Below, piece by piece: positions 1 to 64,000 of a stretch of 64,000 bases of DNA. Made by a program: the position numbers and the translations under genes. This DNA is from Acholoe squamosa (lineage: Eukaryota > Annelida > Polychaeta > Phyllodocida > Polynoidae): positions 12,524,395 through 12,588,394 of the forward strand of contig OX439049.1 in the NCBI GenBank assembly GCA_949317995.1, in the 5' to 3' direction. The notes beneath the pieces were generated by a model, which saw nothing but the letters and a program-made list of their open reading frames with translations, had not been told where the DNA came from and did no database searches. Numbering within the stretch: position 1 is the stretch's first letter; each line of letters opens with the position of its first letter.

Positions 1-1
1 A

Positions 2-946
2 CCGACCATGCCACTAGGCACATAACTGCATGGACAAGAAAATACTGCTGCAATTGTAGCACTTGGTTTCTTCCAAAGAGTCATATGTATCCATGGCACT
101 CCCTCAGTACTGAACACAGATAATGCCCAGCAATACGTCTCAAAATTATTCAAATATTTTTGTGAAAAGTTCGGCATTAAACATGTGACAGGGAGTGCAC
201 ATTGGTCTAGGTCTCAAGGTCTCTGTGAGCGCCAACATCAAACCATTGAATCATCCCTCAGAGCTTTTGTATCAAAATCACAGAAGCATTGGTCAACCTT
301 CCTACAAGCTGTAGTCTTCAGTATTAATAATACTATAAGCAGCGCCTTAGGCTACTCACCAAATTTGTTAGTTTTTGGCAAGCAGACACACCTACCAACT
401 GAAGCAGCTTTGTCCTTGATTAAAGCTGAAAAAGACTCAAGCACCAAGGAGAAAATTATGACCAGCCTACTACAGTTTAGGGATGATGTTCAAATGAAAG
501 CTGCAGAAAACATGATCTCTGCTCACAAAAAGATGAAAGCCAGACATGACACTTCAGCAGAACTCAGCTCATATAACACAGGCCAATTGGTATATTTACA
601 TATACCCACCCTACTGGTCAAATGCACATCAAAAAAGTTGCAACCCACATACTCAGGCCCCTACATCATAATGAAGATGACTTCACCAGTCACAGCTATT
701 CTAAAAAGGCTACAGGATGGAAAAATACTGAAGAAATCAGTACATGTATCAAGGCTGAGGAGACCAATCACAAGAGCTAGCGCCAAAGCCATCATAAAAA
801 GGCTACAATCAGGGCCCACAAGCTCACTTCACGACCCCAACCAGGACGACCCCTCCAATGTGAGTCTCACCACTCCCAAAATAAAGAAAAAGAGAGGAAA
901 TCTCCTTCAGCCCCATGCCCTCCAGAAAATCAAGAAAAATTCCTAA
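2..946 (+). pseudogene. Ty3/gypsy-like integrase, C-terminal part (truncated by window edge)
   Basis: The frame starting at base 2 encodes the end of a retroviral-type integrase, which joins retrotransposon cDNA to chromosomal DNA. The second catalytic Asp lies in NTDNAQQY (codon 119-121) and the catalytic Glu in GLCERQH (codon 227-229). They are 35 residues apart, the classical D-35-E spacing. The tail contains YSGPYII and VHVSRLRR, matching the GPY/F module of Ty3/gypsy integrases. The first Asp and the zinc-binding HHCC region lie outside the window. A TAA at 23-25 breaks the frame before the second Asp, so this copy is probably dead. From 185 to 946 the frame is open and ends at TAA. No chromodomain is visible after the GPY module. 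Ty3/gypsy assignment is confident; the clade is not resolved. Confidence 0.85.
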
Positions 947-3856
947 GCGTCCATTATAGATCACAAGACGCTGTGTCAAACACCAAGCATCCATATAAAC
1001 AACCCTCCTTTAATCCCCACAGGCGCCACACGCCCCAACAAAATTAATCAACCATTAATATACCAACCACTTAAACACACTGACAGCAACAGTCACAGCC
1101 CAACGCCCAACCTATTTATACTAACAACCATAAAAATTCCTATGCATCCAAAATCAACACCGCCTTGATTAACTGTATATACAACCACCTACCCATCCTA
1201 AGTGGAACGCCAAACACTGGCAAATGGATTATCAAATAATTAGGTTAGGTTACCCACGCCACATACCTACCGCCCAAGGCAGCGCTGTATCCTCGGTTTG
1301 TGTATAAAACTTCAAAACACACATGCGACGGCTTGTTACCACTTCAAGACCACTATTTCCAATGATAAACCTATTGTAGGAAGATGGATCTCTGACACCC
1401 ACAACCCATGTTTACACCACTGTCTCCGCCAACCCTTAAGTGCTGTGGTGGCACATATACAAATCAATAACGCGCCGCCCTCAAGGTCTTTAGAAACCGC
1501 AGGGCCGCCATATAAACCATACCACCTTGGCTAGGGATAAATACCCCCCGCCAAGCTTCCCAATATTCTATTTTTAGACAATACCTCACCACCAACCCTA
1601 TCCAGGCCAGGATAACCCTAATTTGCATAAGGGGCCGTCGACCCCCCCTTGCATCCACCGATAATATTTGGCCTACGCCCCTCTCAGGGCAAGACATACC
1701 ATCCAATGGGAGATCTGAGACTGAGAAGTAGCCAAACCCAATCTCAGGTTCATAAGCGCTTGCCCACCCCCATCTGATCACAACACAACCCACAACCAAT
1801 ACCACCACCGCTTAAACACGGCAACAAGTGTCTGGAAAAGGATCATGGCAGACCCATCGTGCAACCAGCCCAGGTAGGACTATCTCATGGGTCTATTTTA
1901 GCATTTAGGATTTCTAACAGTCGTTCTAGCATTGTACATGATAGTAGTTTTATTATCATGGTGCCCAGGTACCCCTATTAACCAATGGCGGTGTGAGCCC
2001 AAAGTGTGTGTAAAATGTGGAAGAACTTCTCCACTATCCTATAAATTTTAACACTGATAACCCAACATACTAAACCTCTTCACCCAAGCAAACTCCCCAC
2101 CTTTACCTCTCCCCTCACTCACAACCCCTGACCCCTTGTAAATACTTGACCCTACTACCTCCCATATTTTTGTGACTAAGCCAATGCTGTTTAAACAAAC
2201 CCCACCCATTACATCCAGTCGCGGTAGGTTTCCTTTGAACCCCTCCTTTGACCCTCATGTGGGGATCAAAACAAACCACCGGCCACCCCTGACATCCCTC
2301 AATAATGGACTCTCCCAGTCACCCAGTTCACCGGACAGCCCCACCTAGAACCTTCATGTGGGGATGATTTCCACATCCTTTATAACTCTAGAACCTGTAC
2401 ATCAACTTATACTGCCTAATCACTGCCTTACTTGTCATTTTGGTATTTTTGTTGGTCGCCTTGTGAACCATACACTATCACCGATTTTGTGACTAAGAAT
2501 CCCCCCCCTTTTTTTTTCTTGCTCTGTTTCTCTATATGGAGGCCAGCGACCTGATGGAGGAGGCAAAGACATCACCGACAAGCCAACATCCAACAACCTC
2601 AGCAGTGGTAGACCAGACACCAGAACTTACCACCAAAGGGTCTTGTGAACAACAATCGCCATAGAAAAAGAGAATAATCTCAATAATAATTCCTAAATCT
2701 TTAATATTCAAGCTATTGTTAAAACTTATGGACTAAAAGTGTAGAGACACGCTTTCCTTTCTGACCACCCATGGACACTACAAACACTGACCCAGTCAGC
2801 CTAGTCAACTGATTATGAGGCCAGTCTTTCTTGTTTTTCACAAGGCCACAATACATAACCAAAACAACACGCTACATTTTTATTTATTTTTTTTTTCTAC
2901 TTAAGAACCTTATGAAGACCACAAGCCAAGCAGCAAATTTTTGTGATCTTAAGATGCCATAAAGTTCTTTTCTTTTCACACTGTACCACTTCAAACCCAA
3001 CCATGTCAAAATATTTATGGGTTTTAGCTAGTTTATATTTTTATAAAATTTCACAAGGAAGCACTGGCAGCCTATTTCTACAGGATCAACTGAGATCCAA
3101 TCTAAATATCAGCCAGAGCCACCTTTTTTATTCTTGTATTAACCTTGTCACTCTCAACCAATGATAACCCCAGGTAGACTGAAGGCTAAACATGCTAAAT
3201 TCTCCATTAACTAAGACAAACCTTTTTACCAAATAAGAAATCCCCCTACGATTAAATCAACCAAGACCAAAAATCCAAAAAATTTTTTTATTAGAAAAAT
3301 TCCTAAAACACATTACCCAAAAGCCTTCAGACTCCCTAAAGCCTTATCAGTATTATAAGGACTGATTGATCGACCTTTGCCAGTCATCAATTACCTTACC
3401 TCTGTTTTTATTTATTATGTTGTATTGTATATTGGCTCAAGACCTAAATAGTAAGTGCCTACCGGTACTGCAGCAGACTTCAATAATAACTTGTCTACCT
3501 CAAGGTCTGCCTTAGAGCCAATAATTGCATGTTTTAGGATAGTTTTTATTCCTTTATCTTTGTGTGAACTTTAGAGCTAGATAAATAATCCAGCCCTTGT
3601 ATCCTACCACGACCTGAATTTTTCATATTCTTCTTGTCAAAATTACAAACAACACTTCTTTGACACAGTTTTGTTTTGTACTGTTTATAAATTATTCATG
3701 TTCAACCAAAAACCAATATTAAATATCTCCTTAATACTGTAAATTTTCAACTTAAATGATAAGATGTAATACCTATTATTACACATCAAACATATCGTCA
3801 GTAGACCTTTTCTCACAAACTTCCTCCTTAAAACCTCGCGTGGAATCGAGTAGGAA
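947..3856 (+). other. Long noncoding stretch between integrase and 3' LTR
   Basis: No protein is recognisable in these 2.9 kb on either strand. The part from about 1000 to 2400 is rich in C and A with runs of CCCC and ACC; from about 2640 it becomes AT-rich. Ty3/gypsy elements usually have a short gap here, so this may be a decayed third ORF (env-like position), an unusually long 3' untranslated region, or a later insertion. The longest open stretch (1464-1808, minus, 114 codons) shows no domain. TTAGGTTAGGTT at about 1240 is a short chance-like repeat, not a telomere array. Confidence 0.4.
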
Positions 3857-4307
3857 TGTGGGGATTTGTCAGTAGACCGTTATAGGTATTGTACTTATCA
3901 TATTTATTTTTCACCTTTGACTCTACCATGTAACCCAGTGTCCGAGTCTACCCACAAGCCAAACCATACCCATAGACCAAAGGCTGGCGGTGTCAACTGC
4001 ACTCAGTGACCCCGCCTCCTCCCACTGGAGGATAAGCTGTCAATCACAAGCAGCTCACTGCATGCTGGAAATTCCTAGCAGCCAATGTTTAGACCAACTC
4101 CTCCTGCTGGAGGACATGCCCATTGATCATGAGCAGCTCACAGCATACCGGGAATTCCCAGCAGCTATATTTAGAACCATACTGAACTCTGTGGACCCCA
4201 GTGCTATGTTTAGGATCCCTCCTACATACCTGCACTGGAGTTCCCCAGTTACTATATTTAGCTCACCTGATACTATTTTTAGGATGAGCTGGGTGAGCAG
4301 CCCCTAC

Positions 4308-4314
4308 TATAAAT
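4308..4314 (+). promoter_or_regulatory. TATA box in the putative LTR
   Basis: TATAAAT lies about 175 bp before the AATAAA signal at 4483-4488 and after the U3-like tandem repeat. Position and order fit the LTR promoter of a Ty3/gypsy element. Assignment rests on motif and context only. Confidence 0.5.
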
Positions 4315-4482
4315 ACTTGTAGGTAGAGCAGCTCACCATCACTAGCATAGTATTCTTTCCACCTTCATACTTCATACCTCACACACTCACGTGAGACCAA
4401 GGCCCTTGGCTCAAGGGCTAGGCTTGGACACTGTTGGGCACCTTTATATTGTATCACCATCTATACCTCGTGGACTTCTATG

Positions 4483-4488
4483 AATAAA
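4483..4488 (+). terminator. Polyadenylation signal in the putative LTR
   Basis: AATAAA sits about 80 bp before the proposed LTR end and downstream of the TATA box, as the R/U5 polyadenylation signal should. Motif and position only. Confidence 0.45.
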
Positions 4489-4567
4489 GTGGATATCAAA
4501 CTGGATTCCTGATTCGTCTGTATTCATCCTTATTCATCATTTACGGACTCGTTGACACCATAGTACA

Positions 4568-4867
4568 TTGCGAGACACCACTGAGAAGTGAACCAGTAGA
4601 GAGTGTAGAAGGAGTGAACCCTAGGCCACTTAGCCTGTCTTTATTTATACTGCCAGTGAGTAACTCACCACTTGGTCACAAGTGATGATCATGAGTGATG
4701 ATCATGAGTGTACTGTGCATGTTGCAGCAGACACATTGTATCAAAAGGTGTTTTTCAGGACATGGGTGTAACCGTGACTGGTGATGATAACTGACCGTCA
4801 TATTAAATATACTAATAACTCTTAGTGCATTTGCACCAACAACATGTATGGCTTTAAAAATGTTAAC
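4568..4867. other. No gene seen
   Basis: Unique-looking intergenic sequence. A doubled block GTGATGATCATGA (about 4682-4710) and the palindromic block ACCCTTCAAGGG at about 4866 are the only notable points; the latter resembles the ends of a small repeat found at 36513 and 48492. Confidence 0.5.
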
Positions 4868-5075
4868 CCTTCAAGGGCACTTCGTTACGCATTGAGATGT
4901 AAGACAGGTAATATGTAAATGGTTGTGTGTAGGTAACCATGATGGTAGGTGAAATTGGGGGAAGCAAGAAGATGGGGCTGCTAAAGGGAACTGGGGTTGG
5001 TTAGGGTGGGGGATATAAGGGGAGGTTATTACCAGGCTGTCAACCAATCTGCAACTCTCTGAGCTTGCCACCAAG
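4868..5075 (+). repeat. Single diverged copy of the arm of the 38.5-39.0 kb palindrome
   Basis: The order GTAAATGG, GATGGTRGGKGAAATTGG, GGGGTTGG, GGTxATxACCA, CTCTCTG matches the left arm at 38488-38650 over about 200 bp with many substitutions. Here it is single; at 38.5-39.0 kb it is present as an inverted pair. It lies upstream of block A in unit 1, as the palindrome does in unit 3, so it may be part of the duplicated segment. Not coding. Confidence 0.55.
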
Positions 5076-5079
5076 AAGC

Positions 5080-6339
5080 ACCCATAAATAAGTCAAATAA
5101 ATTTGGTTATTGGAAAGGCCATTATGTGATTATGTTTCCAATTTGCTCACAATCTTCACAAATATTCTCACAAATAGCTTGGGCAATGAACACATTTACA
5201 GGGCACCTAAATGATGATAGTATTGACTCATGTCGCATTAGGTGGATGAAGATGAATGGTGGGGATACGGTTAGAACAAACATAACTACCTGTTTCTAAA
5301 TTGCAGCGTGGCTTTCTTTGGAAATCATTATCAGTGTTATAACAACCCAGGAATCACAGCTTGTCTAACTGTACTCCCCTGTTTTAGTTCTATTTTTGAT
5401 TAAAAGATTTGGAATTGTATCACCATTTAGAAATAATCATGCACTGTTTACATTTCGAACTTACTGTCATGTCAAATAACTTGCTGCTGCAAATCAATTC
5501 CACAAAGCTTTGCTCACCCAATTGAAAACAGTCAAAGAATCAATTTCACCAATGGAAGGGGGTATATGTTGTGCCGTTCAAAAGACATATCTATAGATAT
5601 CATCACTTTTACCCTTTATTCATAATGGCTTCTTTTGTTAGTATTTACATCATATAGAAATATTTTAACATATCTATTACCATATTGCCATATTCCCTGT
5701 AAAAAAGTATGATGTATCTGGTCTTTTGTGAAATCATAGACTGCACTAGAAGAAACATATAATATGCTTATAATTATTTTAGAATAATTTTGATCAGTAA
5801 CAAGACTAGTGTATCTGACTAGTATTGTGTTACCGAAGTATATTTTAATCTATTATCTATATTCTTGTTACCAACATATTACCACTGGTGCCATTTCGGA
5901 CCCTTTATGTCCATTGTTAAATTACGGTGTTATTTAACAGCATTAATGAATCTGTTGCCTGCAGGCGGTGTCTCCCCGAGCATGTAATCACGTATCTTTA
6001 ATCAAAGGTTAGATAAGGCAAGGTTTAGTCCAACTTAATTAGTCTTTCTCTGGCCAACCATGAAACCTTTTTGTTCTTATTGGTTACTGTGGTATTACAA
6101 ACGATGGCTACAGCGGCTTTTCTATAACTCTTATACTAAAGCTATACAGTTCTAGACTGACTCTCATTTAATATCTGTTTGTTAACATTTTGTAATGAAA
6201 GAATATATTTATTAAATCATTCTCGCTGTCTCCTTTTTCTGTTGGCTAAATAATAAAGTGATAGTCCTGCAGTTTATTTCAATAGCGCAATGTTTTATTG
6301 TAGGTAATCTCGCATTGATCAGGATGTTTTTTAATATCT
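5080..6339. other. No gene seen
   Basis: AT-rich intergenic sequence without a recognisable coding region, RNA gene or repeat matching elsewhere in the window. Confidence 0.5.
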
Positions 6340-8979
6340 TTAATAAAAGTAGTGGGGGTTTACAGAATTAGAATGAACGGGTCTTAGAGGAAGAGTAACA
6401 AGAAAGTTTACAATATTCTTTTTTTTTTAAACCAGTATGTATTGCTTCCCCATTCTGATTTCAGTCTGGTTGGGAGGTTCTGAGTACATATTCACTAAAA
6501 GGACCTTCAGTTCATCACATTCAGTCCAGTTTGTTTTCCAGAAAATGATAAATGGACACGAAGCTGAATCAAACTCTTTTAGTTAACTCCAGTCCATGTA
6601 AAACTGATCACTCTTGGTGCTGTATCCAATCTTTCTCAGCTCACTGACTCAAAGGCACCTTTATATTCACAATTCCTGATAAAAAGCTGAGGCACTTAAT
6701 CTCCATCTTGTTATTCTATAAGTGAGGATTCCTGCAACCAGGGATTCACATTGATAAGTTATGTTGGAATTTCACCCTTCCATACAGCCTAGTCCTCAAT
6801 CTTGTCTATTGAAAATTCCAATCTTCGAAATGCTTGTCTTCCATCAAATCAATAAATTATTCAAATTTGCCTCCTTTTTCATTGACTACTACATCTTATA
6901 TTTGCATCATTGAATACTTCCTCCTTTGTGGAATGGATAGGGTAATTTTTTGGATGTTTTGAGATGACAAAGGCTGATATTGATTATCCTCTCAGTCCCC
7001 TTTCCTGCATGATATCAGACATTTCTTGCCAAGATCCTTTACGCCAAGACGAAATAGATCTACAGTTTCTTAGACTGATATTAGATCCAGTATTTAGATT
7101 ATCAAATTTGAACGATCACAAGTATCTAATTAGCTTTTGTTATCAAGAGGTTATATCTTAATGTCCTACCACTTGAGTTATTCATACTTTTCCAGAAGCA
7201 CCTGTTATTCTGCTAGAGAAAAATAAACAACATTCACCAAAATGCCCTTTAGCATGTAGACCAAGGTATGTGGTAGCTATTTGGGAACTAATGCTGACAT
7301 TGCCAAAATTCTGTTTTGTCAGCAATGCATGGTAAAGCCTTGCTTCTCTGTAATATCCTCATTAACCAAAAACAGGCCTAAATCAGGAAACTCATTTATG
7401 ATTGTCACATGAGCCATCTACCCTTCAGCCATAGATTCTCTCATGCCTACCTCATTGTCTAGATGTCCATATGATATCAAGCTCATTACTAGAACCATTA
7501 GCCTACAAAGTCCCTAGGGACATGTGTAGGAGATGGAAAGAGCATGGAACTCATGAATCTTTTTTTATGGCTAGCATGCATGCCATATATGCTGCACTTA
7601 TACCTTATTTGCAACTATGGCACTTAAGAAGTAAGCCCCTAAGTGTTAATTAATATGATTGTGATTGAATGGTTGTTCTTCAAATTTTTCATCTGGTGAC
7701 TGCTGAGAAAATGGACAATAAAATGGAGAAGAAGCTGGCATGTATACCTATGTTCAATAAGACTATAAACTGATGAAAAGCAGGGCTTAATCAATCAGAC
7801 ACAATTTCCTTTATGACACACCAATTGTTCACCAATTAAAAATCAGATAGGTAGCCTTTTTGGAATTAAAGTGACCAGAGAAGTCAGAGTGAGACAGTTT
7901 CTTGTACACTTTGCTATTCAAACCTGCATCAAAAGGACTCTCCCTTCCCAGAAGTCCACTCACAAGAGGTGGCTGAGTAATTCATTGTGAGTAGGTCAGG
8001 GTACAGGAGCTGCCCACTGGTGGCCATAAAGGGATGTGCACCAGCCCTGACATAGGCTAGTCACCATGCGTTTTCTTGTCACTGGGTTTTTTGTCATCCA
8101 GTTCCCCATAGACTGTGAGGACAGAACTATAACACCCTTTAACAAGTGGACTGTGCTGCTCAGTGCCATGAACAGCCATGTACATGATGTCAGACTCAGC
8201 ATTTTGGATTCTTATTAGTATGGTTCTCTACTCATGCATTCTCCACATCTCTATTCTTGATCCATCCTGTATCTCTTTTTCATTTTCTTAAATTTCCTTT
8301 GTTCCTATTTAAATACCCATCTGAAGACTATGTTTCATGGTCTTAATCAGAATATTCTAGTTGAGGTTCACAGTTACTGATAATAATCAGTTTCTTTTTG
8401 TGATATCATTATAGTTATAGCAATTGAATAAAGTAATCCCTGTCTGATAAACAGGACAAGAAAAAGTAGGCTCTCTGGGGGTAAATATTCAGGGACTTTT
8501 CAAAACCTTTTTTTTATATTTGTTGCATATCATGGTGGGGTTTGTTTTCTATGCTCCTATTAATATGGTTAGCCCCTGTGCATTATTCTACGGAAATATG
8601 TTTCCTATTGATTGATGCACGGGAGCTGCCAAGACCACATCCAAGACAACCTATACAGAATCCTATACATCACAAGTCACACATGACCTTCCTACTCTAG
8701 GCATGACCTATTGCTATGTGCTCACAACTGTGTGAAGTAGGAAGTAATCCCCATAACAGCAGCAGAGCAGCACATATTGCACAGAATTGTTCATAAGGCT
8801 CAAATCCCATTACGAGCAGGTCTAAGCTGAATTTTTATAGGTCTTCTTAAAGTTGCCTGGGATTTATGGGAAATTATGGCAGATCTAGCTGCAGATGTCA
8901 CAGGTTTTCTATTTAATATTTGATATTTTCGTTTGGCATGTACGGAAGATATCTAAGGTAAAAAGTATGGTCTTTAACT

Positions 8980-9046
<67 letters not shown>

Positions 9047-9850
9047 TTATTGCACATGTTGCAAGGGAGGAAATCCATTCACTTTATCCCCCTTGTAATG
9101 CAGTAACAATAAACTCCAATACAAATAGCTTGCTTTGACTCTTTGGTATGCAAAAGGCCTATTGGAACATTTTCCTAGCTATCATTTCTGGTTTTCCCCT
9201 GTTCCCTGTTTTTACTCTTCTCCTCCTAAACCTACCTCAAAAGGATTCTCCTGTCCCAGAGGTCCACTAAACTACAATGCCTAAGCAGTCAATTGTAAGC
9301 AGTTCAGTGAACAGGAGTTGCCCTCTGTTGCCATTAAAGGGACATGCAGCAAACCATTCATGGGCTGGTGGCCACAAGTTCTCCTATCCTAAATGGCCAT
9401 GGTGCAGGAGTACTAGTGTGACAACTCATATGTGTCACCATGAATCATTGGAGGCTTTTACTCAAGCTGTCAGACAAGAGATTCTGCTTAGATATCCCAT
9501 TTATTATTGATATCGTCTTATATCATTCTCCTGAGTAAGGATATGTTCAACTTTCCATTATGCAGTTGCATCAGAATCTTACTTGATTAAGATTAGAAAG
9601 GGGTTTCAATTGAGCTTCATACATGTTGCTTGCTCGATTAAGTCTTTTCGTCTGTTGACTAAGATGTCATAGGAGCAAACTCTAAACTGGGACATGTTTT
9701 AGGACCCTTTAGTCACAGCTACCTTCTCCTTTAGAATTTACATGCAACTGTTTATCATGGTAATAAACTTCAACAGTCAAATTAACATTGCAGTGTTTAC
9801 TGATCTATTATGCGTAGTGGTGTCAACCATACTACTGTCGAAGTCTTTGC
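6340..9850 (+). repeat. Segmental duplication block A, unit 1
   Basis: About 3.5 kb that aligns by eye with 21655-25150 (unit 2) and 39520-43030 (unit 3) in the same order and orientation. Landmarks shared by all three are CACCAATCATTCACCAAT-like text (7830 and 23130), GGATGTGCACCAGCCC (8033 and 23336; variant at 40980) and CTCCTAAACCTACCTCAAA (9224, 24689, 42549). Each copy holds two diverged versions of a module of about 200 bp, here 7920-8200 and 9230-9440. Reading frames shift between copies, so it is not protein coding; the similar minus-strand peptides at 7996-8202, 23299-23487 and 40917-41135 are by-products of the repeat. Homology ends near 9850, where the Harbinger-bearing segment follows. 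Confidence 0.75.
8982..9041. repeat. (TA)n microsatellite
   Basis: Thirty TA dinucleotides in a row inside block A of unit 1. Unit 2 has only a short ATATATAT at the same place (about 24433), so the run expanded after duplication. Confidence 0.95.
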
Positions 9851-10572
9851 TTTCATTCCTTATAATAAAAGAAAGAATTCATAAAATAAAGACACAATTG
9901 ACCTATTTTCTTTTTCTTTTTTCATGTATTTCTCAAAAACCCGAGCTGTAAAGTAGTCTTCAATGTGGTTTTGTCATTCATCTTATTCATCTCAGTCCAC
10001 AGTGTCTAAAAGCACTCAGAAATGAGTACTATAGATTAATTTTTATGACTATTTTTCTTTCCTGTTCCAACAGCGTCAAAATACATGTAGTAATTATGCT
10101 AATTATTTTTTTTTTCTTTCAGCATGCTTAAACAGTGTCAGCCACCACACCAGGACAATAGAGAACCAGAAAACACAAAAACAATTTTTACAGTCTGTGG
10201 CCTAGGGTAAGATATCTCCAGATTTTTTTCCCTTTATTTTTTCTTGTATTTATTGGCTGTATTGCAGTACATTTTTAAAGTAAAAATGAAATAAAATTGT
10301 CATGTATAATTTAAAAATTGTATTGTTACATGTGTCCTCTGTGAGACATGTATAAAAGAAAGGTAGTTTCCCTGTTCCTCTATCCTCTTCTCCCCCTTAA
10401 AAATTTAACTTTTTTTTCAGAACAATGAGTGCGTGGATGCCATTAAACGAGGTCAACCTTCAGAAGGCTCTACATAGAGCGAAATACCTGCACTATAAAG
10501 GGGTTGTAGAGATCGCTTTCCCTAACCAGAAGCCCTAACCAGTAGTCTCTGGTTTTTCCCAACAGCAGTCAC

Positions 10573-11434
10573 CTATGAAGAAACCAGAATCAAAGAAAAC
10601 TCTTCCTTCTCTACATAAATCTGCATCTAAAAAATAAGGCAGACTCATGTAAATCCAAGGCTGACTCTGGTATGTCTAAGGCTGACTCTGGTAAATCTAA
10701 GGCTGACTCTGGTAAATCTTCTAACATGGAAAAGCCCTCCTCTTGCAAAGCAGTCAGAAGTTTGACTAAAGCTGGAGTTAAAACTGTTTCTGCTTCTGAC
10801 ACTTAAAGAAAGGTATCCAAAAACAAAAACCAGTCTTTGAAACCAAAAACCCAGTCTGTGTCCGAGACAAGCAATGTCAAATCAGCTTCAAAAGTAATAG
10901 CAAAGAAATCCCAGAAGGCTGACAAGAAACCTAAATCTGGTACAGTTACATCTGCAGACGACATGTCCGTAGAGATGATTGATTTGACCTTATCAGGCTC
11001 ATATGATGCTTCAACCCCTGATTCAAAGAGGGGAGACAAAAAATTGAGGTATTACCCAGGAGAAGTCCAAGGTTAGCAAAAAAAAACCCTAAGCTTCAAA
11101 GAAGAAACGTTGAATTAAGAACCCATATTAGTAGACAAAGACACAGCACAGGAGGTTCCTGCTAATTTATCTGACATTAAACAGGAACAAACAATTAACC
11201 CTGTCTCTAATTTAGAGGAGGCCCACATAAGGCTTGCTACTCTTGAGTCCCTGGTTTCCTGCATGGAGCAAGAGCACCGGCTGGCTATGAACCATAGTTG
11301 TGAGCTGGAGTACAAGTTCACAGAGATCAGCAAGTGGTTTGCTTCTGCCTTAGAAAGGATATGTCGAGACAGACAGCTTATAAATACTTAACACCCTCGG
11401 AGTAGCCAATGACAACTAGACAGCCATAGTAAAA
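10573..11434 (+). pseudogene. Lys/Ser-rich degenerate reading frame upstream of the SANT gene
   Basis: Coding-like composition on the + strand: a Lys/Ser-rich part with the pentapeptide KADSG or close variants repeated (about 10640-10725), then TSADDMSVEMIDLTLSG (about 10950-11000) and a predicted helical part with LEEAHIRLATLESLVS near 11210-11260. A TAA at 10804-10806 and a frameshift near 10635 interrupt it, and a TAA stands at 11390. A good donor AAAAG|GTGAGG lies at 11434/11435 and an acceptor (polypyrimidine then CAG) just before 11620. It could be the 5' part of the SANT-like gene or a separate transposon ORF; no domain is recognised. Confidence 0.4.
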
Positions 11435-11619
11435 GGTGAGGGTGCATCAAATTTTGGCTGCTTGGCTTATTTAAAAAAAATGTAATGCTACCTACCCTGA
11501 TATTCAGTCACAGTTTAAATGAAACTTTTATTCTTATTAACCAAAATAAATTGATTTAAATGAGCTTACTGTGGCACCCAAGTGGTACATTGATATTTCT
11601 TTTCTTTAATTTCCATCAG

Positions 11620-11753
11620 TTACAGCGAAAGAAGAATGAGATGCCCATGTGACGGAGGGAGCGCTGTGCTTGTCTACGAGGAGCACCCAGACAGAACCCC
11701 TTCCGGTAGCACATATGCTGGTTGTGGACAGCATCAAGGACTCTGAAGATAAA
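11620..11753 (+). pseudogene. Exon of the SANT/Myb-like gene, with a nonsense codon
   Basis: Flanked by an acceptor (TTTCCATCAG) and a donor (AAAA|GTATGT). The reading TEGALCLSTRSTQTEPLPVA...DSEDK ends with one base of a codon, and the next exon at 11966 starts with two bases in the same frame, so the splice phase fits. A TGA at 11637-11639 interrupts the frame. The text GAAGAATGAGATGCCC around that stop recurs exactly around the TGA at 12829, which is curious and unexplained. Confidence 0.45.
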
Positions 11754-11965
11754 AGTATGTATAAAAGAATATATGTGCAAAGGAAATTGACAGAAGCATA
11801 GAAATAAAGAAAATTAAATGTGAAAAATCGTAAAAATTACCTTAAATTAAAATAGAATAAAGTCTGCTATTAAATGACATGGTAAGAATACAAGTTGCAC
11901 TGTGTACAGCAACCTTTTTATCTTTATTAACTTCTCAGTTTAAAGGTGTCTATTTCATTTTGTAG

Positions 11966-12940
11966 TTAAACCAACAGCGCAAATTACAGCAGCAGATCAG
12001 GCTCTTGTTATGTCGGTGGATGGAGACATCGGGGTGACACTGCCTCCACTCGATTCTGACACAATGGAGGGCCTCGCAGAAGGTATTAAAACAGTCTCTG
12101 TCAAAGATATTCTCTCACCTACAGAGGGTAATGCAGGTGAAGACACTTCCTCCCCCAAACCTACTGTAACTGATCATGAAGCAAAGGCAGACAGTGTCAA
12201 CAAGAACAACAATGCCACTGCACCAGATCTGACTGCTGAAAACAAAAGTGAGCCTGAACCCAAACTAGAGGTACAAATCTTACAGAGGGAGGAAAAGACC
12301 AATCCAACAAGGACTGTACTGGGATCTCCAGAACCAGACATGTCTAACCCTCAACCCATCTGCCCTAATTCCACAGCTGTGACAGAACAACCAGCAGCAA
12401 GTGTTACAGAACCACAAGCCCATGATGTAATTACCAATAAGCCAGATGTGAGTTATGAAGAAACAGTATCATTGAAAGAAGCAACAACAGGAGACACAGC
12501 TGCATCCGATTCCAGGGCCGATCGTGAAAGGCCTTCAAATTCCATTGGTGCAGCGGGAGACAAATCTGACGAAAAAGCTGGGGACAATCAGCCTAAAGTA
12601 AATGCAAAAATTGAATGTGGAATTCATGAGCAAGTTGAGCCTACAGATTAATCTGTGAAAAAAAGAGAAAACTGAGCATACGGTGAGGAGAACAACCTTC
12701 CGGACAGGACTAGTCAGGGAGGATATGAAGAGGAAAATATATCTGTGAGCTCTAGCTTAAGCAATTTGGATGATGGCCCTCTCAGGGAGGACATGGAACT
12801 TGTAGTGGGGCATTGGTCAGAAGAAGAATGAGATGCCCTCCTAGAAGCAGTCAACATAAATAGAGATGCTTTAAAATTTCACTTCTCTGGACCGGGTGGT
12901 GGCACAGAAATAAAAAGTCAAGGATGGAAGGACGTGGTAG
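11966..12940 (+). pseudogene. SANT/Myb-like transposon protein, main exon
   Basis: After an acceptor TTTTGTAG the frame runs from 11966 through a Ser/Thr/Glu/Pro-rich disordered stretch (the open part 12010-12651 encodes 213 codons) and, in the same frame, to a SANT/Myb-like helix: GHWSEEE then DALLEAVN, FSGPGGGTE and QGWKDV. This pattern (W-EE-LL-V...W) is the Myb/SANT_5 type found with Harbinger elements and in NAIF1-like genes. In-frame stops at 12649 (TAA), 12673 (TGA) and 12829 (TGA, inside the SANT helix) make it a pseudogene. A donor is likely at 12936 or 12940. The stops sharing one frame with flanking similarity argues for a once single exon. Confidence 0.65.
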
Positions 12941-13087
12941 GTGAGGGGCACCTGAAACTAATTTATATTTAGTTCTTATAAAATACCATGCTTTTTTGGG
13001 AAATTTATGTACCTCATCCCTTAATGCATCAACTTTTAAAATGTTTAAAACATAATTAATTGTTTGTTTTGTGCTTTAATTTTTCAG

Positions 13088-13205
13088 TTCAATCTTTTAA
13101 GACGGGAGATAAATAAGACTGGTGGAGGGACAATTAGCCAGAGGAAGAAGCTCAGCAATAGACAAGAAAAGGCTCTTGACTACCTCAGAGAAGAAGCTGT
13201 GAGAG
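13088..13205 (+). pseudogene. Exon of the SANT/Myb-like gene (TGGG motif)
   Basis: Bordered by TTTTTCAG and a GTAAAC donor. It encodes NLLRREINKTGGGTISQRKK, with the KTGGG signature that follows the SANT helices in Harbinger Myb-like proteins. It ends in phase 1, and the next exon at 13351 continues that frame. The usual linker of several tens of residues between the SANT tryptophan and KTGGG is missing, so sequence may have been lost in the preceding intron. Confidence 0.6.
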
Positions 13206-13350
13206 GTAAACACTATTTTTATTGTGATATTCTATTCCATAGAGAAATAATTGGGAATACATAAAAAAGCAGCCCCCCCCCTTCCCTTCAAATAAGTTGC
13301 TGTTGAAAAAAGTATGATTAAGTTAATTTTTTTATTTATTCTTTGGGAAG

Positions 13351-13951
13351 GTATCCCCAATGTTAAACCCATTGAAATTTGAGAAAATCGCAGACCCCCT
13401 TCCTCAGAGAGAAACGAAAGGCTTCTATGGAAAGGTGAAAGAGAGGACAAACCTGACTACTCAAAAATTAAGATGAAGAGAGAGGGTGTCCCAAAAAACC
13501 TCAGAAAAAAAGTATTGGACCATTTGGCTCGGTTAGACAAGGCAAAGCGGAGAGAAGACCATGAGAAAGCGATGATAAAGGAAAGAAATAAGGAAAGAAA
13601 ATAAGAAAGCAAAAGGACTAAAAATGAAGCCAGAGACAGAGAGAGAAATGAGAAAAGAGAGAGAGAATTAGAGCAGAAGAGAAAAGTGGAAAGGGGAGAG
13701 AAGGAAAAGGTGACTAAGAGAAAAAAGACAAGAAAAGAAGGAAACTGCAGAGGGCTGCAGTATGAGAGGAGAGAAAGAGAAGGAGGGAACTAAGGGATAA
13801 GAAGACAGAAGTAGGAGGGAAAGAATTAAAAGAAGAAAAGAAAGAGGAAAAGAAGGAGAGGAAGCTAAGGAAGGAAGAGAGAAAAAGAATTAGGGAGGAG
13901 CGATGCAAGAGGTGGGAAAAGAGACAATATATGAAGCACAGAAAGCCTTGA
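13351..13951 (+). pseudogene. Charged C-terminal exon of the SANT/Myb-like gene
   Basis: In phase with the exon at 13088 (acceptor GGGAAG). It reads VKPIEI, stop (TGA 13380-13382), ENRRPPSSERNERLLW and KNLRKKVLDHLARLDKAKRR, then a long Lys/Arg/Glu-rich segment that should form a single helix or coiled coil, ending RQYMKHRKP and TGA at about 13951. Further stops (TAA 13602 and others) and small frameshifts break the charged part. Purine bias (AGA/GAA) of the + strand from 13560 to 13930 is striking and explains an antisense Leu/Ser/Phe-rich frame at 13714-13908, which is not a gene. Confidence 0.55.
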
Positions 13952-14019
13952 AATACCTTATTTTATTTTTACATATGTACAGTTTTTTCCAGTTATTTAC
14001 AGAGACCAAGACTGAAAAG

Positions 14020-14385
14020 TCACATGGAACATGAAAACTTTCTTGAAGCCTGCCATATCACATGTACAGAGACAAAGAACGAAATGTCAGATGAGACATT
14101 TACTTTAAGAGTCCCATATAATATTACCCGGATATATCCTAGGAATGTGATGAAATATGTACATGTGCAATAAAAGTACTTTTCTGTGTATGCCTTCCTG
14201 AAGTTCCTTATGCACTCAGATTCTTCTCTCTGTGTGCGTTGCTCGGGCTGTCTCAGAGGATGTGTGACCGGGGTCCAGTCGTTTGATGGGTGTGAGATTA
14301 TCTGGATCCCATGATCCATTGCTATATTATGCAGCCATGCACATGTTACAATGATTTTCACACACCTCTCTGTACCCCACTGACG
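14020..14385 (-). pseudogene. HARBI1-like Harbinger transposase, C-terminal end
   Basis: The minus strand encodes VKIIVTCAWLHNIAMDHG, the hallmark near the C terminus of HARBI1/DDE_Tnp_4 nucleases (II.AC.vLHNia), followed by a polar tail with QRTQREESECIRNF. HARBI1-type nucleases cut and paste DNA through a DDE site. The ERW/ER segment with the final acidic residue is not seen between this exon and the one at 14862, so the middle of the gene is missing or unrecognisably decayed. Convergent with the SANT-like gene, 70 bp apart. Confidence 0.65.
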
Positions 14386-14861
14386 AGTCTAGTATTCTGC
14401 AGGATAAAAATGATGTATTCAAGATAAATATCATGTATAAAAGATCAGGTGTTGTGTTACCGAATGGTAAACAATATTTTCATTGTAGAGAAGCACAGGA
14501 ATAAAGATAAATAACAGCGCCTTTTTTTTTCAATTATTGGTTCAACTACAAAATGTTTATTTACCTCCACCTTTGTTTAAGGATGCCTATCGTCTGTTCC
14601 ACCCTCACTCTGTTCCACTTGTTGAACTGGGTTTCTTTGCTGGGTCGAAGATTTCTGTACGGGTGTACAGGTTCTTCTGAAGGCCATATCGGAGAAAAAA
14701 TTGATTTTCATATATATGCCATAGCGTAATGGTAAAAAGGACAAGGTATGGGATGTAAAAGGTGACTGATAATTGTCTGTAGCAATATTGGGCTTAACAG
14801 CATAACATAGACTAGGGGAATATGATATTTCAATAGACTGGGGTAAAAAAAATTGACTTAC

Positions 14862-14950
14862 CCGTTGTCTCCCAGAAGAATGAAGTCTCCCCATTGTTCT
14901 TCATCTATTTGGTCTCGGGGCTTGAGTGCAAATCTTAACATCCTTGCATA
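14862..14950 (-). pseudogene. HARBI1-like transposase, exon around the second catalytic Asp
   Basis: On the minus strand: DQIDEEQWGDFILLGDNG followed by a GGG|TAAGT-type donor at about 14861. LLGD.GY is the second catalytic Asp motif of HARBI1-type nucleases, and the preceding text (ARF...ARMLRF) resembles the degraded wPGSvHDarilr motif. Gene order with the LHNIA exon is correct for the minus strand. Only about 30 residues support it. Confidence 0.55.
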
Positions 14951-15328
14951 AAAGCTGAACCTTGCATGCATGGTAATTTGCTATGTATAATAGTGAGCTG
15001 AATGAGAGGATGGGAAATGCAATACATGTTTTAGATATCATTATGAGGTTCTGAAATGAGAAGTAAACCTCATGTAGATGTTAACCATTAAGATACTCTC
15101 AGATCTGGAGGTATTACTGTCTTTGATACTTTGATATGACTCTCATTATTGTGGTTGGACTACATATGCAAAGGAGTCTAATTGTCTGGCTCATTATGAT
15201 TCCTACACCTTTAAGGGTTGCATGATGATACCTTAAGGTGTTATCAAGAGCTACCAAAGCAGCCATGAGAATTATTCTTGTCAGGAATGCTGCATCAACC
15301 CTACCAACCAGGAGTTTTACCACGGGTG

Positions 15329-15644
15329 CATCCAAATATCATAATGGTCATTTGGCATATTATCATAAAGCACAACTACTGTTTGGACTTTTGATTATCA
15401 GTGGAGGAGGCTATAGGAAGTGTATATTTGGCCACATAACTCTCTCTGACACTCATTGCATTGGGTTGATGTCATAATGGGAATAGCATCCAAATATCAT
15501 AATGGTCATTTGGCATATTATCATAAAGCACAACTACTGTTTGGACTGTTGATTATTAGTGGAGGAGGATATAGGAAGGGTATATTTGACCACATAACTC
15601 TCTCTGACACTCATTGCATTGGGTTGATGTCATAATAGGAATAG
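15329..15644. repeat. Tandem duplication, two copies of 158 bp
   Basis: Both copies start CATCCAAATATCATAATGG and end GTCATAATRGGAATAG. They differ at about eight positions, so the duplication is recent. Open frames over the first copy on both strands have no recognisable product. Confidence 0.9.
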
Positions 15645-16189
15645 GCTATGGACCAGTGGCATAATTAACAAACAAAGAAGCATCTCATTCCTGGTGCTAG
15701 TAGTGTTAGTTTCATTTTGACCATCTTCAATAGACTTCATTTCTTAGTAGTTTGATGCAAGCGAAAGTCTAACAGAACTGAAACCTTGATAATTTGATGA
15801 TTTACTCTGCTTTTCTAGTTCAGGAGAATATCTGATTGATAACGTATATTAATTTTAATGAGTGCTAAACCCTCAGCCTCAAAAAGTAGTGTGGTCTAAA
15901 TTGCTCTAGATTGGTATAAACAACCTGAGAGTTACTCCCGTTTCCAGGAGTCAGTGACATTTACATGTGGTTTGTATGCAAGGAGAGACAAGTCTTGGCA
16001 GCCAGCAATACAGATTCCTATGAAGACAACAATGGCTAGGAAGATGAATGCCAGGTACAACTTATTCATTGACCGCTGGTGTTTTGGTTAATGTCCCTGG
16101 GCAGATGTTTATAAAGCTATCTTTTGTTTGCTTTCTTTGATTGCGGCTCCTCTTTAAGCATCCAGGCAGCCAGGACAGCAATTATTCAG

Positions 16190-17185
16190 AGAATAACCTA
16201 TGCTGGATATACATGGAATGTAAAAAATGTCTTGACATTCAGCCTCATCTGATATGTCGAAGCATTAAATGGCCTGCTATATTACATGTCATGCAAACCT
16301 GTAGTGTGTTTGGTGTATTAGCAAGCAATGGCTAATAAAAATTGTTTTAGAGATACGAATACAACATCATGTTGAGCATAGGGACTGTCTGGAAAATTCA
16401 ATATAACTGTCTGTCTCTGGCATCTTTGAAGATCGAATGTTAATGCTAATTCCTTCTTTTCCATTACTACTGATTGTTACTCAACATTTTGCTTCTTTCG
16501 ATATATCACTTTCAAACTGGCTTTGTCTTCCCTTTTTTTTTTGTTTTTAGTTATTTCCCTTATGATATGATACTGGTATATAATTATTGCAGTAAAAAAA
16601 TGAAGACATAAGGTTCTGCCAAAGTAGGAAATATTTCATAATTGCTAGGTAATAGCTAGGTTTGCCGTGGTGTAAGTGGTAGGTGATTGTCAGATGGTCA
16701 TGGCACTTAATTCAGGTGCCAAAGCTGGATCATCTTAGGGGGTCCTATTTAAAGGAGCTCTGAGTTGGCTACATCCACCACAATGCTTACTTGTGGTGGA
16801 TGCTCGATTCTGTGCGCCTTTGAAGCTAATTAGTTTTAAAATTCTAGGATCTAAATCTGGATATAAGAAATCTACTTCTTCTGGACATATTTGAAGCTGT
16901 TGGCAAAGTGATTGACAAATGATCCATCGCCTCGAAATAATGTGATTAAGGCCTGCGCATGAAAATAGTTCTATGCAACCATCTGCTGACAAGACTATAT
17001 CAAACCCATTGTCGGATATTGTCTCCTTTTAGTGTACCTAGATTAGGCTACTTGAGGATTGGACTGTGTGGGCCTGATTAGCCTCATTGCTGAGACATGT
17101 ATAACAAGACACGCTCAGTGAGATAACGTTTCATTCCAGGCATGCCTAGTTAATACCAGGTTCTGTGACCAGGCTGACCCCTCCC
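16190..17185 (+). repeat. Segmental duplication block B, unit 1
   Basis: Aligns by eye with 29300-30438 joined to 35766-35950 (unit 2), 47655-47950 (unit 3) and 51735-51870 (unit 4). Landmarks are CATCTGATATGTCRAAGCAT (16247 and 29346), GATATTGTCTCC (17013) and TAGATTAGGCTACTTGAGG (17039). At 16996 the text GACTATATCAAACC is the uninterrupted target in which unit 2 has the 5.3-kb insertion. Homology stops near 17185, after AGGTTCTGTGACCAGGCT. Not coding. Confidence 0.75.
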
Positions 17186-17361
17186 CTTTCTTAATTTGAC
17201 AGGTAACACATGAAGATGCTTTAAATACTTAAATAGTCAACATTTGTCATGTGATGCATTTATCATTTTCCTTATGTAACACTCGGGCAGACCCTCCCCC
17301 CTCCTCCTGTCAAAAAATGTATGGTGTTGAATAATGTTTGAACAGCCCTTTATAGTAGTTA

Positions 17362-17678
17362 GGGAGTGATCATTTTTTAACAACAGGGGGGGGCTGGTGG
17401 GTTTGCGCGCGGATGCGCGAAAAAAATTTCAACCCCCCCTCTTGAGGGGGTAAAATTTTTTCGACCCCCCCCATAAGGGACAAAAATCGCGCGCGAACGT
17501 CCCCTTTTAGCCTATAGTAACACGCGGGGTTTTCCACTGAAAACAGGTGAAATTATTTTGACCCCCCCATCAGAGGTATTGAAAAAATTCTGACCCCCCC
17601 GGTCAAGGGGTCGAAAAAATTCTGACCCCCCCCTCAAACCCACCGGCCCCCCCCTGTTGTTAAAAAATGATCACTCCC
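17362..17678. mobile_element. Harbinger-like MITE, 317 bp, TTA target duplication
   Basis: Perfect outer terminal inverted repeats GGGAGTGATCATTTTTTAAC / rc, continuing as AACAGGGGGGGG and GGTGGGTTT to about 42 bp with one or two mismatches. TTA stands on both sides (17359-17361 and 17679-17681), the 3-bp duplication typical of PIF/Harbinger. The interior is odd: GCGCGCGGATGCGCG-type CpG palindromes and repeated units of GACCCCCCC followed by a short spacer and AAAAAATT. With a decayed Harbinger element 2.4 kb away the class fits, although its own ends were not found for comparison. Confidence 0.88.
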
Positions 17679-17944
17679 TTATTACAGAAAAGCACAAATA
17701 GACTAAATGGGGACATGTATGAAGGTGGGATTTTACTCAATGCCACTGATTCACTATTTTACCACCTCAATATCAACGCTGCTGCCATGCTACTATAGCT
17801 TTATCAGTATTGGCTTATGTTCTACTAAGGAAGTGGTTACTCAGTACTCTTGATTTTATACTGATCTAGTCCCCTCCTATATAGGTCACACACACCATTT
17901 TATGTAGGTCACACACACTACTACGAGGTATATGAAGTCACATG

Positions 17945-18025
17945 TAGTTGATGGGAAGGTGGCTCAGGGACTAATGTGCCGGAGAGTAACCGGGAGGACC
18001 TAAGTTCAAGTCTCCACAGTGGTAG
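17945..18025 (+). repeat. tRNA-derived SINE head (+)
   Basis: AAGGTGGCTCAGGGACTAAT resembles an A box and AGTTCAAGTCTCC a B box, about 45 bp apart, as in a tRNA-derived RNA polymerase III promoter. No complete cloverleaf could be drawn, so this is more likely a SINE or pseudo-tRNA than a tRNA gene. Confidence 0.55.
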
Positions 18026-18714
18026 AAAAGACGAGTAGCCATTTTGATTGGAGAAACTGGAGGAAGTAAACCAATGTAGTGGTTCCTCTTTTTAGTTAGA
18101 TGTCATTTATAACGAAAAGAGAAGAAGTTTCTGGGTAGGCAACTGAGCTTTTATTCTGATCTTAGTAACATACGCTCACAGCCTATGGAGACTCCATGCC
18201 AGAAAGCATTTGGTTACCTATAGGTAACAGTAGAAGTGTGCTGAGCAGTGGTAGGACCACTACTGGAGACCTACTGTAAGAACTGCCCTTACGTAGGGGA
18301 AAGCCCACGACACTCAAACCCATCACATGACGTGTGACGGACCAGTGGAAGGCCCCCTGGTGTAACGGATACGAACCCAGAGGCAGTTGCTGCCACCTGG
18401 CATCCGGACTCCCCCATCACACCCGGAGACCTGGGTTGTAAATTCAGATATTATGCATTTCCAGTAGGATATGGCCATCAGATATTAAGAGAGTAATGAA
18501 TGGGCTAAAGGGCACCAAATTCAGTGTATCGTAGGATATCGTAAAGAGTGGCCGTAGGCCATGAGTTCTGATATCCCATTCCTTACTGTCTTTATTACAC
18601 AATTAATCAATAAAAAATCAAATAAATAATCAATAGAATATCAATAAAAACAAGTTGAAAACAAAAATCCGTTCCCGGGACTCGAAGCCTGTCATAGGCC
18701 TAGTGTGTGTACAC

Positions 18715-18935
18715 ACAGCAAAAAAAAAGATGCGCCCAGACCGGGACTCGTCCCGCCTACCTGTAGAAGCTGAGCGCTTACCACTTGACCACCGGGCCGC
18801 ACACATTTTGGCTTGGTTTGCTTTGAATGTGTCCCGCGTCTTCGGGTTATGGCAGAGGACACATGGCGAAAAAAAGATACGCCCGGACCGGGACTCGTCC
18901 TGCCTACCTCTACAATTTAACCAAGCAAACACAAA
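18715..18935 (-). repeat. Two direct SINE-type heads with tRNA-like promoters (minus)
   Basis: Read on the minus strand, 18729-18800 gives GGTGGTCAAGTGGTAAGC (A box) and GGGACGAGTCCCGG (B box). A second, shorter copy of the B-box end lies at 18870-18918 with the same neighbouring AAAAAAGAT tract, offset about 147 bp. The paired long frames here on both strands come from this duplication and are not genes. Confidence 0.6.
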
Positions 18936-18950
18936 ATGTTTCTCGTCAGT

Positions 18951-19020
18951 TCCTGTGGCGCAATGCATAGGGAGTTGGATTTGGGATCTGAGACTACAGG
19001 TTAGACCCCTACCCTGGCCC
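18951..19020 (+). repeat. tRNA-Arg-like SINE head or pseudo-tRNA (+)
   Basis: CTGTGGCGCAATGCATAG matches the A-box end of eukaryotic tRNA-Arg and AGGTTAGACCCCTACC the B-box arm (usually GGTTCGANCC). The acceptor ends do not pair well and the anticodon arm is unclear, so it is called a tRNA-derived repeat, not a functional tRNA. Confidence 0.5.
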
Positions 19021-19084
19021 TGAAAATTTTGTGGGTTTTAACATATAACATATGACATGTTAGGACATGTGACATGGACAAGGA

Positions 19085-19170
19085 GTGCCGATATCCATTG
19101 ATATCAGCACTCTTAGGAGGCTGATATCCATGGATATCAGCACTCCCAGGACCTGCAATATCGACAGGTA
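19085..19170. repeat. Short GATATC-rich palindromes
   Basis: TGATATCAGCACTC and TGATATCCATGGATATCAGC recur within 80 bp, forming overlapping palindromes. Function unknown. Confidence 0.6.
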
Positions 19171-19175
19171 TCAGA

Positions 19176-20050
19176 ATGGGAATATCCAGAAAAAGCACCC
19201 AAAATCACAGAGGTTGTGTAATAAGTTACGTTTATGAATGCATTATAGCACTGTGCACCATAGGAAGGGTGAAGAAAAGAGAGACCACACTCTTGAGACC
19301 ATATATATACAGACAAAATGTTCAATCTCTTCCCCATTTTCACTCATGTCACATGTCACATCACATATAGGTTAGAGACCATTCAGATATGGTTCCTGTA
19401 GTGGCGTCTCATTGTGACTGATTTCAAACTCCTGATGCACCAGTACATTTCTGTGTGTCATTTTGAATGAGAAGGTTTAGAGAACTAGTTTTAAAAAAGA
19501 TGACTTCATATAAGTATGCCTGACAACCTCTTTTAGCCTGACAGGAAGATGTTATGAAGATAATCATGTTAGATTTCAGACATTTATGTATAACAGATTT
19601 TGCTCGATTTCACTTACAAATGAAAAACATCTTCATTGAGGAGAATCATTTTGTTGGTTACCCCTGATATTCCATTATGCTCTACTTTGTGTAACTAAAT
19701 AATTGAGTTTGATGTCTTTCACCCATTCCGCCCCTCTCAATAACTTTAACACTTCAAGGGTTACTAATGCATTAATGCAGCATGCCCATTGGTTGTGATG
19801 ATGCATGTGCCATACTAGTGATTGTGCATGATCAAGTTGTCATATGAGAAATATCATATGACTAGTGGTATATAGAGAGTAAGAACATCAAGCTATTATT
19901 AGTGTTATTCCAGTTATCACTGGTTTATTCAGCTTTAGGCAGACATGTAAGAATGTCAATCACACAGATTTTAATATACAGGTAATTTCCACACACAGTT
20001 ATTAAACAGTTGGTTATAAAGTATAAAGTTCTGTTTCACTCCACCTGTGA
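19176..20050. other. No gene seen
   Basis: AT-rich sequence. ACTTCAAGGGTTACTAATGC at about 19750 resembles the end of the small repeat at 36513 and 48492. Short open frames at its start lack any domain. Confidence 0.5.
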
Positions 20051-20051
20051 G

Positions 20052-20105
<54 letters not shown>
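20052..20105. repeat. (ATA)n microsatellite
   Basis: Eighteen ATA units without interruption. Confidence 0.97.
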
Positions 20106-20999
20106 TTACTGGAGATGTTACCTCAGTGGTGGTTCTGGAGATTCTGATTTCTAGAGGGGGTTGCAAGGGGTATAAGTACCACTTCCTGGCTTGGCCCCTC
20201 AGACTGACTGGAGCCAGTGGCATCTGCCTTAGTCTGTGGTTGTTTGAGGGGGGTCTTTCATGTGTCACTAGGCGCACAAAGGACCCCCATGGACGCCGCT
20301 ATGTCCCCCATTGTCTCGGTCGGTTTGGCATGTTCCGACCTTCATATCTCAATCGTTTATGCATCTACAGCCTTCATATTGTGCATGCACAGAGTTGAAT
20401 ATGTCAAGTTATCACTGCCTGCTTTCCGGGCGTGTAACTTGCGCTGGTTTGTCTGTAGCGCATTCGGAGGTTGAAACTGTCCTGGTTGCATAACTTCCTT
20501 AATAATGAAATTTGGGCCTTGATCTTGGGCTCATTTTGACCATCTAATTATGGCAATTACATAACTGCTTTCATATTTGACCTGGGTTGCTCAGGAGCAA
20601 CGCTAGAGCGACCCGAAGGGTATAGCATTGTTACTATACAAGTAACCTATTGTTCAGTCTTGGGTGCTCAGACACCCATGACGGCGTCAGCGGTGCTCAG
20701 CCACCCATGACGGCCGGTTGCATTCACTTACAAGATATTATATTGTGCACTGGACCATGAGGGCGGTCTCTTAGACTCTTAAAAGCATTATATTGTGCAG
20801 TGGACCATGAGGGCGGACTCTTTGATGTTGTAACCTATGTATCTTTGCCCTAGCTGGTGTGCAGTGGGGCATGAACGCTCTCAAGGATATACAATGTATT
20901 AATTTCTTATATATTCTTTGATTAATACAGTAATATGTTAAGATCATTGGAATAATAAAATGATACATGCATCCAGGCTGATGTGTAACAGTTGTGTCC
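20106..20999. other. No gene seen
   Basis: Overlapping short frames around 20126-20493 occur in all three + frames because the region is relatively GC-rich; none shows a domain. Local doublets are present: ACACCCATGACGGC / CCACCCATGACGGC near 20680-20715 and TGGACCATGAGGGCGG at 20752 and 20801. Confidence 0.5.
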
Positions 21000-21265
21000 A
21001 TTTATTGTGCCAACCCTACAGGGTTGATACACTTCTCCAAGGTCACCACAGTGATCTAATGAAGTGCTTTTGGGAACTTCTTGTGTGGGGCTTCCCTAGC
21101 CCACTTAAAAGTGTCTATATCTCCTCTTTCCTATCCCCTCTGGATGTGTGTGGTGCACATATGCGCGGGCACAGACACTTTCCTCTGTGAAATTGCATAA
21201 TGTAGTTCTCGCCATGAATATGACCTTAGCTGTCGAAATGGCGTTAAACAACTATTACTCACTCA
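21000..21265 (+). repeat. SINE-like dispersed repeat (+ copy)
   Basis: Contains CTCCTCTTTCCTATCCCCTC, GTGCACATATGCGCGGGCAC and ATGTAGTTCTCGCCATGAAT, ending AATGGCGTTAAACAACTATT then ACTCACTCACT. A second copy lies inverted at 27968-28165. The 3' end with a GGCGTTAAAC motif and a short CACT-type tail looks like a SINE 3' domain. No clear RNA polymerase III promoter is seen at its 5' side. Confidence 0.65.
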
Positions 21266-24200
21266 CTTCTTGTGTGCATCATGTCAACCTATGTGTTCCT
21301 GCATTAGTGGCCTTTGAAGGGTAAAAACTTTCCAACTACCCTACAGGCTACACCGGTCTATATCATGCCCGAGGAAGTAGAAGTAGTCACTCCAGTGCTG
21401 ACGGCTGACAGCTAGGTCATCCAAGCAATTTCATTTCTTTCCATGGCCACCACAGGCTGCCTCCGGTCTGGTACATTGCCTAGGGTCAGTGTGCCAGTGG
21501 AGATGATATGGTATTTCTACTGACTAGCATGTTGGATTGGGTAACTGTCAGTTACGCAAACCAACTGAGGCTTAGGTATTTTTTCTTTATATCTTATCTA
21601 GCTCTGGTTTCTGTTGTGGTTGAAGTTTCTATTTATCATGTCGAGGAGGAGGAGCATTTTCCATTGACTAAAAGCATCAGGACTGGAATTGATCAGATTC
21701 CATCCACTTTATTTCCTGAAAATGAAAAAAAAGAAATTAACACAAAGCTGAATCAAACTCTTTTAATTAAATGCTGTTCCATTAAAACACTTTTGGTAAA
21801 GTATCCAATCTTTCTCTGTTCACCGACTGAAGGGCATCTATCTCTGCACAATCCATAATAAAACCCTGAAGTACTTAATCTCAATTGTCCTTCTAACAGC
21901 GATGTTCCTCATGACTAGGGTTCCCCATTGATAACTTATGTTTGAATTTCACCCTCCCATACAGCCTAACCTTTATTCTTGTCTGTTGAAAATTCTTCAA
22001 AATACATGTCTTCAATCAAACCACTACATTATTCAAAGCCTCCTTCATTTTCATTGAATAGTTCCTCCTTTATCACTTTATCACATGGATAGTGTGATGT
22101 TTGGATGGAGTGAGATGACAAAGGGCACTATTGGTTATCCTCTCAATCCCCTTTCCTCCATGATATCAAACATCTTAGGCCAGGATCCTTTACATAAAAG
22201 CTACGGCACTGCACCTACTTGAAATTATATTACAACCAGGGTTTAAATTATCACATTTGAATGATCATACGTATCTGAGTCATCAGGAACTTATTTATTT
22301 GTCCTGCAACTTGAGCTATTCATATTCTTTCAGAAGAACCTGGTAGATCTACTGGAGAATCTAAGGGAAATATTCACTGATATGCCCTTTTGTAGGCCAA
22401 GTTGCCTTTAATTAACCGATGAGCCCTTTGAGGGTGACATGGTACATTAATGTCAGATACAAACTCAATAGAGTTGATATACACCCAAAAGATCATCATA
22501 ATGTACTAATACTGACCTGAGTCGACTCAACATTACAGCATTGGTGATTATGATAACAAGGAAATATGAAGACAAATAATGTGGCCCATGAACGGGTTAA
22601 AAGCTGGATTGCTGTGCAAGTCATGCAGACTTTATGTGTTATTTGGGAATTTATGCTAACATTATGAAATATCTGGGTCAGCAACAGTAGGCCATGCTGC
22701 TCTGTCTTACCCTCATCAGTCAAAAACAGGTCTAAATCAGAAACTCATTTATTATTTTCAGATGGTCATCTAGCCTCCAGCCATGGATTCTCTCATACTT
22801 ACCTCAGTGTCTACCCATTAGCCAACAAAGTCCCTCGAGACTTTCGGAAGAGATGGAAGAGCAAGGGACTAATGAATCTTCTCCATGTCTGGCATGCATG
22901 CTATATATGCTGCTCTTATACCTTATTTGCAACTATGGCACTCAAGCATTAAGCCCCCAGGTTAATTAGGGTTGTTCATCAATATTGCACCTTTTGGTCT
23001 TGTGACTGCTGATATAATGGACAGTAAAATGGAGAAGTAGCTGGCATGTATACATGTTCAATAAGACTATAAACTGATGAAAGTGGAGCTTCATCAATCA
23101 GCCACAATTTCTTTCATGACCCACCAATCATTCACCAATCAGAAATCAGATAGGTAGCATTTTTGGACTCAAGGTTACCATAGAAGTCAGATTGAGATGG
23201 TTTCTTGTAAATTCTGCCATTAAAACCTGGCTCAAAAGGACTCTCCCTTCCCAGATGTCCACTTACCAGAAATGGCTGAGTAACTCATTGTGAGCAGGTC
23301 AGGGTACAGGAGCTGCTCCCTGGTGGCTATAAAGGGATGTGCACCAGCCCCTACATGGGCCAGTCACTACGAATCTTCTTGTCACTGGGTTGGTTGTCAT
23401 CCAGTTCCCCATAGTATAGACCATTAGGACAATACTATAACACCCTTTAACAAGTGGACTGTGCTGCTCAGTACCATGAACAGCCATGACTCAGCAGTTT
23501 GGTTTCTGATTAATATGGCTCTCTACTCAAGCATTCTCCACATCTCTATTCTTGATCCATCCTGTATCCCTTTTTCATTTTTTTTTTCATTTTCTTTATT
23601 TCTATTCAAAAACCCATCTGAAGACTATATTTCATGATCTCACTTAGAATATTCTAATTGAGGGTCACAGTTACTGATAAGAATCAGTTTTCAGTTTCTT
23701 TTTGTGGTCTCATTATAGTTATAGCACTTATTGGATAAAGTACTCCCTGTCTGAAAAAAGGACAAGAAAAGGTAGACTGTCTGAGTTTCAGCTAAATATT
23801 CAAGGACTCTTAAAAGCATTTTTTTATTTGTTGCCTATCATGTTGGGGTTTGTATTCTATGCTCCTATGAATATGGTTAGCCCCTGTACATAATTCCACA
23901 GAAATATGTTTCCACATTAATTGATGCACATGAGCTGCCAAGACCACATCCAAGACAAGCTATACAGAAACCTACACATCAAACTTTCACTCACGTCACA
24001 AGTCACACATGACCTTCTTGCTCTAGGCACACCCTATTGCTATGTGCTCACAATTGCTCAGGGGGTGGAAAGCAATTCCCTCAACAACAGCGGAGCAGCA
24101 CACAGTGCACAGAATGATTCATAAGGCTCAAATCTCATTCCAAGCAGGTCTAAGCTGAATTTTTTACGGGTCTAAAGTTGCCTGAGATTTTATGTTTAAA

Positions 24201-24518
24201 GAGATTAGGGAAGGTCCCATCTGCAGATCTAGCTGTAGTTGTTATCAATTTTCTACTTTACTAAAAGTAATCTATCTTTGCAAATAACCATTGTCTCCAA
24301 GAAAATACAACTTGACACTCACCAGTCTAAGAAAATAGGAAACCAGCAGGGATTTATGAATTGCATTTTGATATTTTAGCTCTGTCATGTATGGAAGATA
24401 TATATGGTAAAGAATATGATCTTTAACTCACATATATATGCAGATGTTGAAGGGGAGGTAATCCATTAATGTTATCCCCCTTGTAAAGCAGTGACATAAC
24501 TTTCAATATATTGGATCG

Positions 24519-24642
24519 CTAGGGAGATGTTCCAATAAGCCTTTTGCATACCATAGAGTTTAAGCAAGCTATTTATATATAAATAGCTTGCTTAAACTCT
24601 ATGGTAAGCAAAAGCAAAAGGCTTATTTGAACATCTCCCTAG
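24519..24642. repeat. Near-perfect hairpin within block A, unit 2
   Basis: Left arm: CTAGGGAGATGTTCCAATAA through AGCAAGCTATTTATA. The right arm is its reverse complement, with a small insertion (AGCAAA) and one or two mismatches. Units 1 and 3 carry only the right-arm text (for example TTGGAACATTTTCCTAGCT near 9160), so the left arm was made here by an inverted duplication. Confidence 0.93.
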
Positions 24643-25494
24643 CTATAGATTCTGGTTTTCTGAAAGCAAAGTTTTCCCCCTAACTCTGCTCCTCCTAAAC
24701 CTACCTCAAAAGGATTCCCCTGTCCCAGAGGTCCACTAAATGGTTGTGCCTAAGCAGTCCATTGTAAGCAGCTAAGTGAACAGGAGTTGCCCCCTGTGGT
24801 CATATAGGGACATGCAGCAATCCATTCATGGGCTGGTGAACACAAGTCCTCTTGTCCTGTCCTGGCCACGCTGTGGGAATACTAGTGTGACAACTCATAT
24901 ATGTGTTACAGTAAACCACTAGAGGTTATTTACAAGCTGTCAGACATGAAGGATTCTGCTTTAAATATCACATTTATTATTGAAATCATCTTTTTTATAA
25001 TTCTACTTTATCTAGACTAAAATCAAAAGAGCCATCAATTGAGCTTCGATGTCAAACATGTTATTGTTTAGGTTTATTTCCTTGCATTCAGATAAACTCT
25101 TTTTCTCTGTTGACTGAATTGTCATTTGGGTAAACTGAGATATCTTAAAGGACCCTTTTATCACAGCTACCTTCTGTTTTTAAAGAAGCTAGTATGGTAC
25201 AACTTGCACACATCTACTATCTGTAAGTGTGCATTCGGGAGAGTAGAACCATGCACAGACCTCCAAAAACAGCCCTGTGACTCCAAAAACACACATTTAA
25301 GGTACAACAGGAAAATATTTATTCCTTTCTTGATGTTCTTAAACTTTCCAACAAATTGAAAAGAAATCACGTGGACCATAGAGGCAAAGAACCTGAGAGA
25401 GAGTGCCTACATGATGATTTCATTGATGAGATGATGCTCAGCTTATCTGAATCAATAGCATCTAAATTACTTTGATTCGGGTGGTCTCAGAATC

Positions 25495-26600
25495 TTTTTT
25501 TTTTTTTAAGATCTTAAACTTTATTAGCCACAAAGATATCATCTCATTTGACAATATCAGAGCGAACACTCATACTGCATACATACATATCGTTCAGCTC
25601 TGGTAGCAGACATATTAACAATAAGTCAAGCACAATAGACATCTATAGAGGTCCACATTATGATAACATACAAAAAGCCGAGCGTACTGGTATCATAACA
25701 TTGGCTAAATTAGTTCATGGAGGAATTATCAGTAAACCATATAAAGATAAGGGATCTGACATGATACATATTTCCTGGTGACACTAAATTATAGAAAGAA
25801 GGAGTCCATACGTCTACGCTTTAAATCATACATACCCAGTTTCCCTTTAGAAAGAAAATTGTTATAAACCCTAAATAAAAACCCAGATTTATACTTCACA
25901 TATGTATGCAATAGTATCCATCATGTACTTTTTCATCATTTCTTTGAAAGTTTCATACTTTTCGATGTTACGTATATCAGGAGGTAGGGCAGATTTCATA
26001 CTTGTCCACATTGGACTTCTGGGCTCATTTCATACACTAAAGAATTTATTTTTACATATGTCAATACTGGTGCAATAGAGAATCTGGTGACTCTGACTTT
26101 ATCAGTCAAGAAGTTGGTATTTTGGGCCCTCTTAAACGCATGACATTTAATATGAAAATCTCTTCTATATTCTAACATAGGTAAGTTAGCACGGACATGG
26201 ACTTCATCAGTAGGGGCCAAGATATGAAGATTGAAACATGTTTTCAAGCACTTATTTTGCATAAGTTGAAGTGCCTCTAGCAGACCTACTTTGGCTCCCT
26301 GGCACAGTGTATCACACTAATCAATCACAGGAAGTATATATGAGCTTTGTACATTTTCAGCCTAGCATCTGTTGTCATACACTTGATTGACTTAAGGATT
26401 TGTACCTGATGCATTTGATTATATTGGAAACATGCATATTGAAATTCAATTGTTGGTCCAAAATGACCCCCAAGTATTTGTAGGATATAACAGACTTTAA
26501 ATCCTTGCCATTTACCTTGATCTTAGGTTTAGACAGCTTTTTAAGCTTTTTTGCAGAGGCAAAAACCTCTTTCTTGATTTCTTCCTGGATAAAGATGAGT
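25495..26600 (-). mobile_element. 5'-truncated CR1/Jockey-type non-LTR retrotransposon (minus)
   Basis: It interrupts block A of unit 2: unit 3 has continuous sequence at 43670-43750. A run of 13 T at about 25496-25508 is the poly(A) tail read from the other strand. The minus strand encodes the end of a reverse transcriptase: KVNGKDLKSVISYKYLGVIL (thumb motif YLGV.LD..L.F..H, within 26375-26600), then the C-terminal part LMQNKCLKTCFNLHI, ANLPMLEYRRDFH and FKRAQN (25996-26262). A frameshift or stop separates the two parts. The 5' end is truncated within the RT, as is usual. The 26600 border is approximate. Confidence 0.85.
25996..26600 (-). pseudogene. Reverse transcriptase, C-terminal fragment
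   Basis: Only the region after the catalytic palm remains, so no YADD box is present. The YLGVILD motif and the ANLPMLEYRRDFH motif are typical of the CR1/L2/Jockey group of invertebrate retrotransposons. The reading frame is broken between about 26262 and 26375. Confidence 0.8.
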
Positions 26601-27561
26601 TCATCGTAAAATAGTACAGTTAAGTGGAAACAACAGGCCATTACAAAAGTAGATGCCACTATCTATCCATGTCTGACCTACTTCCCGTGTTGTGAATGTG
26701 AGGAGCAGTTTGGAATTCCTGATAGTGTCACATGGCGTTAGATATCATACTGAAACTGTGCCCGGGGGACCTGCCTGAGCCCTATTCTTGGATGAATGAT
26801 CTCTGTCTTGGCTGCCTGGATGCTCTGCTATAAAAGAAACGAGCAGCCATCAAAGAGGGCAACCCAAAAATAGCATTATAACCACCTTCTCTAGGTCATT
26901 GCCAATGCTGCTGATGCCCATCCTGTCTACAAATACTGAACTCTTGTTTCATATATACACCCCTTCCATATCAGTGTAATCAATCACCCCTCTTCCTGAC
27001 ATAGTGGTGCAGCCATTTGGAGTTGGTAGTTAATTTGACAGTGCCGCATTTGTGTCTCATATAACAAATAATACATGTAAATCGATTCCATGAGTGTAAC
27101 AGTCCTGTTTCATAGGCATTGATAAGGCACTTACATGGCCTTGTAAACATACTTCATGGTTACTAAAGAGCATAATTAGAGCACTAGTTATCATGCTCTG
27201 AAAGTGATAACTGCTGGTCACGTCTCCACTACCCCCTTGGAATTCTGTACGTATGTTTTTCCCCCACACTCACTCAAACTAAGGATTTTTTTTTAATACA
27301 GGTATAAAAATTCCGTCTGATTTCTGACTTAACGCATGAATGAGTAGGAAATTAAAAATCGTTGTCTGTGACAAAGGGTTGCAACACAAAATTCAGACTG
27401 CTTGAAATCCATAAAACAATGTTGATGATTGTATAAAAGACTATGTCCTAACCATATGAATATCCTGTTTTCTTGGAATTTGGAAGATTGGGCACTTTAG
27501 CACACTGGTTGGGAGAGCATGCATCTTTGGAAGCCTAGGGCTTGTATGTTGTTCTAATATT

Positions 27562-27945
27562 GAGTTTTATTTTATGTGAATAACTTCTTCCCGTAGAGAT
27601 AGCATTGCGCCGTCGATTGCCACACCCCCAGTGGCGTAACGTGTGTCGATCCACCACAGCGGCAGATCCACCACTGCAGCCTCGTTCTGGGTGCATGTAA
27701 ACATTCAAAATGGCGGACCGCCGCTCGTACAGGGGACTACGGTAACGGATTTTGCTAATTTTCAGTTAATTAGACACTCTAAAAACATAAAATAAATATA
27801 GAACTAAACTCCCCTGGTGCCCTCGGTGGCTGATCCACCCCTCGGGGGGGGTCTCCCCCGAGGGCTAACGCCCTCGGGGGAGACCTCCCCCTCGTGGTGG
27901 ATCGGCCACCTTGTACACCACGGTCGTTTAGTTCTATCTATTTAT
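27562..27945. repeat. Insertion in unit 2: CpG-rich segment plus GC foldback
   Basis: Unit 3 reads TTGTTGTAATATAGC...ATACCACACTATAC (44192-44226) without this piece, so it is an insertion or was lost there. 27600-27740 is CpG-rich with CAAAATGGCGG at 27707-27717, a sequence that also matches a YY1-type promoter motif. No gene start follows, so a promoter role is speculative. The end holds the hairpin described separately. Confidence 0.55.
27799..27936. mobile_element. GC-rich foldback element (138 bp)
   Basis: Termini TAGAACTAAAC and GTTTAGTTCTA are perfect inverted repeats. The centre is a perfect palindrome: GTCTCCCCCGAGGGC, TAAC, GCCCTCGGGGGAGAC. Between them CCTCGGTGGCTGATCCAC and GTGGATCGGCCACC pair less well. 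It would fold along its full length. Foldback or MITE-like; class unknown. Confidence 0.88.
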
Positions 27946-27967
27946 CCATACCACACTATACTTTACT

Positions 27968-28165
27968 ATAGCAAGAGTGAGTAATGAGTAATAGTTGTTT
28001 GACACCATTTCGACAGCTAAGATCATATTCATGGCGAGAACTACATTACACAAAGTCACAGAGAAATGTGTTGGTGCCCACGCATATGTGCACCACACAC
28101 CTCCTGAGGGGATAGGAAAGAGGAGATTAAGACCCTTTTAAGTGGCATAGGGAAGCCCGACTATA
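27968..28165 (-). repeat. SINE-like dispersed repeat (minus copy)
   Basis: The reverse complement of 21060-21260, with about 85-90% identity by eye over 190 bp. Shared blocks are ATGTAGTTCTCGCCATGAAT and GTGGTGCACATATGCG. The two copies are inverted and flank block A of unit 2. Confidence 0.8.
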
Positions 28166-28289
28166 GCAAGAAGACTATACTTTACCAGAATGTGATTCTG
28201 CTTTGACCTAAAAAGATTTTATCATGTGTAAATCCTGTGCCTATGGTGTAAATGTAGCTGCATGGTACACTGAAAGAGCTGTCATAGAA

Positions 28290-28500
28290 CCGAGCTGTGT
28301 GGGGAAGCAGATACTCCATGGCAGCACTCTTCTCAGTGGTTCCTTGTCAATATAGGGGTCAGGGGGTCACAAAGGGGGATCCCTACAGGAGGTGACGCGT
28401 CCTCCAGAGCCTAATGATGCTGGTTTGAGACGAGGCTGTGGGCATAAGTAGGTTACCAGTGGTGAAAGTGGGTGACTCTCAGGTGAACACTACTTTGGCA
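28290..28500 (+). repeat. Repeat copy also present at 29870-30080
   Basis: TCAATATAGGGGTCAG, CTCCAGAGSCTAATG and the following GGTGATTTC-like text recur at 29943-30080 in the same orientation. Diverged internal duplication within block B of unit 2. Confidence 0.6.
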
Positions 28501-28509
28501 GCCATTCTA

Positions 28510-29290
28510 AGCCAATTCCAGATTACCACATGAAAATAGAATAAGAAGTGTCTTTCTTTTACATTTCCAGATTCATGAATAATGCTTTACAGAAATCCTA
28601 AGTTCTCCATCAAAGGTATTAGAAGGCATCCCAATTTGTCCTATTTAGAAAGAGACAATTATTTTAGGGGGTAAGGTCTTGAAAGTTTCCAATAATCTAA
28701 ACCCTAATCCCTAGTTTTAACACAGCATACTCATTGATGGTGGAACAGACAGACATTGCGTTTTGTAGAAGGACTCACATGACAATAATGCAGAAATACC
28801 TCTCTGTTTATACATCTATCTGAGAACATAGTCTGACCACACACAGTATTAACATGGAGATTTATCATGACGATGCATGATACAATGATTCTACTGTATC
28901 TGCCAAAGACAATTGCTCTATCAGGAATCCCCTAATGCTGTTTTTATTGGCATCACATTGGTTGGGTCAGGCTTGGAGATATTGTGGGCCCTTACCTTGT
29001 TTTTAATTGTACCAGGTGTGATGAGGATGGGACTGTGTGAGTCATTTATTTCCAACACGAATGCTAGAAAGATATTTTCTAGTTCTAAAATCACCCAGAA
29101 CAAAGTGATTCTGATATCCCTGATACTGACAAGCTGATCTATATTTATCAAAGAAGTTATCATAGCTTTTGCTTAACACTGATGAGGCTTATTTATATAT
29201 TTCCACTATGTTATGTTCAACACAGGAGGTGGATGAGCATAATATCTTAAAGTGAGGAAGATGCGGCCGTCCATAAGTACATCGTCTTTT
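28510..29290. other. No gene seen
   Basis: Overlapping antiparallel frames at 28913-29137 and 28921-29163 have no recognisable domain. AT-rich intergenic sequence, probably part of the duplicated segment. Confidence 0.45.
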
Positions 29291-29299
29291 TTAACTCAG

Positions 29300-30438
29300 G
29301 CTTTGTGTAATAATTATCATGGAATGTTGAGAATGTCTTGAAAAACTAGTCCCATCTGATATGTCAAAGCATAAAATTGTATCCTGGTATATTTCATGTC
29401 GTGCACAGCTGTAGTATGTGCGCTGTATAGTAATAAGCAAGCAATGCCTAATGGAAATTGTTGTCATCTTTTAGAGATACTAAGGTAAAATCTTTCTATA
29501 CATAGCAGCTGTCTGGACTAGTCAATATCGATGTCTGTCTCTGGCATATGACTACCAACATCCCGCTGACTTAAGTAGATATATACTGCAACAAATTGAC
29601 ATCTTTGAAGGTGGAATTTAAATAATAATTCCCTCCTTTTCATTACCATTGTTGGCCACTAGATACCGTTGAATTGCTGACTCAACATTTTGCCATTTTT
29701 GATATGTCACTGTCAAACTGTCTTCTTTTCTTTGGTTTTAACTTTTAACTCTTCATGATATAACACTGTTACGTCATTATTGGAGTAGACAAAATAAAGG
29801 GATAAGATTCTGCCATAGTTTGAAATATTTCATAATGTCACAAAGTGGTAGAGTAGGTCTGTGTCAGCTGGCACATGTTGCATTAAGTGAGTTATAGGGC
29901 CAAGCTGCCAACTACCCAAAGATTCAGAATCCCCTTAACAGGGTCAATATAGGGGTCAGGAGGGTCACACAGAGGGAATCCTTACAGGGGAAGACACCTC
30001 CTCCAGAGGCTAATGGTGCTGATTTGGGTGGAGGTCGATGGCCAGAAGTAGATTTCCAGTGGTGTAATTTGTGGGTGGCTGTCAGATGGCCATAGCTCTC
30101 AATTCAGTTTGGGTACCAAAGCCAGATTGCAACATAGAAAGAGGAGCTCTTTTCTTTTCTCTTTGCAGCATTTAAAATGGCATATTTCTATCTAAGAAGA
30201 GATCAAGATTTATTCAAATGCATCATTATCTTTCTCATCAGTTCTATTAAAAGCAGAAGAGTATCAGAATTTTAACTAAAGGATCTAAATCTGAAGATAT
30301 GAAATCTACTGATGTTGTACAAATGTGAAGCTGTAGGCAAAGTAATTGACATAGAATCAATGCCCTAGAAATAAAGTGCTTAAGGCCTATGTATAAGAAT
30401 AGTTTTATACAAAGGTCTGCTGACAAGATCCCACTATA
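29300..30438 (+). repeat. Segmental duplication block B, unit 2, left part
   Basis: Homologous to 16190-17000 (unit 1) and, at its end, to 47665-47780 (unit 3). It stops exactly at CCCACTATA (30430-30438), where the 5.3-kb insertion begins, and resumes at 35766. Confidence 0.78.
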
Positions 30439-30569
30439 GTGGTGTTAATTTGGTGTTTAGCAACCAAACACCAGTGTTTAGGATCTAAACACATAGCTAA
30501 ACACATTCTTGTCCCACTTTTCGAAACACAATTTTTGGATAAACATGTTTAACATTAAACATGTGTAGG

Positions 30570-30910
30570 TAAATGGTGTTTAGCTCTTGGAGGTGTTTAC
30601 CTTTGGGAAGTGTTTAGATTGATAGTGTTTAGCTTTAAGAGGCACTTAGATAGAAGTTGTTCAGCATTAAAAGGCATTTAGATAGATAGTGTTTAGCTTT
30701 AGGAGGCATTTAGATAGAAGGTGTTCATCATTAACAGGCATTTAGATAGATGGTGTTTAGCTTTAGGAGGCATGTAGATAGAAAGTGCTTAGCTTTAGCA
30801 GGTGTGTAGGTAGATGGTGTTTAGCATAACAAGGCGTTTAGATGGATAATGTTTAGATTAAGGAAGCATATATAAGTGGATAGTGTTTAGATTTAAATTG
30901 TGTTTATATG
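30570..30910 (+). repeat. Tandem array, about 32-bp units
   Basis: About ten diverged units around the consensus TAGATAGATGGTGTTTAGCT plus TTAGGAGGCATT. The unit contains GTGTTTAG, the same word that dominates the ends of the host element, so the array probably grew from the element's own subterminal sequence. Confidence 0.85.
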
Positions 30911-31029
30911 GATAGTTTGGGGTCAATACTTTATTTCTCATCATTTCAACATTTTTTTATCATCTCCTTGTGTAATTGAAGTACATCTGCCCTGATCTGG
31001 TGATGCAGAAATAATTTTATTTTGCACAT

Positions 31030-31361
31030 TCAGGATGGAGAGGAGGGTGGACTGAGGGGACAAAAGGATGAACTGAGGAAGTAGATGATGGACTGAGGGG
31101 GTAGATGATGGACTGAGGGGGTAGAGGACAAACTGACGGGATAGAGGACAGACTGATGAAGTAGAGGATGGGCTGAGGGGGAAAAGGACGGACTAAGAGG
31201 ATAGAGGACAGACTGAGGGGGTGAAAGGACAGACTGAGGGGGTAGAGGATGGACTGAGGGGGTAGAGGACGGACTGAGGGGGTAGAGGACAGACTGAGGG
31301 GTAGAGGATGGACTGAGGAAGTAGATGACGGACTGATGGGGTAGAGGACGGGCTGAGGGGG
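31030..31361 (+). repeat. Tandem array, 20-bp units, left
   Basis: About 16 units of GACTGAGGGGGTAGAGGACG with substitutions. Sixty bases equal 20 codons, so long minus-strand frames with a repeating SPSSTPSVRPLPPQS peptide appear; these are composition artefacts. The same repeat in the same orientation continues at 34806-35185 on the other side of the inner unit. Confidence 0.93.
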
Positions 31362-31384
31362 AAGCGATATACGAACGAGGGCTT

Positions 31385-31411
31385 CGTGCATATAGTGGCA
31401 CTATATGCACG
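31385..31411. repeat. Perfect 13+1+13 hairpin (left)
   Basis: CGTGCATATAGTG, one G, then the exact reverse complement. The right-hand copy has C as the single centre base, as expected for an inverted pair. Confidence 0.95.
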
Positions 31412-31795
31412 AGGAAAAGGTGGTCACAGGACAACACAAGGGAAGGATGGTCACAGGACAGCACAAGGAAAAGGTGGTCACAGGACAGCACTGGGAAAAG
31501 GTGTTCACAGGACAGCATGAGGAAAAGGTGGTCACAGGACAGCACAAGGGGAGGCGGGTCACAGGACAAGGAACAAGGAAAAGGTAGTTATAGGACTGCA
31601 TGAGGGGAGGGTGGTTACAGGACTGCATGAGGGGAGGGTGGTTACAGGACTTCATGAGGGGAGGGTGGTTACAGGACAGCATGAGGGGAAGGGTGTTCAC
31701 AGGACAGTAACATGAGAGGGTGGTCACAGGACAATGCTATAGTGAGGGTGGTTACAGGACAGAACGAGGAAGGGTGGTTACAGGACACACAATTC
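31412..31795 (+). repeat. 27-bp minisatellite, left arm (opposite strand to main array)
   Basis: About 14 units of the type GGTGGTCACAGGACAGCA plus CAAGGAAAA or TGAGGGGAG. This is the reverse complement of the units after 31795. The strand switch is at about 31790-31800, around CACAATTCCTTGTG. Confidence 0.9.
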
Positions 31796-34745
31796 CTTGT
31801 GTTGTCCTGTGACCAGCCCTTCCTCCAGTTGTCCTGTCGGCACCCATTTTCCTTGCAGTCCTGTGACCAGCCTTTCCATGGGGAGTTCTGTGACCAGCCT
31901 TTCCTAACCTTGTCCTGTGACCACCCTTTCCTCACTTTGTCCTGTAACAACCCTGCCTCATGTTGTCCTGTGACCACCCCCTCATGATGTCCTGTGACCA
32001 CCCCTACCTCATGTTGTCCTGTGACCACCCCTGCATCATGTTGTCCTGTAACCACCCCTGCCTCATGTTGTCCTGTAACCACCCCTGCATCATGTTGTCC
32101 TGTAACCACCCCTGCCGCATGTTGTCCTGTGACCACCCCCTCATGTTGTCCTGTAACCACCCCTGCCTCATGTTATCCTGTGACCACCCCTGCCTCATGT
32201 TGTCCTGTAACCACCCCTGCCTCATGTTGTCCTGTAACCACCCCTGTCTCATGTTGTCCTGTAACCACCCCCTCATGTTGTCCTGTAACCACCCCTGCAT
32301 CATGTTGTCCTGTGACCACCCTCTCATGTTGTCCTGTAACCACCCCTGCCTCATGTTGTCCTGTAACCACCCCTGCCTCATGTTGTCCTGTAACCACCCC
32401 TGTCTCATGTTGTCCTGTAACCACCCCCTCATGTTGCCCTGTAACCACCCCCTCATGATGTCCTGTAACCACCCCTGCATCATGTTGTCCTGTGACCACC
32501 CCTGCATCATGTTGTCCTGTAACCACCCCCTCATGTTGTCCTGTGACCACCCCCTCATGTTGTCCTGTGACCACCCCTGCCTCATGTTGTCCTGTGACCA
32601 CCCCTGCCTCATGTTGTCCTGTGACCACCCCTGCATCATGTTGTCCTGTAACCACCCCCTCATGTTGTCCTGTGACCACCCCCTCATGTTGTCCTGTGAC
32701 CACCCCTGCCTCATGTTGTCCTGTGACCACCCCTGCCTCATGTTGTCCTGTGACCACCCCTGCATCATGTTGTCCTGTAACCACCCCCTCATGTTGCCCT
32801 GTAACCACCCGCTCATGATGTCCTGTAACCACCCCTGCATCATGTTGTCCTGTGACCACCCCCTGCATCATGTTGCCCTGTAACCACCCCCTCATGTTGT
32901 CCTGTAACCAACCCCTCATGTCCTGTCCTGTGACCACCCCTGCCTCATGTTGTTCTGTAACCACCCCTGCATCATGTTGTCCTGTAAACACCCCTGCATC
33001 ATGTTGTCCTGTAACCACCCCCTCATGTTGTCCTGTAACCACCCCTGCCGCATGTTGTCCTGTGACCACCCCCTCATGTTGTCCTGTAACCACCCCTGCA
33101 TCATGTTCTCCTGTGACCACCCCTGCCTCATGTTGTCCTGTAACCACCCCTGCCTCATGTTGTCCTGTGACCACCCCTGCCTCATGTTGTCCTGTAACCA
33201 CCCCCTCATGTTGTCCTGTGACCACCCCTGCATCATGTTGTCCTGTGACCACCCCCTCATGTTGTCCTGTAACCACCCCTGCCTCATGTTGTCCTGTAAC
33301 CACCCCTGCCTCATGTTGTCCTGTAACCCCCCCTCATGTTGTCCTGTAACCACCCCTGCCTCATGTTGTCCTGTAACCCCCCTCATGATGTCCTGTAACC
33401 ACCCCTGCCTCATGTTGTCCTGTAACCCCCCTCATGTTGCCCTGTAACCACCCCCTCATGATGTCCTGTAACCACCCCCTCATGATGTCCTGTAACCACC
33501 CCTGCATCATGTTGTCCTGTAACCACCCCTGCCGCATGTTGTCCTGTGACCACCCCCTCATGTTGTCCTGTAACCACCCCTGCCTCATGTTGTCCTGTGA
33601 CCACCCCTGCCTCATGTTGTCCTGTAACCACCCCTGCCTCATGTTGTCCTGTAACCACCCCCTCATGATGTCCTGTAACCACCCCTGTCTCATGTTGTCC
33701 TGTAACCACCCCCTCATGTTGCCCTGTAACCACCCCCTCATGATGTCCTGTAACCACCCCTGCATCATGTTGTCCTGTGACCACCCCTGCATCATGTTGT
33801 CCTGTAACCACCCCCTCATGTTGTCCTGTAACCAACCCCTCATGTCCTGTCCTGTGACCACCCCTGTCTCATGTTGTCCTGTAACCACCCCCTCATGTTG
33901 CCCTGTAACCACCACCTCATGATGTCCTGTAACCACCCCTGCATCATGTTGTCCTGTGACCACCCCCTCATGTTGTCCTGTAACCAACCCCTCATGTCCT
34001 GTCCTGTGACCACCCCTGTCTCATGTTGTCCTGTAACCACCCCCTCATGTTGCCCTGTAACCACCACCTCATGATGTCCTGTAACCACCCCTGCATCATG
34101 TTGTCCTGTGACCACCCCCTCATGTTGTCCTGTAACCAACCCCTCATGTTGTCCTGTGACCACCCCTGCCTCATCTTGTCCTGTAAACACCCCTGCCTCA
34201 TGTTGTCCTGTAACCACCCCCTCATGTTGTCCTGTAACCACCCCCTCATGATGTCCTGTAACCACCCCTGCATCATGTTGTCCTGTAACCACCCCTGTCT
34301 CATGTTGTCCTGTAACCACCCCCTCATGTTGCCCTGTAACCACCCCCTCATGATGTCCTGTAACCACCCCTGCATCATGTTGTCTTGTGACCACCCCTGC
34401 ATCATGTTGTCCTGTAACCACCTCCTTATGTTGTCCTGTAACCAACCCCTCATGTCCTGTCCTGTGACCACCCCTGCCTCATGTTGTTCTGTAACCACCC
34501 CCTCATGTTGTTCTGTAACCACCCCCTCATGTTGTCCTGTAACCACCCCCTCATGTTGTCCTTTAACCACCCCCTCATGTTGTCCTGTGACCACCTCCTC
34601 ATGTTGTCCTGTGACCACCCCCTCATGTTGTCCTGTGACCACCCCTGCCTCATGTTGTCCTGTGACCACCCCTGCCTCATGTTGTCCTGTGACCACCCCC
34701 TCATGTTGTCCTGTGACCACCCCTGCATCATGTTGTCTTGTGACA
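31796..34745 (-). repeat. 24/27-bp minisatellite, main array (about 115 units)
   Basis: Written on the + strand, units are CTCATGTTGTCCTGTAACCA plus CCCC (24 bp), or the same with a TGC/TGT insert (27 bp). The main variable sites are A/G in TGTRACC, the insert (TGCC, TGCA, TGTC or absent) and TTG/ATG. Higher-order blocks exist: CCAACCCCTCATGTCCTGTC recurs at about 32908, 33832, 33984 and 34441, and a segment near 32509 recurs near 32638. Because 24 and 27 are multiples of three and the units lack stops in several frames, open frames of up to 376 codons appear on both strands (for example 32173-33303 minus and 31960-32883 plus). None is a gene. Confidence 0.96.
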
Positions 34746-34755
34746 TCCTTTTCCT

Positions 34756-34782
34756 CGTGCATATAGTGCCACTATATGCACG
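34756..34782. repeat. Perfect 13+1+13 hairpin (right)
   Basis: CGTGCATATAGTG, one C, then its reverse complement. Mirror partner of 31385-31411. Confidence 0.95.
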
Positions 34783-34805
34783 AGGAGCTCATTCGTATAT
34801 CATCG

Positions 34806-35185
34806 GCCGGGCTGAGGGGGTAGATGACAGACTGAGAGGATAGAGGACGGACTGAGGAGGTAGAGGACGGACTGAGGGGGTAGAGGACGGACTGAGGGGG
34901 TAGAGGATGGGCTGAGGGGGTAGAGGACAGAATGAGGGGTTGGAGGATGGACTGAGGGGGTAGAGGATGGACTGAGGGGGTAGAGGAGGGACTGAGGGGG
35001 TAGAGGATGGACTGAGGGGGTAGAGGACGGACTGAGGGGGTAGAGGACAGAATGAGGGGGTAGAGGAGGGACTGAGGGGTAGAGGATGGCCTGAGGGGGT
35101 AGAGGATGGACTGACGGGGTAGAGGACAGACTGACGGGGTAGAGGATGGACTGCAAGGGTAGAGGACAGACGGGGTAGAGGACAG
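34806..35185 (+). repeat. Tandem array, 20-bp units, right
   Basis: About 19 units of the GACTGAGGGGGTAGAGGACG type, same orientation as 31030-31361. The last units are shortened. Minus-strand frames of 130-154 codons here are artefacts of the repeat. Confidence 0.93.
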
Positions 35186-35189
35186 ACAA

Positions 35190-35765
35190 CATAGATCCTG
35201 ACTTTTTTCAAGTTTCCTCTCTATACTTTTTTTCAAAATCTTATAAAGTAGATTTCATATCTGAAACTACAGAATCGGGCTTCTTTGTAATATACAGAAT
35301 TATGGTTATAAAGGTTACTGTACAGTATATTATTTACAACAAAAAAAACGTACCACTACTATGGAAATGTAGAAAAATTGTTATTCTATTATATCAGGTG
35401 TCATAATCAAAGGGAAGTGATGATTAGCTACTTGACTTTGATAAAGTTCTTTTTCATGAAGTTAGAAATGTCATGCCATCCTTTTTTCTTGCCAATTCCA
35501 TACCCACAGTTTTCATACCCAAGAGATTGCTAAACATCTATGATGTTTACCTTTTGAATATATGTTTAAAACTAAACATGTACAGAATGGATGTGTTTAA
35601 ACCTAAACACCTAAATACTTGGATAAGTAAGTGTGTAAGTTTATGAAAAGGTGTCTAGAATCTGAGGGCGTTTAGCTGCAAGTGTTTAAATATCATAGGT
35701 GTGTAGGAATTACACAACATGTAGATAATTTGGTGTGTATCATCAAATGCCATTTTTGCAGTACA
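35190..35765. other. Right shoulder of the 5.3-kb element
   Basis: AT-rich with several TAAACATGT and GTGTTTAAACCTAAACACC words, as in the 890-bp family, ending CCATTTTTGCAGTA. No gene. Confidence 0.6.
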
Positions 35766-36690
35766 TATATCAACCGAAACGTTGGATATTGTCTCCTTTC
35801 ACTGTACCTAGATTAGGCTACTTGAGGATTGGACTATAAGTGAGCCTAAATAGCCTCATTGCTGAGACATGTACAACAAAAACTCTCATTGAGATATGTT
35901 CCCTTACAGGCCTGCCTAGTTAATACCAGGTTCAGCAACCAGGCTCCCACTCTCAGCAATAACAGTGTTACTGAAAATCGATACAAGAATCTGATGCAGT
36001 TTATCAAAAATAGGATGAGTTTGACCCATTTTGTATAGATCTAGAGCTCCTGCATATCTCACTGAATATGAAGCTTATAAAGCAATGGATTTGATTTTTT
36101 GGGATCCGTCTTATATCACCCTGAGGAGGAACAATATATATTTATAGTACATTTAATTACAAGACTCTCATTTAGGCTGATATGGCAAGGCAGAAACCAC
36201 CCATTTCAGAATATAACAAGAGTTACTCACCCATTTCTAAAGCCATCTGGGAACATAATTTGACCACTTGGGATGTAGACAAGGGGGCTAATTATTCCGG
36301 TACCAAGTGGAAGAGATCTTAAAATGTCCCTGTGGGTTCTAGCCAAGCTGTCTAATCAATATAATACCAAAACCAACAACTCAAAATGTTACTCACATTC
36401 AGGACCACTAGATTGAGTATTCCTTTTCAAAGCTTATAATGACATTTAGTACATCCATTGTCTAGATTATAGATTGCATTTTCTCATCCATCACAATATG
36501 TATCCTTTTTAACCATTTAAGGGCTGTTAATGCATTACGTATGTTGGTAGGCCTGATGCATAAATGTAGCTCTGACAATTAACATGCCGAGGCTATGCTG
36601 ACCCTTTGGGTCTAATACATTCCCAGGAGATTGGCATGACACCCTGTTAAAGTGCTGGTGAGTGGGATTGCCAGTATTTCAAAGGTGCAT
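35766..36690 (+). repeat. Segmental duplication block B, unit 2, right part
   Basis: Matches 47776-48680 (unit 3) throughout: GATATTGTCTCC, TAGATTAGGCTACTTGAGG, TCTAGAGCTCYTGCATATCT and GACCCTTTGGGTCTAATACA. The first 180 bp also match units 1 and 4. Confidence 0.8.
36513..36680 (+). repeat. Small repeat with CCNTTTAAGGG-type end
   Basis: Same element as 48492-48697: ACC-TTTAAGGG start, ATGCATTA, TGCATxAATGTAGCTCTGAC and GACCCTTTGGGTCTAATACA. It is part of block B; relatives outside the blocks lie near 19750 and, inverted, at 58370-58510. Confidence 0.6.
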
Positions 36691-37135
36691 CATCCAAATC
36701 AAATGTAATATATTACTGTATTATTACACAACAACCTGAGAGCCATTGCTTTCTAACTGCTCAAGCTTGCCATATTGATATACCGGTATGAAGGGCGGCA
36801 GTAAGGCCTATGCCCATCTAATGGTATCGATAATAACCAAAGTTATATTCTATTGATTAATTCTATTTTACATGTATCTTTTTCTGCTTTATTGCTGTAT
36901 GTGGGAAAACAGTGGGACATACCGAGTTGCTTTGCTTCAACATGTAATAAATATCTCAGGACTTAATTTCTTTTGCTAGCGCCAAAGGTATTCATTTACA
37001 TCACCTAAATGCTACAAGCATGAGAGTGAATTACCCCACTATTTGTACTGAGCTGTATAATGAAAATATTGACAATTTTCTTTTTCTGAGACATGACTCC
37101 AGTGTGAAGATCCTGAAGCTTCATATCAATTTGCA
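36691..37135. other. No gene seen
   Basis: AT-rich intergenic sequence between unit 2 and a non-LTR fragment. The last part (from about 37080) may already belong to the retrotransposon. Confidence 0.45.
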
Positions 37136-38345
37136 GGATTTGCGAGATTAGATAGACAATCTCTTGACGATAAAGGTAATATTAAAACAGGGGGTGGATT
37201 GTGCTTATTTATAAGACATGGTATTGACCATGACTACTGTATAATTATGAAAACCTAAATTTTTCTGAAGGACACATTGAGATACAAAATGTATTGATAT
37301 CCAAGAAGCACATGAAACCTATACTTATTTTCAATGTTTATAGACCTCCCGAGGAAAGATTTAAGCAAACTTTTATTGATTCTCTGATTGATACTTTGTT
37401 TGATGTCGATGGCAGGGATAATATTGAGATTGTACTTATCGGTGATTTTAATTTTTACATTAAGGAGGACTCTGACTTGGAAAATCAACTCATCAATAAG
37501 CTTAAACCTTTAAAGGCGATTGAGAATATTTCAACGAAAATCTTTAAGAAAATGTCCCTCCACAGCCCTAATAAGTTAGTATGATTATGTAACCTTTCTT
37601 TTGCTACTGCTACTGTAACGCTAAAATGGAAAATCTCTCAAGTCACCCCATCCATAAAAGGGAAAATTCAAAACTGGTTAACATCTTTAGACCTATTTTT
37701 CTAATTCCTAGCCCTGTAAACTAATTGAAAAAAATTGTTCACTCAAGAGTTTATTGATTTAATTTCAAAGAAAATGTCATGGCCATAGTTTAGTAAATAC
37801 ATTAATGAAACTCACGGATGATATCAAAAGGAACTTAAAATATAGGGAATTCAACTGTTGCTGCCCTTATAGATTTATGTAAGGATTTAGACACCGTAGA
37901 CCACTCTACTTCTTGTTAAACTTTATAATTATGGTATAGGATCAGATTCCTACCACTGGTTTGAAAATTATCTTCAAGACAAGCTGGTCTGAGGTGTCCC
38001 CCAGGGTTCCATATTGGGCCCTTTGCTTTTTTGACAAAATCAAGGATGTGATTAAGTGTGTTAAAAAACTGTCAAATACATTTATATGGAGATGACACTG
38101 TCATTTATTAATCTAATAATAGCATTGTTGTTATTAAGGCTAATTTGCAAAAGGATCTGGAAATGTGTAGTACTTGGTGTGAACAAAACAAATTGTCTGT
38201 TAACATTGCTAGGAGGCTAAACACACTGTCTGCCCATATCAGTATGAAAGATACACTGTTACAATGAGTACCTAGCTACAAATATTTAGGTGTCATTTGA
38301 GATCCCTTATTGAGTTATAATTTACATATAAAAATCAGGTTAAAA
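37136..38345 (+). pseudogene. CR1/Jockey-type non-LTR retrotransposon: endonuclease and RT remnants
   Basis: In order on the + strand: ARLDRQSLDDKGN and GGGLCLFIR (37142-37230, APE-type endonuclease), then ILIFNVYRPPEERFKQTF and EIVLIGDFNFY (37300-37460, the NVYRPP and GDFN motifs). After a gap comes the RT: WKISQVTP (about 37629), GIGSDSYHWFENYLQDKLV with GVPQGSILGPLLF (37935-38027), LYGDDTVIY (38081-38107; the usual catalytic YADD box reads YGDD, two Asp kept) and YKYLGVI (about 38278). Sequence between endonuclease and RT fingers is deleted (37584-37620), and at least five frame changes or stops occur. Dead copy. Its YLGV region resembles that of the fragment at 25495. Confidence 0.87.
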
Positions 38346-38484
38346 CGATAGCGCACAAAACATATTTACCCTGTCATCTCATGTTGTGGAATGTGTTTCG
38401 ATTTATCAGCATTGAGATATAAGGTAAACCCATTCTTAATGCCATTGGGTTGACGTATAGTGAATTAACAGGTCCAAACATCTT

Positions 38485-39030
38485 GAATGAATTACAAGGT
38501 GAGTGTGTAAATGGAGGCAGTCTTGATGGTGGGGGAAATTGGAGGAGGGAAGGAAACAGATGTGGTTGCTGATAGGGGTTGGTGGGTACACTTGGTCACG
38601 GTATCACCAAGCTATAAACCATGTTCTAATTCTCTGTTCTATACTTCTCTTGCGACCAGGCAAAACTCGTAAACATGATTATCAAGGCATGAATGTTGGG
38701 AGGCTGTTACCCCAAACTGTTTCCAATCTGCTCATGATCGTGAGCATATCCTGCACTGGCCTTGTTTTCTGTTATTCAGATGATCATGAGCAGTTTGGAG
38801 ACATGATCGTGTAACAGCCTGCCAAGATCCATGCCTTGATAATCATGTTCATGAGTTTTCCAGCAAGAGGAATGGGCACAGAGAATGGGAGCATGATTTA
38901 TAGTTTGGTAATACCCTGACCCCATCTTAAACACCATTCTTATAGACCCCATCTCCTGTCAGCAACTCCATTCTGGCTGCCTCCAAAACACCCATTTACA
39001 AACCCACCTTATAATTCATCATTCGTGTTT
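38485..39030. repeat. Long imperfect palindrome, arms about 265 bp
   Basis: Outer ends GAATTACAAGGTGAGTGTGT and ACCCACCTTATAATTCAT; mid arms ACCAAGCTATAAACCATG against its reverse complement near 38910; inner arms CATGATTATCAAGGCATG (38673-38690) and CATGCCTTGATAATCATG-type text at 38830; innermost GCTCATGATC / GATCATGAGC. The loop is short (38745-38775). The 91-codon frame at 38539-38814 spans the palindrome and is not taken as a gene. A single arm is seen at 4868-5075. Confidence 0.85.
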
Positions 39031-39519
39031 AAACCTGTTTATTTACTATTGATTAACCACATGACATAAAGAATTTGTATGCCGTACATCTCCACTTTCC
39101 ATTCCAACTTCTAAACCCAAGACATGTATTAAACCCAATCTATAGTGCAATGATTGAAATAGAGATATATAATTATTCACTGCAACAGGTTATTATGTCC
39201 TCTTTCCAACAAGGCCAAGAGCTTCAGGATCCACGCAGGGTAAGGTAGTATTAGAGCTTAGGGAGTGACCATACCCCATGATTCATGAATAACATGCTCC
39301 CAAAATTGACCCAAAAGTGGTCTGACCACTCACATGGATAATGAGCAAAAACCGATAGTGCATCCCAAGATAATCAATGTCAACATCTTGAAACTTATTT
39401 AGGGGACACTAAGGAACAAAAAGATACCTGTTACACTGGGATGTGAGAGGGGGTGCATGGTGGGCTCCCTCTTTTATTGGGGTATCAGTTCCTCACCTCA
39501 TGCCATGAATTATATTTGA
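39031..39519. other. No gene seen
   Basis: Intergenic sequence before block A of unit 3, no recognised feature. Confidence 0.45.
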
Positions 39520-42500
39520 CAGGGAGTGGGTTCGGACATAAGTAAGAACAGGGAGTTTTAGGAGGAGGAGCTACAAGAAAGTAACATTCATTTGAGCCAG
39601 TATGGATTGTTTCCCTACTCTATTTCACTCTGGTTGGGAAGTGCTGAGCAAAATTGAATAAAAGCATTCATCAGATTCCATCCACTTCATTCCCCTGAAA
39701 ATGAAAAATGAGCACAAAACAGAATCAAACTCTTTTAATTAAATGGTGTTCCATTAAAACAGATCACTTTTGGTACAGTGTTCAATCTTTCTTAGCTCAC
39801 TGACTTGAAAGCACCGTTATATCCTTAATGCATGATAAAATGCTGAGGCTCTTAATTTGCATTGGTTATTCTATCAGTGATGTTCCCCACAACTACGGAT
39901 CCCCATTGATAACTTATGTTGGAACTTCATCATCTCATACAGCCTAACCTTCCATCTTGTCTATTGAAAATTCCAATCTTCTAAATGCATGACTTGCATC
40001 AAATCAATACAATATTCAAAGCCTCCAACGGTTTCATTGAATACTTCTTCCTTTATGGCATGGATAGGGTAATATTTTAGATGGTGTGGGATGACAAAGG
40101 CTACTACTTTTTTCTTCTAAGTCCCCTTTCCAGCAACAGACATCTTGGGTCAGGATCCTTTACAGTAAAACCGGTAGAAGCTAAGGCACTACACTTTGTT
40201 AGACTGATATTAGAGCCAGTATTTGAATGATCAATATCTGATCAGTTTTTGTTATAAGGAGCTTATTTCTTTATGTCCTATGACTTTAGCTATTCATAAA
40301 CTTTCAAGAAGCACCTGATAAATCTACTAAAGAAGAAAACAACCTGAGTCAGACATTCAAAAATATGTCCTTTTGCAGGCCAAGTTATGTCCTAGCTATT
40401 TGAGAATTTATGCTGACATCGCTAAATATCGGTTTTGTCAGGAACATATGGTAAAGCCATGCGTCTCTGCAATATCCTCATCAGACGAAAGCAGGCCTAA
40501 ATCAGAAGACTCATTCATTATGGTCACATGAGTCATCTAGCTTCCAGCCACGGATTCTCTCATACCTACCTCAGTGTCCTTATGATATCAAGGCTCATCA
40601 CTAGAACCATTAGCCTATAAAGTCCCTCCGGACGTGTGGAGGGAAGAGCATGGAACTAATGAATCTTTTTTTGTGGAGCATCCATCCTATATGCTGCACT
40701 TATTTGTTAGAATGGCACTTAAGCCCAGAAGAGTTAATTAAGATGATTGTGGGTCAATAGATGTGAGAAACGAATACAAAATCAAATCTCATTACCATAG
40801 AAGTCACATTGAGAGATATTCTTATAAAATTCTGCCATTCAAAATCTACATGCTTCATACAACCTCCTATCATCATAAACCTGCCTCTAAAGGACTCTCA
40901 CTTCCAAGAAGTCTACTCACCAGAAGTGGCTGAGTAGCTCATTGTGTACAGGAGCTGCACTCCAGTGGCCATAAAGGGATGTGCACCGACCCTTACACGG
41001 GCTAGCCACTATGATTTTTATTTTCTTGTCAGTGTGTCGGTTGTCATCTGGTTTGCCATAGACCACTAGGACAGTACTATAACACCCTATGACAAGTGGA
41101 CATTGCCGCTCGGTGCCATGAACAGCCATGTACATAATGTCAGACTCAGCAGTTTGGATTCTGATTTATATGGTTCTCTACTAAGGCATGCTCAGCTTCT
41201 CTGTCCTTGATCCATCCTGTATCCCTTTTTTTCTTTAATTTTTCTTCAAATGAAACTATGCTACATGATGTCAAACTATTCTACTTCAGGGTCACAGTTT
41301 CTAACATTTTGATTAAAATATGAACAACCCCTGTACATCATTGCATGCAAATATGTTTTCTTTCCAATTGATGCACATGGGATGCCAAGACCACATCCCA
41401 GAAAACTGCTATAGAGACCTACACATCAAATTTTCAGTGACATCACAAGTTACACATGGCCTATTTACCCTCGGCACGTTCTATTGCTATGTGCTCACAA
41501 ATGCTGAGGGGTGGAAAGCAATCGCCACAGCACAGTAGAGCAGCACATAGTGCACAGAAGGGCTAATCATGCTCAAACATCATTCCAAGTAGCTCTAGGT
41601 TAGATGGAATATTTCACATATGTAAAGTCAACTAGGATTTTATTAAAACATGTCAAGCGCTATATCTCCCATCTGTAGATTTGGCTGCAGTGGCCACCAG
41701 TGATTCATTTCTGTAAAAGGAATATCAATGCTCTTTTCAAGCAACCAGTTATTTCAGAAAACCCACACTTTGATAACAAAAACAATGGATACTACCAATA
41801 CAATGGTTGCATATCTCAAATGCCTTTTACCTTGTGTCTGGGGGGTGTATCAGTGGACAATATTCAAAAGTAGCATTGGTATTTGGTGTCGGTTGTCAGT
41901 GATTTCAGTGATGTCCCATAGCTGACCAGATTACTGGTTCAGGGATTTTGTTTATTGGTTTGGTCTGGGGTTAAAGTCACGTTTTGTGGGTAGGGATGAA
42001 CTACTTGTCACCTACAGACACCTAGTAGTGAGAAATGACGTGCAATTGCTGTGCAAATCTCCCATGTCCATGACAACAATAATGCAGAAGGTTTGGGATG
42101 TGCTTTGTCCAATGAGTGCAAAACCATGTTGCATCTGTTGTTTAAAATACCCATGTTTAGGATAAAGTGCATCTAATACAGGGTCTTGTGCTTATAAAAT
42201 ATTCATTGTAACTGCTCATTTTTTTGTTTTAGTTTCGTGTGTCCTAGAGAACAATTTAACAACCAGTGCATTTACGATTCTAATAGATTAAGAAACCAGA
42301 CGGGATTTACAAATTGCTATTAAGAATGATTCTATTTCTTCTATGTATTGAAGGTATTAAAGTTAGAGTATGTTCAGTTCTATAACTCACATAATAGTAT
42401 ATTTTATACAGAAGTTGAAGGGCTGGTACTCCATTGATTTTATATCGCTTGCTTGGAATCGGACTCAGGGCTATACAAAAGGCCTATACAAAGATCTTCC

Positions 42501-44230
42501 TAGCTTTAGATACTGGTATTCTGAAAGCAAAGTTTTCCCCAAATCCTGCTCCTCCTAAACCTACCTCAAAAGGATTCTCCTGTCCCTGAAGTCCACTAAA
42601 CGACCATGTTTAAGCAGCCCATTGTAAACAGCTCAGTGTACAGGAGCCACCCTCTGCGACCATAAAGGGGCATGCAGCAAATCATTCATGGGCTGGTGAC
42701 CAAAGATCCAGCTGTCCTAAACAGCCAGGCTAGGGGAATACTAGTGTTACAACTCGTATGTGTCAACATGAACTATTGGAGGCTATTAACAAGGGGTCAG
42801 ACATAAAGGATTCTGATTTAGTAATGATTTGTTGAACTTTCCATTATGAAGTTGCACATAAGAGAATCTTTTCTAGACTAAAACCAAAAAAGCTTGACAG
42901 AATTGAGCTTGACAGAAATAACTCAAATTTTTAAAAATGCAACTGTTTATCATGGTAATGGGCTTCAACAGACAAACTGCCATGGTAGTTTTTTACAGAC
43001 CTATTATGTCCCATGGTGTCAACCATCCAGCTGTCAATGTTGGTGAGTGGACTTCCGGGAATGGGAGAGTTCTTTTGATTCTAGTTTAGGAGGAATGGGG
43101 TTACGAAGATGCATGTCTTTCAGAACTGCAAGGTTTATGGGGGAGATGTTTCAATGGGACTTCCATTCCCACTAGGTCCAAGAATGTTATCTCTACTTTT
43201 CTGAATGCAAGTAGGAGGACAGAACATGACTGGAATCCCTTGATTGATGTCTGGCTGAAATGTGTTTTTCACTTTGGGTTTTAAATGTCAATGTCATGGG
43301 GCCATAGGTACAGAGGTAGTCAATGGGAATCATCGGTTATTTCAGGCCTCAATTTTCCAAAGCCATATAAACGTTCTCTAGCATGTTTAGGTATTTTACC
43401 ATCATTGAAGTTGATGATAATAATTAATCGTATGGGAAATTCCTAAACAGACTAAATTGAGTTTTTAGACTCCCCAGACCGAGTTAGTGAAAATGCCATA
43501 CAGGAACCTTTAGAGGAATCCCATGGCACCAGGTCCATGATAAGGGAATTGGACCATAGAGACAGACAAACTCTGAGATACTGCCTGCATGATAATTTCA
43601 TTGATGGGCTGATGTACAGCTTATCTGTATCAATAGCATCTAAATTACTTTTATTTGTGTGGTCTAAGAACCAAAGTCACTTTTTCTGGATTTTATGCTA
43701 GATGAGTATGAGTTATCATCCAACAGTGCTGTAAAGTAAGAACAGAAGGCCACTACAAAAGTAAAGGTCACTATCTATCCATATCTGACCTACTTTCTGT
43801 GTCGTAAATTTGAGGAGCCATTTGGGAACCCTGATAGTGTCACACTCTGTGTTAAATACAGTGAAATTGTACCCAAGGGGCCTGCCTGAACCCTATTCTT
43901 GGATTAATGATCTCTGTCTTGGCTGCCTGAATGATATACTGCCATCACAGAGGGTACAACAAAAATAACTACCTGCTCTAACTTATAGCTGAATTGAAAC
44001 GTCTAATACACATATCATTTAGAACAGTGACATGGAAAATGTGAGACAACTGTGGTTACAGAACAACCTTTATCCAAATATTACTATGATCTGAAAAGGG
44101 ATTTTTAGTGGTGTCTATAAATACCATAGATGTTTTGGTGTATTTCTAAATTTCAATGGTGCTGGGCTAGCCTAGTGTAGGGCTTGCATCTTGTTGTAAT
44201 ATAGCTGTTTTATCAATACCACACTATACT
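39520..44230 (+). repeat. Segmental duplication block A, unit 3
   Basis: Aligns with unit 2 almost to its end, including the parts on both sides of the unit 2 retrotransposon (43560-43680 and 43740-43960). It therefore shows the empty site of that insertion. The 200-bp module occurs at 40870-41130 and 42550-42790, and part of it again inverted at 43030-43150. No gene; frames such as 41320-41538 match short frames in unit 2 (23921-24124) only because the DNA is repeated. Confidence 0.74.
43030..43150 (-). repeat. Inverted partial copy of the block A module
   Basis: Read on the minus strand, TCCTCCTAAAC, ATCAAAAGAACTCTCCCATT and GGAAGTCCACTCACC follow the order of 42545-42600. It makes a 480-bp-spaced inverted repeat present only in unit 3. 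Confidence 0.75.
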
Positions 44231-44923
44231 AGGGTAGATTAACCTAAAGACAACCACATACCTTGAGTCGTCCACCTACCACCTTCCTTTTCTCATCTTT
44301 ACAGGTATTCTGTGTATCTAAGCCCCTAGTATAGTAAAATATAGATGTTATAATACCCCATGGGACGATCATTCGGGATATATTAAATAAGTGTCATAGT
44401 GTAACAATGCACTAAAGTAGCCATGTTTGACTTGTTTTTATCATGACCAACTGCCAATTTCTTCAGATATCTCTAACTTTGGTTGCAGACTTTAAGCTCT
44501 AGAACGGCTCATAGAAATCATATGTTGACTCTAAGAATAGATACATATCTTTATCAAATGATGGTATTAACAAAAATACAGAAATACTAAATATATTCAA
44601 TTTAATACTCATTTTCTAGAACACACCAATTTCACCATGAGACGTCCACAATTTCACCTTGAGATGTCCACGAGTTTCCTGATGGTTTCATGACTTGTAT
44701 AGAGTAGAAACCACTTATGACAATAGATTTTATCTCTAGATATATCCGGGTTTATGCTTAGCATGGTTTTAGATACAGTATTTCAGTATAATTACTACAT
44801 GTAAGGTAGCTCATTTAGTACTGCTATCCTATGTATTAATGTGAATGATAATCATACAGGGTTGATTCTTCTGGAATTGGCATTCTCCTAGATTAAGTCG
44901 CTTAATAATGACAATAAAAAACG
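44231..44923. other. No gene seen
   Basis: AT-rich. Two nearly identical phrases, ATTTCACCATGAGACGTCCA and ATTTCACCTTGAGATGTCCA, stand at 44628 and 44651. Nothing else recognised. Confidence 0.45.
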
Positions 44924-45409
44924 TTTAGGTCGCTAACAAAATTGTGGAGGCAAAAAAAGGAAAGCTACCAGTTTTTAGCGACCAGTTTTAGCGATCAGTT
45001 TTTAGCAACCAGTTTTTAGCGACCAGTTTTAATGACCTCTGTGAGAATACGGGGAGCATTGTGGGCCACCTGTCAGTTTTTACAGAATGAAAATTGGAGT
45101 ATTATTAAGGAAAATATAAAGCAAAACGTGATACTACCCAGCTTTTTTTTAAGTACAGATCCCCTATCTTGTTACTAACTTACTTATCAAAATGTGGAGG
45201 GGAGTCTGTTATGGAATAAGCCATATTCTTGTGTTCAAGAAATAAAAAATAATATACAAATTCCTAACCCCCCAAAAAAAAACCAAGCCCCAGTTTTTTT
45301 TTATAGTCTCCCCTTAAGGGAAACCCTTTCCCCCTGGATTCCTTTTCACTGTGCTTGAGTGACCATTGGGAGAGGGTTCAGGAAAAAATCTATTGTTTTT
45401 TTATATGAA

Positions 45410-45600
45410 GAACCTATGGTATTTAAAATTCTATGGGATCCTTTTTTCATGAATTACCTATGGTATTTAAGATTCTAAGGTTTTTATTATTATTTTTTTG
45501 GTCGCTTAGTATGAATAACCTATGGTACTTATAATTCTATGGGATCCCCCTTATATGAATAACCTATGATATTTAAAATTCTTTTGGGTTTGGAAAAGTA
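45410..45600 (+). repeat. Short tandem array, units about 60-65 bp
   Basis: Three to four diverged units containing AACCTATGGTATTTAAAATT and CTATGGGATCC. Confidence 0.75.
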
Positions 45601-45699
45601 TGAATGGTGCCTGTGGCCCTCGGTATGTAGGGCCTCCGGCCCTATATATCGAGGGCCGCAGGCCCCTTATATATACCCAGCAAATTGTCGTTATCTGTC

Positions 45700-46310
45700 G
45701 CCATGATTGGTCGTCAATGGTGACTCCTTTCTGAGTGATAACTCACTGCGTCATCTTTCGCCACTGTGTGTCAGTCTCACATGGCATGGCAATTTATCAC
45801 AACAGTCACCAACATGATCTCACTCACTGCGTGAGTATGTGCCACCCCTTGTCATCCCTCACAAAGCATGGTGACTTATCACCACCATCGCCAACATGGA
45901 TCTAACTCAGTGCGTGAGTATGTGCCACTGCCTGTCAACTCTCACTCAGAATGGCGGCTTATCACAAGCATCGCCAACATGGATCTGACTCACTGTGTGA
46001 TTATGTACCACTCCCGTGCCACTGGCATCAACTCTCACACAAAATGGCGACTTATCACTACCATTGCCAACATTGGTCTCACTCAATGCGTGAACTTGTG
46101 TCACTCCATGTCAATGCTCTCTAAGGATTGCATCATCTGTCACTCACTCTCACTAAGAATGGCAACTTATCACCAACATTGCCAGCCTTTGTCTCACTCA
46201 ATGCGTGAGTTTGTGTCACTCCAAGTCAATGCTCTCTGAGGATTGCATCATCTGTCAGTCACTCTCACTCACAGTGGCAACTTATCACCACCATTGCCAA
46301 AGTTGTTGAG
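45700..46310 (+). repeat. Degenerate satellite, left part, units about 105-115 bp
   Basis: Units contain GGCGACTTATCACCACCATC, GCCAACATGGATCT and ACTCACTGCGTGAGTATGTG, in about five copies. The 123-codon frame at 45868-46239 runs through them and is rejected as a gene. Confidence 0.75.
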
Positions 46311-46679
46311 ACAGCACCACTGTTCAACATGTAGCCTATCTAGGAAGTGTGGGCATAAAGTATAAGTCCCATACGTATCAAATGTGCTTTGTTTCACACT
46401 GATTTCCATGTAATACTTCAGAGTTGAATCAAACAAGATTATATAGAGAGAATATCAATTGAATTTAGATAGAGGTATCTCTAAAATGAAAGCAACTATC
46501 CATAAACACCTTTTCTCTGGTTACAGGAAAAATACATAGGGAAATATCAACATGAACACCTTGTCTGTGGTTAGAGGGAAGATACATATGGCAATACCTT
46601 CTCTGGCAAAACATACTTTGATCTGGCAGATGTGAGGCTGCATGATTACCAATGTCGATGATCACGAGCTTTTCATCTA

Positions 46680-47390
46680 ACAAGGTGAGTGATCACTAGC
46701 GTCGCCATCACTGGTGGGTCTGAGTGATCACCACTCTTGCCATCCATGATGAACCTGCGCTATGACGTGGTGCGCGTTTCATCTAGCGAGGTGAGTGATC
46801 AACCGCCTTGCCATCCCTGGTGAGTGTGAGTCATCACGATCCTCGCCAACCGTGGTGAACATGTGCCATGGCATGGTGTGCGTTTCATCTAGCGAGGTGA
46901 GTGATCACTCGTGTCGCCATCCCTGGTGAGTGTGGGTGATCAAGATCCTCACCATCTGTGGTGAACCTGTGCTATCACGAGGTACGCATTTTATCTAGCA
47001 AGGTGACTGATCACAATCCTTGCCATCCGTGGTGAATGTGCATTATGACGTGGTGTGCGTCTCATCTAGCGAAGTGAGTGATCACTCATGTCGCCATCCC
47101 TGGTGAGGATGAGTGATCACTCATGTCGCCATCCCTGGTGAGGATGAGTGATCACGATCCTCGCCATCCCTGGTGAACATGTGCTATGACGAGGTGCGTG
47201 TTTCATCTAGCGAGGTGAGTGATCACCCACGTCGCCATCCCTGGTGAGTCTGAGTGATCACCATCCTCGCCATCTGAGGTGAGGCCATGTGATCACCACC
47301 ATTGCTATTCCTGGTGATCTTGTGCTATAGCGACGTCGTGTTCCATCTAGCGACATGTGTGAGCCACTTCACACAGGTTGACGAGGAGTC
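46680..47390 (+). repeat. Degenerate satellite, right part, units about 110-120 bp
   Basis: Units contain GTGAGTGATCACCATCCTCG, CCATCCCTGGTGA, GTGCTATGACG and GTTTCATCTAGCGAGGTGAG, in about six copies. TCACCATC-TCGCCATC is shared with the left satellite in the same orientation, so both may derive from one ancestor. The word TAGCGA also occurs at the element's ends. Confidence 0.78.
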
Positions 47391-47444
47391 ACGACAATTT
47401 GCTGGGTAGTGGCCTTCTGCCTCTATATATAGGGGCTGAAGGCC

Positions 47445-47446
<2 letters not shown>

Positions 47447-47494
<48 letters not shown>
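47447..47494. repeat. (TA)n microsatellite
   Basis: Twenty-four TA units starting right after the right hairpin of the inner unit. Confidence 0.95.
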
Positions 47495-47496
<2 letters not shown>

Positions 47497-47654
47497 CTTA
47501 GTTTAGGTTGCTACTGAATCATCTGAGGATAGTTTAGGTCGCTAAAATCGTGACCACTTTCTAGCGACCAGTTTCTTAGCAACCAGTTTTTAGTGACCAG
47601 TTTTTAGTGACCATTAATCTTTTGATTTCATTGTTTTAGCGACCTAAATGTGGG

Positions 47655-48680
47655 CATGGCCCAAGTGTGAAACTGTAGGCAAAGGGATTGACATAGAATT
47701 AATGGCCTAGAAATAATGTGTTTAAGCCCTGGACATAGAAATAGTTCCATACAAAAGTCTGCTGACAAGATCCCACTATATCAATCCGATGGTTAGATAT
47801 TGTCTCCTTGCACAGTACCTAGATTAGGCTTTTTGGGGGTGGGACTGTGTGGGCCTGATTAGCCTCATTGCTATATAACACACACAGTGAGATAATGTTC
47901 CCTTCCAATTCTGATCTAGTTAATACCAGGTTCTGTGACCAGGCTCCCACCCTCAGCAGTAGCAATGTTACCAGCAATTGACAGAAGAATCTGATGCAGT
48001 CAATCAAGTATAGGATGAGCTTCAACCAATTTGTATAGATCTAGAGCTCTTGCATATCTCACTGGATATGAAGCTTATAAAGCAACTAGCATGCTTTGTT
48101 TTGGAATCAGTTTTATTTCATCCTGTGGAGGAACAATATACTTATAGTCTATTTAATTACCAGACTAATATGGTGATGGGGCAGAAACTACCCATTTGAG
48201 AATATACATATGAGTTACTCACCCATTTATAGAGCCAACTGCAGACATCATTTTTCAAGGAGGCTAATTATTCAGCTACCAAGCAGAAGAGATCTTAAAA
48301 TGTCCCTGTGGTTTCTAGCCAAGCTGTCTAATCAATAAAACGCCAATACCAACAACTCAGCATGTTACTCATGTACAGGACGACTAAATCGATTCTTCCT
48401 TTTCAAAGCTTATAGTCTATCCCTTATCTAGAATATGAATTGCATTTTCTCATCCGTTTAGAGTGAAATCACAAAAGGAATCTTTTCTAACCCTTTAAGG
48501 GATGCTGCTGCATTAATGCATTATGTACATTTGTAGGCAGGATGCATGAATGTAGCTCTGACAAGTAACTCGCCAAGGCTATGCTGACCCTTTGGGTCTA
48601 ATACATTCCCAGCTGATTGACATGACCCTCCATTTAAGTGCTGGCTTGCAAGCAGAATCGCCAGCAATGGGTATGACAAC
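47655..48680 (+). repeat. Segmental duplication block B, unit 3
   Basis: Continuous where unit 2 is split: CCCACTATATCAATCCGATG at 47772-47791 is the empty site of the 5.3-kb element. Downstream it matches 35766-36690 closely. Confidence 0.8.
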
Positions 48681-48697
48681 GTGGCCCTTTAAGGGTT
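48492..48697 (+). repeat. About 205-bp repeat with palindromic CCCTTTAAGGG ends
   Basis: AACCCTTTAAGGGATGC at the start and GGCCCTTTAAGGGTTAA at the end; each end is itself an 11-bp palindrome. Inside are GCATTAATGCATTATG and TGCATGAATGTAGCTCTGAC. Relatives: 36513-36680, an inverted partial copy at 58370-58510, and fragments near 4866, 19750 and 63460. Confidence 0.65.
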
Positions 48698-48702
48698 AAG
48701 AT

Positions 48703-49440
48703 GTAGCGTTTAATCAATGTTATGAGACAGCACGCGTGGGTTTATGGGTTAATATTAATCAACGACCGTGCAGCGGGGGTGGATTATTAACCCTAAACCC
48801 ACGAGTGCTGTCTCATAACTTGATTAAGGCATTTATCTAACATATTTCTCCATTTTGTATTAAATTCTTACCTTATAACCCCATAATAAATCCAGGAGAA
48901 GACATTTTGTTCGGCGGAGCGATAGAAATAATCCTCGCCATGTTGTCAGCAGAAGCGTTCCTGTGATTTCTTGAGATGCCGAGATGTATCGATATGGAAA
49001 ATCATTGGATTCTTATTTATTCCAAACAAAATGGAGAAATTAGGCATGGCATGTTCATCTAGGATATCTAAGGTTGTTTCTCTAAATGGCTCCACCTTCC
49101 ACCATTGGATTCTATGCTAACAAGGTGTGTAAACATCAGGTATGTTGGAAAACTTTTTCAAATCCTTCATAATTTACGTTAGTTTCTAGCACCGGTCGGC
49201 TTGGTATAGTGGACAGCGAGCTCGTCTCCTGCCCCAGCGGCCGGGGATCGATTCCCCATTGAACCCTAAACAGTTTTAATAGGAAATCAATGGCGTGGTT
49301 GACTTTGTATGCTTCGCCTCTTTATGAACATGTCGGGGTTGAAACCAGCACCTTCTTGAAGACGAACAAAAGGTCTCAGAGTGTGGTTATAGCTGGATAA
49401 TGCACCGTGAATTATTAGAAAAAGGCACTGTCCAAGCCCA
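48703..49440 (+). mobile_element. Palindrome-headed repeat, copy A
   Basis: Begins with a hairpin (48709-48752 against 48784-48826, with ATGAGACAGCAC and GTGCTGTCTCAT), then AACATATTTCTCCATTTTGT, CCAGGAGAAGACATTTTGT, ATGGAAAATCATTGGATTC and a tRNA-like segment. The same order occurs at 52930-53900 (copy B), which has a different hairpin stem and an extra 340 bp. Not coding. Confidence 0.75.
49195..49268 (+). repeat. tRNA-like segment in copy A
   Basis: GGCTTGGTATAGTGGACAGC is an A-box type sequence and GGGGATCGATTCCCC a strong T-arm/B-box hairpin. Acceptor strands (GTCGGCT and TGAACCC) do not pair, so it is read as a tRNA-derived SINE head, not a tRNA gene. Nearly identical to 53648-53720. 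Confidence 0.65.
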
Positions 49441-49449
49441 AATAGTTAG

Positions 49450-51734
49450 ATAATGTTTCAATAATTTCTTATGAAGAAAGGTAGAACCAGAAGTATCAAC
49501 CCATACACGAGTAATAGTGGGGATGAGGTTCTCTTCCTTCTTTGGCTCCTAGTTGAAAGTTGTGGTGCATTGTTTCTATGAAATCTTATTAACCAATGTG
49601 TATTCTTGATGAACCTTAACAAACATCTTTATTACATATGTCGGGTACTATATATATTGCAAACCTTTGACTACTTACATTTATGGTATAGAATATACGG
49701 TTTCACCTATATAAATTGTTTACCACTATGTCATTGTAGTGATTTCATGATCGATGTACTAACATTGGATAATTTGTTAGCGCTGAGTAAATTGATGTTG
49801 AGCCAATAAAGTAAATTCAAACAATTAGAGAAATTTAGAGTAGATTGGCATCAAGAGCTTAAGGCAAATTTCAAAAGATGATATTTTACACTGTCATTGA
49901 CATTTGATTTGCGTTGACAATTGGTCTCTCCTAAAATCAATTCTTAAGAAGGACCTTTTTTGCAGTTGAAGAACGCCATTAGGTATTAGTTAGATAATAG
50001 TCTGGTTCTGTATCAATATGGTGACATCCTTCCTCGGAAATGACTTGGGTGCTTGTATGCTGCCCTACTCTGTAGGGTTGTTTTCGTACATCATGATGAC
50101 CCCACACTCTAAAGGAGGACTATTGAATCTACCAAGGATCAACATAAAACTAAGCAATGCACCACCCTAATCGTATTGCAGCGAAGCCATGCAGTCTCTA
50201 CTCTGAAGCCAGAGCTAGCAGAACATTGGTGCAAGGAATTCCTGTGAAAATGCTGATGGATCTCTTGCAATTTTGGGACAAGGATTGCACCATTATTTCG
50301 ATGTCATTTTCTATAATGAAGATATGATGCATCAATGTAGCTGTAATGGGTAGCTTAGTAAAATACAGTCCATAAATATGTGAGGGGTAGAGAGATATCC
50401 TAGGCACTACTAACCCCCAGGCAGTTGGAACTAGTTTGCATAATTTTTTAGACCCCTCCTGGAGGTGGGGGGCGAAATTTTTAATTTCATTATTTTGATC
50501 TGCTCCTTCCTGTAAGGCTGGGCATCAAGGCAGCCAGGCCAGTTCCCATTAGTTTGATACCAATAGAAAGCAAGCCGGCACTGTGCTTGGTAACAGGTTC
50601 ATTGACAATAGAGTCATTTATGAATAGATAGTATCCAGGATGAAATTGAGAAAGACAATGTCCTATTCTCAAACTTCCCAACTCAAGGTAATTCAAAGTA
50701 TTAATTACAGAGGATTAGGCAGGGCAGTTGTTAGTGACCAGTAGATGTACGCTGTAATGGCAATAGCTTCTGAGCCCGCTTCCTGTTATCCCTAGTGATC
50801 AAAATCGCCATTGATATGTCATTTGAAAAGAAGTGTTCCCAACCTTAATAGTGCTCCGTTGCAGAGGTCCTGAAATAGAATTAATCACTTGCATTTTATA
50901 CCTACAGATCTATGCAGCATGAAACAACATTGAGATTTATTGGTCTGGAATACATGTTTTATTGAATATAATTATAGGCATAACTGCCCCTAATGTGCGC
51001 AGAAACATCTAACCTAGCTGATATAGAACCACTTAAGAGTTTTTAAAATCCATTGCAGCAAGATTTTATGCCAAAATTAGGTAAAAATGAAATAAGTTCT
51101 GAGCCTCAAAATAGAAGTTATGGCATTTTGGGTGTTCTTTTACTTTTTTGACATAGTATTTCTTATCGTTTTTCAGTTCTAAAATATATGAAGCAATTTT
51201 TGAGTAACTAATTATAAATAAATTTTAACTCTCCTGCAAACATGCACAGTTACACATTAAGTATCGCGAATATGAATGCTAGTTTATAGATATAATAAAC
51301 TTTAATTGAGGGTAAAATGAATAAATCTACCAAATGGTGAGTACAAATATTTCTAAACGATTTTTTAATGTAAACCATCACATTCATCTTCAAAAGCTTG
51401 TTCAATCAACCTGAATATTCCCTCATATTAAGCCCCAGAGTCTGCTCTTCACAAAAGTATATGGCATGTGGATACAAATTAAGAAATTGTGCTTTTGTAT
51501 GGGGGATTATGATACTGTGGTCCAAAAAAGTGTTCAATGTTGTTTCATAGTGCATAGATACAAAAGTGTTCTGCCTGCTATCTTGTAAAAGTGAAATTAT
51601 TAGAAAGACTTAAATGGAACTAATGGGGAAGAGGGATTTGTATAAAGCCTTGGCATACAAATTGTCCTATATGTCCAAGTCCACTGCCAAAGCCCCACTA
51701 TCTACCATTTGGAGGAATGTTCTTTTTTTCCTGT
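49450..51734. other. No gene seen
   Basis: AT-rich intergenic sequence; short frames at 49606-49809 and 50198-50696 have no domain. A small hairpin GACCCCTCCTGGAGGTGGGG lies near 50452. Confidence 0.5.
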
Positions 51735-52400
51735 CCCTAGATTAGGCTACTTGAGGATGGGACTTTGCAAGCCTAAATGGCCTCATTGCCGAGACATACA
51801 ACAAAAGGCACTCGCTAAGATAACGTCCCTAGCCTGGCCTGGCTAGTTAATACCAGGTTTTGATGCTAGGCTCCCCCCCCCCTCAGCAGTAACAATGTTA
51901 CCGGCAATCGACACAAGACCGTCTTGGTGGTCGAGCCTTAGGATAAGTTTGATCCAATTTATATATAGAACTACTGCTTATTTCACTCACTGTTAAGGCT
52001 GGTAGATGGTAATAGAAATGATCATAGATAACCCTTTTATTGTAAAATATAGTTCATCCATTTTCTCATTGGATGTACCCTGATTAAAAGGTATGTTGTG
52101 ACTCAGACCAAATAGACATTGGCTTTTGTAAAATGCCTTTCCATCTGCTTCATAATGTCAGTAGTGAAATCTACCAGAAGCCAGTTTTGGTCGAAGGTTT
52201 AATTATTTAGTTGCCCGAAGCCAGACATCTTAATGTTCCTGAGGGTTCTTTCAAAGCTTTCTAATCAATAATACCAATACCTATACAGATTAGACAAGTC
52301 TCACTGATGCTGGACTACTAGATCGATGCATCCTTTCAAAATCTTTTAATGGCATCCATTCTACATCTAATCTGGATTATGGATTAACATTTCCCATCCC
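51735..52400 (+). repeat. Segmental duplication block B, unit 4 (partial)
   Basis: CTAGATTAGGCTACTTGAGG, TAGTTAATACCAGGTTTTG, CAGCAGTAACAATGTTACC and, further on, TTCTAATCAATAATACCAAT and ACTACTAGATCGATGCATCC follow the order of 35806-36440. It is the most diverged copy and lacks the left half of block B. Confidence 0.65.
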
Positions 52401-52924
52401 CCTGAAATCAAATAAAAAAAGAAGCCATTTTAATTACCTCTGTTAATTTAACACTGGCAGTGCAAAAGCCACAGCTCCAATAAGCTACTCACATATATTT
52501 TCCATCATTTAATGTTGGCACGTGGTACGCTGAATCTTTATCTAGTTTTGCATGCAGCCCTATTGATTTATATTCTGATATGATATAGTGTCATTCTTTT
52601 CTACCTGGCACCTGCACATTTGTAAAATATAGATGTAAGAGTCAGGATGGTATTACAATTCCACATGCTCAGACAGAAGGATAGATAGAAAAGCTAGTAG
52701 CAACAACTTAACTATGTTCGTTGAGACCTGTTTCACAAGGGCCATATACGAGGGACAGACTTACAAGCAAGATGCTAGTAAGGTGGTGTTAAGACCAATC
52801 AATGGGTTCATTGGTCGTATCTCCATAGCTCACTCTTAGTAGAAGTTGTTTCAAAAGGAAATGGGAAATGTGGAATTCCACTTATCTTTTTAATCCATGA
52901 TGTCAGGAATATATCAAAATGAAA
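52401..52924. other. No gene seen
   Basis: AT-rich intergenic sequence without recognised features. Confidence 0.45.
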
Positions 52925-53900
52925 TAAGTAGCGTTTAATGTATGTTATGGGTAAGCACGAGTGGATTATTAACCCGTAAATCCACGAGTGCTTACCCATA
53001 ACATACATTAAAGCATTTATCGAACATATTTCTCCATTTTGTATTAATTTCTTACCTTATAACCCAAGAATTAATCCAGGAGAAGACATTTTGTAAGTGC
53101 ATCCTATCCGCACGTTTTGCCAAGCCAGCGTAGCCATTGTTTTTACTCCACCCGTCAGACCCTCGTCTTTCCAACGAATTTTCGGGTAGAATCCAAGCAT
53201 GTCAAGCCCTGTTATTCTAGCAGGGCCAAATATACGATCTCTAGTTGGTGTTCGCCTACATTTTGTCTCCATTTTCTTCGAAATAAATAAGAATCCATTG
53301 ATTTTCCATACCGATCCAACGCACACGGCCCGGTACACGGCCATTGCTTCTTGTTGACAGAGCGGGTAGGTGCCCGGATGTATCTGACCTACTTTCGGCT
53401 GAACCCACTTCCGGCAAGGAGGTCAGCCGGGTCAGTCGTGTATCGCTATGGAAAATCAATGGATTCTTATTTATTTCGAAGAAAATGGAGGAATTTGGCA
53501 TGGCATGTTCATCTAGGATATCTAAGGATGGTTCTCTGTTAATAACTCCACCCGGCACCATTGGATTCTATGCTAACGAGGTCTGTAAACATCAGGTATG
53601 TCGGACAAATTTTTCATATCTTCCATGTGTATTGAGTTCTACCACCGGTCGGCTTGGTATAGTGGACAGCGAGCTTGCCTCCTGCCACAGCGGCCGGGGA
53701 TCGATTCCCCGTTGAACCTAAACGGTTTTAACAGGAAATGTATGGAGGAGTTGACTTTGTATATTCCCCCAATTTATTAACATGTCCGGATTGAAACCAG
53801 CAGCTTCTTGAAGATGAAGAAAAGGTCTGAGAGTGCGTTATAGCTATATAACGCACGGGGGTTATGAGCAAAAAAGCACTGCTGAGGCTCAAATAGTTAG
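52925..53900 (+). mobile_element. Palindrome-headed repeat, copy B
   Basis: Begins with a near-perfect hairpin: TTTAATGTATGTTATGGGTA and AGCACGAGTGGATT, loop ATTAACCCGTAA, then the reverse complement (to about 53015). The following text matches copy A. An extra internal inverted repeat (53269-53325 against 53438-53490; arms with ATTTCGAAGAAAATGG) encloses about 110 bp rich in CpG. Because of that palindrome, frames on both strands (53057-53344 and 53256-53561 minus, 53344-53715 plus) share related peptides; they are not treated as genes. Confidence 0.77.
53648..53720 (+). repeat. tRNA-like segment in copy B
   Basis: GGCTTGGTATAGTGGACAGC and GGGGATCGATTCCCC as in copy A at 49195-49268. The same limits and the same lack of a pairing acceptor stem support a SINE head common to both copies. 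Confidence 0.65.
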
Positions 53901-54030
53901 ATAACCTTTTATAATACTTTTTTCTATTGCAAAATAACAAAGTAGAGGCATGTTCTGCACCTGGGTGATTGACCTTACTAGCTGAATGATTAGTCCACGA
54001 GTGACCTAAGGATCTTGATTCCTGCCCCTA

Positions 54031-54919
54031 CACTGCAAAAATGGTGTTTAGATCCTAAACACAATTCTAAACATATTCTTGCAACGTTTTTGTAATCACA
54101 TTAATTTCCTAAACATGTTTAGCCAAACAATGTGCTTAGCTCAAGTGTTTAGAAATGTAGTTGTTTAGGTTTAAACTTTGTGTTTAGATATCTATGAATT
54201 TTTGTGTTTAGGTATTTATGAATTTTTGTATTTAGATGTTTAAATGATTTGATGGAGAGTAAAGGTTTGCATTATAAAAAAGAGATATGTTTTGTTTGTT
54301 TTCTCATGTACTGGAGGGGACATCAGCAGGTATTTGCTTGTCAAAGTCTCCAAAGATGTCAGCCACAGCTATATATGTGTACATGTATTACACACTGCAT
54401 CAGAATGAGAGACGTGAGAAAGTACAACAGCTTGGCAGGAAAGACATTGCTTTATCTATTCCAGAATAACATTAAATAGGTGTCAGTCATGGAGCTTATT
54501 GATTATTTTATGCTAATGATGGTGGTATAAGGTGAATCTAGTCAATTTTCTATTGCCCTTTCTATTCACATGACATTCTATGAAATGAAACCATGATAAA
54601 CATGGGATTTGGGGACATTTGTCACAACAATTGATTATAACTATGTGCACATAGTCCATTCAAAGGTAGTGCTGCTACCTGGTGTGGATTTAACATCCAA
54701 GTATCTAAACATATTGATGTTTAAATCTAAACACCTATTATTCAACTGTTTCAACTCTAAACATTTAAACATGTTTAGTGTAAACGTTTATGTAGTTAGA
54801 ATAAAAGTGTTCATTTCCTAAATGTGTAGTCGATGAGACACCTAACTGACCTATATGTTTAGGTTTTAAACGTGTTTAGACCTAAACATGTTTAAAATCT
54901 AAACACCATTTTTGCAGTG
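54031..54919. mobile_element. 890-bp TIR element, copy a (TA target)
   Basis: Starts CACTGCAAAAATGGTGTTTA and ends with TAAACACCATTTTTGCAGTG, about 23 bp of perfect inverted repeat, after TA at 54029-54030. GTTTAG and CTAAACA words fill the subterminal 200 bp. It is joined directly to copy b with no TA in between. Copies a, b and c all keep a 70-codon frame (here 54609-54821) with identical start and end; since the copies are young this is weak evidence for coding. Confidence 0.88.
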
Positions 54920-55814
54920 CACTGCAAAAATGGTGTTTAGATCCTAAACACAAATCTAAACATATTCTTGCAATGTTTTTGTAATCACATTATTTTCCTA
55001 AACATCTTTAGCCAAACAATATGCTTAGCTCAAGTGTTTAGAAATGTAGGTGTTTAGGTTAAAACTTTGTGTTTAGATATCTATGAATTTTTGTGTTTAG
55101 ATGTTTATGAATTTTTGTGTTTAGATGTTTAAATGATTTGATGGAGAGTTAAGGTTCGCAGACATGTATGCATTAAAAAAAGAGATATATTTGTTTGTTT
55201 TCTCATTTACTGGGGGGGGGAGACATCAGCACTTGTCAAAGTCTCCAAAGATGTCAGCCACAGCTATATATGTGTACATGTATTACACACTGCATCAGAA
55301 TGAGAGACTTGAGAAAGTACAACAGCTTGGCAGGAGGGGCATTGCCTTATCTATTCCAGAATAACATCAAATAGGTGTCAGACATGGAGCTTATTGATTA
55401 TTTCATGCTAATGATGGTGGCATAAGGTGAATCTAGTCAATTTTCTATTGCCCTTTCTATTCACATGACATTCTATTAAATGAAACTATGATAAACATGG
55501 GATTTGGGGACATTTGTCACAACAATTGATTATAACTATGTGCAGATAGTCAATTCAAAGGTAGTGCTGCTACCTGGTGTGGATTTAACATCCAAGTATC
55601 TAAACATATTGATGTTTAAATCTAAACACCTATTATTCAACTGTTTCAACTCTAAACATTTAAACATGTTTAGCGTTAACGTTTATGTAGTTAGAATAAA
55701 AGTGTTCATTTCCTAAATGTGTAGTCCATGAGACACCTAACTGACCTATATGTTTAGGTTTTAAAAGTGTTTAGACCTAAACATGTTTAAAATATAAACA
55801 CCATTTTTGCAGTG
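54920..55814. mobile_element. 890-bp TIR element, copy b
   Basis: Same ends as copy a, and TA follows at 55815-55816. Identity with copy a is about 95% by eye, with a few indels. With copy a it forms a head-to-tail dimer bounded by TA only on the outside: CCCTA before and TAGGG after. Confidence 0.88.
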
Positions 55815-55816
55815 TA

Positions 55817-57356
55817 GGGACGTAGTTAATGACAAGAAGTCAGACAGCTTGAGTGATTATGTTGGCCTTTAAGAATTGATGGCATTCACAAATTTCATTT
55901 ATTCGAAACTAATCAAAATCATTGATTGGAAGCCGCTGCAGGTGATGTACCATGGCATAAGTGCAGAGCTCTACATATTTCTTCACCACATCGTCGATCA
56001 AGTTTAGATACCATCCTTAAAGCAAACTGTATTACATGTATCTGTTGAATAGTTTGGTGTAGTACAGTATGTATGTTCTTAAATACTCTGAACATCCTTG
56101 ATATTATATATCATTTGACTTAATTCTAATCAAATATGATGTAGGTCCATACACATTTTCCCTTTTGCGTGTGAAATCATTCCTTTTCTAGTTACCCAGT
56201 ATAATTCATTAATTTTTAATGATATAAGTCAACTGTCACGGCGGGATTTCTTTAATCCAATGGTGGCAGTTTCTTTTCAGAATTCAAAAGAATATTGGGA
56301 GACTTTTCTTGTCAACGCTAAATAACATTTATGAGTAATGTCCATCGGATGTGAATTACATCTACAACAGGGCAACCATTAATCATCATGAGATATAATT
56401 AAACACTGATCAGGTATTGACTTTACCTGCAGTTGGTAAGACAACCACTGCCTGGTGCTCACAGTCCAATTCTACACCTCGGGAGGGTGTTGCACATAGG
56501 GGAAAAGGTAGTTTTGCCTAAGAAGTGCCTCACCTGCAGCAGTCACTTTCTTTTCATGTTTCAAAGACAGTCACACAGTAAGGTGCTTGTGCAGTACATA
56601 CTTTTTTTAAACAAGCTAGGTGACTTTTCAGTCTAATGTGGTGAGCACAAGATAAATTTTGAAGCAGAGATGGAGTGACCTCTTACCGTGACAGGGTACA
56701 TACTTAGTGCTCTCATTACCTTATGTGCATCAGCCTTCTGATATTTGATCGCCCTTGGTCCCTAATGGAGGTGTCAGAAACCACTCTGTTAGAAGGATGA
56801 CCACCTTTCATCTCTGTCAGCATCATGTCAATACTCATTTACACACCTTCAAAATCATCCTCTTACCAATAACAGCTTACCTGGGTGGTGTCACTGAAGG
56901 TTTGCTAAAATCTAAGAAAATAATGTTGACTCCACTAGGCCTTCCTGTAAACTGTATGGTAGATCAATGTTTGTATAATTTATGATGGATTCAAGTAGTC
57001 TTATTTCTACAATGAAACCCTAGTAAAGCACTTTGTACACAATGACAGTGAATGTTTTGTCCTAAAATACTTACTATTCTGACACCATCCTTTGGTGTAT
57101 GACTAAAGATCATAGGGTGCATTCCACTTATTCTCATCTTAAGGATTCGGAAAGTATCAGCCTGGTAACTTCTCAATTGTCGCTTGGTCTTAAACGTCTT
57201 TCTTTCATACTACCTCTTATGCAATCTGACTTCACTCTGATATCAAAACGATCTCCTTTTTGCATCAACTAGCATACATATTACTGACAAACGCACTAGA
57301 TGTCATTAACCTTTCTCCTAGTGTAACGTTCTATAGTCTGTGAGCTGTCTAATGTA
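55817..57356. other. No gene seen
   Basis: Intergenic sequence between two TIR elements. Short frames at 56433-56636, 56755-56985 and 56991-57176 (minus) show no domain. Confidence 0.5.
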
Positions 57357-58249
57357 CACTGCAAAAATGGTGTTTAGATCCTAAACACAATTCTAAACAT
57401 ATTCTTGCAACGTTTTTGTAATCACATTAATTTCCTAAACATGTTTAGCCAAACAATGTGCTTAGCTCAAGTGTTTAGAAATGTAGGTGTTTAGGTTAAA
57501 ACTTTTGTGTTTAGATATATGAATTTTTGTGTTTAGGTGTTTATGAATTTTTGTGTTTAGATGTTTAAATGATTTGATGGAGATTTAAGGTTTGCAGACA
57601 TGTATGCATTAAAAAACAGAGATATATTTTTTTTCTCATTTACTGGGGGGGACATCAGCAGGTATTTACTTGTCAAAGTCTCCAAAGATGTCAGCCACAG
57701 TTATATATGTGTACATATAGTACACACTGTATCAGAATGAGAGACTTGAGAAAGTACAAGCTTGGCAGGAAGGATATTGCCTTATTTATTCTAGAATAAC
57801 ATCAAATAGGTGTCAGTCATGGATTTTATTGATTATTTCATGGTAATGATGGTGGCATGAGGTGAATCTAGTCAATTTTCTATTGCCCTTTCTATTCACA
57901 TGACATTCTATGAAATGAAACCATGATAAACATGGGATTTGGGGACATTTGTCACAACAATTGATTATAACTGTGTGCAGATAGTCCAGTCAAAGGTAGT
58001 GCTGCTACCTGGTGTGGATTCAACATCTAAGTATCTAAACATATTGATGTTTAAATCTAAACACCTATTATTCAACTGTCTCAACTCTAAACATCTAAAC
58101 ATGTTTAGCATAAATGTTTATGTAGTTAGAATAAAAGTGTTCATTTCCTAAATGTGTAGTCGATGAGACACCTAACTGACCTATATGTTTAGGTTTTAAA
58201 CGTGTTTAGACCTAAACATGTTTAAAATCTAAACACCATTTTTGCAGTG
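57357..58249. mobile_element. 890-bp TIR element, copy c (TA target)
   Basis: Full-length single copy with TA on both sides (57355-57356 and 58250-58251) and the same inverted ends. TA duplication suggests the Tc1/mariner group or a related TA-targeting family; there is no transposase inside. Confidence 0.9.
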
Positions 58250-58369
58250 TATTGAAGATAGTCCTGTTAGTCCGACTTTCAAAGGGCTAAGTCTCGGAAT
58301 GGAGAATGCCAGATTAGGAAAGAAGCAGATTTATTGTTCACTTGAGGCTCTACTGTAATGGATAGGCCC

Positions 58370-58510
58370 TTTAAGGGCTCCAAATGCAGGAATTTGCCAT
58401 GCCCATTGGTGCTTCATAGCCCCCTTCTAGGAGTGTACCAATCGGGAAGGCTCATTTCTTTGCATGAAAAGCCCTGGCAAGCTACTTGTTAGGGTCTTTA
58501 TTCACAGGTG
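58370..58510 (-). repeat. Inverted partial copy of the CCCTTTAAGGG repeat
   Basis: GGCCCTTTAAGGGCTCC, TGCCATGCCCATTGGTG and CCTGGCAAGCTACTTGTTAG follow, on the opposite strand, the order of 48492-48697 with strong divergence. Confidence 0.4.
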
Positions 58511-58568
58511 ATGAAGGCCAAAGGGCAAAATAATTCATTAATAATGTATACACAATCGGACCTCAAAG

Positions 58569-59339
58569 TTGGTCGCTACTTGTTGAAAATGAGCCCACTG
58601 CGCAGGTCCCTACGCATATATGTTACATTAATCAAAACTGCACCATCTTTGATGGGCATGTTCTTATATTAGCATTGAATATCCACAAGAAATTTCAGGT
58701 CATTTTGATAAAATTAAGTATTTTATTGCACTTTGAAATTTGTGCATATTTGCATCTAGATTTAATTCAGACTTTTCCGACTTTTTACTGTGGCTTATAT
58801 TTATAACACTCAAATGTTCTAAACATAATTGTAGAAGTGATTATGATGCTCAGAATAGCTATGGGACCATATGTCAAAATTATTTTCATATGAAAGGTAT
58901 ATATGTAAGGTATTTGCTGAGAAAGTTTAAAAATAATTTATGTACTTTGAATACAATTTTTGGGCAAAACTGTTATAAAATTGGGCCAAATTGTTCCTGC
59001 TCATTCCTAAAACATTAAACTTTAAAAATTCACCCACAATGCCATGCCATATAGGACAAATTTTTCATCTTCTAGCATAAACAGGCATTCTACATGCAGA
59101 GTTTCATGCTTCTGTAATTAATGGTTAGAAAGAAGAAAAATTAGGAAACTTTTCATATTTTTTCATCGTTTTAGAAAAAGATAATTAAAAACTTTATTTC
59201 TAAAAGAAATCCCTATTTCAAAAAGTAGCATGGGACCCCCCATTTTTTCTTTTCATAAATCGATTTTCTCATGATTTAAGCTACATACACACCAAAAATA
59301 AAGAAATTCTGTTTACTTTCACTAAAGGGTAGCGACCAA
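58569..59339. mobile_element. 771-bp non-autonomous element with perfect 8-bp target duplication
   Basis: Ends TTGGTCGCTAC and GTAGCGACCAA (11-bp perfect inverted repeat), flanked on both sides by CCTCAAAG (58561-58568 and 59340-59347). Eight-bp duplications are typical of hAT and P-type transposons. The interior is about 70% A+T with no transposase; the 92-codon frame 58740-59018 has no known domain. The core GGTCGCTA also forms the ends of the 2.7-kb element at 44924-47648. Confidence 0.88.
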
Positions 59340-59839
59340 CCTCAAAGGACTCTGTAGTGCTGAATAGTAACAAAAGTGGCAGGCGCCTAGACACAGCATA
59401 CTACAATATAATCATAATGAAACTATGATATCCAGGATTGCTCAGAGATTGGTGATACATCATGTTGGACAAAGGCAAATATCTCACAGCAGATGCGTGC
59501 AAATAAATAATAATTATATAGAATCATCACCTATGTTCTGTGGATGTGCTTTTTTCTTTGGTTATGACTCCGAAGAACAGACACAATTTACTGGCCACAC
59601 GTTGAACCAGCTTTTATAGTCAAGAGACGGAAATTAGGTTTAAAAGAATGAAGGTAAGTGAGGAAGAAAGAAAATACTACATGTAAAACGTTTCAGAATA
59701 TTCAGAAAATGGCATATATAGTGAGGATTCTTGTTGATGTGTAGGTGCAGCTTGACAGTTCTAATCTCAGAACCTCACACATAATTTAGATGGGCTCCCG
59801 GGAACCAGTCTCATCCTGATTGATCGCTATATAAAATGG

Positions 59840-60513
59840 ACATTTTCTATATGAGAGAACAAACTTTGAATTACCAGACCACTATCAGAACAATTATCTG
59901 ATGATGAAAGCTCTTACACCAGGGAGAGTCATGGCTAAGTGTATGATATGCGCCACTTTCCAATACAAGCTTTTTTTCCGGCTGGCTCTGATGGAAATTA
60001 CCTCTATACACATAATGGCCTATCTGGTTAATGGGAGGCAGTAGCGTCATATTACAACTTGTAATGGACCGCCATTTCCTTTTTTACCTTTTATCCTCGC
60101 TTGTATCTTACATGAGATTCTTCATCAGGATTTGAGCAGAGTTATCTCTTTTGCTTATCGAGATAGCTTTTACAAGTTAGCATTGACAATATTGTTTAGG
60201 ATTTTACATACTTTTACCTGGATTTTGGAAGGATGTCGAATGGAGGGAAAGGTGTAATAAGGAGCCAACGATATGTACAGCAGGGATTTAATACCCAAGC
60301 TATTCTCAATATTTCAATGTGAAGACATTAGGAATAAACTGAGTCACATATAGATCAAGCTTCAAGCATGATCCCAGATCTATATATTAATATTATCCGA
60401 CTCACATGTTTTTATGCTGTTTTCTTTCCTATCACGTAAGAGCTTTCATCATCAGATAATTGTTCTGATAGTGGTCTGGTAATGCAAAGTTTGTTCTCCC
60501 ATATAGAAAATGT
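59840..60513. repeat. Inverted repeat, arms 78 bp, spacer 518 bp
   Basis: The left arm (59840-59917) includes CAGACCACTATCAGAACAAT and GATGATGAAAGCTCTTAC; the right arm (60436-60513) is its reverse complement with about four mismatches. No target duplication was recognised, so it may be an old non-autonomous element or two inverted copies of a short repeat. Confidence 0.85.
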
Positions 60514-60519
60514 TCAACC

Positions 60520-62297
60520 GAGACTCACATAATAATGTTACTTAAAGTGCTAGGCAGCAAAGGCCGGTGACATACCAATGGGCAAGGAGATAGTTGTATG
60601 GTGGGCTTCCTTACTTTTAAACCCTACTACCTGAGAGATCACCCAAATAGTAGGTGGTTATCTAGTTTTTATGTTGTCATTTTTTTTCCATCTTTCTACT
60701 GCACCTCTTTAGCGAGATCTATTTACTTAGGCATGCCTACGTCTCAAATACCACAAGCCATGTATATACGTGATAGGATCACTTGAGAATACTGTAGTGG
60801 AACTGCATTTTATAATGATTTGAACACATACAGGAGTCCATGAACTGTAATCTGATATCAATGGTACATGCTGATTCGAACTAACTACATAAGTTAATAT
60901 TCATTTGATATAGCCTGTTGCAGGTGCAGTCATGTGCAACATGTAATGAATTCTAAATCGCAGGATATTACACATGTTAACATGTTCCTGCATGATAACA
61001 ATTTACTTTCAAGTAAATTGCTTCAGTTTCTGCATACCACAGTTCACTAGGTACTCCACATACGAAAATGTTGTCTCGACTGGTCTCTGGTCGGTTCTTT
61101 GGAGCAGGGCACTAAATGAAGGTTTCATCATATATAAGTTGTTCCCCTACCACAACCCAATACCATTTGCAATGTATCTCCTTTTCGCAGACGCCCGAGT
61201 TAGGATGCTTCCAGGAATATATGAATTTTTGAAAACAATGGTCAGATCAATGGTCAGCAGCATCACAATTGCTTATATACTATGATCTTTTATTAGGAGA
61301 TACCTGCTAAGGTTCCCTGTATTTTTCTTATCTGGGACCTTAATAAGTACATGGGCATAAAAGTTTAACAGTCGCCCAAATAATTTTCTATACTGTGAAA
61401 ATGTACAACAATAAGCAATGCCATCATGTTACATATCTATGACACAAGGGTACAACATCCAGCTAACCTAGAGTGGCACTCCTGTTTGATAAATCCTGTG
61501 TTCTGAACGTGACACTTCCTACATCATCATGACATTGTAGCATCACAGTTTGAGGGGCAGATTATTTATGGATGACCTGTTGGTAATTGGACTAGGCAAG
61601 GCTCAGCAGGGGGTAGTGGGATAAGGGTAGTGTCTGGAAGGGGGTACAGGAATGGGGGGATGGGACACAACACTCATCCATCTGATAGTCAGCCAGATAT
61701 TGATACATTATTGCTTTCAATAGAACTTGAAATTACCAGAGGGTATAAATACTTACATAATATGTTAGACTCACTCAGCTTAATTGTAGAATTCTTTATT
61801 GATATTGATATTATAATTGCATTTTTCTTTTGTTTCACAAAACTATGAATCTAGCTTGAGCACACCTTGAGCATTTTAAAACCGTTTTTTTTTTCAATAA
61901 GATCATTTATGCATCCAAGTGATCTGACTCCATCCTATAACAATCTAATATTCTTGTCTTTTTTTTCAAATAGTGTTTTTTTTTACACCACATGTCTTAA
62001 TTACAGATCTATACAAGTTTCTTAATAGCTATTTTTACTTCATACAAAACATCAAATGGCAATATGTTTACTCTCTGTGTTCCTGATAAGGACTGCAATA
62101 GGAGAGATCTATATTCCCCATACAGATAAGGCATATTGGGTAGATACGGCGTAAGTAAAAGCTTGATTAAGCTGAGGCTTTGTTTTGGTTTGTGTCTTGG
62201 ATTTATGAGTAGATAGCAAAGGAGGAGTTGGCCTTTACAGCATTAAACTGTGATGTTTTAGTCTAAATATATCTGGTCCATCCATTGACCCGGACTG
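60520..62297. other. No gene seen
   Basis: AT-rich intergenic sequence. The 103-codon frame at 60974-61285 and the 72-codon frame at 61630-61848 show no domain or duplication. Confidence 0.5.
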
Positions 62298-62310
62298 TTT
62301 CCTTATGCCA

Positions 62311-62908
62311 GACACGGTCAAATCAGTTTTCATGTTGGTGTTTATTTACCAGTTGTTACAGGCTGAATAACTGGTAAATAAACACCAACATGAAAACTGA
62401 TTTGACCGTGTCTGGTTTTATGTGCATTCCAACTTCAAGTATTTCTACTCTCAACACATTTGCATCCTTTTTGGGATCATCAGGCACCGGTCTCTGCACT
62501 CTCTAGTTTGTGGCATCAACCTTTACCTCAGTCCCTAAAAGACTCTACCCACTTGCATCCTACATGGGATCCTAGAGAAAAAGTTCTTCAACAGAACACC
62601 CTGCAGAACATCCATTAGCACAAATGATATCTAACATCTTACCAGACTTTGTTAAATTTTCTAAGTCAAACAGGAAGTAGTATTATGAAACGCGATCTCT
62701 AAGTGTACCTCAGTAGGCTCTTTTGCATACCTAACTATCCTGAAGAAGACTTATTAAGTAAGTCGAAACGTTGATCACTACATGCAACCTACATTACTAC
62801 TTATTCAACTTATAACTATTTATTCAGCCTGTAACAACTGGTAAATAAACACCAACATGAAAACTGATTTGACCGTGTCTGGTTTTATGTGCATTCCAAC
62901 TTCAAGTA
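62311..62908 (+). mobile_element. 598-bp insertion with 13-bp target duplication, Penelope-like candidate
   Basis: TTTCCTTATGCCA stands at 62298-62310 and again at 62909-62921. The left end carries an inverted copy of the right end: CAGACACGGTCAAATCAGTT ... (62308-62354) against 62368-62415 and 62832-62880. Near the right end, CCTGAAGAAGACTTATTAAG then TAAGTCGAAACGTTG can form a stem-loop followed by GAAAC. Variable-length duplications plus an inverted 5' piece and a hammerhead-like motif are known from Penelope-like elements, but no RT or GIY-YIG domain is present, so the class is inferred. Confidence 0.65.
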
Positions 62909-63365
62909 TTTCCTTATGCCAAACCTTCAGCATGGAAGCAAACCTTCAGAATGGAAGCCAACAATGAAATTGGGCATGTGATGATCATCTCTGTGATTAA
63001 ATCAGGGTTCACCCAAACCCATAGATCTGGCCATTTCACATGAAGTTTGCTGCTTCAATCTATGAAGCCTACCTATGAGGCACATCTTTGATTCAGGAAA
63101 ATCCCATATGAGGGGTTACTCCAATGCATGTCCCCTTTTTGTCTGTTCTATTATATTGATTCCTTTGACAACTCTCTCATATCACAAAATCTGTAATTAC
63201 AAAATTATCACACAGCGTAGATCGAATGAGGGTATGTTGAGTGGTTACCCTTTATAGAGAACATCTTAAAACATAATTATTTGTCAGTTTCAAAGCACAG
63301 TTGTAGTTGGTGCATTAGTTCACTCGCTTTAAGCTTACTTCACATAATAAGCAATTATAGGTGTT

Positions 63366-63384
63366 TTTGTTGTTGTTGTTGTTG
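63366..63384. repeat. Short (GTT)n run
   Basis: Five to six TTG units; a minor microsatellite. Confidence 0.8.
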
Positions 63385-63592
63385 ATGTTCATTAGTTATT
63401 GCAGAACCGTTATGGCACCGGGTGTTGCCAAACTCACTAAGCTATTAATGATAATTGTGCATGAATGTAGCCCTGTCAAGGTAAGATAACAGGACATGTT
63501 GTTGGAATATTACATGTATCACATTGGCCTATTTTCTCAGAAACTAGTATATAGAATGATCAGATTGTGATGGGAAATGTCAAGGCCACATA

Positions 63593-63941
63593 TACTGTAT
63601 TTGACGGAACAAGCACCCGCCCCCTTATAGGTGCACCCTCTCCCTTTTTGCAGAGATTTTTCCTTGGTTAGCAAAAGAAACCACTAATATTCATGATTCC
63701 AGACAGCAATCACACCTTTGACTTTCCCCTCTAGTACATTAACACAAAAGTGGTTCATATAGCATATATGTTTAGCTTAAAAGGCCTTTCATACCTCTGT
63801 AGGTGTGAAGGCACACAAAGCCAGTCAAGTGTGAAGGCTGGTACATGCACACAATGCAGCTCAGTAAAGTTTATTATCAAAAGGTAATCTGAGGCCCATT
63901 TTTCAAGTCAAAATAGGGTGCTTATCAGGTCGAATACAGTA
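63593..63941. mobile_element. 349-bp MITE with TACTGTATTTGAC ends
   Basis: TACTGTATTTGACGGAACAA with GCACCC at the left, and GGGTGCTTATCAGGTCGAAT with ACAGTA at the right: an imperfect inverted repeat of about 26 bp. If the outer TA is the target duplication, the element proper is CTGTATT...AATACAG. No coding content. Confidence 0.8.
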
Positions 63942-64000
63942 AACTGTACTTTGTGAATAATTATTTGAGAGATTAGTTGCCTGAAAATTGAGGGTTAATT

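Follow-up and report, generated by a model that had tools for sequence, protein, structure and literature searches.

A minisatellite-bearing transposon with a second repeat-bearing transposon nested within it in the polychaete Acholoe squamosa

The window, i.e., the whole 64,000-nucleotide stretch of DNA that was analysed (Acholoe squamosa, assembly GCA_949317995.1, contig OX439049.1, positions 12,524,395 to 12,588,394 of the forward strand), consists of about four diverged tandem units, and self-comparison of the window revealed 5.3 kb of extra sequence in unit 2 versus units 1 and 3. This insertion (30439..35765, + strand) comprises an outer transposon, termed el1, and an element nested in it. 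Unit 1 aligns over 16846-16994 and 16996-17175 with 30280-30428 and 35766-35945, respectively, and unit 3 aligns over 47662-47780 and 47777-48644 with 30320-30438 and 35766-36658, respectively; in the same self-comparison the empty sites fall at 16994..16996 in unit 1 and at 47777..47780 in unit 3. The inner edges of the flank matches overlap by TATA (30435-30438 and 35766-35769), so that the ends of the insertion can be placed to about 4 bp, and the ends as defined by the family (left ends of 19 and right ends of 4 further copies) lie at about 30440 and 35763. The initial annotation had described natural empty sites in units 1 and 3, and this was borne out: both units read across the site. 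Unit 1 has a 5-bp gap directly outside the target, ACTATATCAA, which is itself unbroken. Unit 4, which is more diverged, is also without the insert. Insertion into unit 2 after the tandem duplication is the simplest reading of this arrangement; alternatively, the insert may have been lost precisely from the other units.

From left to right, el1 consists of an arm, a 32-bp array, a spacer, a 20-bp array, a hairpin, 27-bp forward repeats, 27/24-bp reverse repeats, a hairpin, a 20-bp array, a spacer and an arm, and the tandem arrays of 32, 20, 27/24 and 20 bp that had been claimed for the locus are all present at the positions given for them. The left arm (30440..30612, + strand, as are the other parts of el1 unless noted) carries the family left end CACTGTTAATTTGGTGTTTAGC, the first bases of which are mutated in el1. 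The 32-bp array (30613..30896, 8.8 units) is enriched in GTGTTTAG-like motifs; exact GTGTTTAG occurs nine times forward and twice in reverse in 30439-31045, where the shuffled mean is 0.03, and only once in the right part of el1. A short spacer, U1 (30917..31045), has partial matches in 10 of the 20 other copies and is followed by the left half of the 20-bp array (31046..31358). The right half (34809..35187) has the same orientation, and its consensus differs from that of the left half at 1 of 20 positions (the consensi were drawn from 12 units on the left and 13 on the right), which suggests that the halves derive from one interrupted array. Segment U2 (35188..35540), which has no match in 20 other fetched copies, leads to the right arm (35541..35763), which ends in GCAGTA (GCAGTG in the family).

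The nested element is a foldback transposon of 3450 bp, termed I1 (31359..34808, + strand), and it is flanked by a 9-bp target site duplication, GGGCTGAGG, at 31350..31358 and 34809..34817 (+ strand). Between a left terminal hairpin (31384..31412, + strand, z -4.5) and a right terminal hairpin (34752..34786, + strand, z -7.4), I1 contains a left arm of fourteen 27-bp repeats (31407..31792, + strand) and an inverted, expanded right arm of about 114 repeats of 27/24 bp (31793..34744, - strand). The two copies of the target duplication agree at 9 of 9 positions, and the joined flanks restore one 20-bp unit in phase. Of all left-right 9-mer pairs between the two array halves, about 1% are identical, and a chance origin of the duplication is therefore unlikely, although the target is repetitive.

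A genome search with 31362-31560 returned 191 matches for I1; scoring covered 40 of 640 candidates, from which 20 loci were extracted, these being the best-scoring loci and not a random sample. Both I1 ends (GGGAAGCGATATACGAACGAG... and ...CTCGTTCGTATATCATCGGCC) were present at all 19 loci outside the window, where the complete copies measure 602-1269 bp (median 836). The 9-bp duplication is exact in 16 of these 19 copies and agrees at 8 or more of 9 positions in 17, the remaining two having 7/9 and 6/9. Forward-then-reverse 27-bp blocks were found in el1 and in 18 of the 19 other copies; in L070 the two spans overlap. Arm units, counted by motif with at most 2 mismatches, number 14 forward and 114 reverse in el1 versus 6-34 and 6-20 in the 19 others. 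Identity averages 88% among 107 right-arm core units (the core omits the first six units, and the unit-splitting rule merged a few) and 72% among left-arm units, and the first five right-arm units are 62% alike. Exact repeats of 191, 188 and 161 bp within the array point to what appear to be recent block duplications. The 27-bp array arrived by nested transposition, and the copy of I1 in el1 reached 3450 bp through growth of one arm. Capture of an existing array, which the initial annotation had allowed for, was rejected for the 27-bp block as an event of local recombination, because the block is I1, with its own ends at 19 other loci and with 9-bp duplications. The same annotation had tied the minisatellites to the ends of the outer element; for the 27-bp repeat this tie did not stand, as the repeat occurs elsewhere, inside its own transposon family. 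Read as protein, the 27/24-bp array gave no match among 1565 candidates on the + strand and, on the - strand, two matches that are possibly driven by the repeats; the better of these has E 9.6e-16 at 31% identity.

The outer element also belongs to a dispersed family. The left end CACTGTTAATTTGGTGTTTAGC gave 404 matches at up to 3 mismatches in the 1.48-Gb genome versus 5 for the reversed pattern, and a search with 30400-31400 gave 161 matches; among the matches listed outside the window, 35 start at query base 43-46, and many others are array matches. Twenty copies were fetched as the best matches to this query, and because the query contained arrays the sample is biased towards array-bearing copies; L035/L038 and L041/L046 share flanks and represent two pairs of duplicated loci rather than independent copies. 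The left arm is present in 19 of the 20 fetched copies, and the left ends are exactly CACTG in 15 of these 19 and preceded by TA in 14. Right arms were recognised in five of the 20, one of them (L040) truncated; CAGTG stands at the right ends of L032, L035, L038 and L045, and both ends of el1 itself are mutated. The target duplication of the outer element at el1 is ambiguous (TA/TATA), and the further copies whose right end could be read (L032, L035/L038 and L045) showed no clean target duplication.

Repeats of 32 bp were found in all 20 fetched copies, in arrays of 89-3212 bp. The 20-bp type of the window is present in 11 of the 20 and the same or a related 20-bp type in 17, the largest single 20-bp array measuring 7344 bp (L050). 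The 32-bp array lies ahead of the 20-bp array in 17 of 17 copies, and the 20-bp array lies ahead of the forward 60-bp array in all five copies with long forward 60-bp arrays (L034, L040, L042, L043 and L044); L049 has two 20-bp types in reversed order. The forward arrays of L040 and L043 and the reverse 60/51-bp arrays of the same copies are inverted relatives (scores 136 and 121 versus maxima of 50 and 49 in 50 shuffles), and an internal foldback structure therefore exists in the outer family. In L040, a MITE of an 890-bp family with CACTGCAAAAAT ends lies at about 1304-2172, within the 20-bp array, indicating that outer-family arrays receive more than one transposon. L036 contains a lone I1 hairpin end at 1422-1484 (97% over 63 bp) near the outer-family left end; it has no 27-bp arrays and is a remnant or a solo end.

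The two pairs of recently duplicated copies allowed array length to be compared at like loci. Between L035 and L038, whose flanks agree at 98.7% and 94.3%, the array indels measure 32, 19, 32 and 120 bp, and between L041 and L046, whose left flanks agree at 98.3%, they measure 64 and 21 bp (indels of 15 bp or more). All six indels in the two pairs lie within arrays, and the length changes are mostly of whole repeat units (four of the six; two are not). These comparisons indicate that array growth occurs in place in the outer family, and slippage or unequal exchange would be its probable cause. In the wider comparison of copies with the same ends, which the initial annotation had proposed, array lengths likewise differ between copies.

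The 20-bp repeat was searched for genome-wide, with 38 of 91 candidates scored, and occurs in at least 16 separate places. Seven of eight listed places that were examined have the family left end nearby, and to that extent the proposed tie between the minisatellite and the transposon ends held for the 20-bp repeat; it failed at the eighth, C9 (4.96 Mb; L051 and L074), where the 32- and 20-bp arrays are long and no left end is present in about 1.9 kb upstream. The C9 array is a possible released array. At C11, the 20-bp repeat covers, among the matches listed, much of 73367342-73394039, with gaps, and a 2-kb read (L072, C11 73393900-73395900) contains the repeat throughout. Thirteen probes were placed from 73398 to 73520 kb, followed by nine more. 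Probes one to seven (to 73416 kb) showed the same 20-bp repeat, the eighth (73420 kb) a related type and the other five none; among the nine further probes, the related 20-bp type was found at 73420.5 kb, the 32-bp repeat at 73421.0 kb and neither at the other seven. A family left end, TACACTGTTAATT, adjoins this 32-bp repeat, and on the opposite side a 60-bp forward-type array comes next. The probes, the left end and the 60-bp array thus place about 50 kb of 20-bp satellite between family modules at C11, a length sampled in part, through the listed matches, the one 2-kb read and seven 121-base probes. Across the genome, these results support the view that the transposon acts as a satellite-DNA nursery, with the 32-bp repeat in 20 of 20 fetched copies, arrays of differing length and the roughly 50-kb array at C11.

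The window also contains copies of the 890-bp family, at 54029, 54920 and 57355, with CACTGCAAAAATGG ends and TA flanks; TA stands on both sides of two insertions of this sister family. At 54029-55813, two of these MITEs lie head to tail, with GCAGTG directly abutting CACTGC at the junction and a single TA on each outer side; in appearance the pair is a tandem dimer that was either transposed or joined as a single unit. Over 129 columns, el1 is 71% identical to the 890-bp family in its left arm, with the same order of motifs, a score reached by 0 of 100 shuffles. The right arm is marginal, with about 14 terminal bases shared and a score reached by 2 of 100 shuffles, and two non-array interior stretches are shuffle-like (74 and 99 of 100 shuffles reach their scores). 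El1 thus does not have the matching interior and both matching ends that define a member of the 890-bp family. The claim that the ends of el1 match this family was only partly right, with the left arm related and the right arm marginal; nor was el1 swollen from 0.9 kb to 5.3 kb as had been proposed, since it belongs to a separate sister family with arrays in every fetched copy and I1 accounts for 3.45 kb. The 890-family end had 0 matches in viral contigs and 0 in the genome-contig collection, and 23 contigs of the viral-contig collection had a single 16-mer match each.

Three arrays hold the end-region motif of their own element, namely GTGTTTAG in the 32-bp array, CCTCGTG in the 27-bp arrays and TAGCGACC in the 14-bp arrays of a second element in the window; this sharing was seen for the 32-, 27- and 14-bp arrays and not for the 20-bp or 60-bp arrays. 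CCTCGTG, with one mismatch allowed, occurs 89 times in I1 versus a shuffled mean of 11.6 and a maximum of 18. Such arrays fit amplification of putative transposase-binding sites, and binding sites of this kind are discussed for Galileo in the excerpted text of PMC4079207.

Altogether, the locus is very probably a CACTG-ended outer element with ordered minisatellites into which I1 inserted and in which one I1 arm then expanded. On this reading, a DNA transposon with CACTG ends, itself non-autonomous and one of a family bearing minisatellites in a set order, entered a TA-rich site in one unit of the tandem duplication; the foldback element I1, with its hairpin ends and its 27-bp arrays in inverted orientation, then entered the 20-bp array with a 9-bp duplication, and one of its arms afterwards grew from about 10-20 to about 114 units. 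Mobilisation may have depended on autonomous relatives elsewhere, and some arrays may have begun as amplified terminal-region motifs resembling transposase-binding sites. It is extremely unlikely that a single transposon generated every array, even the 27-bp block between the hairpins, through amplification and inversion on the spot: the inverted mid-element pairs of L040 and L043 (60-bp forward versus 60/51-bp reverse) show something comparable, but at 19 further fetched loci I1 has its own ends and mostly 9-bp duplications, comparison of its 27-mers with the 60-bp arrays gives scores in the range of shuffles, and the duplication where it breaks the 20-bp array is perfect over 9 bp.

It is also very unlikely that the outer element is a member of the 890-bp family that was invaded and swollen; the left-arm identity with its shared motif order and the shared right terminal bases speak for such an origin, even with the right arm marginal overall, but the outer family has a left end of its own with 404 matches, the non-array interiors are shuffle-like in the comparison, and sister families with common terminal motifs fit better. 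The possibility that ordinary minisatellites were hit by, or recombined into, transposons that had no role in their growth is considered unlikely. The long C9 arrays, upstream of which about 1.9 kb showed no left end, would agree with it, as would the examination of ends at only 8 of 16 listed 20-bp places; however, on many chromosomes the same arrays lie beside the same end, the 32-bp array invariably precedes the 20-bp array (17/17), and the C11 array is flanked by family modules. Beyond the origin of el1 as a CACTG-ended element that received I1, we tentatively propose, with somewhat more doubt than confidence, that the outer family acts as a satellite incubator with a heritable layout, usually in the order 32 bp, 20 bp, 60 bp forward, middle and 60/50 bp reverse, whose arrays reach about 50 kb, host transposons, stack and may be released. 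In this view the arrays also serve as landing sites (I1 in el1 and the 890-bp MITE in L040), so that satellites of unlike origin are stacked, and these may be released later on decay of the ends. The origin of satellite arrays is a standing question, and here the arrays of one family in one genome range in size between roughly a hundred bases and about 50 kb; with empty sites, a nested duplication and paired copies, the rates and steps of satellite birth could become directly measurable rather than being deduced from old arrays.

Termini of the form CACT(A/G)...(T/C)AGTG mark CMC/CACTA transposons. The outer element has this terminal motif (CACTG...CAGTG), subterminal direct and inverted repeats and a preference for TA, and is tentatively assigned to CMC/CACTA; I1, with a target duplication in the 8-11 bp range (9 bp), long inverted tandem-repeat arms and minisatellites, is a candidate Mutator-like or foldback element. 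Both superfamily assignments are tentative, no transposase for either family having been seen in the sequences examined. Satellite seeds in DNA transposons are already known from the excerpted portions of PMC4079207, PMC12628747, PMC9659126 and PMC8978399, and the following comparisons extend to the excerpted portions of each source. Tetris of Drosophila virilis is a non-autonomous foldback element whose arm tandem repeats expanded into satellite arrays, and it is similar in its 8-10 bp target duplications and in array-length difference between alleles (PMC4079207); however, Tetris has one repeat type of about 220 bp, whereas the outer family has several unlike arrays (32, 20 and 60/50 bp) and el1 stacks two repeat-bearing transposons. 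CAC...GTG ends with a 2-bp target duplication are reported for CACTA/CMC elements (PMC6004678), the duplication occurring in some animal forms; the likeness of the outer element to these lies in the CAC...GTG termini and in the subterminal direct and inverted repeats (PMC6004678, PMC8978399). From Chenopodium, a satellite array is known in an element of CACTA-like type (PMC6004678, PMC8978399); the outer family differs in having several array types in recurring order, up to about 50 kb, and no transposase seen. Among Mutator-like elements, Rehavkus has 9-bp and Phantom 8-10-bp target duplications, with minisatellites listed, and I1 resembles both in these respects (PMC6446971), but in I1 nearly the whole element is a pair of inverted arrays bounded by hairpins, with no transposase recognised. 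The miDNA4 MITE of Xenopus and other tandem-repeat MITEs have an internal satellite of variable copy number (PMC12628747, PMC9659126) and resemble the outer element as short TIR elements with an internal satellite, but carry one satellite per element and no nested second repeat-bearing element. The excerpts of open-licence literature that were searched describe neither a single family combining several unlike arrays in a recurring order nor the stacking of one repeat-bearing transposon on another with a demonstrated target duplication, which is not proof of absence.

The second layered element of the window lies in unit 3 (44920-47655) and carries TTTAGGTCGCTAA as its end motif on either side, directly oriented 14-bp AGCGACCAGTTTTT arrays close to each end, and an interior hairpin pair with inverted CCCAGCAAATTGTCG that bounds arrays of 83/115 bp and 106 bp. 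Arrays with the same consensus were found in L032 (7730-9226) and, partly, in L050 (9212-9898), and its inner block is therefore probably dispersed too. That its arrays (45.7-47.4 kb) are mutual inverted copies was rejected, as their score of 30 equals the highest among 100 shuffles. Scans of the window for tRNAs and against Rfam (gathering threshold) found nothing. An open frame at 26-946 resembles the terminal portion of a Ty3-type integrase, its matches to rve and SH3_Tf2-1 each falling below the Pfam cut-off, and a frame at 37234-37584 has a sub-threshold match to Exo_endo_phos_2, of the endonuclease/reverse-transcriptase family (E 0.00057). Tandemly repeated blocks at 6387-9839, 21689-25492 and 39562-43933 are about 70-80% alike and contain many short frames on both strands that match between units. 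At 19081-19145, a 33-bp palindromic unit present twice forms a strong hairpin (z -8.5).
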